A DNA stretch of 57,952 nt from Desulfobacteraceae bacterium (GCA_021372635.1 JAJFUA010000116.1:1-57952), one strand, 5' to 3'; shown: positions 1-57,952, counted from the first letter of the stretch. Translations and numbers: made by a program. Notes: a model not told the origin generated them from the sequence alone.

Positions 1-183
1 GTTGATCAGCATGGTCTTCCCGGTTCCGACATCGCCGCAGACCAGGGCGAACCCCTTTCTTTCGCGGATGAAATACAAGAGGGCCGCCAGCACTTCCTTG
101 TGGCTTTCGCTGAGGTAGAGAAAGCGCTGATCCAGGTTGCACTCGAATGGAAGAGAGGAAAAACCGAAATATGATCCGTACAT
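1..183 (-). CDS. ExeA/exosortase-locus type AAA ATPase, N-terminal fragment
   Basis: The 61 visible codons start with MYGSYFGFSSLPFECN and run off the left edge. The pattern of an aromatic/PF opening, then RFLYLSESHKE, then a Walker A loop GDVGTGKT near residue 50 is that of the GspA/ExeA-like ATPases, including the subfamily found at PEP-CTERM/exosortase polysaccharide loci. Such proteins hydrolyse ATP at the inner membrane and are thought to power or gate export. It is the last gene of the minus-strand series here, 158 bases after the GT-C gene. Walker B and the C-terminus lie outside the window, so assignment to the exosortase subfamily rather than general ExeA is inferred from context. 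Confidence 0.85.
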   Translation of the reverse strand, partial: MYGSYFGFSSLPFECNLDQRFLYLSESHKEVLAALLYFIRERKGFALVCGDVGTGKTMLIN

Positions 184-341
184 TGGCAGGTATCCCGCTG
201 ATTGCAGTTCGTATGGTTTCCGCCGGTCAGGCGTCCATGGTGACTCTCGTCGAGGGGAACGGGGGCCGATTCCGCGCCGTCCGGTTCCCCCGTTTCCGTC
301 CGGGGGCGCCCGGAAGAAACATGCCCCGCGTGAATGAGCGG

Positions 342-1781
342 CTACTTCGGCACATAGAAAACACCGGCGCAGGAGTCTTTTCTCCCGATGGCGTAGTTGG
401 CCCTTATGGCGCGGTTGATTGCTTCGTCGAGCCGGGGGCTTTCCCCGTCCGGCCGGCTGATCTGAATCGCTGAGAAGTACCTGGACTCGATCAGGTCCGT
501 GAACTTCTCGCGGTCGATCACTCCAGCCCTGACCTTGGCGCCCGTCATGAACATGTCCACTTCGAACCGTTTTCCCGCCCAGTAGCACAAGGCCGGGTCT
601 TCGCACATCACCGGACCCCGCATACCGGCCAGGTACCTGATGTCATCCGCTACGGTCTCGACCTGGAGCGCTCTGTGCTTCCAGTAGTCCCTGAGCTTGA
701 AGACCCTGTACGGCATCGGAACGATCAGGGAGACGGCGAGCAGGGAAAGGACGCAGATGGTCAGAGCGCCTGCCTGCGAAGAATTCTGAAGCTCCATTCG
801 ATCGACGTGTATCAGGAGTGCCCCGCCTATCAGGGTCCCGGAGATGATCATATCGAACAGGGCATTCCAGTCGATCCCCTCGCCGCCGAACATGAAGGCC
901 CCCCAGATGCAGGCGAGTGCAAAATAGAAAAAGAGCAGCGTGGAGGTCTTCGACCTGGGCAGCAGGAAGAAACCGGATACTCCGAGCGTGACGAAAATCA
1001 TCAGCTGATTGAACCGGATGGAGATTTGCCGGGCGGTTGCCAGGAGACTCCATTTCCTGCAGTCACTGAAGAGTCCGTGAAGGAAATCGGTGCCGTGGAC
1101 CAGCGTGAGCGCCGCCAGAAAGAGGCCGGCCAGCAATATTCCCACCGCGGTAAAACGGACCAGGGCGGGACGGTCCACAACGAGCAGCCAGAGAAAGACG
1201 GCTGCGGGCAAGACGATCAGGCTGTGTTTGATGAAGCCCGAAGCGGCCATCAGGAAGATGGACAGATAGAATAGCCTGCCCCTGTTCTCGCTTTTCAGCA
1301 GGAGATAGAGCCCGGTTGCCTGGATTGCGTGGCCGAGCCACTGCGGGTCCGCCATGGCGACGTAATGTTCCGCGAAAATGGCTATGCTTGCGAGGAAGAA
1401 GAGTTGCATGACCGCGGCCTGCACCCTGCGCCCTCCCATCTGCCTCAGGCACATCCCCAGCATGCCTGCCACGATGAAAAGGCTGAGCAGGGAGATGATC
1501 CGCCCTGCGATCAGGTGATCCCCGACCATGACGGCAAAGCCCGCGTTGACGTAGAACGACAGGGGGGGGTAATTGTTGGAGATCAGCGCGTCGTACCTGG
1601 GGTAAAGGGCCTCTCCCGCGAGCAGGCGTTCCGAGGCAAAAGCGTTCCAGCCTTCGTTGCAGTCTATCAGGACTCTGCTCGGAAGCCTCACGAGCGGCCG
1701 ATAAAAGTACAGAAGCGTCAACCCGAAGAATATCGCCAGCGCTGCGATGTAGAATCCCTTCGACGACAGACCGCTCCTCAT
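342..1781 (-). CDS. Polytopic GT-C fold membrane glycosyltransferase (GT39/ArnT-like)
   Basis: A 479-residue protein with about eleven hydrophobic segments. After the first membrane helix a periplasmic loop carries an acidic motif (DCNEGWNAF) and later NYPPLSFY, both typical of GT-C enzymes that move sugars from a polyprenyl-phosphate donor on the outer face of the membrane. The start at 1781 is chosen because its ATG overlaps the upstream stop as ATGA, making it translationally coupled to the GT2-GtrA gene, which plausibly makes or flips the lipid-linked donor. An in-frame ATG 21 bases upstream is less likely. The sugar and acceptor cannot be read from sequence. Confidence 0.8.
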   Translation of the reverse strand: MRSGLSSKGFYIAALAIFFGLTLLYFYRPLVRLPSRVLIDCNEGWNAFASERLLAGEALYPRYDALISNNYPPLSFYVNAGFAVMVGDHLIAGRIISLLSLFIVAGMLGMCLRQMGGRRVQAAVMQLFFLASIAIFAEHYVAMADPQWLGHAIQATGLYLLLKSENRGRLFYLSIFLMAASGFIKHSLIVLPAAVFLWLLVVDRPALVRFTAVGILLAGLFLAALTLVHGTDFLHGLFSDCRKWSLLATARQISIRFNQLMIFVTLGVSGFFLLPRSKTSTLLFFYFALACIWGAFMFGGEGIDWNALFDMIISGTLIGGALLIHVDRMELQNSSQAGALTICVLSLLAVSLIVPMPYRVFKLRDYWKHRALQVETVADDIRYLAGMRGPVMCEDPALCYWAGKRFEVDMFMTGAKVRAGVIDREKFTDLIESRYFSAIQISRPDGESPRLDEAINRAIRANYAIGRKDSCAGVFYVPK

Positions 1782-3034
1782 GGCCGGACCCTTTCCGTGC
1801 AAGGCACAGCCGGGGCATTTTCCCCGAGGTGAACGGAAAACTCACCCTCCTGATGCCCGGCAACCGTCATTGCCGTGGGTTGGGGCGAAAGCCCGCAGGG
1901 AGCTTCCGGCCCGGCAGGCCGATCGATGATCGATCGGCGACTGGCGAAGGTCCAGGTGGAATTCACGAGGTAGTTGACCAGGGTACCCGGGGCGATGCCG
2001 ATCAGTTGATGGATCTGTGGGCTTACCCCAGGAAACAGGATGGTCAGCGCCACAAAGGAAGAGTAGCTCACCGCCAGGGCGCCGAGGGAGACGAGGTTGA
2101 ACTTCAGGCATTTCACCGGAATGCTGCCTGCAACATCCCGGGATGTGAAGGTCCAGGAATTGTGGAGCCAGAAATTCCAGAGCACGGACAGTTCGATGGC
2201 CAGGGGGGAGGCGAGGTATTTGTGGAGCCCCGACCAGAGAAACAGGCTGAAGAAGGCAAGGTTCACCACGATCCCGGATATGCCGACGGCCAGGAACTTG
2301 AGGAGGGTTATCGAACCATGCAGCCGGATGCGTCCTAAGTCGAAGAGGAATTTCACGATATCGGAAAACCCAACCTTTGGCTCCCCTCCGGGCCGGCTGA
2401 GGCATCCGACCGGAATTTCCCTCACGACGGCCCCATTGGCCACCGCCTGTTTGAGGAGAGCTGCAGGGAAGGCATGCCCCTGAATGGCCGACAGCGTTTT
2501 CCAGTCGATTCTGTCGATCACCGTTTTTCGGACGGTACGAAAACCCGCCGTGCAATCCTTCACACCGTAGAGTCCCGCAATCCAGCGTGCCGCGAAATTC
2601 GCGAAGCGCGAGATCATCCGTCTGCAAATTCCCCATTCGCCGGGAACGCGGCCTCCCTTCACGTAGCGGCTTCCGACGACAAGGTCCGCGCCTTCCTCCA
2701 GGGCGGCCATCAGGCGGGGTACGTCCTCGGGCTTATGAGAAAAATCGGCGTTCATCTCGAAGACCGCATCCGCCCCGAGACGACCGGAGGCATACTGCAT
2801 GCCGTGGATGCGTGCGGGGCCGGGCCCGTTCCTGCGGCCGGGCACCATGTGGACGTTGGCATAGATCCGCTGCTTCTCGCGAACGGAATCGCTCGCACCG
2901 CCGGAGGATTCATCCTCCACGACGAGAATCTGCATATCGTGGTTCATCCGGTTGAATTGAACCTGGAGAGCCTCGATGATGGCGCCGATGTGTTCGCAAT
3001 CATCGAGGACCGGGATGACGATGACGGCTCTCAT
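1778..3034 (-). CDS. Family 2 glycosyltransferase fused to a GtrA membrane domain
   Basis: Residues 1-230 are a DPM1-like family 2 glycosyltransferase (opening VIVIPVLDDCEHIG, a donor-binding NADFSHKPEDVP motif, then VVGSRYVKGG). Residues 270-390 form a GtrA-type four-helix membrane domain (LLKFLAVGISGIVVNL, then FWLHNSWTF). Such fusions make polyprenyl-phosphate sugars on the inner leaflet and help present them on the outer face. The start MRAVIVIPV at 3034 is chosen because the preceding 35 in-frame codons are not family-like. Its stop overlaps the start of the GT-C gene by four bases, so the pair probably forms a donor/transferase unit that decorates the polymer in the periplasm. Confidence 0.88.
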   Translation of the reverse strand: MRAVIVIPVLDDCEHIGAIIEALQVQFNRMNHDMQILVVEDESSGGASDSVREKQRIYANVHMVPGRRNGPGPARIHGMQYASGRLGADAVFEMNADFSHKPEDVPRLMAALEEGADLVVGSRYVKGGRVPGEWGICRRMISRFANFAARWIAGLYGVKDCTAGFRTVRKTVIDRIDWKTLSAIQGHAFPAALLKQAVANGAVVREIPVGCLSRPGGEPKVGFSDIVKFLFDLGRIRLHGSITLLKFLAVGISGIVVNLAFFSLFLWSGLHKYLASPLAIELSVLWNFWLHNSWTFTSRDVAGSIPVKCLKFNLVSLGALAVSYSSFVALTILFPGVSPQIHQLIGIAPGTLVNYLVNSTWTFASRRSIIDRPAGPEAPCGLSPQPTAMTVAGHQEGEFSVHLGENAPAVPCTERVRP

Positions 3035-3182
3035 GGCTTGACTCCGCTGGAAATTACCGCGCCCTGTGACGCCTGCTCCCGGGTTTCCGGGCCTGAGAGA
3101 TATCTTGCGTCGACTGGGGAAAGAATTGCGATGGGGCATGTCGAATGCCTGTCGGCGGGGCTTCCTGAATTTGCCCGTCAGG

Positions 3183-4367
3183 TCAGAGGATCTCCCTTAC
3201 CAGGCGAAAACCGACAAAGTCGCTTCGCCAGTCCGGCTCCCAGGAAAACCTGCAGGCGGAACGGCAATTCCGGGCGGTGCTCACCCAGCAACCGCCCCGG
3301 CTCACACGCTTGAAGCCGGTGGGGCTTCCCGAAGGGTTCGTCACCGGTTCCCCCGAATAGGCTCCGTACCAGTCCTGGCACCACTCGCAAAGGTTCCCGT
3401 GCATGTCATAGAGACCCCAGGCATTGGGCTTTTTGACGGCTACGGGGTGGGGCTTGGCCATCGAGTTGCAACTGTACCAAGCTATTTCATCCAACCCGGT
3501 GTAATGCCCGTCTTCGGCAAAATCCACACCTTCATGGCCGAAAGCCGCCGATGTGCCGGCGCGGCACGCATATTCCCATTCCGCCTCGGTGGGCAGGCGG
3601 TACCGGCAGGTGCCCGCGGCATTCAGCTTCCGGATGAACTCCTGGCAATCGTTCCAGTTCACCCCGTCGACGGGGCACTCCAGCCCCCCGGCCGGAAACG
3701 ACGAGGGGTCGGCACCCATCGTCATCTTCCACTGCCTTCGGGTCACGAGGGTGGTCTGGATAAGAAACCCGCTGGTCAGAGTCACTTCGTGGTACAGTTC
3801 ATCATCGTGCCGGCCCGGTTCTTCTTCGTGGCTTCCCATCAGGAAGACCCCGGGAGGGATATACCGGAAATCGACGGAGTCAAACGGATCGGCATGGCTC
3901 CGCCGCCGGGGAGCATGGGGGGCACCGCCGCCCGCCTCCGTCTTCCTGGATGGTTCGGGATCTTTCTGCCCGCGGGTTTCTTTCCGGCCGTGCGTCTCAC
4001 GCACCACGAGCTTCTCCTCTTTTCCGGCGGTTGCTTCCGGTGAAGATGCACCCCTGTCAGCCGGTCCCGAGACCGCTTCGGATGTGCGATGCGGCAGAAA
4101 TTTGCTGCTGGCTTCCCCTCCGGGAATAACCCGCATGGATTCCACCCTGGGCCGGGCGCCTGCCGGTTGGCGCGGGAAGGAACTCCTGGAAGCCCCGGTT
4201 TCCGGCTCCCTGTCCTTCCGCTCGCTCTTTTCTGCGGGTTTCTTTTCCAAAACGCGTTCCTCCGCGGTTTTTCGCCTGGCTCCTTCAGACATGACCCCGG
4301 GCAGCGTGGAAAATATGGCCTGTTGTTTCTGTCTCTTGCGTATCAAGCCGAAAAGATCGGTCAGCAT
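3183..4367 (-). CDS. Formylglycine-generating-enzyme (SUMF1) fold protein with charged N-terminal extension
   Basis: The first ~160 of 394 residues are low-complexity, rich in R, K, E and P. Residues 163-394 are a typical FGE-sulfatase domain (IPPGVFLMGS, RLPTEAEWEYACRAG, YDMHGNLCEWCQDWYG, SRGGCWVSTARNC, GFRLVREI). In true FGE two cysteines in the last block oxidise a sulfatase Cys. Aligning GGC-W-V-S, the first is Ser363 here while Cys368 is kept, so genuine formylglycine formation is unlikely. No sulfatase is in the window. Start has a good AGGTG site. No signal peptide is seen. Role unknown; many such paralogues are iron-dependent oxygenases or binding domains. Confidence 0.8.
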   Translation of the reverse strand: MLTDLFGLIRKRQKQQAIFSTLPGVMSEGARRKTAEERVLEKKPAEKSERKDREPETGASRSSFPRQPAGARPRVESMRVIPGGEASSKFLPHRTSEAVSGPADRGASSPEATAGKEEKLVVRETHGRKETRGQKDPEPSRKTEAGGGAPHAPRRRSHADPFDSVDFRYIPPGVFLMGSHEEEPGRHDDELYHEVTLTSGFLIQTTLVTRRQWKMTMGADPSSFPAGGLECPVDGVNWNDCQEFIRKLNAAGTCRYRLPTEAEWEYACRAGTSAAFGHEGVDFAEDGHYTGLDEIAWYSCNSMAKPHPVAVKKPNAWGLYDMHGNLCEWCQDWYGAYSGEPVTNPSGSPTGFKRVSRGGCWVSTARNCRSACRFSWEPDWRSDFVGFRLVREIL

Positions 4368-4455
4368 AGCTTGTCACCTTTTTTCAAAGTGATCTTTCCT
4401 CGTTTTATGGGAAAGGAAGTTGAAACTCTATGAATCTATGCATAACGTTCTGCCG

Positions 4456-6198
4456 TCATTCATAAGGGCCATATACCTTCGGATTTGAACCGAGGTCGAT
4501 ATAGGGTCGCATCCGATCTCTGATCTCCACCAAACGGCGCCGAAATACCGCTTTGTAGTCTGAACTTCTTGGCCTGTTCTTCGGGACATTGGGGTGTGGC
4601 AAAGTACAGATCTCTACTTCCATTGGCCCTGGTGAAGGAATGCTTGCTGAAACATAGTTATCCGAAATTCTGTCCCAGGTATAATCGATGTCACCCACCT
4701 TCAAATGACTGCTTCTGGCTGGTTCATGAATGCCGATTTTGGATATGACGATTTTAGAGACATTGTCAGGGATATTAACTAGAACATTTCTGGAATATAG
4801 ATTGACGTATAGCTTATCATTTCTTACAGATATGGTAAAATTATTATTCAAGAGTCTGCCGATTGGCATCCATTCCGGATTGATTTTGTTGTTGATAAAT
4901 TTGATTTTATCTTCGAAATAATCCCATCCTCTTTTAAACATATAGTGATGAGTCCATGGAACTATTGGTTTGCCCAGCCACGCATGGAAAAGAAAAGAGT
5001 TTATCCAACCTGGATTGTTTTTCCAATAATGATATTCAAGGGATAGCCGGTCTACTATCGGCAGCTCCCCAAAACCGTGCTCGGAGGGGAACATTGTCAA
5101 CAGAGGATGCCTTATACCTATAGAATGCAATGCGTAAGGGGGATGTACAAACAGAGCCTCAAATCCCTTTTCACCCATTGCCGCAACGGCGCTTGCATTC
5201 ACCCCTTCATGCGGCGGCACAACTGCTCTGCTCCAGGGGAGATTTGTGGCAGTGGTGAATTCATTCATACACCAAATAGCCTTTTCCAGCAGATTCTCCA
5301 TTTGAATTCCCGGTGGAGTTACAAGAAGCTCTTCTCTCAAGTGGTTGACTCCATGGATTAAACCTGACAGGACATTTTTCTTATCATCGAACAGTCTGAC
5401 CGTTTCTTTTCCAGCAAGGCCATAGTCGATCGGGACCATTGCGATTGCCATATGAAAGTTGAGTTTCTCCGCCCTCTCCACAGCTTCACCGAACCGCAGA
5501 AAGCCGTACCTCGTAAACCGAAGGTTGGGGTCATCTATGATGCAGCATGCTCCTATGCGCTGCGGCCTGAACATCTGGTCTCCGAGACACTTCCTCAGGA
5601 AGGCAAAAAGCGGCAGAAGGCCCATGAACCTGCGATTGGAAAACTCGGTGCTCAATTCGAACGGCTGGGAGAGTCCGGGCAAGGGGACCGACGTAAAATA
5701 CAGCCTGCCTGTTCTGCCGAAGATCGTACGATCTCCGCATGTGATGAGCGGTTCGATGCAGGCTCTCGGTTTCCAGGCGGCCAACTCCCGGGCATCTTCC
5801 TCATCGATATCCGATTGTTTGAGCGGGCCGAACAGATCTTCATCGCAGGAGATCCTGAAGGATCTTGCGTGTATGTGGTCCCATTCCCATTGCATCTCCG
5901 TGGCGTTCATGCCGGAGCCCCGAGGGCGGTATTGATTCAACCCTACGACAAGAGTCGGCATATCTGCTTCTGTAATGCCGGCATCGTTCCATACGGATTT
6001 GGTTCGATATGAATGAAATGCCAAAACACCTATGCACCGATCTGCCCGGGAGTCCGAAAGCGTATCTACTTCCACGTACTGAATGAAAAACAGGTCGGCC
6101 ACTGCCAGCAGCACCTCGCGACAGGTCTCCGGCACCGTACCCATGAGGGCTACGCCCGGGCGGTAAACGGGAAATTGACCATCGTTCGATCCAGGCAT
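4456..6198 (-). CDS. NodB-like (polysaccharide deacetylase fold) protein
   Basis: A 580-residue protein without a signal peptide. The middle has the spacing of a carbohydrate esterase 4 core: IIDDPN at 220-225 (like the TFDD metal motif), HGVNH at 282-286 (like the paired metal histidines), and PPHEG at 328-332. Residues 1-210 and the last 150 are unrecognised; the tail may be a beta-sandwich. The start at 6198 follows a strong GGAG site. The 3' half is strikingly AT-rich (about 30-35% G+C around 4740-4980 by counting) against near 60% in most neighbours, suggesting a separate origin. It lies in the FkbH/ACP block, so it may edit the acylated glycan, but catalysis is unproven. Confidence 0.62.
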   Translation of the reverse strand: MPGSNDGQFPVYRPGVALMGTVPETCREVLLAVADLFFIQYVEVDTLSDSRADRCIGVLAFHSYRTKSVWNDAGITEADMPTLVVGLNQYRPRGSGMNATEMQWEWDHIHARSFRISCDEDLFGPLKQSDIDEEDARELAAWKPRACIEPLITCGDRTIFGRTGRLYFTSVPLPGLSQPFELSTEFSNRRFMGLLPLFAFLRKCLGDQMFRPQRIGACCIIDDPNLRFTRYGFLRFGEAVERAEKLNFHMAIAMVPIDYGLAGKETVRLFDDKKNVLSGLIHGVNHLREELLVTPPGIQMENLLEKAIWCMNEFTTATNLPWSRAVVPPHEGVNASAVAAMGEKGFEALFVHPPYALHSIGIRHPLLTMFPSEHGFGELPIVDRLSLEYHYWKNNPGWINSFLFHAWLGKPIVPWTHHYMFKRGWDYFEDKIKFINNKINPEWMPIGRLLNNNFTISVRNDKLYVNLYSRNVLVNIPDNVSKIVISKIGIHEPARSSHLKVGDIDYTWDRISDNYVSASIPSPGPMEVEICTLPHPNVPKNRPRSSDYKAVFRRRLVEIRDRMRPYIDLGSNPKVYGPYE

Positions 6199-6201
6199 TT
6201 C

Positions 6202-6447
6202 TTATCTCCAATTCCAAACGATTCTAGAGCGGATCTCCAGGCACAGTGCGTTATCCATCGATGCAATCGCCGTCCAGTCATGGCTTTTGAGCATAAAACC
6301 TTCTGCACTCCTGTCGTGCTTTACTCTGGGAGCGCAATTGCTTTCTGCTGAGGCCGGAGGCAGTTCAGCCGGTACTCCAAGATTTTCCCGGCGAACTATT
6401 TGCCCGGCGGTTCGCAATCGAAGAATCCAGTCCTTTGAATCCAACAT
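6202..6447 (-). CDS. Small unrecognised ORF coupled between acyltransferase and deacetylase genes
   Basis: An 81-codon open frame whose ATG overlaps the acyltransferase stop (TAATG, 6449-6445) and whose own stop lies three bases before the next gene's ATG. This fits translational re-initiation and makes a small protein plausible. The product (begins [12 protein letters not shown], ends WNWR) has no signal peptide, membrane helix or motif that I recognise. There is no Shine-Dalgarno sequence of its own. It could equally be a spacer that happens to be open, or a decayed gene end, because it is in the same frame as the following deacetylase-like gene. Confidence 0.4.
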   Translation of the reverse strand: MLDSKDWILRLRTAGQIVRRENLGVPAELPPASAESNCAPRVKHDRSAEGFMLKSHDWTAIASMDNALCLEIRSRIVWNWR

Positions 6448-6935
6448 TAGCTGGGTCTTATGGGAAATAGATTGGAGACGAAGTCGTCATAGCATTTTGC
6501 CTGATTCGCGGGCTTTCTGACGGTAGCCACAGGCGCTGCCGGAACTCCGCTGACCAGCGTAAAAGGGGGGACGTCGGCATTGACAACACTCCCGGCACCT
6601 ATGACCGAGCCCTCGCCGACGGTCACGACCTTTCCTCCGGGTGCTGAAATGGTGCAGGATGGTCCAATATAGACGTTCTTCTGGATAATGAGCTTTCCGG
6701 TACCACAAAAGTGGGCGAGGACGAGCACTCTGGGGGCAATCTCAACCCCTTCGTGTATTTCAACCTGATTCGGGTATTCATTTTCCAAATAGACATCATC
6801 GCCGATGAATACATTCCCGGCAATTTTTACTCCTCGAAGCCTGTGCAAGAAAATGCGGGCCTTGGAGCCCGGTATGAATCGGGCCAGCTTATGGAGCAAC
6901 CTGTTGATGATTCTTCGTGATAAAGGTTGTCTCAT
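6447..6935 (-). CDS. Left-handed beta-helix (hexapeptide) acyltransferase
   Basis: A 162-residue LbH acyltransferase with hexapeptide turns from about residue 35 to 135 ([49 protein letters not shown]) and the usual closing [11 protein letters not shown] histidine at VLAHFCGTG sits where the catalytic His of maltose/serine O-acetyltransferase relatives lies. These cytoplasmic trimers pass an acyl group from CoA, or in some families from ACP, to a sugar or amino group. It lies directly downstream of an ACP gene and an FkbH gene, so it is the best candidate to use the ACP-bound acyl group. Good GGGAG ribosome site before the ATG at 6935. Confidence 0.85.
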
Positions 6936-6952
6936 GATTGGCTCCCGTCCTG

Positions 6953-7192
6953 CTAAAGCAGGTGTTTTGAAACTGTCGCCTTGACGGTTGACAAACTCTT
7001 CAGTTCCACCATTTCATCCTCGGTGAAACGAATATCGAATTTCTCTTCGAGTGCCAGTATGAGTTCAATGTGCTTAAGTGAGGTCCATGCAGATTCCCGC
7101 CCTCGCACAACCTCCTCATTGAGCCCGAAAGGCTGTTTCATAACCAGGGAAAAGGTCTCCACGACGATGCTCTCCATTTCACTTTGGATCAT
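6953..7192 (-). CDS. Discrete acyl carrier protein
   Basis: A 79-residue four-helix carrier protein. The phosphopantetheine site is Ser38 in [17 protein letters not shown]; the usual Asp before the Ser is Thr here, as in several ACPs paired with FkbH proteins. It needs a holo-ACP synthase from elsewhere in the genome. The start at 7192 has a GGGAG site and makes a 14-base overlap with the FkbH gene; an alternative ATG at 7177, two bases after the FkbH stop, lacks a clear site. Pairing with FkbH and a hexapeptide acyltransferase implies that it carries a short hydroxyacyl (glyceryl-type) group rather than a fatty acid. Confidence 0.9.
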
Positions 7193-8870
7193 TGCTGTTC
7201 TCCCATATCGAAACGGTGATTCCGGCGGGAAGGGATGGCGGCCCAAAACCCTCAAGTGTTGAGATGCCTTCCTCCGATTCGAGGGGATCGCCGCTCGCCT
7301 GCCTGAGCCATTTGAGTGCGGGTTGATTGCGGGGCCCGGTTCGCCATCGACACCGCACCTTTCCCTTACCCAGTTTCCGTTGGGCCAGGGAAACAGCCTC
7401 ACCGATTATGATGTTTTCGAGCCTTCGCCCCAAAGCACGGCAACTGACGCACAATTCCTCGATATCCAGGTTTTCGCCGGAGCGTTGGACAACCATCATG
7501 CAGATGAGACCGCTGTCGGAAAGCCTGTCTCTCAGGGAGACACTCACGACGGCCGACTCGCCGGATTGTAGATAACTGGCCATTTCAGTCTCTGGAATTC
7601 GCCTGAGAGCGATGTTGAACTGGTTTGTCTTCTGAGAGAGTTCGGCCAGGCGTGCCAGGCGTGCCATAGGATCGAGAGCCAGTTCGAGGTGGACGTCCAA
7701 ACCCGCGAAATATTCGTCTTCGTTTGCTGCTCGCGCAAGAAGGGCAGAGCGCGCTTCGGATGCCTTGAGATCGTCCACCCGGAGAGAGTCGTCTTTTCCG
7801 CTTCGCCAGCGCCACAATGCGGGATAGTATTTCACGCTGCGCATGGTCGCGAAGGCGTCCGGCGGGGCGTGAAGTATGGGGAGGCCGGGCAGGCGCATGG
7901 CAACCGACCTGAGTTCCCCGGGATTGTCATCGACATAGAGAATGGCATCGAGGGCAATACGCAGTCTTTCGGCGATTGCCAGGATGCCATCGGCCTTGTC
8001 TCCCCACCGGATTTCAGTTGCGGAAAAGTCGGCCCAGGCCAGGGGGAAATCCTTGCGTGCATGAAACAGCTCCTCTACATCCTGCCGCTCGTTTCGGGAT
8101 ACCAGAGCAAGAAAAACGCCTCGCATCCGCAGTTCTTTCAGGTAGGATTGCAGTTCTTTGTGACCTGGAGTGAGTTCTATTCCGTCGATCCCGTCCTCGC
8201 CAAGAACGCCGCGATATAGCGTATGGTCCAGATCGAGTGCGACTGCCTTGATCGGCGGGAAAATCGCTCCCGGCAGCCATTTGCAGGCGATTTCACGGGC
8301 AAGATCAGTGAGTGTGCGGCCGCTGAGTGCGGTGCCGCTTAATTTCGCCAAACGGGTGTCGAGGAATTCATTCCCTAACATATCCGCGATTTCGGACATT
8401 CTGGCGATATGGCATGCCGGTACTCCATCTGCGGCTTTTTCAAGATCTGCTTCCAGGGAGGGACTGGCGCAGGTCAGCATGACTATGATAGGTACCGCGG
8501 AAATGCCGCGCAGGCGACCCAGCCGCTGTGTCAGCCATTCGAACATCGTCGGATCGTCCAGCCCATCGTAGCGAGATCTGTCGAGCCAGACAAACTCCGC
8601 GTCCCAATTCCCGCTGTTTTCCGAAAAATCAAGTGCATCGCTATAGTCGCTGTAAGTGAATTCCGCGTGCCAGCCTCCGAAAGCCCCATAGGGCTCCAGT
8701 ATGCTTGCCACCGGTTCGAATGCATGGTTGCGGTGTACCCTTACATTGATTGTCTTGAGCGGCCATTCGGCCTGGAACTTCAAGAGTTCCCCGCGCCTCG
8801 GACGCTCCGAGAATAATTCGCTTTGCCATTCGGCCCTTTTTAAGTCTGCCCTTTCGAGTTGCTCTGTCAT
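7179..8870 (-). CDS. FkbH-like HAD-IIIC protein (glyceryl-ACP loading family)
   Basis: A 563-residue protein. Residues 1-200 form an N-terminal module; the HAD core follows with nucleophile motif DLDHT (213-217) in ALDLDHTLYRGVLGEDG and an acidic VDDNPGE loop; the C-terminal GNAT-like part has KTNQFNIALRR and CVSCRALGRR. This is the full FkbH architecture. Characterised members take D-1,3-bisphosphoglycerate, remove the phosphate and load glyceryl onto an ACP in polyketide pathways. Here there is no polyketide synthase, but an ACP overlaps its 3' end and a hexapeptide acyltransferase follows, so transfer of the acyl group to a sugar is inferred. Ribosome site GAGGA before ATG. Confidence 0.9.
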   Translation of the reverse strand: MTEQLERADLKRAEWQSELFSERPRRGELLKFQAEWPLKTINVRVHRNHAFEPVASILEPYGAFGGWHAEFTYSDYSDALDFSENSGNWDAEFVWLDRSRYDGLDDPTMFEWLTQRLGRLRGISAVPIIVMLTCASPSLEADLEKAADGVPACHIARMSEIADMLGNEFLDTRLAKLSGTALSGRTLTDLAREIACKWLPGAIFPPIKAVALDLDHTLYRGVLGEDGIDGIELTPGHKELQSYLKELRMRGVFLALVSRNERQDVEELFHARKDFPLAWADFSATEIRWGDKADGILAIAERLRIALDAILYVDDNPGELRSVAMRLPGLPILHAPPDAFATMRSVKYYPALWRWRSGKDDSLRVDDLKASEARSALLARAANEDEYFAGLDVHLELALDPMARLARLAELSQKTNQFNIALRRIPETEMASYLQSGESAVVSVSLRDRLSDSGLICMMVVQRSGENLDIEELCVSCRALGRRLENIIIGEAVSLAQRKLGKGKVRCRWRTGPRNQPALKWLRQASGDPLESEEGISTLEGFGPPSLPAGITVSIWENSNDPK

Positions 8871-9002
8871 TGGACTTTCCTCTTATTGCTGGACAGAAAT
8901 TGCAGCACAATCCTTGTGCCTGATTTCTTGCCACTCAGCCGAAAGGATGACAGCAAATCAGGTATGATAGATTATTGGAATAAAATGTATTTTGAATAAT
9001 TT

Positions 9003-10793
9003 CTATTGGTTTGATATAAAATAAACATAAAATGAACTTTTAACTTCAGGCTTGAGGCATATATAGAGTGTATTTCCTATGAGATGCTGATCGGTTACCG
9101 ATTCGCCGCTTGCAACAGGGACCATGTTGTTCCTTGATCCAACTTTAACGTCATTAGCCAAGGCATTTTCGCGATGTACGGTTACATGCAACCATCCGTC
9201 AGGAAGGGTATCGTAGTCGATCCATCCTGTAGCGAAGTCTCTCAGTCTTCTTATCAAATTTTCTGTGCCGATAAATTCGACGTTTTTTGAGCGGAGGTAC
9301 GTCAAAGCAGATCTGATTTGATAGGCCAAATGTACTCCTCGGGTCCTGAATTTATCGTATATCGTATTGTTTGCGTAATCATGAATATATCCGTATGTAT
9401 ATAGCCCGTATTTTACATTCTGGCCGAAGTATTTTCTGATTTCCTCATCGTAGTTTTTCTTGCTTTCCCACACTTCAAAGTCGCTCGGAAGGGTTTGCGA
9501 GAGGCAGTACGGCGTTGCTTCGGTTTGTGACAGGGCGATGAGCCATTTCAGATTTGTCGGCATCACCTGGATCTCACGTGGAGGCCACAGGGGCGACAGG
9601 AAGTGCCGGGCCAGGGATTTGAGCGGGCTATCCCAGAAACTGCACCAGGGCACTCCGAAGGGATGGCCGGCCCACCTGGAATCCTGGCCCTTGGCGCCGA
9701 ATATGGTGCCGGATCTGTATAAGTCGTCTATTTGCCTGGGAGTCGGATTCATCGCTCCGGAAAAGTTGAAGTATGTTCCGGTGGCGGGAACGATGGCCCT
9801 CTGGGATTCGAGAGCTCCTCTCGTCTGATCGTCGAAATCCGAAACCGAGGGCCAGTCCTGTGGATGTGTGCGCGAGTGGCTCCCGATGGCCATGAACGGG
9901 TTGCGACTCGCCTCGTTCCATCTCTTTGCCGCGGCTTCCGTTATTTTGTCCCGCACGAGCAGGTTGAGCAGCGGTAAGCGGAATTCGTCCGCCAGGCTCT
10001 CGACGGCGTCGATGGCAGCCAGATCCCGTGTCGCATCGCAATGAACTTCGAAAGAAACCAGGGGCTTTCCCCCGATCCGGTCGTTTGCGAAGCCGACCAT
10101 GCCCGTGCCGCCGTATCGCAGATGATTCACTACTTTGCCGTAATCCAGGAGATTCAGGATGTAATCCGAGGTCCCGCTGACCACTCCGCCCTTTGCGGTC
10201 AAAAAGGCGATGGTATGGCCGTTGAGCGTCATGCTCCTGTCCTGTTGGCTTTTCAGGCGGCAGGTGTGCACCCTGCTCAGAAAATGGCCGATCGACGTGA
10301 TCTCCCGGTCCTTCTCCAGGTCTTCGGGGACGATTGCCTTACCGTTGACCCAGTGAGTGTCGAAAGTGAAATCGAACAGTTCCTGACCATATTCTACGGT
10401 TTCCACCTGCTTGCCTCCGTCGTCGTACCGGGTGAATGGAAGATAGCCGTTGATGAATATCTTCCGTCCGGCTTGCAGCCAGCGAAGGCACTTGGCCGCG
10501 ACATCAGCCACCGGAATGGGCGCGGTGTGCCCGTTGAGAATGACGACATCGTGCGCGTCGGAATCGCCGAAAGACATATCGACAAAGCGTTCGTACGCCA
10601 CTACGTCAAAGGGGTAGCCCGCTGCGGTCAGATCGGTGATCACGGTCTCCCCGTTGTTGAAGGGAAAGACGACGGGGGATGCCCTGCCGGTCGTCACGAT
10701 GAGCACTCTCCTGGGCGCAGCCCCGAACAGCGGCTTGCTCGAAAGCATGAGGCAAATCACGATGACGGCCGGGAGAAACCGTATGAATTTCAT
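9003..10793 (-). CDS. Exported polysaccharide deacetylase (PelA/NodB-like)
   Basis: A 596-residue protein. Signal peptide about 1-25 (MKFIRFLPAVIVICLMLSS then FGA). Residues 27-240 look like a Rossmann/amidotransferase-like domain (VVILNGHTAP, KIFINGYLP). A CE4-type core follows with HCDATRD at 251 and GSHSRTH at 304-310, which supply the usual Asp/His metal ligands. It probably de-N-acetylates or otherwise trims a glycan in the periplasm. The start at 10793 has a GAGG site at good spacing and gives a clean signal peptide; 10814 is possible. The C-terminal third is AT-rich. It ends 133 bases before the FkbH start and could have its own transcript. Confidence 0.78.
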   Translation of the reverse strand: MKFIRFLPAVIVICLMLSSKPLFGAAPRRVLIVTTGRASPVVFPFNNGETVITDLTAAGYPFDVVAYERFVDMSFGDSDAHDVVILNGHTAPIPVADVAAKCLRWLQAGRKIFINGYLPFTRYDDGGKQVETVEYGQELFDFTFDTHWVNGKAIVPEDLEKDREITSIGHFLSRVHTCRLKSQQDRSMTLNGHTIAFLTAKGGVVSGTSDYILNLLDYGKVVNHLRYGGTGMVGFANDRIGGKPLVSFEVHCDATRDLAAIDAVESLADEFRLPLLNLLVRDKITEAAAKRWNEASRNPFMAIGSHSRTHPQDWPSVSDFDDQTRGALESQRAIVPATGTYFNFSGAMNPTPRQIDDLYRSGTIFGAKGQDSRWAGHPFGVPWCSFWDSPLKSLARHFLSPLWPPREIQVMPTNLKWLIALSQTEATPYCLSQTLPSDFEVWESKKNYDEEIRKYFGQNVKYGLYTYGYIHDYANNTIYDKFRTRGVHLAYQIRSALTYLRSKNVEFIGTENLIRRLRDFATGWIDYDTLPDGWLHVTVHRENALANDVKVGSRNNMVPVASGESVTDQHLIGNTLYICLKPEVKSSFYVYFISNQ

Positions 10794-11231
10794 ACACACG
10801 TGCCTCGATTCCATACACTTTTCTTCTGGCCGCACTATGTTTTCGGAATTCCGACGGTAATTGCTGAGCCGCCTTTTCGGCAAATCCCTTTGGACAAGCC
10901 GGTCAGCATGGGGTCTCCCGGGTTTTCGGCCTTCCGGCCATGGTTCCGCCCCAGCGGTCGGTCCATGTGGGCCGGTCCTCTTTCTTGAAAAAACGCAACC
11001 GCTTAAGTGAGAACAGGGAGACCTGTCGCAGAGGGAGTCATGGGTTTGATCGTCATAATTCTGACTGAGTCATGAGTCTGGCATGAGAGCCTTCTTGAAT
11101 TTGCCTCGCGGACGGTCCCTTTCCCCGGAGCGTCGGAGGAATCCGTTTTTTCTCAGACATTTAAAAATCGTACCTCCGTCATTTCTCTGGCGTCCGGACC
11201 GGCATCTCACCGCGCCGGGGTGCCGGGAGGA
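10794..11231. other. Intergenic region between deacetylase gene and IS630 remnant
   Basis: A stretch of 438 bases without a supportable gene. No trace of the DDE-domain half of an IS630 transposase was found in any frame, although that is where OrfB should lie. A run TTTTTTCTCAGACATTTAAAAA around 11146-11167 is the only AT-rich patch. The leader and promoter of the minus-strand deacetylase gene must be in the left part, but I could not define -35/-10 or sigma-54 elements there. Confidence 0.5.
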
Positions 11232-11768
11232 TCAGTTCCGACCTTCCGCCCCGCTTTTCCCTTCGTCGGGCTTGACCCTCGTCTTGGGCCTGAAGCCGCC
11301 CGAAGAGCGCTTGTAGCTGAAGCCGCACAGATCGAAGAGACGGAGATAGGATGAGCGGCTTTCGTAGCGGACATGGAACCACTTCTCTATCGCCTTCATG
11401 AGGCTGTCAACCGTCCACAGACGGGGGGCATGACCGGCTTGTTCCCGGCCGAGTGCCTCCGCCGGATCGCAGCGGTTCAGCCGCTTCTTGAGTTCCTCGA
11501 TCTGTTCGGAGGTGAGCTTGGCCCGGTTTCCTCCCGTCCGTTGATCGATCAGGCCTGCGACGCCCGCCTTTTTGTACCTGCGACGCCAGTCCATGAGGCT
11601 CGTCCGGCTGCAGCCGGTGATCTGCATGACTTCGGCGAGCGAGTAGCCGCTGCCGTAGAGGCGCACTGCCAGGCAACGGGTGCGAAGGGGGCCGTCCCTG
11701 CTCGCTTGAGAAGCCTGCCGCAGTTCTTTGGCCTGCTCTTCGTTCAATCGAAATCGTTCTTCTCTCAT
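11232..11768 (-). CDS. IS630-family transposase OrfA (helix-turn-helix half), element remnant
   Basis: A 178-residue protein with the N-terminal half of an IS630 transposase. It has a winged helix-turn-helix (LAVRLYGSGYSLAEVMQITG, then SRTSLMDWRRRYKKAGVAGL) and a second DNA-binding segment (LTSEQIEELKKRL, WTVDSLMKAIEKWFHVRYESRSSYLRLFDLCGFSYKRS). In complete elements a DDE catalytic ORF follows, often by frameshift; here only 438 bases of unrelated sequence precede the next gene, so the element is probably a non-autonomous remnant. It lies at the junction of the minus-strand locus and the plus-strand island and may mark an insertion or rearrangement. Terminal inverted repeats were not found. 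Confidence 0.82.
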   Translation of the reverse strand: MREERFRLNEEQAKELRQASQASRDGPLRTRCLAVRLYGSGYSLAEVMQITGCSRTSLMDWRRRYKKAGVAGLIDQRTGGNRAKLTSEQIEELKKRLNRCDPAEALGREQAGHAPRLWTVDSLMKAIEKWFHVRYESRSSYLRLFDLCGFSYKRSSGGFRPKTRVKPDEGKSGAEGRN

Positions 11769-11814
11769 GGGGGAAGTACAGTTTCTAACTGTTTTTAACT
11801 AGCTGGAATTTCAA

Positions 11815-11830
11815 TGGCATTTGACTTGCA
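11815..11830 (+). promoter_or_regulatory. Sigma-54-like promoter (-24/-12)
   Basis: TGGCATTTGACTTGCA matches the sigma-54 consensus: GG and GC are exactly ten bases apart, with TGGCA at -24 and TTGCA at -12. It points toward the plus-strand secreted-protein genes, whose first start codon is at 12309, implying a leader of about 470 bases. Polysaccharide loci with exosortase-type genes are often under sigma-54 control by a PrsK/PrsR-like pair, which fits, but no activator gene is in the window. It is a single motif match in non-coding DNA. Confidence 0.5.
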
Positions 11831-11868
11831 AAACTTCGTGGACTAAGAGTGGTTCTCCCGGGAACGGT

Positions 11869-11883
11869 TTCCTCCTGGAGGAA
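11869..11883. repeat. Short perfect inverted repeat in leader
   Basis: TTCCTCC and GGAGGAA flank a single T. The right arm resembles an anti-Shine-Dalgarno target, so in RNA the two arms could hide or mimic a ribosome site. It lies about 40 bases after the sigma-54-like promoter. Function unknown. Confidence 0.4.
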
Positions 11884-12163
11884 CAACGTCTCCGGATGAA
11901 GAGTACGAGCGGATCATCATGATCCTGGGTCCCTTGCAGAGAGGGAGGGGGCCGGGATTGCCGAAGGGGGACGAAGCCTCCTTCATGCCTCGTGACGAAA
12001 CGGTAACATCGGAGGGGAGCCCATGTAAGAGAATGATGCCGCGCTGTGCGCGTTTCACCTGGGGGGGTTTGACAGCAGAGCATTGGTGCTTTAAGTAAAC
12101 GTGAGTTGCGTCAACAGCAAAGGAATTCGGCTGGATAGTCAACATGCTCATGGCAAGACGACA

Positions 12164-12192
12164 ATATTCAAAAGCTCTGTATCTTTGAATAT
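12164..12192. promoter_or_regulatory. Nine-base perfect inverted repeat, possible operator
   Basis: ATATTCAAA (12164-12172) and TTTGAATAT (12184-12192) are exact inverted copies separated by 11 bases, about 117 bases upstream of the exported-protein start at 12309. Spacing and symmetry suit a dimeric activator or repressor site; an RNA hairpin is the alternative. No regulator gene is nearby to pair it with. Confidence 0.4.
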
Positions 12193-12308
12193 CTGCCAAG
12201 CGTTTAAATCCCACAGAAGATAAAATTGGCTAGTGGATTTCGCAGGAGCTGAAATATCTAAGCTGACGCTGTACTACGCTCTCGTTCAAGACGATTGGGG
12301 GGTAAAAA

Positions 12309-13556
12309 ATGCAGTTTGGTGAGAAACGTATTAGAACAGGAAGTATTGCCAATTTACGTCTGTCCATCTTCCTGTACGCATTGACAGTTATTGCAGGCAT
12401 TCACGTATTCTGCGGAAGCGCGTATGCGCTCACCGCCACACTGAAATGGTCCGCATCCCCGAGTACGGGGATTTCCGGATACAAGGTCTACACGGGTCTT
12501 TCCAGCGGGAAATACAGCCAGGTTGTCAACGCCGGGAACAGCACCACGGCCGCCGTTTCGAATCTCCAGGTGGGGCAGAAGTATTACTTCGCGATCACGG
12601 CCTACGACACCAAGGGCAATGAAAGCCCGTTTTCGCAGGAACTGGCCTACACGATGAACGACGGTTCCGTGATTCCGTACTCGCAACTGACGGTGGAATC
12701 CGTCGACAGCGAAGAACTTGCCGGGGAGAACGGCGCGGCGGTCAACGCGATCGATTCACGGACCGGCACGATCTGGCACACTCAATGGAGCGGCTCCAGC
12801 CCGTCGTATCCCCATGAGATCGTCATCAAGCTGAATGGATGGTACCAGGTCAACGGTTTTCGATATCTGCCCCGCCAGGACGGAGGGGTCAACGGCATGG
12901 TGGCCAAGTACAGCTTCTACGTGAGTACAGACGGCGTCAACTGGGGCACCCCTGTTTCGACGGGCACATTTGCCGCCGGCACCGGCCAGAAGCAGGTGCT
13001 TTTCACGGGAAAGCAAGGCTACTACGTCAAGCTGGTCGGTCTCTCCGAGATCAACGGCGGTCCCTGGATGAGCGCCGCAGAGATCAGCGTTCTGGGCACG
13101 CCTGCCACGGTCGTCCTGCTGCCCTCCACCCAGTTGGCCGTCGTTTCTGCGTCCAGCGAAGAGTTGATCGGTGAGAACGGCGCGGCGGAAAACTCCATCG
13201 ACGGACTGGTGAACACGATATGGCATACGCAGTACAGCAGCGTGCGGCCGGTCCCGGCGTACCCGCACGAGATCGTCCTATCGCTCGGAGCCAGCCGCAA
13301 CGTCGTGGGATTTCGCTACCTGCCCCGCCAGGACGGAGGAATCAACGGCACGGTGGCAAACTATAATTTCTATGTCAGTTCCGATGGGGTAAACTGGGGC
13401 AAACCGGTCGTTTCCGGAACAATGGCCAAGGACACCAAACAAAAAGAAGTACTCTTCAGCGGGAAGACCGGTCTTTACGTGAAATTCCAAGGTCTCTCGG
13501 AAGTGAATGGCAATCCCTGGATGAGCGCCGCCCAGATAGGAGTGATCTGCCGTTAG
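12309..13556 (+). CDS. Exported protein with fibronectin III and two discoidin (F5/8 type C) domains
   Basis: A 415-residue protein. An extended signal peptide ends near residue 40 (AYA). Residues 42-118 are a fibronectin III-like fold (ATLKWSASPSTGISGYKVY, YYFAITAYDTKGNES). Two discoidin domains follow at about 125-265 and 275-415, each with the signature EELxGENGAAxNxID, IWHTQ, FRYLPRQDGGxNG, FYVSxDGVNWG, GLSExNGxPWMSAA. Discoidin modules bind glycans, so it may be a matrix protein holding the polysaccharide made by this locus. A strong GGGGGG site precedes the ATG. The same module type occurs three times in the 41354-44620 gene on the other strand. No catalytic domain or PEP-CTERM anchor is seen. 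Confidence 0.88.
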   Translation: MQFGEKRIRTGSIANLRLSIFLYALTVIAGIHVFCGSAYALTATLKWSASPSTGISGYKVYTGLSSGKYSQVVNAGNSTTAAVSNLQVGQKYYFAITAYDTKGNESPFSQELAYTMNDGSVIPYSQLTVESVDSEELAGENGAAVNAIDSRTGTIWHTQWSGSSPSYPHEIVIKLNGWYQVNGFRYLPRQDGGVNGMVAKYSFYVSTDGVNWGTPVSTGTFAAGTGQKQVLFTGKQGYYVKLVGLSEINGGPWMSAAEISVLGTPATVVLLPSTQLAVVSASSEELIGENGAAENSIDGLVNTIWHTQYSSVRPVPAYPHEIVLSLGASRNVVGFRYLPRQDGGINGTVANYNFYVSSDGVNWGKPVVSGTMAKDTKQKEVLFSGKTGLYVKFQGLSEVNGNPWMSAAQIGVICR

Positions 13557-13949
13557 GGCGGCGAAGCGGCGAATGAAAGCGGTGTATCGGCTGCCGCCGG
13601 ACGCGCAAAGGCCGCTCGACGGGCTTCCCTCGCTCGGCATGGTTTCCATGCAGGGAAGCGGCGGAGCGATCAGTTGACACGGGTCGCCGTGGCCACCTTT
13701 GGGCACGCTGCCATATTGGAACACGTTGAAAACTTCTCGATGGCGCCGAACGGCGACGCAAACGACGGCCCGGAATCCCGGGCCGTAAAGGAAGCAGGTG
13801 AAATGCCATCGCCTTGCGGGTTCTTTTCAACGGGCTCATCTGAGTCTCTCGCGCTAATGTGAAAGCTGCAAGCTTCAGAGGATGGCCGATCCCAACCTGC
13901 GGCGGAAGATCCTTTGGACTTTCACGGGAAAATATTTCTGGAGAAGATT
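13557..13949. other. Intergenic region between the two plus-strand secreted-protein genes
   Basis: 393 GC-rich bases with no supportable gene. They contain a perfect hairpin at 13765-13786, a smaller one around 13637-13651 (GCATGG/CCATGC) and a weak sigma-54-like match TGGCCACCTTTGGGCA at 13690-13705 (GG and GC ten bases apart, but a poor -12 box). The length suggests that the beta-helix gene may be transcribed separately from the discoidin gene. Confidence 0.45.
13765..13786 (+). terminator. Perfect 9-bp hairpin, possible transcription stop
   Basis: ACGGCCCGG and CCGGGCCGT pair perfectly around a four-base loop. It is a strong GC stem about 210 bases after the discoidin-protein stop. No T-run follows on the plus strand, so a classic intrinsic terminator is not complete; it could be a processing or attenuation structure. 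Confidence 0.4.
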
Positions 13950-15485
13950 ATGAAAATCAGGCAGTTGTTTTATCTGACGGGTTTTGTTTTCCTTTTCGTC
14001 TGCTTCCTTTCCGGAAGCTGTTTCGCTGCGACCTACTATGTGGGGACAAACGGGAAAGACACCAATAACGGGAGCCTGGCAGCTCCGTGGGCAACTCTCA
14101 ACCGGGCCAACGCGGTGGCGGTGTCCGGCGATACGGTCTATGTTCGAGGCGGAATCTACAATCAAAAAGCGTACCTGGACAAGGCGGGAGTCACATGGCG
14201 TGCCTACACCGGGGAGGTGCCGATTATAGACGGCGGCTGGCCCGGTACATTGGCGGGCGACTCGCAGGGGTTGCCTACAGGTACCGACAGGTATGCCGCA
14301 TTGATCTTCATTGTCGGAAGCAACATCACCTTCGATGGCTTTGAAGTGCGCAACAGCAGAGGCAGGGGGATAGAAGTATACGGAGCCCCCATCACCAACG
14401 TGACGATCAGAAACTGCAAGGCTCATCACACCTTCAACGAGAGTTTTCTTCTCATCGGCGGTACAAAACCCACCCAGTGGGTCACGAAGAGCCTGGTGGA
14501 GAATTGTGAATTCTACAACGGCGCAATGATACGGCCGATATACAGTTCAAGGGCCGATGGAACTCCCGGAACGGTGTTGGTTACCCGTTTCGACGGGTTG
14601 ACTTTCAGGAAGAACAAGGTCCACGATTCCTGGTACGACGGTGTGCTGGTCGGAGGGAATGTCACAGGCGACTATTCCAGCGCCAATGCGATCATAGAGT
14701 ACAACCAGATCTATGGGAACTACCAGGATCAGCTCGTACTTGTCGGAAACCGGTACAACACGGTCAGGTACAACCTGATTTACGGTACCTACCCGAATGC
14801 AAACGGTGAAAACGGGCGTGGTTCGGGGATATGGTTTGCCAACGAAACCACGTGGAACCTGCCCAACTGCTATTCGGAAAGCCATGTTTACGGCAACCTT
14901 ATTGCCAATACTCTCGTGAATATGTGGGTTGAGGGGCAGGGGGCCACATGCAAGATATACAATACGTATTGGTACAACAATACGAGCATCGAAGCGACCA
15001 GTTCGAATTTCTATATTGAAAGCTGGGCTGGAGGCGGGCACATCTTCAAGAACAACCTGGTGATACAAAGTGCCGGAAGCACCAGGATCGGAGGCGCCCC
15101 CTCAGGGGTTGTCACCGCAAACTACAATCACTGGTCCAGGATACCGGCATCGACGCTTTGCGGCCGGAACGATACCACCTATCCCGGCTACGCGTCCACC
15201 TCACCGTTGACTGCGAAGTCTACGGGCTGGAACTCCCTGCGGGGGGCATCCCTCACCGGGAAAGAGTTTGCCCTCCAGTCCGGCAGCGTCTGTATCCGCA
15301 AGGGGACGACGAGTCCGGTTACAAACCCTCCGCAGAGTTTCCTGAATGTGGGCTTGTCCAACTTCCTGACCAATGTCTTCAACCTGGTGAACCAGAACGC
15401 TACGAGCTGGGACATCGGCGGCTGCGTTTTTTCCTCGCAGCTGAGTGCTCCCGGAGCCCCCTATGTCGCCTCTGTGACGCCCTGA
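13950..15485 (+). CDS. Exported right-handed parallel beta-helix protein
   Basis: A 511-residue protein with a signal peptide at 1-26 (ends SGSCFA). The mature protein begins ATYYVGTNGKDTNNGS, the typical opening of a pectate-lyase-like beta-helix, followed by AAPWATLNRA and turns such as NITFDGFEVRNSRGRGIEVYG and NVTIRNCKAHHT. Members are polysaccharide lyases, epimerases or glycan-binding surface proteins. Near a GDP-mannuronate dehydrogenase, a lyase or C5-epimerase acting on the exported polymer is attractive, but catalytic residues cannot be assigned. ATG at 13950 is chosen for its GGAG site and clean signal peptide. The gene converges on gmhA. Confidence 0.82.
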   Translation: MKIRQLFYLTGFVFLFVCFLSGSCFAATYYVGTNGKDTNNGSLAAPWATLNRANAVAVSGDTVYVRGGIYNQKAYLDKAGVTWRAYTGEVPIIDGGWPGTLAGDSQGLPTGTDRYAALIFIVGSNITFDGFEVRNSRGRGIEVYGAPITNVTIRNCKAHHTFNESFLLIGGTKPTQWVTKSLVENCEFYNGAMIRPIYSSRADGTPGTVLVTRFDGLTFRKNKVHDSWYDGVLVGGNVTGDYSSANAIIEYNQIYGNYQDQLVLVGNRYNTVRYNLIYGTYPNANGENGRGSGIWFANETTWNLPNCYSESHVYGNLIANTLVNMWVEGQGATCKIYNTYWYNNTSIEATSSNFYIESWAGGGHIFKNNLVIQSAGSTRIGGAPSGVVTANYNHWSRIPASTLCGRNDTTYPGYASTSPLTAKSTGWNSLRGASLTGKEFALQSGSVCIRKGTTSPVTNPPQSFLNVGLSNFLTNVFNLVNQNATSWDIGGCVFSSQLSAPGAPYVASVTP

Positions 15486-15585
15486 CCCGGGGCGGAAGAC
15501 TCCGACGGGAAGGGCGGAAATCGCTGCCCTTCCCTGGTCTGTCTTTCGTTCCGCACGATCGTCCGTATGGCATGGTGCCGGTGAT

Positions 15586-15609
15586 GTGCCCATCGGCAGC
15601 GATGGGCAC
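15586..15609. terminator. Perfect 10-bp hairpin between convergent genes
   Basis: GTGCCCATCG and CGATGGGCAC pair perfectly around a four-base loop in the 123-base gap between the plus-strand beta-helix gene and the minus-strand gmhA, touching the last base of the gmhA stop codon. Its symmetry suits a bidirectional terminator. Neither side has a T-run, so efficiency is uncertain. Confidence 0.5.
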
Positions 15610-16175
15610 TACTGGCACGCCCATGTCTTCCGGATTTTCTGCATGGCCATGTGGGCCACAATCAGGTGAACGTCTTCGACCTTCTGCATGTCGTCGACTT
15701 TCGCCAGAATGGGAATGTGGACCAGGTCGTAGAGCCTGCCGCCGGTATAGCCGCAAAGTCCCGCGGTGATTCCTCCGTTTTGGTTCGCGTATTCGATGGC
15801 TTTCAGCACGTTCCGGGAGTTTCCGCTTCCGGATATGCCAATCACGACATCCCCGGGTTCGAAGAAGTTCTTCAGTTGCTCCACGAAGACCTCGTCATAC
15901 GAGAGATCGTTGGCGTAGGCCATCATGGTCGATATGCTGTCATTCAGGCAGATCATCTTGAATTTGACCTCCTGGTCCAGGCAGCAGCCCTTGTTGATGT
16001 CGCATATCCAGTGCGAAGCGGTGGAAGCGCTTCCCCCGTTGCCCATCACAAAGATACGGTTGCCCCTTCTGCAGCAGTCCAACATAGCCTCGATCAGCTT
16101 CTCGAATTGGTCGTGGGGGAAAGTATCGAGGAGATTCTTCAGGTCCTGGATATATTGTGTTGAAAATCCATCCAT
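15609..16175 (-). CDS. gmhA: SIS-domain sugar isomerase, sedoheptulose 7-phosphate isomerase-like (copy 1)
   Basis: A 188-residue single SIS domain with the GmhA-type loop MGNGGSASTASHW near residue 44-56, GISGSGNSRNVLKAIEYA near 113-130 and a C-terminal HLIVAHMAM helix. GmhA converts sedoheptulose 7-phosphate to D-glycero-D-manno-heptose 7-phosphate in the cytoplasm, the first step of nucleotide-heptose synthesis. It is the last gene of a group with hddC and hddA, which fits the GDP-D-alpha-D-heptose route. A second SIS gene lies at 53148-53810. Good AAGGGG site before the ATG. Confidence 0.85.
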   Translation of the reverse strand: MDGFSTQYIQDLKNLLDTFPHDQFEKLIEAMLDCCRRGNRIFVMGNGGSASTASHWICDINKGCCLDQEVKFKMICLNDSISTMMAYANDLSYDEVFVEQLKNFFEPGDVVIGISGSGNSRNVLKAIEYANQNGGITAGLCGYTGGRLYDLVHIPILAKVDDMQKVEDVHLIVAHMAMQKIRKTWACQ

Positions 16176-16315
16176 GACATTCCCCTTTCGATGATGTAAG
16201 CCCGCCGGCAGCCATCGTTCGGACGATGCCGCCGGGGACCGCCCGGCCGCCTTCGAACATGTCTCCCGCCCCTGTGCCCTGCAGAAGGTTGAACCGCCGT
16301 AGCGTGCGATCGGGT

Positions 16316-17071
16316 TCAGGCAAATGCTGCAAGTTCCGCCTCGGCAAGGTCCACTGCTTTTCCGGGATTCGCCCTGATTTTTTGAGCCATCTCATAGGAT
16401 TCCGGAGTGCCGATGTCCAAAAGCGACTCTCTGATCAAGTACGCCTTCATCTTTCCGACCAGCCTTGGGATAACGTGGAAGCCCAGGTCGAGAGGTTCGG
16501 GGGACCCGGGAATACCGGCGGGAAAGTAGTCGAAAATCCTTCCGTCGGCGACGTAAATCCCCGCCGCCGCCAGATCGGTCCTGGGGGCTTTCGGCTTTTC
16601 CACAAAGCTTTTCACCGTCCCGTCTCCGGCGAGTTCGGCTATCCCGCAGCGCTCGGGATTCTTCGTCCGGAAGATCCCCAGGGTGAACGGCAGACCGTGT
16701 GTGCGATGAAATGCGGCGATTCCTGACAGGTTCACGTGAGTGTAGTTGTCTCCGTAGAGGATGAAGAAGGGTTCGCCGGCCGCAATCCATCGTTCGTTCG
16801 CCTTCAGGGTGCCGGCACTCCCGAGAAGTATCGGTTCATGAAAGGCGATTACTTTCACGCGGCCGTTGTTCCAGCCTTTCAGGAAATCGTCCACCTTCTC
16901 GGAGAGCCAGTGCGTGTTGACCAGCACCTCGTCGACTCCATGCAACTGCATATGTTCCAGCCAGATCTGCAGCAGGGGCTTGCCGCCGATCGGCAGGAGG
17001 CACTTGGGGACGCTGTCGGTGAGAGGCCGCAGTCGCGTCCCGAGGCCGGCGGCCAATAGAAACGCTTTCAT
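16316..17071 (-). CDS. hddC: Nucleotidyltransferase, D-glycero-alpha-D-manno-heptose 1-phosphate guanylyltransferase-like
   Basis: 251 residues with the nucleotidyltransferase opening AAGLGTRLRPLTD (about 7-19), then PKCLLPIGGKPLLQIWLEH and LYGDNYTHVN for the metal-binding acidic residue. The family joins a sugar 1-phosphate to an NTP. Because a GHMP kinase of HddA type and GmhA are in the same operon, the likely reaction is D,D-heptose 1-phosphate plus GTP giving GDP-heptose. From sequence alone a glucose or mannose 1-phosphate enzyme cannot be excluded. Ribosome site GGGGGA. The 188 bases upstream contain a GGGCC/GGCCC hairpin at 17165-17178. Confidence 0.75.
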   Translation of the reverse strand: MKAFLLAAGLGTRLRPLTDSVPKCLLPIGGKPLLQIWLEHMQLHGVDEVLVNTHWLSEKVDDFLKGWNNGRVKVIAFHEPILLGSAGTLKANERWIAAGEPFFILYGDNYTHVNLSGIAAFHRTHGLPFTLGIFRTKNPERCGIAELAGDGTVKSFVEKPKAPRTDLAAAGIYVADGRIFDYFPAGIPGSPEPLDLGFHVIPRLVGKMKAYLIRESLLDIGTPESYEMAQKIRANPGKAVDLAEAELAAFA

Positions 17072-17259
17072 GGCATCGATCCCCCGTATTCAAGAGGTGG
17101 CGAGTGTCTGGTTCGAGTGTGCCGGCGTAGCTTCTCCGGCTCACCCGATAAACTTGAAGCATCCGGGCCGGGAGGCCCCGTCAATGCTGTTGACCTGACG
17201 GTGCCGAATCCTGTTGCCTTCCGTAGGGTGAGTACGACGAAGTTGTGCCCACCACCATC

Positions 17260-18777
17260 TTAGAAGATCACCCCTTCGGGCTTTGACATGGACTCGTGCT
17301 GCTGCTCGTGATGGGGCGGCGGCGGGAAAACGAAGGCTTCCGCATCGTCCTGCGCATGAGCCGGCGGGTTTTTTTCTATCCTGCTTCGCATGCGCGTTCG
17401 AACCAGTTCGAAGAAGGTCTGGCACATGATGACGAGATCCATCCACACGTTCCAGTGCCGAACGTAGTAGAGCGTGACGGAAATTTCCTGTTCCACGTCC
17501 CGTGCTTCCCGCAGGGCCCAGTTCCCCATAATGCCGGGTTTCACCGCGAGAACGACGGGGAGCCACGCGTCATTCGCTCCGGCGGCCTCGACGGGAATGG
17601 TCCTGGGGCCGACCAGGCTCATCTGGCCCACCAGAACGTTGAACAGTTGCGGCAGCTTGTCCAGGCCGCTCTGGAACAGGAAAAGCTCGACGGGGCTCAT
17701 GGGGCGCCCGTTGTTGCGCGGCTGGACCCTTTTGCGAAAACTGCGGTAGGCCTTGAGAGTGGCCAGTCCGGTCCGGAACTTGTAGGTTTGAAATACGCCT
17801 CCGTCTCTGCCCCAGACCTGGAAGCTCTCGATGACGGGTCCTTTCCCTTCGATCAGGAGCAGGATTGCGATCGTCAGCATGGCCGGGACCGCGAAGGGGA
17901 TCATGAAGAGGCAGAGCGCGTAATCGATCACCAGCTTGACAATGGCGCTTATGCCCCCTGTGTAGCCGGCCTGGAAGCGCAGCAGGGGAATCCCTCCCCT
18001 GAAGCTCACCCGCAGGTTCATGAGACTCAGATCGCCGGCTTCCGAGGCGATCTGCACTTCGGGCTCGGAGCGGGTGAAGCCGGGTTTCAGAATGTCGCGC
18101 CTCGTTTCCCAGCAGATGGCGTCCGGCACGACGATGGCGAGGTTGACGCCTTCTCTGGAGGCGATTTCCCGGAACAGGCGCGAAGGCCCCAGGATCCTTT
18201 TGCCGGGCAGCACTTCGGTGCCCGAAGGATTGTAGTCGTCCAGGAAACCCGCAACGCTCACCATTCCCGACGTTTCCAACTGCTGGGCTATCGCTTTCGA
18301 TGCCTCGCTTGCGCCGAGTATCAATACCCTGTCGAGCAGCCGTCCCTTTTTCGACAGCATCCTCAGATACTGTCGGAAGAATGCCCGGCCTGCGCATACG
18401 GCAAGTATGCTCAGCACCCAGGTGCTGATGATCCAGCCGCGCGAAACCACCACCTCGCGCAGGAAAAAGCTTATGAAGATGATGCTGAACACGAAATAGC
18501 TGCATGCCCTGAATACCAGCATGTATTCTTCCGTTCCCCAGAACAGGTTCCGCCTGTCGTAGAGGCCGACGCCGTGCATGATCAACAGGAAAGGAACCAG
18601 AGAGAAAAAGAACAGGGGCAGATACATGCTGAAGGACGTGTCCAGGTTGTAGGGTATCAGCCCGCTGGATATCCGAAGCCCATAGGCCGAAGAAAAACCG
18701 GCGAAGGCCCCCAGGAGGTCCAGCAGAGCCAGATAGCACCAGATCTTCCAGTGTCTTGTGGAAATTTCCCTTTTCAT
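17260..18777 (-). CDS. Polyprenyl-phosphate sugar phosphotransferase (divergent WcaJ/WbaP type)
   Basis: 505 residues: four membrane helices (about 12-125), a CoA-binding-like domain (VLILGASEASKAIAQQLETSG), then a membrane hairpin and the bacterial sugar transferase core (VFQTYKFRTG, SGLDKLPQLFNVLVGQMSLVGPR). It starts repeat-unit assembly by placing a sugar 1-phosphate on undecaprenyl phosphate. The end of the core is divergent: the usual PGITGxWQVxGR reads PGIMGNWALREARD, and the tail is a disordered PPPPHHEQQH segment. Start 18777 has a GGGA site; the open frame extends 125 codons further without family similarity. A second, canonical sugar transferase is at 23376-24095. Confidence 0.82.
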   Translation of the reverse strand: MKREISTRHWKIWCYLALLDLLGAFAGFSSAYGLRISSGLIPYNLDTSFSMYLPLFFFSLVPFLLIMHGVGLYDRRNLFWGTEEYMLVFRACSYFVFSIIFISFFLREVVVSRGWIISTWVLSILAVCAGRAFFRQYLRMLSKKGRLLDRVLILGASEASKAIAQQLETSGMVSVAGFLDDYNPSGTEVLPGKRILGPSRLFREIASREGVNLAIVVPDAICWETRRDILKPGFTRSEPEVQIASEAGDLSLMNLRVSFRGGIPLLRFQAGYTGGISAIVKLVIDYALCLFMIPFAVPAMLTIAILLLIEGKGPVIESFQVWGRDGGVFQTYKFRTGLATLKAYRSFRKRVQPRNNGRPMSPVELFLFQSGLDKLPQLFNVLVGQMSLVGPRTIPVEAAGANDAWLPVVLAVKPGIMGNWALREARDVEQEISVTLYYVRHWNVWMDLVIMCQTFFELVRTRMRSRIEKNPPAHAQDDAEAFVFPPPPHHEQQHESMSKPEGVIF

Positions 18778-18791
18778 ATTTTTCCCGCATT

Positions 18792-19859
18792 TCAAGAGAC
18801 GAGTCTTCGAAGTTCCTTGGGCCGCTCCCAACGGAAGCGGGAGGTGAGGAGCAATCCCGAGTTCATCACGACGGTCGCTCCCATATCGTCCCAATGGAAA
18901 CCCACTCGAATGAGCCCCCGTTGTTCGAGCGCCTCGGTGATCTGCACCCGGTCGTGCTCGTTGCAGCAGATAAGGAGAAAACCGCCTCCCCCGGCGCCGG
19001 AGATTTTCCCTCCGTATGCTCCCGCCTGCAACGCGGCTTCGTAGCATTCGTCGATAAAGGAGTTGCTCACCCCGCTGGCAAAGCGCTTCTTTTCCGACCA
19101 GTTCTTGTGAAGGAGTCGGCCGAAGCCTTCTATGTCGCCTCCTTCGAGACAATCCCTGACCATGGGTACCATCGCCTTGACCTTGTGCAGGGCCTCCATG
19201 GTCTTTCCGCTCTTCTTTTCGCTGGCTTCCTTCTGCCTGGAGAGTATGCGGTTGGCGCTTCGGCTCTGCCCCGTGTAGAAGAGCATGAGAGAGCGTTCCA
19301 GCGCCGTTCTGTTTTCGAAGTTCAGTCCCAGGGGCGTAACGTTGGTTGTCTGCTCCGCAAACTCGATGAGGTTCAATCCCCCCAGTGCGGCCGCGTATTG
19401 ATCCTGCTTTCCGATGGGCGCGTGCATCTTTTCGATCTCTATGTATGACGCCAGCTCTGCAATCTGCTGCGAGGTCCAGTTCAGTCCGCAGGCCGTGGAC
19501 AGGGCCTTGATCAATCCTACAGAAACGGAACTCGATGACCCCAGGCCCGTTCCCGGTGGGATTTCTGAGGCGATGAACAGCCGGACGCCACGCGTCACGC
19601 CGAAATGCTGGAAGATGGCCCTCGGCAGTTCCAGGTCGCCTTCCCAGCTCAGCGGATAGTCGCCCACGTGCCTGAAAAAGGTCCGATAATCCGAAGAGGC
19701 GATTTCTAGACCGTTGTATGGGGTTGTCTTCAGGAAGACGTAGAAGTACCGATCGATGGCGGTGTTGATTACGGCTCCGCCATATTCCCGGTAATATGCG
19801 GGAAGATCGGTTCCTCCGCCGGCCAGCGAAATACGCAATGGAGAACGTACGATAAGCAT
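18792..19859 (-). CDS. hddA: GHMP-family D-glycero-alpha-D-manno-heptose 7-phosphate kinase
   Basis: 355 residues opening MLIVRSPLRISLAGGGTDLP, the signature of HddA-type sugar kinases, with the ATP loop EIPPGTGLGSSSSV at 99-112 and a C-terminal GKISGAGGGGFLL motif. HddA phosphorylates heptose 7-phosphate at C1; the bisphosphate is then dephosphorylated by GmhB, which is absent from the window. It shares the operon with hddC and gmhA. Start 19859 is chosen for its GGAG site at six bases and because the family begins at this motif. It ends 14 bases before the sugar phosphotransferase start. Confidence 0.87.
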   Translation of the reverse strand: MLIVRSPLRISLAGGGTDLPAYYREYGGAVINTAIDRYFYVFLKTTPYNGLEIASSDYRTFFRHVGDYPLSWEGDLELPRAIFQHFGVTRGVRLFIASEIPPGTGLGSSSSVSVGLIKALSTACGLNWTSQQIAELASYIEIEKMHAPIGKQDQYAAALGGLNLIEFAEQTTNVTPLGLNFENRTALERSLMLFYTGQSRSANRILSRQKEASEKKSGKTMEALHKVKAMVPMVRDCLEGGDIEGFGRLLHKNWSEKKRFASGVSNSFIDECYEAALQAGAYGGKISGAGGGGFLLICCNEHDRVQITEALEQRGLIRVGFHWDDMGATVVMNSGLLLTSRFRWERPKELRRLVS

Positions 19860-19949
19860 TTCGGGCTCCATCTCCCGGGTTGCGAGGTTGAGGGGCAACC
19901 CGGTCTCATCGTTCTCTGCCGCCGTTCCGTGTTCGGTTAGTGAAATGGT

Positions 19950-21095
19950 TTACCTGGAATTCAAGAGGGATTCGTAAACGTTTGATTCCCGCCGTATGCT
20001 GACGGAGTTGTCGTAAGAATCCAGTACGGTTTTCCGCGCGTTGGCTGCCAGTTCTTTCCGCAGCCCGCATGAGTTCACCAACTGGTGAACCCTTTCGGCA
20101 AAGTTGCCGGGGTTATGATGATCGAACAGCAATCCGTTGATCCCGTGCCTCACGATCGTGCAGTGGCCGCCGATTCGGGAAACGGCCACCGGCAGTTCGC
20201 ACGCCATGGCCTCCAGGACCGATGCGGGCAGGCCCTCGCTGAAGGATGCCTGGACGTAGATGTCGGTGTATTCATTCAGAGTTCTTACAATGTCATGAGT
20301 CAGGCCCTTGAAGTGAACGTACGGTTCTAGCTTTTCTCGGACTACCAGGTTCCTGAGGAATCCGGTGTGGCTTCCTTCACCATAGATATTCAAAATGACA
20401 TTCTTCGTTTTATATTTATCGGTGAGTATGCTCATTCCGTTGATGAGGCATTCGATATTCTTGATGCGTTCGAGCCTTCCGCAGAAGGTGAGGTAAAACG
20501 GATCGGGATGTGCCGGCCTGATATGATAGCGTTTGAATAACGATGTATCGACTGCGTTATAGATGATGGAAAGCAGTTCCGGCTTGATTTTGTACATGAG
20601 GAGCGAATCCCGGACCGCCTCGGATACGCAGATGACTTTATCGTAATTCAGAAGATTCAGATAATGGTAGAGCCGTTTCAACTTTCCGATCAGGGTGCTG
20701 TTGTCGGGATGCCTGGGGACGACCCCCATGGTTCTTACGAATACGGTCCCGGGCAGCATCGGCGCAAGAAGGTTCACGATCTGTGTGCTGGGTTCGAAAT
20801 AAGTGTGTACGATATCGAATCCGCCTTTCCTGATGAAAGCGAGAGCCTTGAAGAAATACCGGAGATGATCCATGACTGCGGAGAGCCTGGGGGCAGGACT
20901 GGGGAAATGGTAATGCACCTTCACGTCCGGGTAGGTCCGCTCCGCCATCGCCCCCGCAAGGGAATCCCCGCCCCCGTCGTAAACGATCTGCACGTCGTGG
21001 CCCTGCTTCCCCATTTCGCTCGCCTGGGCGTGAACGTATCGCTCGAGGCTTCCCAGCTTGCTGATGGGGTATCCCATGAACCTGAGAATCTTCAC
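19950..21095 (-). CDS. Family 4 glycosyltransferase
   Basis: 381 residues, GT-B fold. The donor site carries the EX7E motif in SEGLPASVLEAMACELPVAVS, preceded by YLTFCGRLERIKNIECLI and followed by GINGLLFDHHN. It transfers a sugar from a nucleotide donor to the lipid-linked oligosaccharide on the cytoplasmic side. The start is a GTG at 21095 (KILRFMGYP) with a perfect GAGGAG site; no suitable ATG exists near it. DNA around 20340-20620 is AT-richer than its neighbours. Donor and acceptor unknown; proximity to hddA suggests heptose as one option. Confidence 0.85.
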   Translation of the reverse strand: MKILRFMGYPISKLGSLERYVHAQASEMGKQGHDVQIVYDGGGDSLAGAMAERTYPDVKVHYHFPSPAPRLSAVMDHLRYFFKALAFIRKGGFDIVHTYFEPSTQIVNLLAPMLPGTVFVRTMGVVPRHPDNSTLIGKLKRLYHYLNLLNYDKVICVSEAVRDSLLMYKIKPELLSIIYNAVDTSLFKRYHIRPAHPDPFYLTFCGRLERIKNIECLINGMSILTDKYKTKNVILNIYGEGSHTGFLRNLVVREKLEPYVHFKGLTHDIVRTLNEYTDIYVQASFSEGLPASVLEAMACELPVAVSRIGGHCTIVRHGINGLLFDHHNPGNFAERVHQLVNSCGLRKELAANARKTVLDSYDNSVSIRRESNVYESLLNSR

Positions 21096-21145
21096 ATCGG
21101 TCTCCTCGCAGGCACGTGCGGTGAAAGAACCGGGGGCGGGCTGGT

Positions 21146-22279
21146 TCAACCCAACCGGCCACCGGCGGCCTTCGACGCACCGGCGCTGCCGACGGCCCGC
21201 TGCAGCGCCTCGGCGGTCTCCCGCACCTGCTCGCTGCTCATCATCGGCCACATGGGCAATGAAAGAATCTCCCGGGCCAGTTTTTCCGTAACGGGGAGTT
21301 CGGGGTAATTCGCATCCCTGTAAGCCGCCTGCCGGTGCAGGGGAATGGGGTAATGTATGAGCGTGCTGACGCCCTTTCCGCCGAGTTCCGCCTGGACGGA
21401 GGCCCTGTCCCGCGCGCGGACGACGTACAGATGGTAGATATGGCTCCTGCCCGGCGACGTGGAGGGGCGGACGACATCCACGTCCGACAGGAGACCGTCG
21501 TACTCTGCGGCCCATCTGCCGCGCGCCGCATTCCAGTCGTCCAGGTAGCCCAGCTTGACGGACAGCACGGCCGCCTGCAACGAGTCCAGCCTGCTGTTGT
21601 ATCCCACCCGCTCATGTTCGTATTTCCTGGCGGACCCGTGGTCCCTCAGCAGGCGGATTTTCGCGGCCAGGAGTTCGTCGCTGGTGACGACCATTCCGCC
21701 GTCGCCGAAGGAGCCCAGGTTTTTGGCCGGGACGAAGCTGAAGCAACCGGCCAGGCCGATGCTCCCGGCCCGCCGCCCTTTGTATTTCGCCCCCATCGCC
21801 TGGCATGCGTCTTCGATCACGATCAGGCCGAACCGCTCCGCCACGGCCATGATTTCGTCCATATCGCACGGCTGGCCGTAGAGATGAACGGGAACGATCG
21901 CTCTGGTCCTGCTGGTGACGGCCGCTTCCAATAAGGAGGAATCCATATTGAACGTATGTTCCTGGACGTCTACGAAAACCGGCTTCGCACCCGACAGCGA
22001 AATGGCCTCCGCAGTGGCGAAGAAGCTGTTGGCGACAGTGATCACTTCGTCCCCCGGGCCGATTCCGGCCGCGACGAGAGAGAGGAGGAGGGCGTCGGTC
22101 CCGGAATTGACGCCGATGGCGTACCTGGTGTCGAGGAACCGGCAGACCTGGTCTTCGAATCGTTCGACATACCTGCCGAGGATGTAGCTCGAACTCTCCA
22201 GCACCTCCAGGAGCGCCGCGTCGATTTCCGCCTTTATCGAATGGTACTGCTGCCGCAGATCAACGAATGGGACACTCAT
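21146..22279 (-). CDS. DegT/DnrJ/EryC1 aminotransferase (WbpE/WlbC-like)
   Basis: 377 residues opening MSVPFVDLRQQY. The PLP lysine is Lys186 in CFSFVPAKNLGSFGDGG, and EDACQAMGA holds the cofactor-binding Asp. Such enzymes transfer an amino group from glutamate to a keto nucleotide sugar. Its ATG overlaps the stop of the oxidoreductase gene (ATGA at 22279-22276). With that dehydrogenase and the hexapeptide N-acyltransferase at 24088 it makes the classic trio for UDP-2,3-diacetamido-2,3-dideoxy-glucuronate; the position of amination (C3) is inferred from this context. Confidence 0.88.
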   Translation of the reverse strand: MSVPFVDLRQQYHSIKAEIDAALLEVLESSSYILGRYVERFEDQVCRFLDTRYAIGVNSGTDALLLSLVAAGIGPGDEVITVANSFFATAEAISLSGAKPVFVDVQEHTFNMDSSLLEAAVTSRTRAIVPVHLYGQPCDMDEIMAVAERFGLIVIEDACQAMGAKYKGRRAGSIGLAGCFSFVPAKNLGSFGDGGMVVTSDELLAAKIRLLRDHGSARKYEHERVGYNSRLDSLQAAVLSVKLGYLDDWNAARGRWAAEYDGLLSDVDVVRPSTSPGRSHIYHLYVVRARDRASVQAELGGKGVSTLIHYPIPLHRQAAYRDANYPELPVTEKLAREILSLPMWPMMSSEQVRETAEALQRAVGSAGASKAAGGRLG

Positions 22280-23295
22280 TTCAGGGACACCTCGCTTCCG
22301 TTGGTTTTCAAGGACCGGTTCACGGCGTTCAGAACCCGTATGGTTCGCAGGCCGTCTTCCACGTTGCTGACCGGGCTTGCTCCCCGGCTCGCGCATTCCA
22401 GGAAATTCGCGATTTCCGTTGCGAGGGGCTGGCTCTGGCCCGTCTTCGCCACTTCTTTCCCCCGGTCGAACAGTCGCCAGTTCCAGTTGCCCCAGCTGTC
22501 GTAGCCTTCCGCCGGGGAATAGCCGCAGTCGTACAGGACCAGCTTGTCTTCCCTGGTCTCGTCGTAAACGGCCATGGCCCTGTCTCCCACGAACGTGATG
22601 TCTCTCCTTTTCAGGGGAGCCGCCCAACTGGAGTGCAGCACGGCCCAGGTCCCGCCGGGGAAATGGAGATCCAGGAACACAGTATCCTCTATGTTTTTGT
22701 AAAAGGTGCACTGGCCGCGGGCGGCGACGCGTTCGGGTTCCTGCTGAAACAGGTACATCAGTATGTACAGGTCGTGGATGGCGTAATCCCAGACGATGTT
22801 GCAGTCGGTTCGAATACGCGGACCGAGGCTTGAACGGTTGCCCGTCACATACCGGACGTTCCCGAGGCGTCCCGTCCGGATCCAGTCCCGGAGAACCTGG
22901 ACGGGTTCGGCGTATTCGAAGATGTGGCCCACCTGAAAGGTCTTGCCGGAATTCCGCACCACCGCGGCGAGCCTGTCGGCCTCCTGGACGTCTGTTCCCA
23001 TGGGCTTTTCCACGAATACGTGCTTGCCGTACTCCAGTGCCTGGATGGCAAGGGGCACGTGGGTCTCCGCCGGCGTGGCCAGGACCACCGCCTCGACCTC
23101 GGAGTCGCACATGGCGGTGGCGTAATCGTGCGTGACCGCGAGTTGCGGGTAGTCGGCCCGGATCTGCTTCAGCCGTTCGGGCGAGATGTCGCAGGCCCAC
23201 TTCACCCTGGCCTGTGGCTCGTTCATCAACGTGCGCAGCAGATTTTTTCCCCAGTAGCCATAGCCGAAGAATGAAACCGAGAGCGTCCGGGGCAT
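22276..23295 (-). CDS. Gfo/Idh/MocA family nucleotide-sugar 3-dehydrogenase (WbpB/WlbA-like)
   Basis: 339 residues with an NAD-binding motif GYGYWG (11-16), the family's EKPMG with Lys97, and a C-terminal beta-sheet domain. A conserved-looking Asp/His pair (WDYAIHDLYILMYL) fits the active site of nucleotide-sugar C3 oxidases. WbpB/WlbA proteins oxidise UDP-GlcNAcA at C3 for the next aminotransferase, to which this gene is coupled by a four-base overlap. Start MPRTLSVSF at 23295 has an AGGA site. The UDP-GlcNAc 6-dehydrogenase (WbpA) needed first is not in the window; the only sugar dehydrogenase here is AlgD-like. Confidence 0.85.
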   Translation of the reverse strand: MPRTLSVSFFGYGYWGKNLLRTLMNEPQARVKWACDISPERLKQIRADYPQLAVTHDYATAMCDSEVEAVVLATPAETHVPLAIQALEYGKHVFVEKPMGTDVQEADRLAAVVRNSGKTFQVGHIFEYAEPVQVLRDWIRTGRLGNVRYVTGNRSSLGPRIRTDCNIVWDYAIHDLYILMYLFQQEPERVAARGQCTFYKNIEDTVFLDLHFPGGTWAVLHSSWAAPLKRRDITFVGDRAMAVYDETREDKLVLYDCGYSPAEGYDSWGNWNWRLFDRGKEVAKTGQSQPLATEIANFLECASRGASPVSNVEDGLRTIRVLNAVNRSLKTNGSEVSLK

Positions 23296-23375
23296 GGTGC
23301 ATCCTTTTCGAGGAGTTGTTTCGAAGGCTTTCGGGAATTGACACGTCGAAAGAAACGCCGGACTGGCGGGGGCCG

Positions 23376-24095
23376 CTAGTGGGCGCCGCGGCCGGAGAGA
23401 ACCGCCTTTGCCGTGCGTGAGATCAAGGCCAGGTCGTATTTGAGCGACCAGTGATCGACGTAGTGGAGGTCCATGCCGATCATCCGCTCGTAGGGCACTC
23501 TCCCGCGCCCGTCCACCTGCCAGGGGCCTGTAAGACCGGCGGGCACCGCCAGCCGGCGCAGCCATTCCGGCCGGTACCGTTCCACTTCGAATGCCTGCGG
23601 GGCCTGGGGTCCGACAAGGCTCAGATCTCCCTTGATCACGTTCCATAACTGGGGCAGTTCATCGAGGCTCAACCGGCGCAGGTGCCTGCCGACGCGCGTA
23701 ACGCGACGGTCGTCGACGAGCTTGAAGGCGTCGGTTCCGTCGGGGCATGCATGGCCTGGATTGTGGCCAGCAATCAACCGGTCGAGGAATTTTAAATGCG
23801 GCGATGTATCGGCCCGGTCGTGCATGGTCCGGAACTTCAGGCAAAGAAAGCGCCTGCCTCGCTGTGTCACCCGTTCCTGCCTGAAGAAGACGGGGCCGTT
23901 CGAGTCGAGGCGGATCAGTATTCCCAGCAGCACGATCAGCGGCGAAAGCAGTGCAAAGATCGACGCCGAAATCACCCTGTCGAGGACGAGCTTGACGTTC
24001 CATCCGAAGGTCCCGGAATAGGGAGGGGGAGGAAGCAGGGAAGCTTCGTCCATCTTCTTCGGGTCGGGAGCGCTCAGCCATCGGTCGTCATGCAT
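23376..24095 (-). CDS. Initiating bacterial sugar transferase (monotopic phosphoglycosyltransferase)
   Basis: 239 residues with one membrane segment (about 35-62) and the complete core: GPVFFRQERVTQRGRRFLCLKFRTM, RLSLDELPQLWNVIKGDLSLVGP, then PAGLTGPWQVDGRG. It moves a sugar 1-phosphate from UDP to undecaprenyl phosphate to start the repeat unit. The GPQ in place of the usual GPR, and proline within LTGPWQV, are small deviations. The gene overlaps the N-acetyltransferase by eight bases and probably uses that pathway's UDP-sugar. It is the second phosphoglycosyltransferase in the locus (see 17260-18777). Confidence 0.9.
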   Translation of the reverse strand: MHDDRWLSAPDPKKMDEASLLPPPPYSGTFGWNVKLVLDRVISASIFALLSPLIVLLGILIRLDSNGPVFFRQERVTQRGRRFLCLKFRTMHDRADTSPHLKFLDRLIAGHNPGHACPDGTDAFKLVDDRRVTRVGRHLRRLSLDELPQLWNVIKGDLSLVGPQAPQAFEVERYRPEWLRRLAVPAGLTGPWQVDGRGRVPYERMIGMDLHYVDHWSLKYDLALISRTAKAVLSGRGAH

Positions 24096-24687
24096 GCCGA
24101 AGAAGCTCCCTCACGGCTCCGTCCGATTTCTCGAAGGCAAGGCCGCAGGCGCATGCAGCCTGCAAAACCGGAGCATCCTCCCGGTGCGGCCGGAACGACA
24201 GCTTCCTGCCGCACCGGCACACCCACCCGGCGGAACGCGCCGGCGCTCCCAATACCAGGTTGAAATCGGGCACGTCGCGCGTCACCACGCTGCCCGCCCC
24301 GATCATGGCGAACCGTCCCACCCTGTTGCCGCAGAGGACGGTCGCGTTGGCCCCGATGGTTGCGCCTTCCTCGACCAGCGTCTCTTCCCACTTTTCCGGG
24401 AAGATCTTCGCCCGCGGGAACAGCACGTTGGTGAACACGGCATTCGGACCGATGAAGACCCTGTCCCCGATGCGAACCCCGGCCCAGATGGAGACGCCGT
24501 TCTTGACCACCACGTCGTCCCCGATGACGACATCTCCCTCGATGAAGCAGTGGTCGCCGATATTGCAGTTGCGGCCGATGACGGCCCCGTCCAGGACGTG
24601 GGCGAAGGCCCAGATCCTCGTTTCGGGCCCGATGGACCCGGTTTCCACGAGAGCCTGCGGATGCACAAAGGGGCTGCCGTCTTTCAT
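24088..24687 (-). CDS. Hexapeptide N-acetyltransferase of WbpD/WlbB type
   Basis: 199 residues, left-handed beta-helix throughout (IGPETRIWAFAHVLDGAVIGRNCNIGDHCFIEGDVVIG is the family's hallmark opening, split here into turns), ending in APARSAGWVCRCGRK and a CxC...CxC segment that looks like a small zinc ribbon. WbpD/WlbB acetylates the 3-amino group of UDP-GlcNAc3NA to give UDP-GlcNAc(3NAc)A. Its partners, the C3 dehydrogenase and the aminotransferase, lie just downstream in the same operon. The extra Cys pairs at the C-terminus occur in some relatives. Confidence 0.88.
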   Translation of the reverse strand: MKDGSPFVHPQALVETGSIGPETRIWAFAHVLDGAVIGRNCNIGDHCFIEGDVVIGDDVVVKNGVSIWAGVRIGDRVFIGPNAVFTNVLFPRAKIFPEKWEETLVEEGATIGANATVLCGNRVGRFAMIGAGSVVTRDVPDFNLVLGAPARSAGWVCRCGRKLSFRPHREDAPVLQAACACGLAFEKSDGAVRELLRHA

Positions 24688-24697
24688 GGCTTCCTTC

Positions 24698-25813
24698 TCA
24701 GTTTATCGCCGTCCGGCGCACGGACTGATACAGGGCATCGTATCGTTCGGATATTTTCCGCCAGGAAAAGTTGTCCTTGACCCACTGCCGGGAACTTCTG
24801 CCCATCTCTGCCATCGCGGCGGGATGCGCCAGGACCCATCGCAGTTTTTCCTCGAGGTCCCCGCTGTCGCCCGAGCGGAAATAGACGACGTGTTCCGGCA
24901 GGATCGCGGTGTTCGCCGGTATGTCGCTGGCGACGATGGGTATTCCGAGGGTTGCGGCTTCCAGGAGCACGATGGACATCGCTTCGTAGAGGGAAGGAAA
25001 CACGAAGACCCTGGCCTGGCTCATGATCCCGAGGAAATCCGCCTTCCTTTCGACGAAGGGGATGAACTTCACCCGTGCGTCCGTGGTGCTCTTCAGCATT
25101 TCGATGTACGGGCGGTCGGTGTCGCTGTCTCCGATCACGACCAGGTCGAGTTCCGCGTTCGTTCGCGAGAATGCCTCCAGTAGAAAATGGCATCCCTTCG
25201 TCCGGTCCATTCTACCCGCGGCGAAGAGGACGAATTCTCTCCCGACCCCGTGCCTTTCGAGAATGGCGCGGCCGCTTTCCGGGTCCATAACCAGTTCGTC
25301 GTCGACGCCGTTGGGCAGGTACTGAACCTCATGGCGCCACCTCCTGCCATAGTTTTCGGCATCGGGCAGCGAAACGCTGGTGGCCCTGTTGGAGAAATGA
25401 ATGAAGAAGAAATCCAGCATCTTCATGACGCGTTTCGCGACGGGGTTCCATTTGTCCCGGTCGTATCCCTGGCCGTGGGACGTCGCGACCACCGGGAATT
25501 TCAGGCGAAGAAGAGGCGATACAAAGCATGCCTCGGCGTTATGGATATGGACGAGGTCGTAGTCCCCGAAGAGCACGGCGTGGAGGGCCGCGAAGAGATT
25601 GAGCGTGACGGGATGCATGTGCTTGCCGGCGAAGCAGGGCAGCCGGACGATGTTGATGCCGGGGTAGCGGGTGTCTTTCGGGGTATAGGATTCACTGCAA
25701 TAGACGGTGAACTGGTAGCGTTCCTTCAGCGCCTGCGCGATCGCCTCGCCCACCCGTTCCACCCCACCCTTGGATGGAAATCCTTTCAGACCGGTCAGTG
25801 CGATTTTCATCAT
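24698..25813 (-). CDS. Family 4 glycosyltransferase
   Basis: 371 residues, GT-B. The N-terminal lobe opens MKIALTGLKGFPSKGGVERVGE; the donor lobe has FAAGRMDRTKGCHFLLEAF and LYEAMSIVLLEAATLGIPIVASD (EX7E). It begins directly after the radical SAM stop, preceded by an AGGAGG site, so expression is tightly linked. The opening resembles GT4 enzymes of exopolysaccharide loci that recognise lipid-linked acceptors. Sugar specificity unknown. Confidence 0.86.
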   Translation of the reverse strand: MMKIALTGLKGFPSKGGVERVGEAIAQALKERYQFTVYCSESYTPKDTRYPGINIVRLPCFAGKHMHPVTLNLFAALHAVLFGDYDLVHIHNAEACFVSPLLRLKFPVVATSHGQGYDRDKWNPVAKRVMKMLDFFFIHFSNRATSVSLPDAENYGRRWRHEVQYLPNGVDDELVMDPESGRAILERHGVGREFVLFAAGRMDRTKGCHFLLEAFSRTNAELDLVVIGDSDTDRPYIEMLKSTTDARVKFIPFVERKADFLGIMSQARVFVFPSLYEAMSIVLLEAATLGIPIVASDIPANTAILPEHVVYFRSGDSGDLEEKLRWVLAHPAAMAEMGRSSRQWVKDNFSWRKISERYDALYQSVRRTAIN

Positions 25814-26806
25814 TTAGATACAAACCTCCTTTCCGAATGCCAGGCGAAGCTTGTTGCGAAGCACCCAGGAGATTGGCACCCAAGGCTGTTTCCTCATGGC
25901 GGGCACGGCGGTTCCCGTCATCCAGCAGTTCTTCGTACAATTCCCGACGAGCTGGCGGACCTGTTCCGCCTTCTCGGAACGCCAGATCTCCTCGAAGGAA
26001 GCGTCTTTGAGATTTCCCATGTTCCAGGATTCATCGGAGCCGTTGCAGGCGAGCACGTTTCCGAACGGATCGAGGAAGAAGGTGTCGGTGGCCGCTCCGC
26101 AGGGGAGAGACCGCTGCTTCCCCAGCATGTGGTTTAAAAGGCCTGAATTGATGTAAGCCCTGAACCAATCCTTCACCTTCATGCGAAGGTTTCCTCTCCT
26201 GGATTGGAGAAGCGCCTCGATGAACTGCTGCATCTTCTCGCGGAAGAGGTCGAAGTCCTCCACCGTGTTGTCGTGCTTGTGGAAGTAAAACGAGTTGTGC
26301 ATGACGCAGTTGGCGAGTTCGATATCCAGTCCCGCGCACAGGTGGTAGAGATTGAGCAAATCCGATGCGTTCCTGTCGGAAATCGTTATGCCGAATCCAA
26401 TGTCCCTGATCCCCATCTGCTTCAGTTCGATGATGGTTCTCAAGGCATGGTCGAAGGCGTGTTTCAAGCCCCTGATCCGGTCGTGGGCGGCAGGCAGTCC
26501 ATCCACGCTCACCCTGAAGGTGATGTTCGGAAAGCGCTCGGCCACCTTCAGAATCCTGTCGGTAAAGTACCCGTTGGTGCTGATTTCCAGGCGGCAGGTC
26601 TTCCTGTTCAGTACCTCCACGATGTCGAGGATGTCTTCCCTGAGGAGCGGCTCTCCGCCGGTGATGTTCAATCGCTTGTACGTACCCTGGATCCGGTCGA
26701 TCACCTCGGGGGATATTTCTTCCTCTTTCAGGCTCGGATGGCGCCAGGTGTTGCACATCATGCAGCGGGCGTTACACTGGTAAGTCACGATGACCGCGCA
26801 TTCCAT
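25814..26806 (-). CDS. Radical SAM/SPASM domain protein
   Basis: 330 residues. The radical SAM cluster motif CX3CX2C is at Cys11, Cys15 and Cys18 (YQCNARCMMCNTW), followed by NITGGEPLLREDI. The C-terminal part has a SPASM-like set of cysteines (LPCGAATD, NVLACNGSD, VGNCTKNCWM) for an auxiliary Fe-S cluster. Such enzymes do radical chemistry on peptides, sugars or cofactors. Start 26806 has a GGGGG site and overlaps the upstream GT4 by 35 bases; the next GT4 follows without a gap. No peptide substrate gene is visible, so a sugar-modifying role is possible but unproven. Confidence 0.88.
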   Translation of the reverse strand: MECAVIVTYQCNARCMMCNTWRHPSLKEEEISPEVIDRIQGTYKRLNITGGEPLLREDILDIVEVLNRKTCRLEISTNGYFTDRILKVAERFPNITFRVSVDGLPAAHDRIRGLKHAFDHALRTIIELKQMGIRDIGFGITISDRNASDLLNLYHLCAGLDIELANCVMHNSFYFHKHDNTVEDFDLFREKMQQFIEALLQSRRGNLRMKVKDWFRAYINSGLLNHMLGKQRSLPCGAATDTFFLDPFGNVLACNGSDESWNMGNLKDASFEEIWRSEKAEQVRQLVGNCTKNCWMTGTAVPAMRKQPWVPISWVLRNKLRLAFGKEVCI

Positions 26807-28034
26807 CGGACACCCCCTTGTAGATTTCCAGCAGACGCTCGTAGTGCACATCCGCGGCATGCTCCCCGGCTGCGTACCGCCGCGCGTCCTGCCCCATCCT
26901 TGCGGCTTCCGGAGGATTGGAGGCCACCCATTGCATGGCATTTGCCAGCGAGTGAGCATCGTCGGGGGGCACGAGAAGTCCCCGCCGGCCATGGAGCACG
27001 AGTTCCGTCATGCCGCCCAGGTCTGAGGCGATGACGGCCTTTCCGGCGGCAAAGGCTTCGATGATGGTGAAAGGCTGGTTTTCGTACCAGACGGACGGAA
27101 GCACGACTGCGCGGGCCTGCGAGCGCAACCGGTTCAGTTCTTCGCCGTGCTTCATTCCCACGTAGGTTGCATTTTCCGGAAGTGCGGCGATGAACTTTTC
27201 GGCATGAGGCACTTCCAGTCTCCCGGCCAGTACGACCCGGACGGAAGGAGCCAGGCGGCATGCGTCGAGCAGGACATGGAGCCCCTTGATGGAATCGAGC
27301 TTGGCCATGAACAGGATATAGCCCTCGTCCCGGCCGCCGTTCGTAAACATTTCCGGCGGGATGAACAGGGGAAGGTGAACGACTTCTTCCGCCGCAAAGC
27401 CGGCCAGCCGGAGAAGCTTTTCCCGCAGGAACCCGCTCGGGGTCAGGAAGCGGCCCACGCCTTCCCTCACGTGCATCCACCGGTGGGCGTAGGCCTCCAG
27501 GGCGGCCATCCCGCTGGCCAGGCGGGAGCCCTTCTTGCAGCACTTGAGGACTGCCCGGTAGTAGCGCGCGTCCGCACAGGCCTCGCAAACCTGCCGGGTG
27601 GAGTCGACGAGGAGATGCGTGTTGGGGCAGATCAGCTTATAGTCGTGAAGCGTCCAGACGACGGGCACCCCCCTGGCGTTTGCCTCGAAGATCACGGAAG
27701 GGCTGATGTGCCCGTGTATGTTCTGCAGATGAACGATGTCCGGATTGAACCGGTCGAGGATCTTCGAAAACCGTCTCCGGTTTTCCCTGCTGTAAATCAC
27801 CCGGGAGAGCACCGAGACGCAGTCCCTCAGGCTCCTGCGGTCGTTCAGCTTCCGGAAATCGATCGGCTCGACGAAGAATTCTTCATGTTCGTCTGGAACG
27901 TTCCTCGCGTCCTTCATTCCGAAGAAGGCAACCTCGTGCCCTTTCCCGCGAAGGAGACCGGCGAGGTTGAAGGTGTACGTGCTGTCCCCTCCACCCCTGA
28001 AATGATACGTATTTACCAGCAGAATCTTCTTCAT
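26772..28034 (-). CDS. Family 4 glycosyltransferase
   Basis: 420 residues. The acceptor lobe opens KKILLVNTYHFRGGGDSTYTFNL and contains VVWTLHDYKLICPN and a Cys-rich stretch (CEACADARYYRAVLKCCKKGSR) typical of one GT4 subgroup whose members bind a structural metal there. The donor lobe has WYENQPFTIIEAFAAGKAVIASDLGG. It overlaps the radical SAM gene by 35 bases. Acts in the cytoplasm on the growing lipid-linked unit; sugar unknown. Confidence 0.86.
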   Translation of the reverse strand: MKKILLVNTYHFRGGGDSTYTFNLAGLLRGKGHEVAFFGMKDARNVPDEHEEFFVEPIDFRKLNDRRSLRDCVSVLSRVIYSRENRRRFSKILDRFNPDIVHLQNIHGHISPSVIFEANARGVPVVWTLHDYKLICPNTHLLVDSTRQVCEACADARYYRAVLKCCKKGSRLASGMAALEAYAHRWMHVREGVGRFLTPSGFLREKLLRLAGFAAEEVVHLPLFIPPEMFTNGGRDEGYILFMAKLDSIKGLHVLLDACRLAPSVRVVLAGRLEVPHAEKFIAALPENATYVGMKHGEELNRLRSQARAVVLPSVWYENQPFTIIEAFAAGKAVIASDLGGMTELVLHGRRGLLVPPDDAHSLANAMQWVASNPPEAARMGQDARRYAAGEHAADVHYERLLEIYKGVSDGMRGHRDLPV

Positions 28035-28182
28035 GGTTTGAAACCGGACCTTGTTCGGTCAACTGTTGTCCGTAGGTGCCGCAATGGATCTGAATTGTCG
28101 GAAATGTCCGTGGCCCGCCCGGATGGAAACGGCGTCCCCGAAGAAATGCGGGCGGCGGGCACCGCCGTTGGCCCCGGCGGGG

Positions 28183-29664
28183 TCAGTCGAACGCCGGGTG
28201 CTTGCCCCGCGCATACAGCCCCGGGCCGTGCATTCCGGAAGCGTACGGGGCTTCGTTCCATCTCCGCAGGCGGAACGCCCGGGCGGCGACAATCCCCGAA
28301 AAGTACCAGAAGAGCAGGTTGATGGCGTTGGAGTGTTCCAGGTTGAAGTATCCCAGGGCAAGGAAGATGACCACCGTGACTGTGCACCAACCCAGGCCCA
28401 GGGCGCCGGACACGCCGGAGGATCTGCTGAGCAGGATGGAATCCCTGAACAGGAGGAAGAAAAAGAGGCAGTAGACGAAAACGCCCATGATCCCCACTTC
28501 CCACAACAGAATGGATACCGTCACATCCGCGGTCAACGGCAATAAATCAATGGCATTTAGGTTGGTTATATTCTTCGTGATATAAGAAGCGCTGGGGTAT
28601 TTGGACTTGGTTTTGCTGCTTGCATTGGAACCCGTATTGGCCGATTCCAGGTATGAACTGAAGGTGATTCCAATACCACCGCCACTCATTAAATTCAAGA
28701 AAGACTTGTCATGTAGGTGTTTAAACGCGACGGCTACTTGATCAATTCTTCTCAATTGGCCAAGGATGTAACCATCCTTGCTGTTCCACCCTTTAATGGC
28801 GTTATTCAGTAGATGCCTTTCGTTTATACCGCTATATAGATAACTCGAAAAATATTCACCCGATGCAATGGATCGAAAATTATCCATATCTTTTCTTTGC
28901 TCATGAGAGACAATTATGTTATACATCGGGACAAACAAACTCATACAAACAATCCATACGACCGATGCAGTCAAAATGGCCTTCTTTTTGCTGCCTTTCA
29001 TGTATCCTCCACAGAAAATCGGCGGCAAAATCAGTATGATCGGCAGGTAGACCAGCGTGGCTTTCGATTCGCAAATCGTAGTGGGGATGAACATGCAGAG
29101 GCTCGACAGCAGAAATGTTCTCAGGGAGACTTCCCTCTTCAGGTAAAATGCGAAAAGGACGGCGATTCCGCAAAGCATCGCAACCGCCAGGGGGTTCGGG
29201 CTGAATAGGGTCCCCTGGACAATGTCTCCGCTGTATTTCCTCAAGGCGAAAACCGCGTACAGTTTTTGAATTACGGCCACGGGCGCCTGCATCAAAAGCA
29301 GCGGGAGCAGGAGGAGCAGTTGCGTCTTGAGTTCCTTTTCGTTGAAACGGTAAACCGCGGGAAGCAGAAAGATCGCCAGGTGTTTCAAATGGAGCCGCGC
29401 GCCTACGAGCAGCTTGAAGGGACCCACATCGTTGAGAACGGATCCGAACGCTATCACGAGAATGAATAAGGCGATACAGTATATGTATTTAATATCCATG
29501 TCGAAATATTGCTTCAGACTGATTCGGAAGGCAACGATGCCACCGGTCGTCAGCATGATCAGATCCGGCAGCCATGTTGCGGCCCTCGGCAGAATCTTCA
29601 CATTGAAGTGAAAAAAATCGAGGAAAAATACGGATAAAATCAGAGATATTACAATCATGTTCAT
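28183..29664 (-). CDS. wzy: Wzy/O-antigen ligase-like membrane polymerase
   Basis: 493 residues with roughly eleven to twelve membrane helices and one large hydrophilic loop (about 260-390), the layout of Wzy polymerases and WaaL ligases. The opening MNMIVISLILSVFFLDFF and segments such as FSPNPLAVAMLCGIAVL resemble exosortase-locus O-antigen ligase-like proteins. It would polymerise repeat units at the periplasmic face. G+C falls to about one third around 28700-28900, typical of imported polymerase genes. Polymerase versus ligase cannot be told from sequence, but it is the only candidate in the window. Confidence 0.78.
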   Translation of the reverse strand: MNMIVISLILSVFFLDFFHFNVKILPRAATWLPDLIMLTTGGIVAFRISLKQYFDMDIKYIYCIALFILVIAFGSVLNDVGPFKLLVGARLHLKHLAIFLLPAVYRFNEKELKTQLLLLLPLLLMQAPVAVIQKLYAVFALRKYSGDIVQGTLFSPNPLAVAMLCGIAVLFAFYLKREVSLRTFLLSSLCMFIPTTICESKATLVYLPIILILPPIFCGGYMKGSKKKAILTASVVWIVCMSLFVPMYNIIVSHEQRKDMDNFRSIASGEYFSSYLYSGINERHLLNNAIKGWNSKDGYILGQLRRIDQVAVAFKHLHDKSFLNLMSGGGIGITFSSYLESANTGSNASSKTKSKYPSASYITKNITNLNAIDLLPLTADVTVSILLWEVGIMGVFVYCLFFFLLFRDSILLSRSSGVSGALGLGWCTVTVVIFLALGYFNLEHSNAINLLFWYFSGIVAARAFRLRRWNEAPYASGMHGPGLYARGKHPAFD

Positions 29665-29792
29665 AATGAAACCATCCGTGTGCGGTCAAAAGGCAGGCGA
29701 TGGAACGGAAATGCATTTCCTTTTACGGAATGCTTGCCGGGATTCCGGGCGACAAGCGGAATGACCGTGGAAGTTATTTGAATTTCGCCTGG

Positions 29793-30908
29793 TTATCCGC
29801 CGTTCAGTATGCGAACGTATTCGTCAATGGCCAGATCGGAGTGCTTTTCAAACGCATATGCCTGTGCGCGTTGTCCCATACGCTCTCTGAGCGGCCCGTT
29901 GTCTGCCAGATAGAGCACCTGTTCGACCAGTCGTTCGAACGTCCCGGCCACGAACCCCAGGCGCTGCCTCCGGATGACGCCGTCGGGGTCCCACTGGAGA
30001 CTCACGACGGGTGCTTTCCGCATCCACGCCTGGATGAACGTGTTTGGAAAGCCCTCGCAATAGCTCGTGTTCACGAAGATGTGGGCCTGCTCCAGGATGG
30101 CGTTCACCTGCTCGACAGGCAGCGCGCCGAGGTAGTGGAGGTTTTGCGCGCGTTCGATTTCCCTTGCGATTTCCGACTGCTTTCCGGCCCCCGGGTAAGG
30201 AGCCCCGATCATGATGCACTGCAGGCCGCCCCGGGAATTGCCGAGCGCGTCGGCGAGACGGACGAAAAGCTCCGGTTGCTTCGACGGCTTGAAATTCGCC
30301 ACCCAGACCACTTTTATCGGATCGGTCTTCCTGATGTCGCCTTCGGGCACCCGGTGAAAGTTCGGGACGACCGCCGCCGGAACCCTGTGGTAACGTTCCT
30401 TCAGGTGGACCGCCTGCTGATGCGTCTGGGTGATGATATGGGGACAGTGCTTCAGGGCATAGTCGATGAACAGGTATTCGATCCTGTGTATTGATTTGCC
30501 GACTATCTTCCGGTCATATGCCTTCAGCAGGATGTCGTTATCGATGGAAACATGGAAGACCATGTTGCATTTATTCCTGACGGCATAATGAGCCGCGACT
30601 CCCGTGTAGGCACAGCCCACCCGCTGAAGAATCACGTCCGGCCGAATCCTGTGCAGCGATTTCCACAGCCTGGGAGCATCCAGGAAAAACGCTCCGTAAG
30701 CCATCGAACTCGAATCTCCGTTGCAGATTCCCTCGATCCTGTAGTCCCGGGGCTGAAAAGACGGATCGTAATCTCTGGCCAGGTAGGTGATTTCGAACCT
30801 GTCGAGCGGTATCAGCCTGTCGAGGAGGCTCTTAACCTGGTACTCGGCTCCCCCCATGGCGCTCGACCAGTGGCAGGGTGTCAGAATGCACAGTTTTTTC
30901 CTGTACAT
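29793..30908 (-). CDS. Family 4 glycosyltransferase with Gln in place of the second EX7E glutamate
   Basis: 371 residues, GT-B. N-terminal lobe KKLCILTPCHWSSAMGGAEYQVK; donor lobe VVWVANFKPSKQPELFVRLADAL and YCEGFPNTFIQAWMRKAPVVSLQWDPDG. The second Glu of the usual EX7E is Gln, a variant also known in some exopolysaccharide GT4 groups, so activity is likely kept. Start 30908 has an AGGA site and lies eight bases after the previous gene's stop. The acceptor and sugar are unknown. Confidence 0.85.
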   Translation of the reverse strand: MYRKKLCILTPCHWSSAMGGAEYQVKSLLDRLIPLDRFEITYLARDYDPSFQPRDYRIEGICNGDSSSMAYGAFFLDAPRLWKSLHRIRPDVILQRVGCAYTGVAAHYAVRNKCNMVFHVSIDNDILLKAYDRKIVGKSIHRIEYLFIDYALKHCPHIITQTHQQAVHLKERYHRVPAAVVPNFHRVPEGDIRKTDPIKVVWVANFKPSKQPELFVRLADALGNSRGGLQCIMIGAPYPGAGKQSEIAREIERAQNLHYLGALPVEQVNAILEQAHIFVNTSYCEGFPNTFIQAWMRKAPVVSLQWDPDGVIRRQRLGFVAGTFERLVEQVLYLADNGPLRERMGQRAQAYAFEKHSDLAIDEYVRILNGG

Positions 30909-30916
30909 GCGAGATC

Positions 30917-32140
30917 CTAAGACTCGCGGGCCGGCTGAAGGCCCAGGAGCCTCCGCTCGACGAGGTCGGCGAGGATGTCGTAGTTTCTCTTCGACTCCAC
31001 GTATTTCCTGCCCCGTATTCCCATCGCCTTCGCTTCGCCGCGATGTTCCAGGAGGTACAGGATCGCCCGGGCAAAGGCGTCTTCGTCGTACGGGACGCAC
31101 AGGCCGGCCCCGCTTTCCTCGATCACCGCGCGCTGTTCGGGATGGTCGTTGGCTACCGCCGCCTTGCCCATGGCCATGTATTCGATGAGCTTCGTGGGGG
31201 ACCCGCAATCCAGGATCGGACCGGGAGGGATCGGCGACACGCACACCGCGGCGTCCCTCACATGGCTCCAGGCGGTTTTCTGCGGTTGAAAGCCCGTGAT
31301 GTGAACTTTGTCGGAGATATTCAGCTTCCCGGCCTCCTCCTTTATGATCCGTTCGGCCGTTTCCGCCTCCGTCTCTCCTCCGCCAACCAGCCGGAGGTTC
31401 GCGTTCTTTCCCGAATCAAGGACCTTCCTGAAGGCTCTCAGCAGGAAATCCAGCCTGCGCTCTTTTCCCAGGGTTCCCAGGTAGACGATCGTATTCTCTT
31501 TCCCGTTCCCGTTTTCTGCTCCATATCCCCAGAAAGGTATGTCTTCGACCGCGACGCCCATGAGCACCGGCGTCATTTTCTGCCTCGGTATCCCATGCCC
31601 GGCGATGTCTTCCCTCATCTGCGCCGTTTGAACGAATATGTGTTCGGCCGACGGCAGTATGAACCGGTAAAGCAGCAGCTTCAGGGCATGACCTCTCAAC
31701 CGGTAGAACCAAGGATACGGAGCGAGGTCCTTTTCCGCCAGGTGCAGGTAGAATTCCGGGAACGGGAACGACAGCCAATAGATCAGCCGGACCCCGAATA
31801 TCGCCGATGCCAGGGGTGCCGCGACCGCCGAAACGAAAATGTCCTTGACGATCAGATGGTCGAATTGTCCTGACTGCAACTGCCGGAACATTTTCAGTTC
31901 ATGAAGGATTCTGTACAGGTTCTTCCTGAGCTTCGAAAATTTCGATGTTCCATTGTCGGTGCGCCCGACCAGGACGTCCGATCCCCGCCAGGACGTCCGG
32001 CAACTGCGGCGCAGCGTCTCCTCCGACTGAAGAATCCAGTCGACCCTGTGCCCGCGCTCGACCATCTTCTTCCCGAACAGTACGGCTATGTCCGACCGGA
32101 AAGGGGGGAACTTGTCTGCCGCCACCAGCAGGATATTCAT
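30917..32140 (-). CDS. Family 4 glycosyltransferase
   Basis: 407 residues. A GT-B protein opening MNILLVAADKFPPFRSDIA, with a linker rich in Gly/Asn (ENGNGKEN), the donor-site start TIVYLGTLGKERRLDFLL and a nucleotide-binding segment GSPTKLIEYMAMGKAAVAND. It is closer to the group with SPTKLxEYMA than to EX7E enzymes with GLP. Ribosome site CAGGG before the ATG. Eight bases separate it from the following GT4; both probably add successive sugars. Confidence 0.85.
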   Translation of the reverse strand: MNILLVAADKFPPFRSDIAVLFGKKMVERGHRVDWILQSEETLRRSCRTSWRGSDVLVGRTDNGTSKFSKLRKNLYRILHELKMFRQLQSGQFDHLIVKDIFVSAVAAPLASAIFGVRLIYWLSFPFPEFYLHLAEKDLAPYPWFYRLRGHALKLLLYRFILPSAEHIFVQTAQMREDIAGHGIPRQKMTPVLMGVAVEDIPFWGYGAENGNGKENTIVYLGTLGKERRLDFLLRAFRKVLDSGKNANLRLVGGGETEAETAERIIKEEAGKLNISDKVHITGFQPQKTAWSHVRDAAVCVSPIPPGPILDCGSPTKLIEYMAMGKAAVANDHPEQRAVIEESGAGLCVPYDEDAFARAILYLLEHRGEAKAMGIRGRKYVESKRNYDILADLVERRLLGLQPARES

Positions 32141-32216
32141 CTCGCCCTGCCATTCTTCATTGAAAATTGCCGTTGTCCCGGGGCCGGCACTGCTTCCCGG
32201 TCTCCCGCCCGCCGAT

Positions 32217-33425
32217 TCACTGCAACGGCCGGGCGGCGCTGCGTTCCCGGGCTTCCCGGTATACGTTCAGGTACTGCCGGGCGATTCCCGTCCATCGGTA
32301 GCTGTCCGATGCTCTCCTGGACTCGCCGCCCATGCGCACTCTCAATCCATCGGAATGCAGCAGCCGCAGCACGCCTTCGGCCAGAGAAACGGGATCCGAA
32401 GGCGGAACCACGAAACCCGTTCGTTCGTGCCGGACCATGTCCCGGTTCCCCGAGATGTCCGTCGCCACCACGGGAAGGCCGGCGGCCATCGCCTCCATCA
32501 TGGCGAGGGACATGCCTTCCGCCCCTTCGCCGACTCCCGCCGAAACGTAGACTTCGCTCTCCTGATAGATGCCCGCCAGCCAGTCCGGTTCGCTGCTGCC
32601 CGTGGCGGCGCCGCCGTTCGACGGAATCGGGAATGCGACGACTCCCGGAAACGCCACCTTGTTTTGCAGCCCGAGTCGCTCCGCCAGGGATTGGAGAGAA
32701 TCCGCGGTCTTGCCGACGATGACGAGCCGCGCCCGCGGTTCGCGGGACAGGATGAGCGGCATGGAACGGATCAGGACCTCATGCCCCTTGCAGGGCCGGT
32801 AGTTGCCGACCGTCACGATGAGCCTCGCATCGCCTTCCAGGCCCAGTCGCCTGCGAACGTCCGCGCCGGCAGGCCGCTGAAATCTTTCGGTGTCGATGCC
32901 GTTCGGTACCTTGCGGATCTTTGCCGGATGTGCTCCCGCATCCAGGAGCGACGCCTCTATGCTGTCGCTGACGGCGGTTACCAGTTCCGCCCTCTGGAGG
33001 GCGTAGCCGATCTTGCTCCGTTTCACCGGATCCAGCCGCTGTCCATATCCGATTTCCGGAATGACGTGTATGTCCTCGCCGTGAGGGGTTATCACGAGGG
33101 GGAGGTTTCTTATGGACTTCAGCCTTGCGGCCGCGTATCCGCAGGGGAACGTATTGTGGGCATGGATGACGTCGCAGCCCCACAGGGTCGAGTCGATGAG
33201 CAGCTTGCACAGGCCTTCCTGTTCCGCAAAGGCCCCTCCAAGCAACGTGGGGAACCGGTGCAGGGGGTAGCCGAAGCGCAGGTGACGCTGGGACCAGAGC
33301 CCGGCCGGGCCGACTACCCTGACTCGATGGCCCAGTTCTTTCAACGCGCCCGCCAGGTGATGCACCACGATTTCCCTCCCGCCGATTATGGGCAGGAAAC
33401 AGTTTACATACAGCACGATGTTCAT
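32217..33425 (-). CDS. Family 4 glycosyltransferase
   Basis: 402 residues, GT-B. It opens MNIVLYVNCFLPIIGGREIVVHHLA; the donor lobe has IVTVGNYRPCKGHEVLI and GEGAEGMSLAMMEAMAAGLPVVATDISG with an intact EX7E. Start 33425 (GGGGAC site) is preferred over an in-frame codon 42 bases upstream. It lies 54 bases after the stop of the AlgD-type dehydrogenase, so GDP-mannuronate is one candidate donor, but position alone does not settle that. Confidence 0.86.
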   Translation of the reverse strand: MNIVLYVNCFLPIIGGREIVVHHLAGALKELGHRVRVVGPAGLWSQRHLRFGYPLHRFPTLLGGAFAEQEGLCKLLIDSTLWGCDVIHAHNTFPCGYAAARLKSIRNLPLVITPHGEDIHVIPEIGYGQRLDPVKRSKIGYALQRAELVTAVSDSIEASLLDAGAHPAKIRKVPNGIDTERFQRPAGADVRRRLGLEGDARLIVTVGNYRPCKGHEVLIRSMPLILSREPRARLVIVGKTADSLQSLAERLGLQNKVAFPGVVAFPIPSNGGAATGSSEPDWLAGIYQESEVYVSAGVGEGAEGMSLAMMEAMAAGLPVVATDISGNRDMVRHERTGFVVPPSDPVSLAEGVLRLLHSDGLRVRMGGESRRASDSYRWTGIARQYLNVYREARERSAARPLQ

Positions 33426-33479
33426 TTCGTCCCCGGACTCGCGCCTCGCGGCCTTGCACCCGTTCACGGCACCGGCCGC

Positions 33480-34793
33480 CTACCAGCAGATGCCGCAGTA
33501 ATTTTCATCCTGCTCCGGCAGGTTGCCCACGCGGACAAAGTCGATGACCAACTGCTTCCCGCGGATGGAATCCCGAAGTTTGGAGAATTCGGGGTAATTC
33601 GTCCCGATCACGACGACCTCGGATCCCTCGACGGCTTCCCGCAGCGTATCGACCATCAGGTTGGAAATGTGCGGAATATGGTTCAGGATGTAATCGCGAT
33701 TGGCGCCCATCAGCCTGGCAATATTGACGTTGGGATCGTAAATCTTCAAAAAATACCCCTTGCCGATCAGCCGTTCGATCAATTCAACGACTGGGCTTTC
33801 CCGCAGATCGTCGGTACCTTCCTTGAAGCTGAATCCAAGTATCCCGATGCTCTTGCAGCCGTTTTGCATGATCATTCCGAGGCCGCGTTCGATCTGGCCC
33901 GCATTGCTTTTCAGAATGGAGCTGAGGATGGGGATTTCCAGGTCGAGCATCTTGGCCTTGTAGTTCAACGCCCTCACGTCCTTCGGCAGGCAGGAGCCGC
34001 CAAAGGCAAAGCCGGGGCGAAGGTAGCACCTTGACAGGTTCAATTTCGTGTCCCGGCAGAAAATATCCATCACCTGGTGACTGTCTATTTTCAGTTCCTT
34101 GCATATGTTGCCGATTTCGTTGGCAAAACCTATTTTTAGGGCGTGCCACGCATTGTCTGTGTACTTCACCATTTCGGCCACTTCGAGCGCCGTTCTGAAG
34201 ACCGGTACATGCAGGCTTTCGTACAGCATCTCGGCGACGTTTCCGGACCGCTCGTCCAGTTGGCCGATCACGGTTTTGGGCGGGTTGTAGAAGTCGCTTA
34301 CCGCACTTCCCTCCCTGAGAAACTCGGGGTTCATGCACACTCCGAAGTCGGTCCCCGGCGTTTTCCCCGACTTCTCCCGCAGGACGGGGATGATGGTCTT
34401 TCTCATGGTCCCAGGCAGGATGGTGCTTCGGACCACAACGAGATGATAGTCGTCTTTGCGCCCGATTTCGTGGCCGATCTGCTCCGCCACCCCCCTGACG
34501 TATCGCAGGTCCAGGTCGCCGTTCGGCTGGCTCGGCGTGCCGACGCAGATCAGGGAGACATCGGAGTCCCTCACTGCCCCGGCGTGGTCGGTAGTGGCCC
34601 TGAGCCGTTTTCCCTGGACGTTCGCGGCCAGGATCCTCTCGATGTCCTTTTCGATGATGGGGGACCTGGAGCCGTTGATCAAATCGACTTTCGTCCTGTT
34701 CGTGTCCACGGCGGTGACAATGTGCCCGGCATCCGCCAGGCAGCCCGCGGTCACGGCACCCACGTATCCCAGCCCGAAAATGCTAACACGCAT
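33480..34793 (-). CDS. algD: GDP-mannose 6-dehydrogenase-like nucleotide-sugar dehydrogenase
   Basis: 437 residues. NAD-binding GLGYVG at 8-13, catalytic Cys268 in FAFGGSCLPKDVRAL, the NAWHALKIGFANEIG helix, and a closing GICW. Cys at 268, the CLPKD form of the motif and the terminal ICW all match AlgD rather than UDP-glucose dehydrogenases (CFPKD). It would oxidise GDP-mannose to GDP-mannuronic acid with two NAD+. No alginate polymerase genes (alg8/alg44) accompany it, so the sugar probably enters a Wzy-type heteropolymer. It overlaps the upstream GT4 by 11 bases. GDP-mannose supply genes are not in the window. Confidence 0.85.
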   Translation of the reverse strand: MRVSIFGLGYVGAVTAGCLADAGHIVTAVDTNRTKVDLINGSRSPIIEKDIERILAANVQGKRLRATTDHAGAVRDSDVSLICVGTPSQPNGDLDLRYVRGVAEQIGHEIGRKDDYHLVVVRSTILPGTMRKTIIPVLREKSGKTPGTDFGVCMNPEFLREGSAVSDFYNPPKTVIGQLDERSGNVAEMLYESLHVPVFRTALEVAEMVKYTDNAWHALKIGFANEIGNICKELKIDSHQVMDIFCRDTKLNLSRCYLRPGFAFGGSCLPKDVRALNYKAKMLDLEIPILSSILKSNAGQIERGLGMIMQNGCKSIGILGFSFKEGTDDLRESPVVELIERLIGKGYFLKIYDPNVNIARLMGANRDYILNHIPHISNLMVDTLREAVEGSEVVVIGTNYPEFSKLRDSIRGKQLVIDFVRVGNLPEQDENYCGICW

Positions 34794-35883
34794 GGCTCGC
34801 TCGACCTTTTACGGCGTTCATCGCCGGTGAATTTTGTCCGTTCTTCAAAACGGCTTCGTAGACTTCGTACGTCTTCCGGGCGGTTTCCTCGAGACTGAAC
34901 CCGAGCGCCTGATCCCGGCAGGCCGCCGACATTTCGTTCAGCAGGGTCCGATCCCGTTCGAGCATCAGGATCGTTTCCGCCAGTTTTTGAGGGTTTCCGG
35001 GCGGTACGAGCCTGCTGCAGCGTTCATCGAGGTAGTCCCCTGCGTTGGGCAGATCCGTGGTGACGACGGGCACACCGCAGGCCATCGCCTCCACGACGAC
35101 GTTGTTCGCGGTGGCATCAAGAAGCGGCAGGACCAGCACGTCCGAATTCTGATACAGTTCCAGAAGGCGGCTGTCCGGTATGCCCGAGAGCACCTCGACG
35201 TTCCGGTTGCGATCGAAATGACCGCGGTTGCGGGGCAGGGTAACCACCGTGAATCGTATCCTCCCGTTATCTTCCAGGAGACTGGCAGCCTTGGACATCG
35301 TGTCGAAGTCCCTCAGAAAATTGCCGACAAAGAGACATTCCAGCCTGCCGTTCCCTTTCCCTGCGCCCGGCTTGAAATAGCGGGTATCCACGCCCCTCGG
35401 CACGTAATGGATTTTCTCCCGGTCCACATACCGAGACAGGCATTCGATCTGCATCTTCGACAATACGATGGCGGCGTCGACGTCCCCGATATGCCGGGGG
35501 GTCTTCACCACTTCCCCGAACTTGTCCGGCGGCGTGTGGTAGGTGCACACGATGAAGTTTCTCCTGCTCAACTTCTTGATCGATCCCAGGAACCGAAAGC
35601 ATTGCTCGCCGTACAGAAAATGGAAAATCTCGTTCCTGCCCCTGAACCAGCGGCGGGCCGCCTCGAACTCGGCCAGGAAGCTCTCCCTGTGGTACCAGTA
35701 CGATCCGGAGTTCTCATAAACATTCCGGAAGGCTCGTGAAACCGCCCGCTCCCAGAGCTTCCATTTCCTGTCCCTGGAGATGATGTTTCCGTCCAGGTAC
35801 CTGATGAATTGCCCGTACCCGGAAGTAGCTGCGTGATGAGACTGCCACATGGGGAGAAAGTGAATCCGTATCGATCTGTCCAT
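34783..35883 (-). CDS. Family 4 glycosyltransferase
   Basis: 366 residues. The N-terminal lobe (IHFLPMWQSHHAATSGYGQFI) is unusual, but the acceptor/donor hinge VPRGVDTRYFKPG and donor lobe LECLFVGNFLRDFDTM, LPLLDATANNVVVEAMACGVPVVTTDLP identify a GT4 enzyme. The first Glu of EX7E is replaced by the ATANN loop. It overlaps algD by 11 bases and follows the flippase by 31 bases, so it is co-transcribed with both. Confidence 0.83.
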   Translation of the reverse strand: MDRSIRIHFLPMWQSHHAATSGYGQFIRYLDGNIISRDRKWKLWERAVSRAFRNVYENSGSYWYHRESFLAEFEAARRWFRGRNEIFHFLYGEQCFRFLGSIKKLSRRNFIVCTYHTPPDKFGEVVKTPRHIGDVDAAIVLSKMQIECLSRYVDREKIHYVPRGVDTRYFKPGAGKGNGRLECLFVGNFLRDFDTMSKAASLLEDNGRIRFTVVTLPRNRGHFDRNRNVEVLSGIPDSRLLELYQNSDVLVLPLLDATANNVVVEAMACGVPVVTTDLPNAGDYLDERCSRLVPPGNPQKLAETILMLERDRTLLNEMSAACRDQALGFSLEETARKTYEVYEAVLKNGQNSPAMNAVKGRASHAC

Positions 35884-35914
35884 TTCGGTCCACCCTGATG
35901 GAGTGTTCCAACGG

Positions 35915-37456
35915 CTATGCCATCACGCCGGATCTCGCCGCGGCCATTTTCAGGAAGATGGTCCGGATTCTCGTGAACGCCTGGTAGCCGTTGATTCTTT
36001 CGGCCAGATAACAGAGGGAAAAGTACGCTGCCAGAAACACCGCGGCCTGGAGGAAGAAGTTCCCGAAGCCGGTGGTGTTCCAGAGTTCCCGGAGGAGGAG
36101 AACGAGCAGGGAGCTTGCGGCAACGCCCGCGAGGGGGATCGCCAGGTCGGAGAGTATGACCCGCAGGGCGCATTTGCATTCCCGGGCGCCCCAGAGTATC
36201 TGGAACAGTCCGATGCTCGTGCCGCTCGCCAGGACCGCCAGCGCCGTCCCTTCGATCCCCCACCGCGACGTGCACGGGTAGATCGAAGCCCCCAGGATCA
36301 GCAGGCGGAGCGAAACAAAGTGCATGACGATGTTCGGCTTTCCTATGCCGTTGAGAAGGTTGCCCGTGATCCCGCCGATGGAGAGGCAGGCGGCGGAAAA
36401 GCTCAGGATCTGAAGCGATCCGACCATGGGAATCCATTTCTCCCCGAGGAAGAGCCTGGTGAAATCGAAGGAAAACAGAAGCACGGAGCCGGCAAACGGC
36501 AGGGAAAGGAAGGCGAGCAGTTGAACCGTCTTCTGATAGGTGTTCCGCAATACGTCTTCCCTGTCCTGGACCAGCGCATAGGCCGGGAACATCACCTTGC
36601 AGAGGACCTGGGTGATTTCCGAGAATGGCAGGTAGGCGATGTTGAAGGCCATGCCGTACAAGCCGAGCGCCGCTGGCCCGAGGAACTTGCCGACGAAGAA
36701 GTTATCGCCGCGGTTTACGAGGAAAAGGACGATCTGGGTTCCCAGAATCCACTTTCCGAAGCCGAACAGTTCCCTGGCCTTTCCCATATGGAAATCGAAA
36801 CGCGGCCTGTACGGGTGAAGTGCGTAGGAAAGAAGCACCGTTGCCACGCGGTTTGCCAGCAGGCCGAAGACCAGCGCCCAGACGCTTCTCGTCACCAGGG
36901 CGCACGACACGGCCACCGCCGCGTTGACGGCATTCCCGCACATTTCATAGATGAACACCTTCCGGAACGCCATTTGCTTGCTGAAGAAAACCATCCCCAC
37001 GTTTTCGAGGCCCGAAAGGAGCGGGGCGAGCGCCAGGACCCTGAGAATTTCTTCCGCGCGGGGTGTATTGAAAAAAGCCCCCACCCCGTGGGCGGAAAAA
37101 TACAGGATCACGCACAGCAGGAACCCTCTTGCGGCGGAAATGGTCCACGTCGCGTCCAGGTACTCGGAGATACCCCCTTTCTTCTGGATCAGGGCGGAAT
37201 CGAAGCCGGTCTGGGAGAACATTTCCAGGATGCCCATGGCCAGGACGGCGATTCCCAGGGTGCCGAATTCCGACGGCGCCAGCAGCCGGGCCAGGACCAG
37301 GGTCGACAGGAAGCCGATCGATCGGGTCGTCAGCTTGAGCCCGAACAGCCAGAGACTCCCCTGAATGATCTTCCCGTCGATGGCCTCCGTTTGGCTGCAC
37401 GAAGAGCGACCGTCAGCGGCGGACGGGCCCGTGATGGAATGAAATTCGGAGTTCAC
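35915..37456 (-). CDS. wzx: Wzx-type polysaccharide flippase (copy 1)
   Basis: 513 residues with about fourteen predicted membrane helices of the MOP/polysaccharide-synthesis type, opening with KIIQGSLWLFGLKLTTRSIGFLSTLVLARLL and containing FGTLGIAVLAMGILEMFSQTGF. It would move undecaprenyl-linked repeat units across the inner membrane. It starts with GTG at 37456 after a GGAG site; no ATG fits. A second flippase is at 46664-48142, implying two exported glycans or two repeat-unit types. Confidence 0.88.
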   Translation of the reverse strand: MNSEFHSITGPSAADGRSSCSQTEAIDGKIIQGSLWLFGLKLTTRSIGFLSTLVLARLLAPSEFGTLGIAVLAMGILEMFSQTGFDSALIQKKGGISEYLDATWTISAARGFLLCVILYFSAHGVGAFFNTPRAEEILRVLALAPLLSGLENVGMVFFSKQMAFRKVFIYEMCGNAVNAAVAVSCALVTRSVWALVFGLLANRVATVLLSYALHPYRPRFDFHMGKARELFGFGKWILGTQIVLFLVNRGDNFFVGKFLGPAALGLYGMAFNIAYLPFSEITQVLCKVMFPAYALVQDREDVLRNTYQKTVQLLAFLSLPFAGSVLLFSFDFTRLFLGEKWIPMVGSLQILSFSAACLSIGGITGNLLNGIGKPNIVMHFVSLRLLILGASIYPCTSRWGIEGTALAVLASGTSIGLFQILWGARECKCALRVILSDLAIPLAGVAASSLLVLLLRELWNTTGFGNFFLQAAVFLAAYFSLCYLAERINGYQAFTRIRTIFLKMAAARSGVMA

Positions 37457-37493
37457 TGAATCGGTCTCCGGGTCGGGTTTCAGAGGGCTGTTT

Positions 37494-38465
37494 TCACTTC
37501 CTCAAGGTCAGGTAGTGGCTGATGGGATGAAACCGGTGATAGACGGGGCGGAGCAGGGCTTTCAGAGATGTTCGAACGGGGCCGATGAACGTGCAGGAAT
37601 ATTCATGCAGCAGCGGAAAGGAAAAAGGCTGGAGTCCGGCGAGCGCGCCCATTCTGGCGATCGAGTTCGCGGTGAAGCAGTTGATGTGTTCCAGGGGGGC
37701 TACGGCATTCAGGGAATCCCTGGAGCCGAACGGGGCGTTCCAGTTTTCCTTCCGAAGCCTTGCCGGCATGTTCCCGCCGTTTGGAACGCCGATCTTGATC
37801 ATGCCGTTGTCTTCCAGCGCACTCGCCAATGCCGTCAGGGATTCGAGAGGACAGGCCAGGTGTTCGAACACCTGCTCGGTGTTGATGAAATGGAACTTAT
37901 GCTTCCGCAGGTCTTTCCAGTCGATGACGTCGATGTTGTTTTGCAGCGCATGGGCAATCCGGGCCTCGGACAATTCCACCCCAAACGCCTGGCAGCCGAA
38001 GGCCCCGGCCATCCGGCACCATTCTCCCCAGCCCATTCCCACATCCAGAACTCGCAAGCCTGAGGAGTCCGGACCGTAGTGGGCGACGATCTTCATGATC
38101 TCCTGGGCGATGCACGCGTAATATTCGATGTGTCTCGAACCGCATTTTCTGCGGTCGGTTTCCGGGTCGATCCATTCGTCGTAGAGCTTCTGCATCAGGA
38201 AAGCGCCGGGAATTTCCTCCTGGTAGATCAGGCCGCAGAACTCGCATTTCTTCAAAGAAAAAACAGCCCCATCGAGATAGGAAAAATCGATCCTCCCGCC
38301 GTAGAAATTCGCCAGATACTCACGGATCGGCGCTCGAGTATACGAACATTCATACACCTGGCGGGATCTTGAGCCATGGCAGGCCGGACAGGCTTCCCGC
38401 CTTACGAAATGATAAGAGCCGGTGCCGGTTTCTCTGTCCTTCATGTTCGACTGAGGCTTCAGCAT
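37494..38465 (-). CDS. Class I SAM-dependent methyltransferase with N-terminal zinc-binding region
   Basis: 323 residues. An N-terminal CPAC...CEFCGLI pair forms a probable zinc site, as in sugar C-methyltransferases of the TylC3/NovU kind and in many glycan-locus methyltransferases. The SAM motif is LRVLDVGMGWGEWCRMAG (about 150-167) with EQVFEHLACPLES after it. It probably methylates a sugar in the repeat unit. Start 38465 is chosen for a GAGG site; an in-frame TTG 18 bases upstream and an ATG 21 bases downstream are less likely. Confidence 0.8.
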   Translation of the reverse strand: MLKPQSNMKDRETGTGSYHFVRREACPACHGSRSRQVYECSYTRAPIREYLANFYGGRIDFSYLDGAVFSLKKCEFCGLIYQEEIPGAFLMQKLYDEWIDPETDRRKCGSRHIEYYACIAQEIMKIVAHYGPDSSGLRVLDVGMGWGEWCRMAGAFGCQAFGVELSEARIAHALQNNIDVIDWKDLRKHKFHFINTEQVFEHLACPLESLTALASALEDNGMIKIGVPNGGNMPARLRKENWNAPFGSRDSLNAVAPLEHINCFTANSIARMGALAGLQPFSFPLLHEYSCTFIGPVRTSLKALLRPVYHRFHPISHYLTLRK

Positions 38466-38560
38466 CGAACGGTCCTCATGCAATTCTCATGGCCGATGAT
38501 TCGGACGTTCGGCGGAGTGGACCGGCCGGGCAGGTGCACGCGGGGCCGGGCTGTTTCGCC

Positions 38561-40255
38561 TTATTGTGCCGAGACCGCCAGGAGGCCGGCTTGCGAGACG
38601 ACATCGGGATTCCAGCTGAAAACCAGGATCGTCCCATTTGCCTTGTATCGATATGTAAAATACTTTTCGACGAATCCCCTGATCGGTGGAGGGATCGTGG
38701 AGGGGTTGTCGAATCGCTGCACATCGACGAGCAGCCATCCATACCGGTGTTCGCTCAGGACCCTTTTTAACTCGTCCAGGCTGGTGATTGCCATGGCGTT
38801 GGAATAAACGTCCAGCGACAGGTCGCTTCCCTCGACGTGTCTGAAAAGATCCATGCCTCCGTTGTCGAGCTTGTATTGAACTTCGTCGCAACCGCAATAC
38901 ATTGCGGCGATGGGGATGCTTGCGACGACGATTTCTCCGGACTGCCTCGCCCCGTTCAGGAATCGACATGCCTTTTCCCAGTCGGCGTGATATTCCGCTC
39001 CGTAGTTTCCATCCTGGTTCCGGGAGAGCTTGAGTGCTCCATGGGCCGTGTAAAGGAACGGCACGGAAAACACAACGAAGAGGAGACTCATCGAGAGGAC
39101 GATGCACGATTTCCGCATCGTCTGGCTGCGCCACTCGATCGTTCTGAAACTGTCGACGACCAGAGAGACCGTTTTTTCACCAAAGCTCGAAATTGCGTAG
39201 CCCGCGATCAGAAGAACGAGGGGGAAGATGTCGTACACGTATCTCCAGCCCTGGACGTTGACCGCGAAAGAATGTACGGCCAGCGGAGTCGCGGTGATGA
39301 CAAGCGTATAAAATCCTTCTTTGTTCCATCTCGATAAGAGTTCGATCGAACCCAGCGCGAAAAACACCATGAACGGAAACAGCATCGGGCTGATCAGATA
39401 ATTGAAATATCTCGTCGCAGATGTTCCGACCGATTTGTTCCACTCCGGAGTGTAGGAATAGTGCTCGATGAATTGCGACTGCACCTGCGGTATCAAAAGG
39501 GCGATCGTCATGGCGAAAACGATGGCAGAGGAAAATACAAAGTACTTCGACCGCAGGAACTGCTCTTTGGATTTGCCGGGAAGCGTGACGACCAGCATGG
39601 CCAGGAGGTAAATCAGGACGCTCAGCGGGAAGACTCCGGCCAGGTGCTGGAGGTGAAATGCGATGCCGAAGGAGGCCATGCAGACGATCAGCCAGTTCCA
39701 TTTCAGGCCCCATGTGCAAACCAGGCGCGCGAGGAACGGCCTGCCGCCGCCGTGCGCGGCATCCGGGGAGGGAGTTTCCCGGCTTTCAAATGCCCTGTAG
39801 AATGCATAGAAGGCGCCGAGGTAAAAGAACTGGTACATGCTGTACATCCGGCAGGCCCGCGCCCAGGAGACTTCGAAAGGAACGAACGCCATCAGGAATG
39901 CGGCCGCAAGGCCGACCTTCCTGCCGAAGAAGTCGCTCCCGATCTTGAAAAGCAGCAGGATGGAAAACATGCTGAACAGCACGCTCGGCATCCTGGCGGC
40001 GAACAGGCTGGCCCCCATGATCTTGAATGAAACGGCGACCAGGGATGTAAACAGCAGGGATCGCGTATACTCGAATCCCGAGGGAAGCGTCGGTTCGCCG
40101 GTTTGCAGTATCGACATGGCGGCGTAGATATGAATCGGCTCATCGAAGCCCGGCCCCAGGGTCGACAGGCCCGCAACCCTCAGGTACAGCCCCAGGAGAA
40201 GGATGAATCCCAGGGCAACGCAAACGGCCGGTGATTTCAGTTTTTCTTCGTTCAT
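38561..40255 (-). CDS. GT39/ArnT-like membrane glycosyltransferase
   Basis: 564 residues with about eleven to twelve membrane helices. The first periplasmic loop carries GPGFDEPIHIYAA, the DE-type catalytic motif of dolichyl/undecaprenyl-phosphate-dependent GT-C enzymes, then a CRMYSMYQFFY helix. The last ~130 residues are a soluble periplasmic domain. It would transfer a sugar from a polyprenyl-phosphate donor to a glycan, lipid or protein in the periplasm. It is seven bases after the YdjM-like gene's start-side neighbour in operon order and follows no dedicated donor synthase nearby; the GT2-GtrA gene at 1778 could serve it. Confidence 0.83.
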   Translation of the reverse strand: MNEEKLKSPAVCVALGFILLLGLYLRVAGLSTLGPGFDEPIHIYAAMSILQTGEPTLPSGFEYTRSLLFTSLVAVSFKIMGASLFAARMPSVLFSMFSILLLFKIGSDFFGRKVGLAAAFLMAFVPFEVSWARACRMYSMYQFFYLGAFYAFYRAFESRETPSPDAAHGGGRPFLARLVCTWGLKWNWLIVCMASFGIAFHLQHLAGVFPLSVLIYLLAMLVVTLPGKSKEQFLRSKYFVFSSAIVFAMTIALLIPQVQSQFIEHYSYTPEWNKSVGTSATRYFNYLISPMLFPFMVFFALGSIELLSRWNKEGFYTLVITATPLAVHSFAVNVQGWRYVYDIFPLVLLIAGYAISSFGEKTVSLVVDSFRTIEWRSQTMRKSCIVLSMSLLFVVFSVPFLYTAHGALKLSRNQDGNYGAEYHADWEKACRFLNGARQSGEIVVASIPIAAMYCGCDEVQYKLDNGGMDLFRHVEGSDLSLDVYSNAMAITSLDELKRVLSEHRYGWLLVDVQRFDNPSTIPPPIRGFVEKYFTYRYKANGTILVFSWNPDVVSQAGLLAVSAQ

Positions 40256-40262
40256 GGCTTGC

Positions 40263-40847
40263 TTACCGGCATCCCGTTGTCTTTATCCTGATGATCTTGA
40301 ACAGGGACAAGATGAAGCGGTTCAGGATCACAATCGACGACACCACCAGGATTTCGATGAGAATTACACGCAGATTGTACAGGGACAGGGCGCTCTCCAG
40401 GAATTGAGCAATGGATGCGTCGTGAAGGCTCGAGTGCGCCACGCCCGGCAGAACGGGAATGGGGGAGATGAAATACCGGTCGCTCAAAGGCCAGAACGCC
40501 GGTATGCCGAAGGGTTCCCTGCCGCTCGCCGAAAGGTAGTCCAGGAAGAGATGGGAACCGTACAGGACGAAAAACAGGGCGAAGCAGGCAAGCCGGCGCA
40601 GACCCAGCGTACCGGCGAAAACCGTGGCGAGAAGTCCGCAGGCCAGCAGCCCGAAGCCTATGCTGTGGCTCACGGCGTGGTGATACAGATTGGGCTGCCC
40701 CGCCAGCGCTCCCGGTATGAAATCCAGGTCCGGCAGGTTGCCCACCGCAACGCAGATCAGGGTCGGGCGGCAAAGAAGGCGGTTCGTCCCGAATACCTGC
40801 CTGGCTACCAGGTATCCGACCAGGGAATGTCCCACGGGTGACGGCAT
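40263..40847 (-). CDS. YdjM/DUF457-like membrane-bound metal-dependent hydrolase
   Basis: 194 residues with four to five membrane helices. Histidine motifs HSLVGY (7), HHAVSHSIG and GSHLFLDYLS, plus NLPDLDFI, are the metal-binding signature of the YdjM/LexA-regulated inner membrane hydrolase family. Their substrate is not known. It lies between the lipoprotein candidate and the GT39 gene, with gaps of 21 and 7 bases, so it belongs to the operon that starts with the SGNH protein or further upstream. Confidence 0.78.
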   Translation of the reverse strand: MPSPVGHSLVGYLVARQVFGTNRLLCRPTLICVAVGNLPDLDFIPGALAGQPNLYHHAVSHSIGFGLLACGLLATVFAGTLGLRRLACFALFFVLYGSHLFLDYLSASGREPFGIPAFWPLSDRYFISPIPVLPGVAHSSLHDASIAQFLESALSLYNLRVILIEILVVSSIVILNRFILSLFKIIRIKTTGCR

Positions 40848-40868
40848 CGGTATCTCGTCTCGCAGGGT

Positions 40869-41357
40869 CTAGTGACCGAGGACTTCGTCGACGATCTTCC
40901 ACGTACCGTCGGCATCCAGGTCGAGGAGCAGCTTGACTTCGAGATTGCCGCGGTCCGGGAATTTCAGGAGGACGTTGACGACGGCGAGATGACCGTCCAC
41001 CGGTGAAGAGGGCGCGAGGCGTCCTCTTTTGTTGTCCACGTAATCTCTCTGGAACAGTCTTTGATGCTTTTCGGCGACCATCTTTTCATTGCCGATGGAG
41101 GGGCGTTCCAGTTGGACGACAACCCCTCTGTAATACTTCCTCAGGAACTGGGGATAGTCTGCATTGTTATCCAGCAGTTTCTTCCTGGTCTTATAGTAAG
41201 GCCCGGCGATCATGGTCTTCATCGTTTCCACGTCCCCCTGACTGGACGCCTCATAAAACCTTGCGACCGTGTCCAGTGGTGCCGCCGGTTCGGCGCAGCG
41301 GGCGTTACAGGCCAGTACCAATACAAGCAGCAACGCTAGTGAGAGGCTGTTTTTCAT
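40869..41357 (-). CDS. Exported NTF2-like small protein, possible lipoprotein
   Basis: 162 residues. The hydrophobic leader KNSLSLALLLVLVLAC may be a lipoprotein signal with Cys17, or a plain signal peptide cut after CA at residue 21. The mature part (TVARFYEASSQGDVETMKTMIAG, LDLDADGTWKIVDEVLG) resembles DUF4878/NTF2-like folds, which bind ligands without known catalysis. The ATG at 41357 overlaps the stop of the SGNH gene (ATGA) and has an AGGA site; an in-frame ATG nine bases upstream lacks one. Coupling suggests the two proteins work in the same envelope process. Confidence 0.72.
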   Translation of the reverse strand: MKNSLSLALLLVLVLACNARCAEPAAPLDTVARFYEASSQGDVETMKTMIAGPYYKTRKKLLDNNADYPQFLRKYYRGVVVQLERPSIGNEKMVAEKHQRLFQRDYVDNKRGRLAPSSPVDGHLAVVNVLLKFPDRGNLEVKLLLDLDADGTWKIVDEVLGH

Positions 41358-44300
41358 GGCAAGCATCCTGAGTATTTTCCCAGTAAAGTGTCACGCCATA
41401 TCGCCGCCATCGATTGATACCCTGTCCCGTTGGGATGCAGTCCATCGGCTATCTGGGTCGGGTTCTTGGAAAAGAAGCAGTAGAAATCCGGAGGAACCAC
41501 GGGAACACTTTCCTCGATGGCAAGCTCGTCGATCACCTCGTTATATTCTTGCAGGGTTGTGTTGAGATACGCATACTGACCGGAAGCAATCGGGATTTTT
41601 GCCACGTAGGGAATCTTCCCGGCACCTTTGATTTTTCTCATAATCTGCCGCATATTGTCCTTATAGGAACCCGGGTACCCCGAGTCGCCGGTTCTCAGTC
41701 CCAGTCCGCTGGGAACGGGCGTCCAGGCGTCGTTGGTTCCGTACAGTATGAGGTAGTAGCAGGAAGAAACCTGCTCGGCCATCGTGGCGGCTATCTTCGA
41801 CAATCCGTCTATCGAAGCGTCTCCGCTGATTCCCTTGTTGATCACCGTGTGCGGCCAGCCTCTTGCCTGGGTCAACAGGTTGTTCAGTATCGGTTCGAAA
41901 CCCGGACTGGTGTTCCTGCCGTCGAGGGAAGTGTTGTCCGACGTGATGTCGTCGTGGGATCCCTTGGTTATGCTGTCTCCGACGGCGACGTAATAGTCTC
42001 CGATTTTCACATGGCTCACCCGGTTCGAAGTGTTGGCTCCCGCCATTTCATTTCCCGCCGCATCGATCAGGACGGCGTCGATCGTGTGCTCGGCGTGAAG
42101 GACTCCTTTGAAGGTCACTTCATAGGGGGCCCAATAGGCATCGTACGTGACGCCTCCCGTCCCCGCTCCTCCATTCAGCTTGAATCGTACTCCCCACCCC
42201 GCGTGCTTCGCGCTGTCCAGGCAGGCGTAGGCATGCACGTAGAGGTCGGGACCCCATTGCAGCGCGGAATCCCTGGGCTCCGAAATCGTGACCGAGGGGG
42301 CGCCCAGCAGGCATTCGGGCAGAGACAGGACATTGATCTCGGCCATGCTGGTCCAGGGATTTCCGTTGACTTCGTTCAAGGCCACCAGGCGTACATATTG
42401 ACCGACAACCGGGCTGAAGGCCACCGTCTTCTCCGTCGCGCTGTTGGCAAAGGACCCGGTGGCCACCGGGGTTCCCCAGTCCGTTCCGTTCGTGCCGACG
42501 TAGAACCGGTAGTCCTTGATCCGGCCGTTTACGCCGCCGTCCTGCCGGGGCAGGTAGCGGAACCCGGAAATCTCGTAGCGCGCTCCCAGGTTGATCTGGA
42601 TCTCGTGGGGAGGCGGAGGGCTGGTCTTGTAGTATTGCGTGTGCCAGATCGTCGTGTTTTTCCCGTCGAAGGAATTGACGGCAGCCCCTTTTTCCGCCAC
42701 CAACTCCTGGCTGTCCACGTATGACAGCGACCACCCGGTGTGAGAAATGGTGGCCGGCGTAGCCGCCAGCACCGTAATGGTACGGGTGTCGGGAGTTGGG
42801 TCGGTGAATCCCATGGCATCGGCCACAGTGAAGACGACGACATACGTGCCGGGATTGTAGAACCGCACCGGACCTGGATTCTGACTGTTCGAATCGGCGA
42901 TGGCCGGATCCCCGAAATGCCAGTTGTAGGTGAGCGGCGTGTTCCCGTCGGGGTCTGTTCCGGTACCTGCAAAGCTCACGGTCTCTCCCGCCGTGACGGT
43001 CACGTTGGTCGAGGGTTTCGTGATCGTGCCTTCCGGTGGAACATAGGGGCCGTTGACAACGGTAATGGTGCGGCTGGCAGGCGTGGGGTCTGCAAGCCCC
43101 TCGGAGTCGGTCACCGTGAAGGTCACGGTGTAGGTGCCGGGATTGTTGAACTGCACGGGGCCGGGGGACAGACTGCTCGAATCGGCGATGGCCGGATCCC
43201 CGAAATGCCAGTTGCAGGTGAACGAAGTATCCCCGTTCGGGTCCGTTGCCGTGCCGGCAAAGGTCACGGACTGCCCGGCCGCAATGGTCGCATTGGACGC
43301 AGGCGAGGTGATCGTTCCATCGGGAGGCAGATTGACCAAAGACAGCATGCCCACCACATTGATCTCGGCCATGGAGGTCCAGGGGCCTCCATTGACTTCG
43401 CTCAAGGCGACCAGGCGAACGAACTGTCCTATTGCCGTGGAGGTGGTTACCTGCTTTTCCGCGGCCGTATTGGCAAAGGACCCGGTGGCCACGGGGTTGC
43501 CCCAGTTCACCCCGTCTTCGCTGACGTAAAACCGGTAGTCCTTGATCCGGCCGTTTACGCCGCCGTCCTGCCGGGGCAGGTAGCGGAACCCGGAAATCTC
43601 GTAGCGCGTTCCCAGGTTGATCTGGATCTCGTGCGGAAGCGGGGTGCTGGACGGAGAGTATTGAGTGTGCCAGATGGTGGATGTTTTCCCGTCAAAGGAA
43701 TTGACGGCGGATCCCTTCTCCGCCAGCACTTCCTGGCTGTCCACGTATTGCAGGGTCCAGTTTGTATGGGCAATCACGGCCGGCACGGGCGCCTGGACGG
43801 TGACGGTCCGGACGTCGGGGCTTGGGTCGGTGAGCCCCTGCGAATCGGTCACGATGAAGGTGACGGTGTAGGTGCCCAGGTTGTTGAACTTGACGGCGCC
43901 CGGACTCTTGAGGGTGGAATCGGCAATGGCCGGATCACCGAAATGCCACCGGTACGTGAGCGAAGTATCCCCGTTCGGGTCCGTTGCCGTGCCGGCAAAG
44001 ACCACCGTCTCCCCGGCCGTGATGGTCACGTCGGCCGCAGGAGAAGCGATCGCTCCATTGGGCGGCAGGTTCACGGTGGACGGCACGCCCACAACGTTGA
44101 TCTCGGCCATGCTGGTCCAGGGGCTTCCATTGACCTCGCTCAAGGCCACCAGACGTATATAACGACCCGTAACCGGGCTGAAAGTCGCCGTCTTCTCCGC
44201 GGCGCTGTTGGCAAAGGACCCGGTGGCCACGGGACTGCCCCAGTTCACCCCGTCTTCGCCCACATAGAACTGGTAGTCCTTGATCCGGCCGTTTACGCTG

Positions 44301-44620
44301 CCGTCCTGCCGGGGCAGGTAGCGGAACCCGGAAATCTCATAGAGCGCTCCCAGGTTGATCTGGATCTCGTGGGGCAGACGGCTGTTGGTGGGATAATATT
44401 GAGTGTGCCAGATAGTCGTGGATTTTCCGTCGAAGGAATTCAGCGCCGCCCCATTCTCCGCCACCAGTTCCTGGCTGTCGACATATTGCAGCGTCCAGCC
44501 GGTACGCTCGATATTGCTCTGGCAGTAAGCCGGGCCAAAGAAAAAGATCGACCCGAGGAATACGAGAGCAATGGCGCACACCATGGCAGTGCCAATTTTG
44601 AAATCGATTGTCTTCTTCAT
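41354..44620 (-). CDS. Large exported multi-domain SGNH/GDSL hydrolase with three discoidin and three PKD domains
   Basis: 1088 residues. Signal peptide to about 34. Then discoidin 1 (~40-185), PKD 1 (~190-275), discoidin 2 (~285-430), PKD 2 and PKD 3 (~435-620), discoidin 3 (~625-775), an Ig-like region, and an SGNH hydrolase (~873-1088). The hydrolase has AVGDSITKG (Ser nucleophile), NKGISGDAS, LYGTNDAW and DGLHPNGTGY (Asp/His), a complete catalytic set. PKD cores show RWHFGDP or NWHFGDP. It probably removes O-acyl groups from the exported polysaccharide while anchored by glycan-binding modules. It starts 34 bases after asnB and is coupled to the next gene by four bases. Confidence 0.9.
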   Translation of the reverse strand: MKKTIDFKIGTAMVCAIALVFLGSIFFFGPAYCQSNIERTGWTLQYVDSQELVAENGAALNSFDGKSTTIWHTQYYPTNSRLPHEIQINLGALYEISGFRYLPRQDGSVNGRIKDYQFYVGEDGVNWGSPVATGSFANSAAEKTATFSPVTGRYIRLVALSEVNGSPWTSMAEINVVGVPSTVNLPPNGAIASPAADVTITAGETVVFAGTATDPNGDTSLTYRWHFGDPAIADSTLKSPGAVKFNNLGTYTVTFIVTDSQGLTDPSPDVRTVTVQAPVPAVIAHTNWTLQYVDSQEVLAEKGSAVNSFDGKTSTIWHTQYSPSSTPLPHEIQINLGTRYEISGFRYLPRQDGGVNGRIKDYRFYVSEDGVNWGNPVATGSFANTAAEKQVTTSTAIGQFVRLVALSEVNGGPWTSMAEINVVGMLSLVNLPPDGTITSPASNATIAAGQSVTFAGTATDPNGDTSFTCNWHFGDPAIADSSSLSPGPVQFNNPGTYTVTFTVTDSEGLADPTPASRTITVVNGPYVPPEGTITKPSTNVTVTAGETVSFAGTGTDPDGNTPLTYNWHFGDPAIADSNSQNPGPVRFYNPGTYVVVFTVADAMGFTDPTPDTRTITVLAATPATISHTGWSLSYVDSQELVAEKGAAVNSFDGKNTTIWHTQYYKTSPPPPHEIQINLGARYEISGFRYLPRQDGGVNGRIKDYRFYVGTNGTDWGTPVATGSFANSATEKTVAFSPVVGQYVRLVALNEVNGNPWTSMAEINVLSLPECLLGAPSVTISEPRDSALQWGPDLYVHAYACLDSAKHAGWGVRFKLNGGAGTGGVTYDAYWAPYEVTFKGVLHAEHTIDAVLIDAAGNEMAGANTSNRVSHVKIGDYYVAVGDSITKGSHDDITSDNTSLDGRNTSPGFEPILNNLLTQARGWPHTVINKGISGDASIDGLSKIAATMAEQVSSCYYLILYGTNDAWTPVPSGLGLRTGDSGYPGSYKDNMRQIMRKIKGAGKIPYVAKIPIASGQYAYLNTTLQEYNEVIDELAIEESVPVVPPDFYCFFSKNPTQIADGLHPNGTGYQSMAAIWRDTLLGKYSGCLP
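42315..42735 (-). repeat. Discoidin module DNA repeat, copy 3
   Basis: Encodes the third discoidin domain of the SGNH protein. A core of about 75 bases (42504-42580) is nearly identical to copies at 43528-43605 and 44268-44345, covering the GFRYLPRQDGG region. Confidence 0.75.
43345..43760 (-). repeat. Discoidin module DNA repeat, copy 2
   Basis: Encodes the second discoidin domain of the SGNH protein; closest to copy 3 in the shared core. Confidence 0.75.
44085..44495 (-). repeat. Discoidin module DNA repeat, copy 1
   Basis: Encodes the first discoidin domain of the SGNH protein; differs from copies 2 and 3 by a few bases in the core (GSVNG instead of GGVNG). Confidence 0.75.
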
Positions 44621-44654
44621 TGTATTATTGGGTCTTTTCCATTAGTGGGTGATG

Positions 44655-46568
44655 TTATGAAGAAAGCAAATTCCTGATTTCATCTATTGACTCATTTTCC
44701 ATGTACATCCTGTACCATATTTCAGCACTGCAAATCAGCCACAGCCGATTGCCGTGATCTGCGCGTTTCGTCAAGTGTTCATTGAGCAGCGTATCGACGG
44801 TTTCCTGATTTATATAGCCGCTCTGGGACAGGTGACATTTATGCAGAAAAGCATCATATATATGTCGGAATTCATCTTCGAGCATGTACGTGAGAGCTGA
44901 TGAAAATCCTTGTTTTTTCTTGTCCGTCAATGCGGTCGGAAGATGCCGCCTGGCGAGAGCTTTCTGTATGATCCGCCTTTTGGTGCCTTTCACTTTGAAT
45001 TTGCTGGGAATGGAAGCGCAGAATTCGGCAAGCTTGTGATCCAGGAAAGGCGCCCGAGCCTCGAGGCCGTGAGCCATGGTCATGCGATCCAGGACCATGT
45101 TCGGATGGTCGGGCATTCGGACCATGCTGTCCGAAAAGAGCATCCTGTCTATCGCTTCCGTGGCGTTCCCGCTGTCGAAGTATTCTCTTATGGTCGCCTC
45201 GGGATCGAACGTCGCGACGGCGCTGCGAAAGCTCTTCGTATAGAGACGCTCCTTGAAGCCGTCCGAAAAGTAGAAGTAGCCCAGGCTCTTGGCATAACGC
45301 TCGCTTTCGCTATAAAAAGACATTTCGTTCATCCATCGCAGCCTGTGACTCAGGCTGCGATACCAGAACCCCTCGGGGAGGAGCCGCAGCACTCTTCCGA
45401 TCAGGCATCGTCTCACCGCATCGGGAAGAAGGACGTAGTACGATACCAGTACGTTTCCATAGTAGCGGTCGTATCGGCCGAAAAGTTCGTCGCCGCCGTC
45501 GCCCCCCAGGACGACCTTGACCTGCCTGCCGGCAAATTCCGAGATGTAGTACATGCACACGGACAGGAGGTCGGACGGTTCGTCGAGGTGCCACACCAGG
45601 TCCGGGAGTGTCCGCACCAGCGACGGGGTGATGGTCAGTTCGTTGTGCTCGGTCCGGTACCGGTCCGATACCATTCTGGCAAACGGCAGTTCGCTGTAGC
45701 TGCGGTACGGAACGTCTCCGGAAAACGTCTTGACGGGCAGGTCCGTGGTCCCGGCCATCATGGCGACCACGAGGCTCGAATCCATGCCGCCGCTCAAAAA
45801 AGCGCCCACGGGCACGTCGCTGACCATGTGAACCCTGACGGACTCCCGCACCTGGTTTTCCAGGGCATCCACCACGTCGTCAAAACCTTCGGATAGCTTC
45901 GGCTCATAGTTCAACGCCCAGTATCGCTCCAGGAAAACCCGGCCGTCCCTGTATATGAGGTAGTGGCCCGGCGGAAGCTTTCGGATGTTCTTGAACATGG
46001 AGCGGGGGGGCGTGATGATCCGGATCGTCAGGTACTCGTAGAGGGCTTCGCAGTCGAGTTCCCTCAGCTCCGGATAACCGGCCAGCAGGGATTTGATCTC
46101 GGAAGCGAATGCGAACACGGGGCCGTTGTGATAGTAGTAGAGCGGCTTCTGTCCAAGATGGTCTCTGGCGATGAACAGCAGCTTCTCGCGGTGATCGTAG
46201 ATCGCGAAGGCGAACATTCCGCGCAAGTGCTTCAGACATCCGGTTCCCATTTCTTCGTACAGGTGGACGATGGTCTCCGTATCGCTCCTGGTCCTGAATC
46301 GATGCTTCTGCGCGAGGTTCTTCCCGAGTTCCCGGAAATTGTAAATTTCCCCGTTGAACGTGATCCAGACCGTCTCGTCCTCGTTGGCCATCGGCTGCCG
46401 CCCCCCTTCGAGGTCTATGATGGCAAGCCTTCGATGGCCGAAGCCGACGCGCCCGTTGACGTAGGCCCCTTCGCCGTCCGGTCCTCTGTGCGCGAGCACA
46501 CTGGACATCCGCTCGATTTCTTCGATCCGGACGCCGGATGGATCGATTCTGCCGCATATTCCGCACAT
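44655..46568 (-). CDS. asnB: Glutamine-hydrolysing asparagine synthase-like amidotransferase
   Basis: 637 residues. The N-terminal glutaminase has the nucleophile Cys2 (MCGICG), HRGPDGEG, HRRLAIID and FNGEIYN; the synthase domain has the PP-loop LSGGMDSSLV near residue 260 and GGDGGDELFGRY. AsnB relatives in glycan loci amidate uronic acids (as WbpS does) or act in exosortase-associated systems. Two uronic acid pathways (GDP-mannuronate and UDP-diacetamido-glucuronate) are in this locus, which makes sugar amidation more likely than housekeeping asparagine synthesis. It lies between the second flippase and the SGNH gene. Confidence 0.88.
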   Translation of the reverse strand: MCGICGRIDPSGVRIEEIERMSSVLAHRGPDGEGAYVNGRVGFGHRRLAIIDLEGGRQPMANEDETVWITFNGEIYNFRELGKNLAQKHRFRTRSDTETIVHLYEEMGTGCLKHLRGMFAFAIYDHREKLLFIARDHLGQKPLYYYHNGPVFAFASEIKSLLAGYPELRELDCEALYEYLTIRIITPPRSMFKNIRKLPPGHYLIYRDGRVFLERYWALNYEPKLSEGFDDVVDALENQVRESVRVHMVSDVPVGAFLSGGMDSSLVVAMMAGTTDLPVKTFSGDVPYRSYSELPFARMVSDRYRTEHNELTITPSLVRTLPDLVWHLDEPSDLLSVCMYYISEFAGRQVKVVLGGDGGDELFGRYDRYYGNVLVSYYVLLPDAVRRCLIGRVLRLLPEGFWYRSLSHRLRWMNEMSFYSESERYAKSLGYFYFSDGFKERLYTKSFRSAVATFDPEATIREYFDSGNATEAIDRMLFSDSMVRMPDHPNMVLDRMTMAHGLEARAPFLDHKLAEFCASIPSKFKVKGTKRRIIQKALARRHLPTALTDKKKQGFSSALTYMLEDEFRHIYDAFLHKCHLSQSGYINQETVDTLLNEHLTKRADHGNRLWLICSAEIWYRMYMENESIDEIRNLLSS

Positions 46569-46663
46569 GAATGACGATACCCCGTGGATGGCTCAACCGC
46601 CGCAGTGTCCGCCGCATCCTCCCGGCCCGTGAAGAACCGGGCTGCGAAAGGCGGCAAGGGAAA

Positions 46664-48142
46664 TCATGTGAACGAAGCGCAGTTCGGAGAACGGTTTCTG
46701 AGGGCCTGGACCAGTTCGGAGATTTCCCGCACGCTCAGCGCATTTGCACCGAACAGCAGGAGGATGTACGTCAGCGCGCATAAGCATGTCAGGGCGATTT
46801 TCATGAACAGGCCGCCTGCAAAGAAAACGACAGGTATGAAAGCGAGCCCCAGGAAAGCCACCTTTAATGCCGCCCCCAGGCACTCGATCAGCTGCCGCCG
46901 GAAATACAGGCCGGATACGAAGGCCATGACGATGCAGGAGATGAGGGTGGCGACCGAGCAACCGAAGGACCCGTGCATGGGAATCAGGATGAAGGAAAAC
47001 ACAAAGAGGGCGGCCAGGGAGCTGCCGATGGATACCAGGTATACATAAGGCTTGGAATAGACCATTGAATAAACATAGCAGAGATGGACTATCGAGACCG
47101 GGAAAATGCACAGAAGCTGAATCGCCGCGTTCGGAAAGGCATTCTCGTATTTCGACCCGATACAGACGATCATGGCTTCTCTGCCGATCCCGAAAAAGGC
47201 GATGGCGGCCATGGCTATGGCGATCCACATGTATTTCATGATCACGCTCGACCATACCATGATCTTTTGCTCTTTTCCGTTCAGCAGCAGTACGCTGAGT
47301 ATGGGTATCGTCGCACCCAGAACGACCAGGGAGAAATTCGACGTCAGGGCGAGAAGCTGGTTGGCGATATCGAACAGCGCAACCTGCTGGGAATCGTGGA
47401 GCAGATATTCGATCATGGTGTTCCCAAGCTTAAGCCAGATGCCCAGCAGGCAGCCGGACAGGTAAAATATCATGTCGTACAGCAGCAGCGGCTTGAGGAA
47501 TGAAAAATTCAGTGTCAGGTTGGAGCGGGAGAAATAACCTCTTGTATAGACATAGACGAAGACGACTATGGAAAACTCGACGATCAGGTTTGCCAGTATG
47601 GTTCCCTTGAGATCGTAAAAGTGGAACAGCACCGGAATGAGGACCAGGGCGAGAGCTTTTTTTGCAGGAGCGGGAAAGGAGAATTTCCCGAGTTCGTTGA
47701 GGCCGAAGAGCAGAGACAGAGGAACCGACTGCAGATCGATCAGCAGTGCGAGCAGTCCGATGAGGATGAAATAGTCTATGGGATAGCGATCGCCGTATGC
47801 TTGAACGAATATCACGGATGCGGCCGACAGGACGATAAAATCCAGGACGAGCTTCATGGCGAGAAAGCTCGAGGACAGGTCTTTTATCTTGTTCGGCTCC
47901 CTGTTGATTTGAAATTGAGGGACGAACCTTCCGAACACTTCGGCGTTTCCGCCGATGCTCAACAGGGAGGCGCAGATAAGGGCGATGGAGATCAGGAAGG
48001 CATACTTGCCGTAAACCTCCGGTCCCAGGTATCGGGGCACGAACATCACGTAGAGCGCGAGGAAAGGGTACTGGGCGACCCTGAAAAAGACCACCTTGGA
48101 AAGGTTTCTCGCGGTGACGCTGGCTTCTTCTGTTACCGGCAT
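46664..48142 (-). CDS. wzx: Wzx-type polysaccharide flippase (copy 2)
   Basis: 492 residues and about fourteen membrane helices. It opens SVTARNLSKVVFFRVAQYPFLALYVMFVPRYLGPEVYGKYAF, a typical MOP-flippase start split here by GP-helix breaks, and has YFSRSNLTLNFSFLKPLLLYD mid-protein. It shares the fold but little sequence with the flippase at 35915. Start 48142 (MPVTEEASV) has a GGAG site, with a long in-frame but non-family extension upstream. It sits with PIG-L, asnB and two GT4 genes, suggesting that this right-hand gene set serves its own glycan. Confidence 0.85.
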   Translation of the reverse strand: MPVTEEASVTARNLSKVVFFRVAQYPFLALYVMFVPRYLGPEVYGKYAFLISIALICASLLSIGGNAEVFGRFVPQFQINREPNKIKDLSSSFLAMKLVLDFIVLSAASVIFVQAYGDRYPIDYFILIGLLALLIDLQSVPLSLLFGLNELGKFSFPAPAKKALALVLIPVLFHFYDLKGTILANLIVEFSIVVFVYVYTRGYFSRSNLTLNFSFLKPLLLYDMIFYLSGCLLGIWLKLGNTMIEYLLHDSQQVALFDIANQLLALTSNFSLVVLGATIPILSVLLLNGKEQKIMVWSSVIMKYMWIAIAMAAIAFFGIGREAMIVCIGSKYENAFPNAAIQLLCIFPVSIVHLCYVYSMVYSKPYVYLVSIGSSLAALFVFSFILIPMHGSFGCSVATLISCIVMAFVSGLYFRRQLIECLGAALKVAFLGLAFIPVVFFAGGLFMKIALTCLCALTYILLLFGANALSVREISELVQALRNRSPNCASFT

Positions 48143-48198
48143 GGACGGTTGTTCTCCACGTTCCTCACGGCGACACGGTTTCGCAGGTCCCCGCGTAT

Positions 48199-49017
48199 TC
48201 AGATTCCGAGCAGCGGACCGAAGGATTCGTACAGCCGCCTGTACTCCTCGAGCCCGGCCATATAGAAGGCTTCGACGTAGCCCTTCCGCCGCTGCAGGTG
48301 ACTGGACCGGTAGGCGTTCAGGCCCAGCGCGGTGTGCACGTAATCCTTGTCCGCAAGCTGGCTGACGTATTGTGAAAGCGCCCGTTTCTTGAGTTCGACG
48401 ACGCTGTCGATTTCGACGAGGCAATTCGGGAAAAGCGGCGTCCAGACCTCATAGCCGATACAGTCGAAGCGGTAGCCCCGTCCCCGGGTCGCGTCCAGGA
48501 GCGCTCGGCCGACGGCGCGGTGGTCCGGGTGCTCCTCGAGGAAAAAGGGCAGGTAAACCACTTCAGGCCGCACATCGTCCAGGATCTTTCCCAATCTCGA
48601 CGGCAGGGTCGAATCGGAGCCGAGCATGGTTTCGACCGCATCCAGGTAAACGCCTTCGGTGACTCCCAGCGTTCGGAGGGCAGCGGCCGCCTCCTGCTTG
48701 CGGACGGTCATCAGCGATTCCTGGTGCAGCCGCCGCTCCGCGCCTTCCAGTTTCGCCAGCGCGCCGCTGCCGAAGCGGCCGTCGGTGAAGAACACCACTC
48801 TCACTTCCGCACCCTTCTGTACGTGACGGACGATTGCCCCTCCGCAGCCGATCGTCTCGTCGTCGAAATGAGGCGAAAGGACCAGCACGCGCTGTGCTCC
48901 CGGCTCCCAAAGCAGAGCCGGCTTGATTTTCACCGTCTGCAGCAGTCCGTAGGAGGCGAGATACGGCCTGGCCTTTCGACTCACATGCCTGACGAACCAG
49001 CGGCTCACGGCGTGCAT
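48199..49017 (-). CDS. PIG-L/LmbE family N-deacetylase
   Basis: 272 residues. The zinc site is spelled by SPHFDDETIGCGG (about 48-60) and EEHPDHRAVGRALLDA (about 162). PIG-L proteins remove N-acetyl groups from GlcNAc-containing lipids or intermediates in the cytoplasm. In this locus it could expose an amino group on a lipid-linked amino sugar, which might then receive another acyl group. It lies 66 bases downstream of a GT4 gene and 56 bases upstream of the flippase. Ribosome site GGGGA. Confidence 0.87.
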   Translation of the reverse strand: MHAVSRWFVRHVSRKARPYLASYGLLQTVKIKPALLWEPGAQRVLVLSPHFDDETIGCGGAIVRHVQKGAEVRVVFFTDGRFGSGALAKLEGAERRLHQESLMTVRKQEAAAALRTLGVTEGVYLDAVETMLGSDSTLPSRLGKILDDVRPEVVYLPFFLEEHPDHRAVGRALLDATRGRGYRFDCIGYEVWTPLFPNCLVEIDSVVELKKRALSQYVSQLADKDYVHTALGLNAYRSSHLQRRKGYVEAFYMAGLEEYRRLYESFGPLLGI

Positions 49018-49083
49018 ATCCAGTCCCCGGGTTTCTTGAAGCGAAGGCGCAGCCGGAAGGCCGCCCGCCTTTACCGGACGGAT

Positions 49084-50343
49084 TTACCCGGCCAGGCTGG
49101 CGAACAGTTCCAGGTATTGATTCACGACCCGGTCCATGCTGTACCGGCAGGCCGTGGAGTCGTGCGCGGCCTTTCCCATTTTCGGCCAGCCGTCGCGGTG
49201 TTCCAGCATCCATTCGAGAGCGGCCTGCAAATCTTCGGCGTCCTTCGGCTCGATCAGGCGTCCCGTCTGCCGGTCCCGGATCAGTTCGCAGGCTGCGCCG
49301 GAGCGCGTGCACACGGCCGGCAGTCCGCAGACCATGGCCTCGACCAGGGCCAGTGAAAATCCTTCGAAGTCGGTGGGAAAAACAAAGACGTCCGCCGACT
49401 GGAGGTAGCGGTGCACGTCATCCACCTCGCCCGCCAGGCTCAGTTGCGCTTCCATCCGGTTGGACCGGACATATTCCTTCAGTTCCGCCTCGCAGTCGTC
49501 CACGGAGGACTTGCCGGAGCCGACGATGACCAGGTGGATGTCCGGTCGGCCCTGGATCAGGCGGCGCCAGACGCGTGCCAGGGTCATGACCCCTTTTGTC
49601 CGGGCCAGCCGTCCGGAAAAGATGAAGACGGCCGCCTCCGGGGGAAACCCGAGAGCCATGCGAAGCTGTTTCTTCTCCCTGGCCGGGACGGGGTGGAACA
49701 GTTCGGTATTGACCCCGTTGGGGATCGGGCAGATCCTGGCCGGGTCTATGCCGATTTCGAGATACTGACGGCCGATTTCGGCCGAAATGGCCACCAGTCT
49801 GTCGGCACGGCGCAGGATGACGTTTCTTATGCCGCGATATGCGCGCAGCAGGGGCGCGACGCCGGGAAATTGCATCCGCTCCCTGCTCTGGCTCGACACA
49901 TCCTCCCACAGTTCGACAGGGGATTCGGACTTGATCACGCAGCGCTTGCCCAGCAGCCGGCTGAGCACGACGGCGGGGATCGACAGGATCCGCACTCCGG
50001 AAACCAGGATGATCTCGTAGGAGTCCGCGTTCGTGAACAAGCGGCAGGTCACGCGCACCAGCAGGGACAGCATCGGGAGAACCGCCTGCCACCCTTTTCC
50101 TTTCAGGATTCCAACGGGTGGGATGCGCGTGATCGGTACGTTCCCGTATAACTCGCTGGCTGGGGAATCGGGTTCCATCTTGCGGGTGATCACGGTCAGG
50201 GGAAGCCCCCTGGCGATCCAGCGGCTCGAAAGCTGAAAGGCGTGCTTCTCCAGGCCCCCCACGATGGGCGGGAAGAACCCGTCTGTGAGATACCAGACCC
50301 TGGGCAGGGGGGCGGCCGCTTGTTCCTGCATAGCTTGAACCAT
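49084..50343 (-). CDS. Family 4 glycosyltransferase
   Basis: 419 residues, GT-B. It opens PRVWYLTDGFFPPIVGGLEKHAF, a GT4 start; the donor lobe has FIFSGRLARTKGVMTLARVW and FPTDFEGFSLALVEAMVCGLPAVCT with an intact EX7E, followed by RSGAACELIRDRQTGRLI. Start 50343 has a GAGGA site 11 bases away; an ATG four codons in is possible. Next to the PIG-L gene, so it may act on the same amino-sugar intermediate. Confidence 0.86.
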   Translation of the reverse strand: MVQAMQEQAAAPLPRVWYLTDGFFPPIVGGLEKHAFQLSSRWIARGLPLTVITRKMEPDSPASELYGNVPITRIPPVGILKGKGWQAVLPMLSLLVRVTCRLFTNADSYEIILVSGVRILSIPAVVLSRLLGKRCVIKSESPVELWEDVSSQSRERMQFPGVAPLLRAYRGIRNVILRRADRLVAISAEIGRQYLEIGIDPARICPIPNGVNTELFHPVPAREKKQLRMALGFPPEAAVFIFSGRLARTKGVMTLARVWRRLIQGRPDIHLVIVGSGKSSVDDCEAELKEYVRSNRMEAQLSLAGEVDDVHRYLQSADVFVFPTDFEGFSLALVEAMVCGLPAVCTRSGAACELIRDRQTGRLIEPKDAEDLQAALEWMLEHRDGWPKMGKAAHDSTACRYSMDRVVNQYLELFASLAG

Positions 50344-50460
50344 CCGTAAGCTTTCCTCGTTGCGTGAGGTTTCGCGGGCGGTCGCGATCCGCCGGGCAGA
50401 TGCCTTCGCCCGCCGGGAAATCTTTCGCCGGTTCCCGCCCGCACCCGCCGCTGCTGCCGA

Positions 50461-51579
50461 TCAGCGGATTCCCTCATATACTTTCTCGAAAACCCCGAGC
50501 ACCTGGCGGGCGCATTTTTCCCAGCTGAACGCCTCGGCCCTGTGCAGCCCCTTCTCGACCATGCTTTTTCTCAGTTCGTGGTCCAGCAGGACCTCTTTCA
50601 TCCCTTTCGCGATTTCATCGACGTCCATGGGATCGACCAGGCGTGCCGCGCCATCCACCACCTCCGGCGGACTTCCGGTTTTGGAGGTGAGCACCGCGCA
50701 GCCGCTGGCCATGGCTTCCACCAGTGGAATGCCGAACCCTTCGTAAAGGGACGGCAGGACAAACAGGTCGGCCAAGTTGTATATGCCGGGAAGATCGTCG
50801 TGAAACACCCATCCGGTGAAGCGGACGCGGTTTTCCAGATTCAGATCGCGAAGCGGCCGCAGTTCCTTTTCCGACTGCCATGCAGGCTGGCCGGTCAACA
50901 CCAGGTCGTGAGGCACCTCGTCCCTGATTTGTGCAAAGGCTTTGAGCAGACGGCCGATATTCTTGGGCGGATAGATCTGGCCTACCCAGAAAATGTACTT
51001 TTCCGGAAGATTGTATTTCTCTCTCACTTGCTCCAGGTATTTTTCGTCCTCGATCCGGTGAAACAGCTTCCTGTCGAACCCGTTGTGTACGGGGAAGACC
51101 TTTGCGGGATGGACGTCGGCGAATCTCACGATATCGTTTTTGACATTGTTCGATACGGAGATGAACGCATCCGACAGATGGCAGTACAACGGAAGAGTCA
51201 TGCGGCAGTACAGCCGGTCATACCAGATGAAGGTGTCCGGGATCATGAAGCTTTCCGAACCGTGAAGCACGAAGATTCTCTTTTTGCCGCTGAAGAGCGG
51301 TATGGTGAACTTGGGATTGAAAAGAATGTCCACCTTCTTCCGCCGGGCCAGCAACGGCGCGGCCACCTGGTCCCAGAGGATGGTTCCCGGTATCGGCAGG
51401 GCGACTTCCTCGACGTTCGGGAAATGTCTGTACGTGCCTACGAGGTCGTGGCCCTGGTACATGAGGACATAACGATTCTTCGTGTCCAGGGTAAACAAAT
51501 TCGGCAGCAGGTTGTTGGTGTAGACCTTCACCCCGCCTTCATGCTGCTTGTAGTGTCGAAGCATCACGCCGATTTTCAT
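50461..51579 (-). CDS. Family 4 glycosyltransferase (WbaZ/mannosyltransferase-like)
   Basis: 372 residues. It opens MKIGVMLRHYKQHEGGVKVYTNNLL and has YIFWVGQIYPPKNIGRLLKAFA and LYEGFGIPLVEAMASGCAVLTSKTGSPPEVVDGAA, the complete EX7E site and the SPPE segment common in GDP-mannose- or GDP-heptose-using GT4 enzymes. That suggests, without proof, a GDP-sugar donor, which the algD and hdd genes could supply. Good GGGAG site. Confidence 0.87.
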   Translation of the reverse strand: MKIGVMLRHYKQHEGGVKVYTNNLLPNLFTLDTKNRYVLMYQGHDLVGTYRHFPNVEEVALPIPGTILWDQVAAPLLARRKKVDILFNPKFTIPLFSGKKRIFVLHGSESFMIPDTFIWYDRLYCRMTLPLYCHLSDAFISVSNNVKNDIVRFADVHPAKVFPVHNGFDRKLFHRIEDEKYLEQVREKYNLPEKYIFWVGQIYPPKNIGRLLKAFAQIRDEVPHDLVLTGQPAWQSEKELRPLRDLNLENRVRFTGWVFHDDLPGIYNLADLFVLPSLYEGFGIPLVEAMASGCAVLTSKTGSPPEVVDGAARLVDPMDVDEIAKGMKEVLLDHELRKSMVEKGLHRAEAFSWEKCARQVLGVFEKVYEGIR

Positions 51580-51621
51580 TGGAATCTCCCGGGGCTCTGC
51601 AACCTGTGCGACACGGTTGCG

Positions 51622-52377
51622 TCAGCCGTCCATGTCGCTTCGGATTTGCCGGACCTTTGCCGGAACTCCGAAAGCGAGCGCATTCGCGGGGATGTCCCTG
51701 TTCACCAGGGAGGCTGCCCCTATCACCGCCGACTCCCCCACGGTCACTCCGTCCAGCACGATCACGCCCGTCCCCAGCCAGGATTTCGCTCCTATCGAGA
51801 TCGGACCCATGGTGTAAACCTGCTGGTCCATAACGGGAAGCTTCGGATTGTCGAAGCGATAGGAGCCCGCGCTGATCGTGCAGCCGCCCGCGGTCAATAC
51901 CGCCTCGCCCAGGACCACTCCGTCCATGGAAACTATGGAGGAATTGCTCCCCAGGCTCGTTCGCCTTCCCAGACGGATCGGTCCGGCCTTGGCCAGGATC
52001 ATGCAATTCCGGTTGACGATGACGCCGTCCTCGATGACGATTCCCTCGTCCCCCGCGCCCCGCCCGTCGATGACGCAGTTGTCGTCGATGGTCACGTTGT
52101 CTCCCAGGGAGATCTTGTCCGGATGGCGGACGACCACGTTGCGCCCCAGTATCAGGCCTTTTCCCGTTTTCCTGAAGAGCCGCGGGTAAGATATCCTTCG
52201 CAGATAGTACCCGACGGCTCCAGGCATCGGACCGAGAAAGCCGGTAATCAGTTCATAGAGGAGAAGGCGCGCCAGCCCGGAATTCCCCACGGTAAGGGAC
52301 ATGTAGGCGCCGACGGGGTTCCGGCGTGCCTCGGCCAGTCTTTCGCGGATCACCCGATCTTTGCTGATTGCCTTCAA
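51622..52377 (-). CDS. Hexapeptide acyltransferase (WcaF/colanic-type)
   Basis: 251 residues. An N-terminal helical region of about 75 residues is followed by a left-handed beta-helix with repeats such as LILGRNVVVRHPDKISLGDNV, IVIEDGVIVNRNCMI and IGAKSWLGTGVIVLDGVTVGESAVIGAASLVNRDIPANALAFGVPAK. It probably O-acetylates a sugar. The best start is TTG at 52377, eight bases after an AGGA site; the next ATG would cut into the N-terminal helix. It is the third hexapeptide acyltransferase in the window. Confidence 0.84.
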   Translation of the reverse strand: MKAISKDRVIRERLAEARRNPVGAYMSLTVGNSGLARLLLYELITGFLGPMPGAVGYYLRRISYPRLFRKTGKGLILGRNVVVRHPDKISLGDNVTIDDNCVIDGRGAGDEGIVIEDGVIVNRNCMILAKAGPIRLGRRTSLGSNSSIVSMDGVVLGEAVLTAGGCTISAGSYRFDNPKLPVMDQQVYTMGPISIGAKSWLGTGVIVLDGVTVGESAVIGAASLVNRDIPANALAFGVPAKVRQIRSDMDG

Positions 52378-52402
52378 TCGTTTATCCTGTCGCGGGTTTT
52401 CG

Positions 52403-53122
52403 TCAGGTCTTCTTCCGACAGACGGCGGCTATCTTCTTGCTGAAAATCCTGTTCGACTTGCCGTACAGCATGAAGCAGATCCTGAACGCCGCGGACAATG
52501 ATTTTGTCAGAAACATTCCGATATAATTGAGAGGGTTATGGTAAAACACATACAAATTCAGCGGAAAGACGTGGATATCTTGATAATTCGTCAGTTCCAG
52601 CACCTGTCTCAGGCTGGATTCTGTAAACGAGTTGAAATGATCGAAGTTCTGGGCCAGGGCTTCCGCGCCGGTAATGGGGTTTGCGCCGTTCAGGGAATGA
52701 ACGAGCAGTATTCCGTCGTCCTTCAGGTTGCGGTGGCACAGCCCCAGGAATTCCAGTATTTCTTCCTTGGTCAGGTGATTCAGTTCCTGTTCCGCCACGA
52801 TAACGTCGAATACCTCCCCGTTCGCTTCCAGGAAATCGAAGGCCTTCTCCACCCGGCAGTTGAGGCTGCGTTTCCTCGCGCAGTCAATCTTCCGCTGATC
52901 CGAATCGATGCCCTGCACGTTGGGATAGCCGGAATCCTTGAGCAGATTCACAAAGTATCCGGGGCCGCAGCTGATCACCAGTATCCTGGATTGACGCTCT
53001 GCCGGTATGTATTTCAGGTAATTGCTCCGGTAGAATCTGTGAAAGGAGTCATAGCCCTTTTCGATGTTCGCGGGAGCCTCCCAGAAGGAATCGAAGGGTT
53101 CGATCTTGGCTGTCAGTTGCAT
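52403..53122 (-). CDS. Class I SAM-dependent methyltransferase
   Basis: 239 residues. The SAM-binding motif SRILVISCGPGYFVNLLKDSG is near residues 44-64, with IDSDQRKIDCARK after it and FDVIVAEQELNHLTKEE at the active site, a Methyltransf_11/23-type fold. The C-terminal 50 residues are more hydrophobic (FYHNPLNYIGMFLTKSLSAAF), perhaps for membrane contact. It could methylate a sugar or terminate a chain. Start MQLTAKIEP at 53122 has a GGGGAG site. Confidence 0.82.
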   Translation of the reverse strand: MQLTAKIEPFDSFWEAPANIEKGYDSFHRFYRSNYLKYIPAERQSRILVISCGPGYFVNLLKDSGYPNVQGIDSDQRKIDCARKRSLNCRVEKAFDFLEANGEVFDVIVAEQELNHLTKEEILEFLGLCHRNLKDDGILLVHSLNGANPITGAEALAQNFDHFNSFTESSLRQVLELTNYQDIHVFPLNLYVFYHNPLNYIGMFLTKSLSAAFRICFMLYGKSNRIFSKKIAAVCRKKT

Positions 53123-53147
53123 CGGATTTGATCTCCCCTGTTCCCGG

Positions 53148-53810
53148 TCATTCCGGGACTGATGCGGCTGCTGGACGCGCCGCGAGCCTGTCCGGTTCCG
53201 CTTCTTTCCGGAGAGACGGAGACTCGGTGCGGGAACGGCACAGGGCGCTTTCCACAAGTTCACAGACGATGTGGCCCAGGGTGATGTGGACTTCCTGGAT
53301 CCTGGGAGTCTGGGAGGACGGGACGACGATGGAAAGGTCGACGATCCCGCCCAGTTCCCCTCCGCCGTTCCCCAGAAAGCCGATGACCTTGCAGGCGTTC
53401 TTCCGGCAGATCTCCACCGCCTCCACGATATTCCTGGAATTGCCGCTCGTGCTTATGGCCAGAAAGATGTCGCCCTCCCGGAGCAGTCCTTCCAGTTGGC
53501 GTGCGAACACGCTGTGAAAGCCGTAATCGTTCCCGAGGGCGGTGAGAATCGAAGTGTCGGTGGTCAACGCTATTGCGGGCAGGGACCGGCGCTCCATGCG
53601 AAACCGGCCCACGAATTCGGCCGCGATGTGCTGCGCGTCCGCAGCACTTCCTCCATTTCCGGCGATCAGGATCTTGTTGCCGCTTTCGAAGGCGTTCACT
53701 ATCCACCGGACTGCCGTCGCGACTTCCTGCGACAGCGTTTGCCTGGCGCGTTCGACGGTCCTGATGTGTTCCTCGATGAGGGCGTTGACGTTATTTTCCA
53801 TGTATTCCAT
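53148..53810 (-). CDS. gmhA: Phosphoheptose isomerase-like SIS protein (copy 2)
   Basis: 220 residues. It is a closer match to canonical GmhA than copy 1: AGNGGSAADAQHIAAEFVGRF, ALTTDTSILTALGNDYGFHSVFARQLE, ISTSGNSRNIVEAVEICR and HITLGHIVCELVE. GmhA makes D-glycero-D-manno-heptose 7-phosphate. The last 30 residues (RSRTESPSLRKEAEPDRLA) are an extra charged tail. It lies next to a GT9 heptosyltransferase-like gene. The start may be 53810 or the second ATG at 53801. Confidence 0.88.
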   Translation of the reverse strand: MEYMENNVNALIEEHIRTVERARQTLSQEVATAVRWIVNAFESGNKILIAGNGGSAADAQHIAAEFVGRFRMERRSLPAIALTTDTSILTALGNDYGFHSVFARQLEGLLREGDIFLAISTSGNSRNIVEAVEICRKNACKVIGFLGNGGGELGGIVDLSIVVPSSQTPRIQEVHITLGHIVCELVESALCRSRTESPSLRKEAEPDRLAARPAAASVPE

Positions 53811-53836
53811 CCAGTGCCGCTCAGCGGCGTGTGAAA

Positions 53837-55075
53837 TTACCTGAGAGATTCCAGGGTGTGCGGCTTGAAGGGTTCGAGGGGGATGTGCTCGATGGGGGTG
53901 CCCGTGCCGCGCAGCAGTCGCTGCTTGGAGCGCCTGTATTCGTAGAACACCTCGGACGCCGATATGTCCCGAATGCACGCCCTGTCGTACGAACAGCGGG
54001 GGAACTCGCCCAGTCGTGAATAATTCACACACGGCACGCAGAAATAGTTCTTCCGGATTCCGACGTGGTCTTCTCCGGGAGGTTTGAAGCGCTCCATGAC
54101 GCCCGGCCCCCAGAGTGATATGGTGCTGCAGCCCATGGAGGCGGCCATGTAGACCATTCCTCCGTCGCAGGCGACGAGGATCTTGCAGAGTCTGAATATT
54201 CCCAGGGCGTCCATGAAAGTCGTCCGGCCCACGAGATTCAGTACCCTGTCGTGCGCCCGAAGATGCCCCAGCACCTCCCCGGCATCCTCCCGGTCGGCCC
54301 GCGACCCCACCAGGACGACCCTCGTCCTCGGGTCTTCCTCGAGCATGTACTCGATCAGGGAGGCGAACCGCGACATGACCCAGCGGTGGTGCGGTTTCAG
54401 CACTCCCGGGGCGACCGCGGCGACAAAGTCCGACTCCCAGTCCAGGCCGTTTGCCGCAAAGGTCTTTTCGGCATTCCGCAGGGCCGCTTCGGGCAGCGGA
54501 CAGCGAATATCCACGGCCTCCCGGGGGTCCGCATCGATGCCGATCACTTTCAACTGCCTGGTCATGTTCAGGGAATCGTAGTTCTTTTCGTTCGCGTAGG
54601 TCACGTGGTGCGTGTAGAGGAGCCTTCGGCTGCTCGTGTCGAACCCGACCCGGATGGCGGCGCCGGAAAGATAGGACACGATGGAGCTGACCTTCCTGAA
54701 AGGCTCCAGGTCCAGCACGACGTCGAAACGGGTGCGAAGTATCTTGAGGATGTTCCGGAACAGGCTTTTCGGATCGTCCATGACGATGAGTTCGTCGAAC
54801 AGGGGGAGGTTTTTCAGGGCCGCCTGGTTTTTTTTCTGAAGCACCAGGGTAATCCTGCCCTTTGGAAAACTCCTTCTCAGTATCTTCAGGAAAGGTACGG
54901 CCATCAGTGCGTCTCCGAGGCCTCCCGGGCGAATCACCAGGAAGTGCGAACCCTCGTCCGGTTCGGGATGGAAAGGCACCTGCCCGCGCCGGCCCAGCCT
55001 GGCCAGGAGCACAAACGCGTAGAACGCGATCCGGAAAACATACTTATCGAGAAAAACGAGAAGGTGACGATTCAC
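53837..55075 (-). CDS. Family 9 glycosyltransferase (heptosyltransferase-like)
   Basis: 412 residues. GT9 signature: FLVIRPGGLGDALMAVPFLKILRRSFP near 55, a large C-terminal lobe with VAAVAPGVLKPHHRWVMSRF, VACDGGMVYMAASMGCSTISLWGP, and a Cys-rich CVPCVNYSRLGEFPRCSYDRAC region typical of ADP-heptose:LPS heptosyltransferase relatives. With gmhA just downstream, heptose transfer is likely. I choose the GTG start at 55075 (NRHLLVFLDKYVF, AGGG site); extending to 55189 would overlap the epimerase gene by 56 bases. Confidence 0.85.
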   Translation of the reverse strand: MNRHLLVFLDKYVFRIAFYAFVLLARLGRRGQVPFHPEPDEGSHFLVIRPGGLGDALMAVPFLKILRRSFPKGRITLVLQKKNQAALKNLPLFDELIVMDDPKSLFRNILKILRTRFDVVLDLEPFRKVSSIVSYLSGAAIRVGFDTSSRRLLYTHHVTYANEKNYDSLNMTRQLKVIGIDADPREAVDIRCPLPEAALRNAEKTFAANGLDWESDFVAAVAPGVLKPHHRWVMSRFASLIEYMLEEDPRTRVVLVGSRADREDAGEVLGHLRAHDRVLNLVGRTTFMDALGIFRLCKILVACDGGMVYMAASMGCSTISLWGPGVMERFKPPGEDHVGIRKNYFCVPCVNYSRLGEFPRCSYDRACIRDISASEVFYEYRRSKQRLLRGTGTPIEHIPLEPFKPHTLESLR

Positions 55076-55133
55076 GGAACAAGCCCTTTCGTTCCATCCG
55101 GCGTTTTTCAAAGCCGGTCCAGCCCAGCCAGTC

Positions 55134-56123
55134 TCACAGGTAGCCCATTTCCTCGTACCACTGTTTTGTCTTTCCGACTCCCTGCTCAAACCCGACCCTG
55201 GGCTCGAAGCCCAGGACTTTCGAAGCGTTCTCCCGCGAAAACACGAAACTCTTTCTGAAAAAATCCATCCTCCTTCGATGGATCGGAGGCTGAATCCTCA
55301 AGGGCCGGAAGATCCCTTCCGCGACTACGGCCAGCGCCATGAAGGGGAAGAGAGGAGCGTGGAAGGCGGGCGCCTTTTTGCCGAACTGCGCCGCGATGGC
55401 CGCCGTCATCTGGTTGGTCGTCATCGGCTCTTTGCCGGCGAGAACGAACACATTGCCCACCGCTGAAGGCGAGGTCGAGGCGAGAGAAAAGCCGTCGAGC
55501 AGATCGTCGATGTAAATCAGGTGGTGCAGGTTCTCTCCCCTGCCGATCGTGAAATAGATGCCCCTGCTGATTCCCTTGAAGAGCTTCAGGAGCCTGAAAT
55601 CGCCGGGACCGTACGTCTCGGATATGCGTATCACCGTCACCGGTAGCTTGTCCGCAAAGGACCGGACGGCCTTTTCCCCTTCCAGCTTCGTGATCCCGTA
55701 GATATTGTCGGGCCTCAGCGAGGACTGTTCGTTGATGTGCCCTTCCAGCGACGCGCCGTACACCCCGATGGTGCTCCCGTGGACGAAACGCTTCACGCCC
55801 GCCTCCACACTGGCTTCCATGATGTTCCTGGTGCCGGTGACGTTCACATCCCAGAACACGCTGTCGGGCACATTGGCTTCGTGTTGAGCGGCCGCCAGGT
55901 GGTAGACGACGTCGACTCCCCGCAGCAGTTCCGGGAGCGACTCCCTGCTGGTCACTGAAGAAACCGCTACTTCCGCGCCCAGATCTTCCAGCATTTCCCT
56001 GTTCTGAGCTTCCCGGGGATTCCTTTCACGCCCCAGAACGGTGACGGAATCTCCCCTGCGGAGGCATCTCAAGGCCAGCCTGGACCCTATAAAACCGGTA
56101 CCGCCGGTAATCAGGACTTTCAT
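55134..56123 (-). CDS. NAD-dependent nucleotide-sugar epimerase/dehydratase (extended SDR)
   Basis: 329 residues. Rossmann motif GGTGFIGS at 7-14, HGSTIGVYG with the catalytic Thr/Ser, and the YGITK form of the YxxxK pair near residue 143. The C-terminal half has a hydrophobic stretch (FHAPLFPFMALAVVAEGIF) seen in the 3-beta-HSD-like branch of extended SDRs, which also includes GDP- or UDP-sugar epimerases. The exact sugar cannot be named. Good GAGGG site; it follows the GlpD-like gene by 10 bases. Confidence 0.82.
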   Translation of the reverse strand: MKVLITGGTGFIGSRLALRCLRRGDSVTVLGRERNPREAQNREMLEDLGAEVAVSSVTSRESLPELLRGVDVVYHLAAAQHEANVPDSVFWDVNVTGTRNIMEASVEAGVKRFVHGSTIGVYGASLEGHINEQSSLRPDNIYGITKLEGEKAVRSFADKLPVTVIRISETYGPGDFRLLKLFKGISRGIYFTIGRGENLHHLIYIDDLLDGFSLASTSPSAVGNVFVLAGKEPMTTNQMTAAIAAQFGKKAPAFHAPLFPFMALAVVAEGIFRPLRIQPPIHRRRMDFFRKSFVFSRENASKVLGFEPRVGFEQGVGKTKQWYEEMGYL

Positions 56124-56133
56124 CGGGTTCCCT

Positions 56134-57810
56134 CTATGAGCCGTAACGGGGGAAATGGCTCATCACCTCGCGAATCTCCCGTTCCCTTCGCGCCTCGTCC
56201 CATTTCATCTCGTCGGCCATGACGGCGGTACACGCCCGAAGGCTGGATTCCCCGGGGTATGCCCCGGTACCCAGATCCGTTCTTCTGAAGACCACGTCCT
56301 CCAGCTTCTGGGCCATCTCTTCCCGAACGGCGTGCACCACTTCCGCGCCGATCACCTGCGACTCTCCCAGCGTGGCCCCCCACGCCGGGTTTTCACCGGT
56401 GTACCGCAGCACCTCTCCATACCTGGCTCCGTAATTGTGCGCCAGGTGACGCATCACCTCCATCGATCGCGGATTTCCATTCTGCCGGCCGGCCTGCTGC
56501 AAAAAACCTTCGAAGTCGTCGATCTTGCCGCCGTAGATCCTGGTGGTTGAAGTCCTGGATGCCGCCGGGGCTTTTCCCAGCTTCCTGAAGATCAGGTCGA
56601 CCGCCTTTTCGGCCATTCCCCGGGCCGTGGTGGCCCGCACTCCGATAAGAGTCACGAGGCCTTCCACTCCGTATTCCCGTGCATGGTCTATGAGGAGCGA
56701 CCTCTTGCCGAAGCTCAGGTCCTCCGCACCCTCGCTGTTTTCGCCGAAGAGAGTCAGGCCGGTGTTGATCATCGAGACGTCTTCGAGAGTGATCGCAAAA
56801 GCTGGATAGGATGCATTCACCTCGTCGATGTAGCCCCGGATCTCTTCCTCCCTTACCCCGATGCCGTCGGGGCCGGACTTGTGGACTTTGTGCCACACGC
56901 CGACGAGCGAGTATTCCCGCCAGGGAACGACGAAAACATGGCGGCCTTTCCGGCTCAGAACGGCGTCGGGATCCTTCGTGTGGAGCTGGATGGCCAGAGC
57001 GTGGCTGCGCGCGAGAGGGCGCCGCACGACGAAGCCGAGATCCCGTGAAAAGCTGGGTACCGGCCTCAGGCGGATGGAGGCTCCGTCGGCCAGCAGGCGA
57101 TCGGCCCAGGGACCGGCGGCGTTGAGAACCATTTTCCCCCGGATATCGAACCCGGCGCCCGTGAGAACGTCCCGCACCCTGACGCCGCAAATGCGCTCAT
57201 GTTTTCGAACGAAACCGACGGCCTCGCAGTAGTTGCCGATGCACGCCCCCGCCATCACCGCCGAGCGCAGGAAAGCGAGAGCGAGCCGGGGTGGGTTGTA
57301 GAACTGGGCGTCGAAAAAGACGCCCGCGCCCGTCAGCCCTTCCTGCTTGAGATGGGGATACACTTCCAGGCACTCATCCCGGGAGATGATGCGCCCGCGG
57401 GGAATGCGGCGCGCCTCGTCCCCCAGGCCCCGGTTCCTGTCCGAGGTGATGAGATCGTACAGGAGCAGGCCGGCCCCCAGGACCTCCCTGCCCTGCATTC
57501 CATTGCCGTAGGTCGGCATGAGGATCGGAATCGGCCGGACGAGGTGCGGGGCGATGCGCAGAAGAATGCTGCGTTCCCGGCACGATTCGCGAACACGCTG
57601 GATATCCGCGTGCTGCAGGTAGCGTATGCCTCCATGGACCATCTTCAGGTGGTTCGCGGAAGTGGCACAGCAAAAATCGCCGCGCTCCACGAGCGCCACG
57701 GAGAGCCCTCGGGATGCCGCTTCCCAGGCTGCACAGGACCCGAAGGCTCCCGCTCCCAGAACGATCACGTCATATTCCTGGCTGGCCAGCGATGAAAGAT
57801 CTCTTTTCAT
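56134..57810 (-). CDS. glpD: FAD-dependent glycerol-3-phosphate dehydrogenase-like protein
   Basis: 558 residues. FAD-binding GAGAFGSCAAWEAASRGLSVALVERGDF near 19, HGGIRYLQ, FYNPPRLALAFLRSA, and the C-terminal GlpD domain with RTDLGTG. Classic GlpD oxidises sn-glycerol 3-phosphate to dihydroxyacetone phosphate at the membrane and feeds the quinone pool. Its place in a glycan operon, six bases after a GT2 gene and 10 bases before an epimerase, is unusual; it may oxidise a glycerol-phosphate or polyol side group or supply a precursor. Residues that set substrate choice were not compared. Confidence 0.82.
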   Translation of the reverse strand: MKRDLSSLASQEYDVIVLGAGAFGSCAAWEAASRGLSVALVERGDFCCATSANHLKMVHGGIRYLQHADIQRVRESCRERSILLRIAPHLVRPIPILMPTYGNGMQGREVLGAGLLLYDLITSDRNRGLGDEARRIPRGRIISRDECLEVYPHLKQEGLTGAGVFFDAQFYNPPRLALAFLRSAVMAGACIGNYCEAVGFVRKHERICGVRVRDVLTGAGFDIRGKMVLNAAGPWADRLLADGASIRLRPVPSFSRDLGFVVRRPLARSHALAIQLHTKDPDAVLSRKGRHVFVVPWREYSLVGVWHKVHKSGPDGIGVREEEIRGYIDEVNASYPAFAITLEDVSMINTGLTLFGENSEGAEDLSFGKRSLLIDHAREYGVEGLVTLIGVRATTARGMAEKAVDLIFRKLGKAPAASRTSTTRIYGGKIDDFEGFLQQAGRQNGNPRSMEVMRHLAHNYGARYGEVLRYTGENPAWGATLGESQVIGAEVVHAVREEMAQKLEDVVFRRTDLGTGAYPGESSLRACTAVMADEMKWDEARREREIREVMSHFPRYGS

Positions 57811-57816
57811 GGGCGG

Positions 57817-57952
57817 TCATATTCTTTTTTCGATCGTGTACTTGCTCTTGTGGCGGCCATAGACGAAGGTGATGATCTCCCCGAGCAGGCCGGTGCTCGC
57901 CGCCTGGATGCCCAGGACCATCAGGAACATTCCCAGCAGCAGGAACGGGCGG
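57817..57952 (-). CDS. Family 2 glycosyltransferase, C-terminal fragment
   Basis: The last 44 codons of a gene entering from the right. The visible end (RPFLLLGMFLMVLGIQAAS, then TGLLGEIITFVYGRHKSKY) is the membrane-hairpin tail of polyprenyl-phosphate sugar synthases of the DPM/GT2 type. It stops six bases before the GlpD-like start and so heads the same transcript. The catalytic domain is outside the window. Confidence 0.7.
   Translation of the reverse strand, partial: RPFLLLGMFLMVLGIQAASTGLLGEIITFVYGRHKSKYTIEKRI

Follow-up and report, generated by a model that had tools for sequence, protein, structure and literature searches.

A modular secreted SGNH hydrolase and its recurring small partner protein in a bacterial polysaccharide locus

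We describe a pair of adjoining genes, one for a modular secreted SGNH hydrolase and one for a small secreted protein, that recurs in several phyla. The window, by which we mean the whole stretch of DNA analysed (57,952 nucleotides; GCA_021372635.1 JAJFUA010000116.1:1-57952), comes from a Desulfobacteraceae MAG that is 90% complete with 6% contamination. The partner family carries no name in Pfam or NCBIfam, and the recurrence of the pair is a stronger finding than the layout of the enzyme's modules. The function that we moderately favour is that of a secreted carbohydrate esterase tailoring the polysaccharide of its own locus, with a CBM32 arm that would hold the polymer and a putatively NTF2-like partner that would assist. 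This reading draws its computed support from the module make-up, the catalytic residues, the predicted SGNH fold, the locus, and the recurrence and adjacency of the pair.

Module layout and catalytic core

The SGNH gene is a single open reading frame with an ATG start, and it coincides exactly with the coordinates given for it in an earlier note on this DNA. Its product is divided as follows.

41354-44620, minus strand: modular secreted SGNH hydrolase, 1088 aa (open reading frame and Pfam)
44513-44620, minus strand: predicted signal peptide, residues 1-36 (hydrophobic stretch in the sequence)
44081-44512, minus strand: F5/8C (CBM32) module D1, residues 37-180 (Pfam and manual segmentation)
43784-44074, minus strand: PKD module 1, residues 183-279 (Pfam and manual segmentation)
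43349-43777, minus strand: F5/8C (CBM32) module D2, residues 282-424 (77% identical to D1)
43049-43342, minus strand: PKD module 2, residues 427-524 (Pfam and manual segmentation)
42770-43048, minus strand: PKD module 3, residues 525-617 (Pfam and manual segmentation)
42323-42763, minus strand: F5/8C (CBM32) module D3, residues 620-766 (80% identical to D1; WHTQY and LPRQDG as in galactose oxidase domain 1)
42011-42304, minus strand: Ig-like domain, residues 773-870 (in most relatives fused to the SGNH domain)
41396-41998, minus strand: SGNH/GDSL catalytic domain, residues 875-1075 (Ser883, Gly933, Asn963, Asp1059, His1062)

Three Pfam families matched far over their curated cut-offs: F5_F8_type_C (1.2e-75) and PKD_4 (1.2e-35), each in three stretches, and Lipase_GDSL_2 (1.8e-20, residues 879-1069). 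The order of the modules was set by manual segmentation on top of these calls, and it bears out the discoidin-PKD-discoidin-PKD-PKD-discoidin series that had been described. Binding and spacer modules had also been said to fill about 840 residues ahead of the hydrolase; the modules are there, but the arm ends near residue 766 and is followed by the Ig-like domain, for which a Big_7 match was found at the equivalent place in one relative (L022). Neither this domain nor the conserved downstream partner gene figured in the earlier note, the latter being the most informative feature. The CBM32/PKD arm accounts for about two thirds of the protein's length. A lipobox and a C-terminal sorting motif were looked for in the sequence, and neither was seen.

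The earlier call of an intact Ser/Asp/His hydrolase at the end of the protein holds. All catalytic blocks are intact, namely GDSI (Ser883), GISG (Gly933), GTND (Asn963) and DGLH (Asp1059, His1062), and the signature residues of PF13472 are present (Ser in block I, Gly in II, Asn in III and Asp-x-x-His in V). An AlphaFold2 model of the Ig-like and SGNH domains (pLDDT 89) gave TesA and the acetylxylan esterase Axe2 as its best PDB matches, with E about 1e-11 to 1e-10, along with other GDSL esterases; PatB was also among the structural and profile matches of this core. The catalytic domain is thus predicted to adopt the three-layer alpha/beta/alpha SGNH fold. Constant parts of the family are the SGNH blocks, a PSGxGL motif and the invariant Lys987 and Lys1008, while a DDxxSDxxSxDGRN insertion following block I is specific to the family and missing in one relative (L027).

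A small secreted protein is encoded directly downstream of the SGNH gene

40869-41366, minus strand: small secreted partner protein, 162-165 aa (the ATG start is perhaps at 41357)

The second ATG of the partner gene overlaps the stop codon of the SGNH gene as ATGA. When the protein was compared with Pfam and NCBIfam, no model that reached its cut-off identified a family; sub-threshold profile matches were to Tim44 and SnoaL. Its structural model (pLDDT 82) had a weak Foldseek match to the CaMKII hub (8e-4, TM about 0.4). From these weak matches and the modelled order of helices and then sheet, the fold is tentatively predicted to be NTF2-like. Conserved residues of the partner include GD, LL and YPxFLR.

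The partner lies directly downstream of the family's SGNH gene in 14 loci from several phyla, always on the same strand and separated by -4 to +41 nt. Homologs directly 3' of the SGNH gene were found at L018, L019, L020, L021, L022, L023, L025 and L026; the L025 copy had no part in the first partner profile. Five held-out loci, fetched later, likewise have an adjoining partner (L106, L110, L111, L113, L114). Twelve carrier genomes were searched whole; in nine of them the partner is single-copy, and it always sits beside the SGNH gene. In 345 sampled genomes of the window's phylum, a secure match to the partner occurred in the window's own genome only, with one further marginal and partial match (7.7e-4). 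The association is incomplete: three carrier genomes (G440, G443, G444) have no partner, and it is missing in 7 of 12 held-out genomes, in which the flanks were searched. The sole exception to the gene order is L084, where a partner-like fragment at the start of a contig lies upstream of a broken SGNH frame.

Distances among SGNH proteins and among partners were correlated in a Mantel comparison over all pairs (r 0.81), and also after near copies had been dropped (r 0.43, p 0.003, n 11). Taken together, these results suggest that the SGNH enzyme and the partner probably work together; what the partner contributes we infer below.

Relatives recur near polysaccharide assembly and export genes

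A preceding single-sequence search of contigs gave no match, its patterns being too specific, and the family was found with a three-row profile. Relatives sharing the Ig-like and SGNH core at 37-49% identity came from MAGs labelled Planctomycetota, Nitrospirales, Proteobacteria, Chromatiales, Pseudomonadales, Thermodesulfobacteriaceae and Deltaproteobacteria; most of the named relatives are environmental MAGs, in which binning errors are possible. In further profile searches, 14 of 274 genomes sampled from the class to which the Chromatiales MAG belongs carried the family (G444 and G435 among them were already known), as did a few Nitrospirota genomes. In a tree of SGNH domains, poorly resolved around the window, the window protein is nearest a Planctomycetota copy without good support. 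Transfer between phyla is likely from these sequences, though not proven. A tblastn search of plasmids and phages returned no member of the SGNH family; matches in viral contigs were generic SGNH proteins, 24-31% identical, and were set aside as outside the family, as were the phylum's distant SGNH proteins with a C-terminal CFIATAAFGS segment (L007-L009).

The core is constant across the family and the arm varies. A CBM32 and PKD arm recurs in six loci of the first set (L018, L019, L020, L021, L023, L029), and other relatives carry golvesin-C-like, 3-keto-disaccharide-hydrolase-like or Ig modules, some having no accessory domain. Because many relatives have other accessory domains or none, CBM32 binding would fall outside the core function of the family.

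Polysaccharide export genes were found in the flanks of 9 of 15 relatives in one set and about 6 of 13 in the held-out set, several of the flanks being short. Wzm/Wzt genes neighbour the relatives at L020, L021, L023, L029, L111, L114, L115 and L116, with a Wzt-like ORF near L025; Wzx genes occur at L022 and L024, and OPX and Wzz genes at L019 and L110. A carbamoyltransferase and a hexapeptide transferase lie at L018, a sulfotransferase near L029 and a polysaccharide deacetylase near L021. Within the flanks examined, nine loci (L027, L028, L082, L083, L107, L108, L113, L117, L118) had none of these assembly or export genes. None of the tested assembly and export genes turned up in twelve control loci around distant SGNH proteins, a contrast that is inflated because the query proteins were drawn partly from family loci; L110, L111, L114, L115 and L116 are independent of the queries.

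A polysaccharide locus and a probable ester hydrolase

The window's locus encodes about ten glycosyltransferases, an initiating sugar-phosphate transferase, two Wzx-type flippases and a UDP-sugar dehydrogenase, together with SIS, GHMP-kinase and nucleotidyltransferase genes that, as we read them, fit activated-heptose synthesis. ORFs at 40252-40902 and 17570-18790 were taken as spurious frames. Three acyltransferase-like genes are also present.

51622-52377, minus strand: WcaF-type hexapeptide acetyltransferase (best match to WcaF-type EPS acetyltransferases, below the curated cut-off)
24088-24687, minus strand: hexapeptide acyltransferase, NeuD/PglD-like (adjoins the initiating sugar-phosphate transferase)
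6447-6935, minus strand: hexapeptide acyltransferase (near an FkbH-domain gene; scores below curated cut-offs)

The earlier note had pointed to three acyltransferases in the locus of the esterase. The ORFs exist, but as an argument for an esterase they are weaker than they appear because all three products are cytoplasmic-type hexapeptide enzymes and one resembles sugar N-acetyltransferases, whose product is not an ester. This is the product of 24088-24687, whose best match is the NeuD/PglB/VioB sugar acetyltransferase model, below its curated cut-off; it would give an esterase no substrate, since it would transfer an N-acetyl group. If the locus supplies an O-acyl ester, the strongest candidate is the product of 51622-52377, which, judged by its match, could add O-acyl groups.

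Both esterases and acyltransferases occur in the SGNH superfamily, and sequence alone cannot tell them apart (PMC9487903). The main rival to our reading is accordingly that the SGNH domain works outside the cytoplasm as an acyltransferase, like AlgX, PatB or OatA, and acylates the polymer during or after export, with the partner as an AlgF-like bridge; its nearest analogue would be the alginate system, which likewise combines an enzyme with a small partner. Exopolysaccharide systems are known to include SGNH acyltransferases with CBMs, such as AlgX (PMC9487903), and PatB is among the matches named above. A small partner found throughout the family would suit such a complex, AlgF being described as a small accessory protein that mediates protein-protein contacts (PMC10641220). 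MBOAT and Acyl_transf_3 genes are present on other contigs of the same genome. Against this, none was found on the window's contig, so that the co-encoded membrane acyl donor of AlgX-, OatA- and PatB-type systems is missing there, nor was one seen in a non-exhaustive scan of ten neighbours of relatives, and the closest matches of the core, TesA and Axe2, are hydrolases. AlgX, AlgJ and PatB resemble the window protein in having an extracytoplasmic SGNH domain with a CBM in a polysaccharide system, and in the alginate case the small accessory AlgF. The window protein differs from them in its canonical GDSL-type Ser and DxxH order as well as in its contig without an MBOAT partner, and its own partner is predicted to be NTF2-like. 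We favour hydrolysis over AlgX/OatA-like transfer because the contig carries neither MBOAT nor Acyl_transf_3, and we consider the acyltransferase reading unlikely.

Quite improbable, in our judgement, is an esterase that scavenges foreign acylated glycans (algal, plant or from a neighbour's EPS) for nutrition and whose place in the locus is incidental: although CBM-carrying SGNH esterases are common in glycan-degrading bacteria (PMC9487903), no glycoside hydrolase or uptake transporter was recognised among the neighbours of the gene, and relatives in several phyla recur near polysaccharide assembly and export genes.

The CBM32 arm

Modules D1, D2 and D3 share 76-80% identity in protein and 80-82% in DNA, and for this reason look like duplicates that arose within the gene. 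Domain 1 of galactose oxidase and the CBM32 of Micromonospora viridifaciens sialidase match them over the whole module (E 1e-29 to 1e-27), and the WHT and LPRQDG loops are retained in D3 when it is aligned with the galactose oxidase module. By sequence they are CBM32 modules of the F5/8C fold with galactose-type loop residues, and putative carbohydrate binders, for which the loops would predict a preference for galactose or galactosamine. Unlike galactose oxidase and the sialidase, the window protein has three copies with PKD spacers, carried on a predicted esterase.

12309-13556, plus strand: second secreted CBM32 protein, fn3-CBM32-CBM32, no catalytic domain (modules 50-58% identical to D1-D3)

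This protein has the same WHT and LPRQ loops as D1-D3. Given the similar modules and the same loops, the two proteins probably share a ligand, which we would expect to be the polymer made by their own locus. The presence of this non-catalytic protein and the length of the arm might suggest that the SGNH protein is mainly a matrix protein or lectin, whose CBM32/PKD arm anchors or cross-links extracellular polymer while its SGNH activity is minor; we find this very doubtful, as it is the core that stays constant in the family while the arm varies, and the catalytic residues are all retained.

Discussion

How sticky a bacterial matrix is, how it gels and how readily it is degraded are set by acyl removal once the polymer has been exported. 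To our knowledge, apart from those for alginate, cellulose, PNAG and Pel, few secreted enzymes are known to act on a polymer that the cell itself makes. In the function that we favour, a secreted esterase with its partner, the signal peptide-bearing enzyme would be secreted and act on the polysaccharide from its own locus. Its three near-identical CBM32 modules, with PKD spacers between them, would grip the polymer at several points, while the Ig-like/SGNH core would strip ester-linked acyl groups by a Ser-His-Asp mechanism with a covalent acyl-serine intermediate. The putatively NTF2-like product of the overlapping gene would be a binding partner, most likely for folding or placement of the enzyme or for access to the substrate. 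In this scheme we infer ester hydrolysis rather than acyl transfer, as well as the acyl group, the substrate and multivalent binding. The earlier note had envisaged an extracellular enzyme that stays bound to the polymer, or walks on it, and removes acyl groups; a secreted, carbohydrate-esterase-type protein with CBM32 modules in a polysaccharide locus is consistent with the bound enzyme, and nothing supports movement.

We propose more tentatively, as a possibility, that the SGNH enzyme and the putatively NTF2-like protein form an undescribed, horizontally spread module for the acyl-tailoring of exported polysaccharides, with the small protein as a dedicated chaperone, tether or specificity subunit. 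Among open-licence papers we found nothing on this combination of features. The pair occurs beside flippase-type as well as ABC-exporter-type loci in Nitrospirota, Planctomycetota, Pseudomonadota and former deltaproteobacteria, which makes it a defined target, and its recurrence hints at what a small protein family without a name in the libraries searched may do.

Among known enzymes, the carbohydrate esterases of Lipase_GDSL_2 (PF13472), such as Axe2 and the CBM-bearing CE2 enzymes, are alike in the SGNH fold, in blocks I, II, III and V and in attached carbohydrate-binding domains (PMC9487903). Identity to them is about 20%, and the DDxxSDxxSxDGRN insertion, Lys987, Lys1008 and the PSG motif set the window's family apart. 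In CE2 a single N-terminal jelly roll adjoins, and is directly fused to, the SGNH domain, whereas in the window protein the Ig-like domain takes that place and the CBM32 modules lie further upstream. The partner, for its part, may resemble SnoaL, Tim44 and the CaMKII hub (NTF2-like/cystatin-like) in its predicted helices and then sheet, with weak fold and profile matches, and differs from them in being secreted and tied to SGNH genes.

CBM32 proteins in loci with SGNH genes

A secreted fn3-CBM32-CBM32 protein without a catalytic domain is encoded in the window at 12309-13556 (+). We found that its CBM32 modules share 50-58% identity with those of the esterase, the modular SGNH hydrolase of the same window, and the product resembles a lectin or a matrix protein belonging to the esterase's own locus. 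More than two CBM32 proteins in one polysaccharide locus, a repeat of the pattern in the window, occur in L029 (1-6638, -), a locus from another genome, where an SGNH relative is adjoined by two more ORFs with CBM32, one of them (1254 aa) carrying cadherin-like repeats.

Other SGNH loci

The relative in locus L082 (5810-12760, +) is 2316 aa long; its SGNH domain lies internally and its accessory domains are repeated. An Rhs/YD-repeat-like gene adjoins it. Distant SGNH proteins occur in three loci from other genomes of the window's phylum (L007, L008 and L009). Each ends in a conserved glycine-rich CFIATAAFGS segment and a hydrophobic tail, and ahead of each lies a conserved, secreted protein of small size. 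This arrangement has the look of a further SGNH pair, here with a tail of sorting-like type.

Further genes of the window

For the asparagine-synthase-like amidotransferase at 44655-46568 (-), the closest model was that of the XrtA/PEP-CTERM system, with a score under the model's cut-off. None of the ORFs scanned in the window was seen to encode an exosortase. The CBM32 protein is adjoined by a secreted right-handed beta-helix protein (13914-15485, +), possibly a polymer-acting lyase or epimerase. Two large proteins, at 9003-10883 (-) and 4456-6198 (-), had no match in Pfam or NCBIfam; both contain motifs, such as SHSRTHP and HGVNH, that recall NodB-type deacetylases, and are possibly PelA-like. 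Finally, an FkbH-domain protein (7179-8870, -) lies close to a hexapeptide acyltransferase (6447-6935, -), and together they may attach an acyl or glyceryl group of an unusual kind to a sugar.
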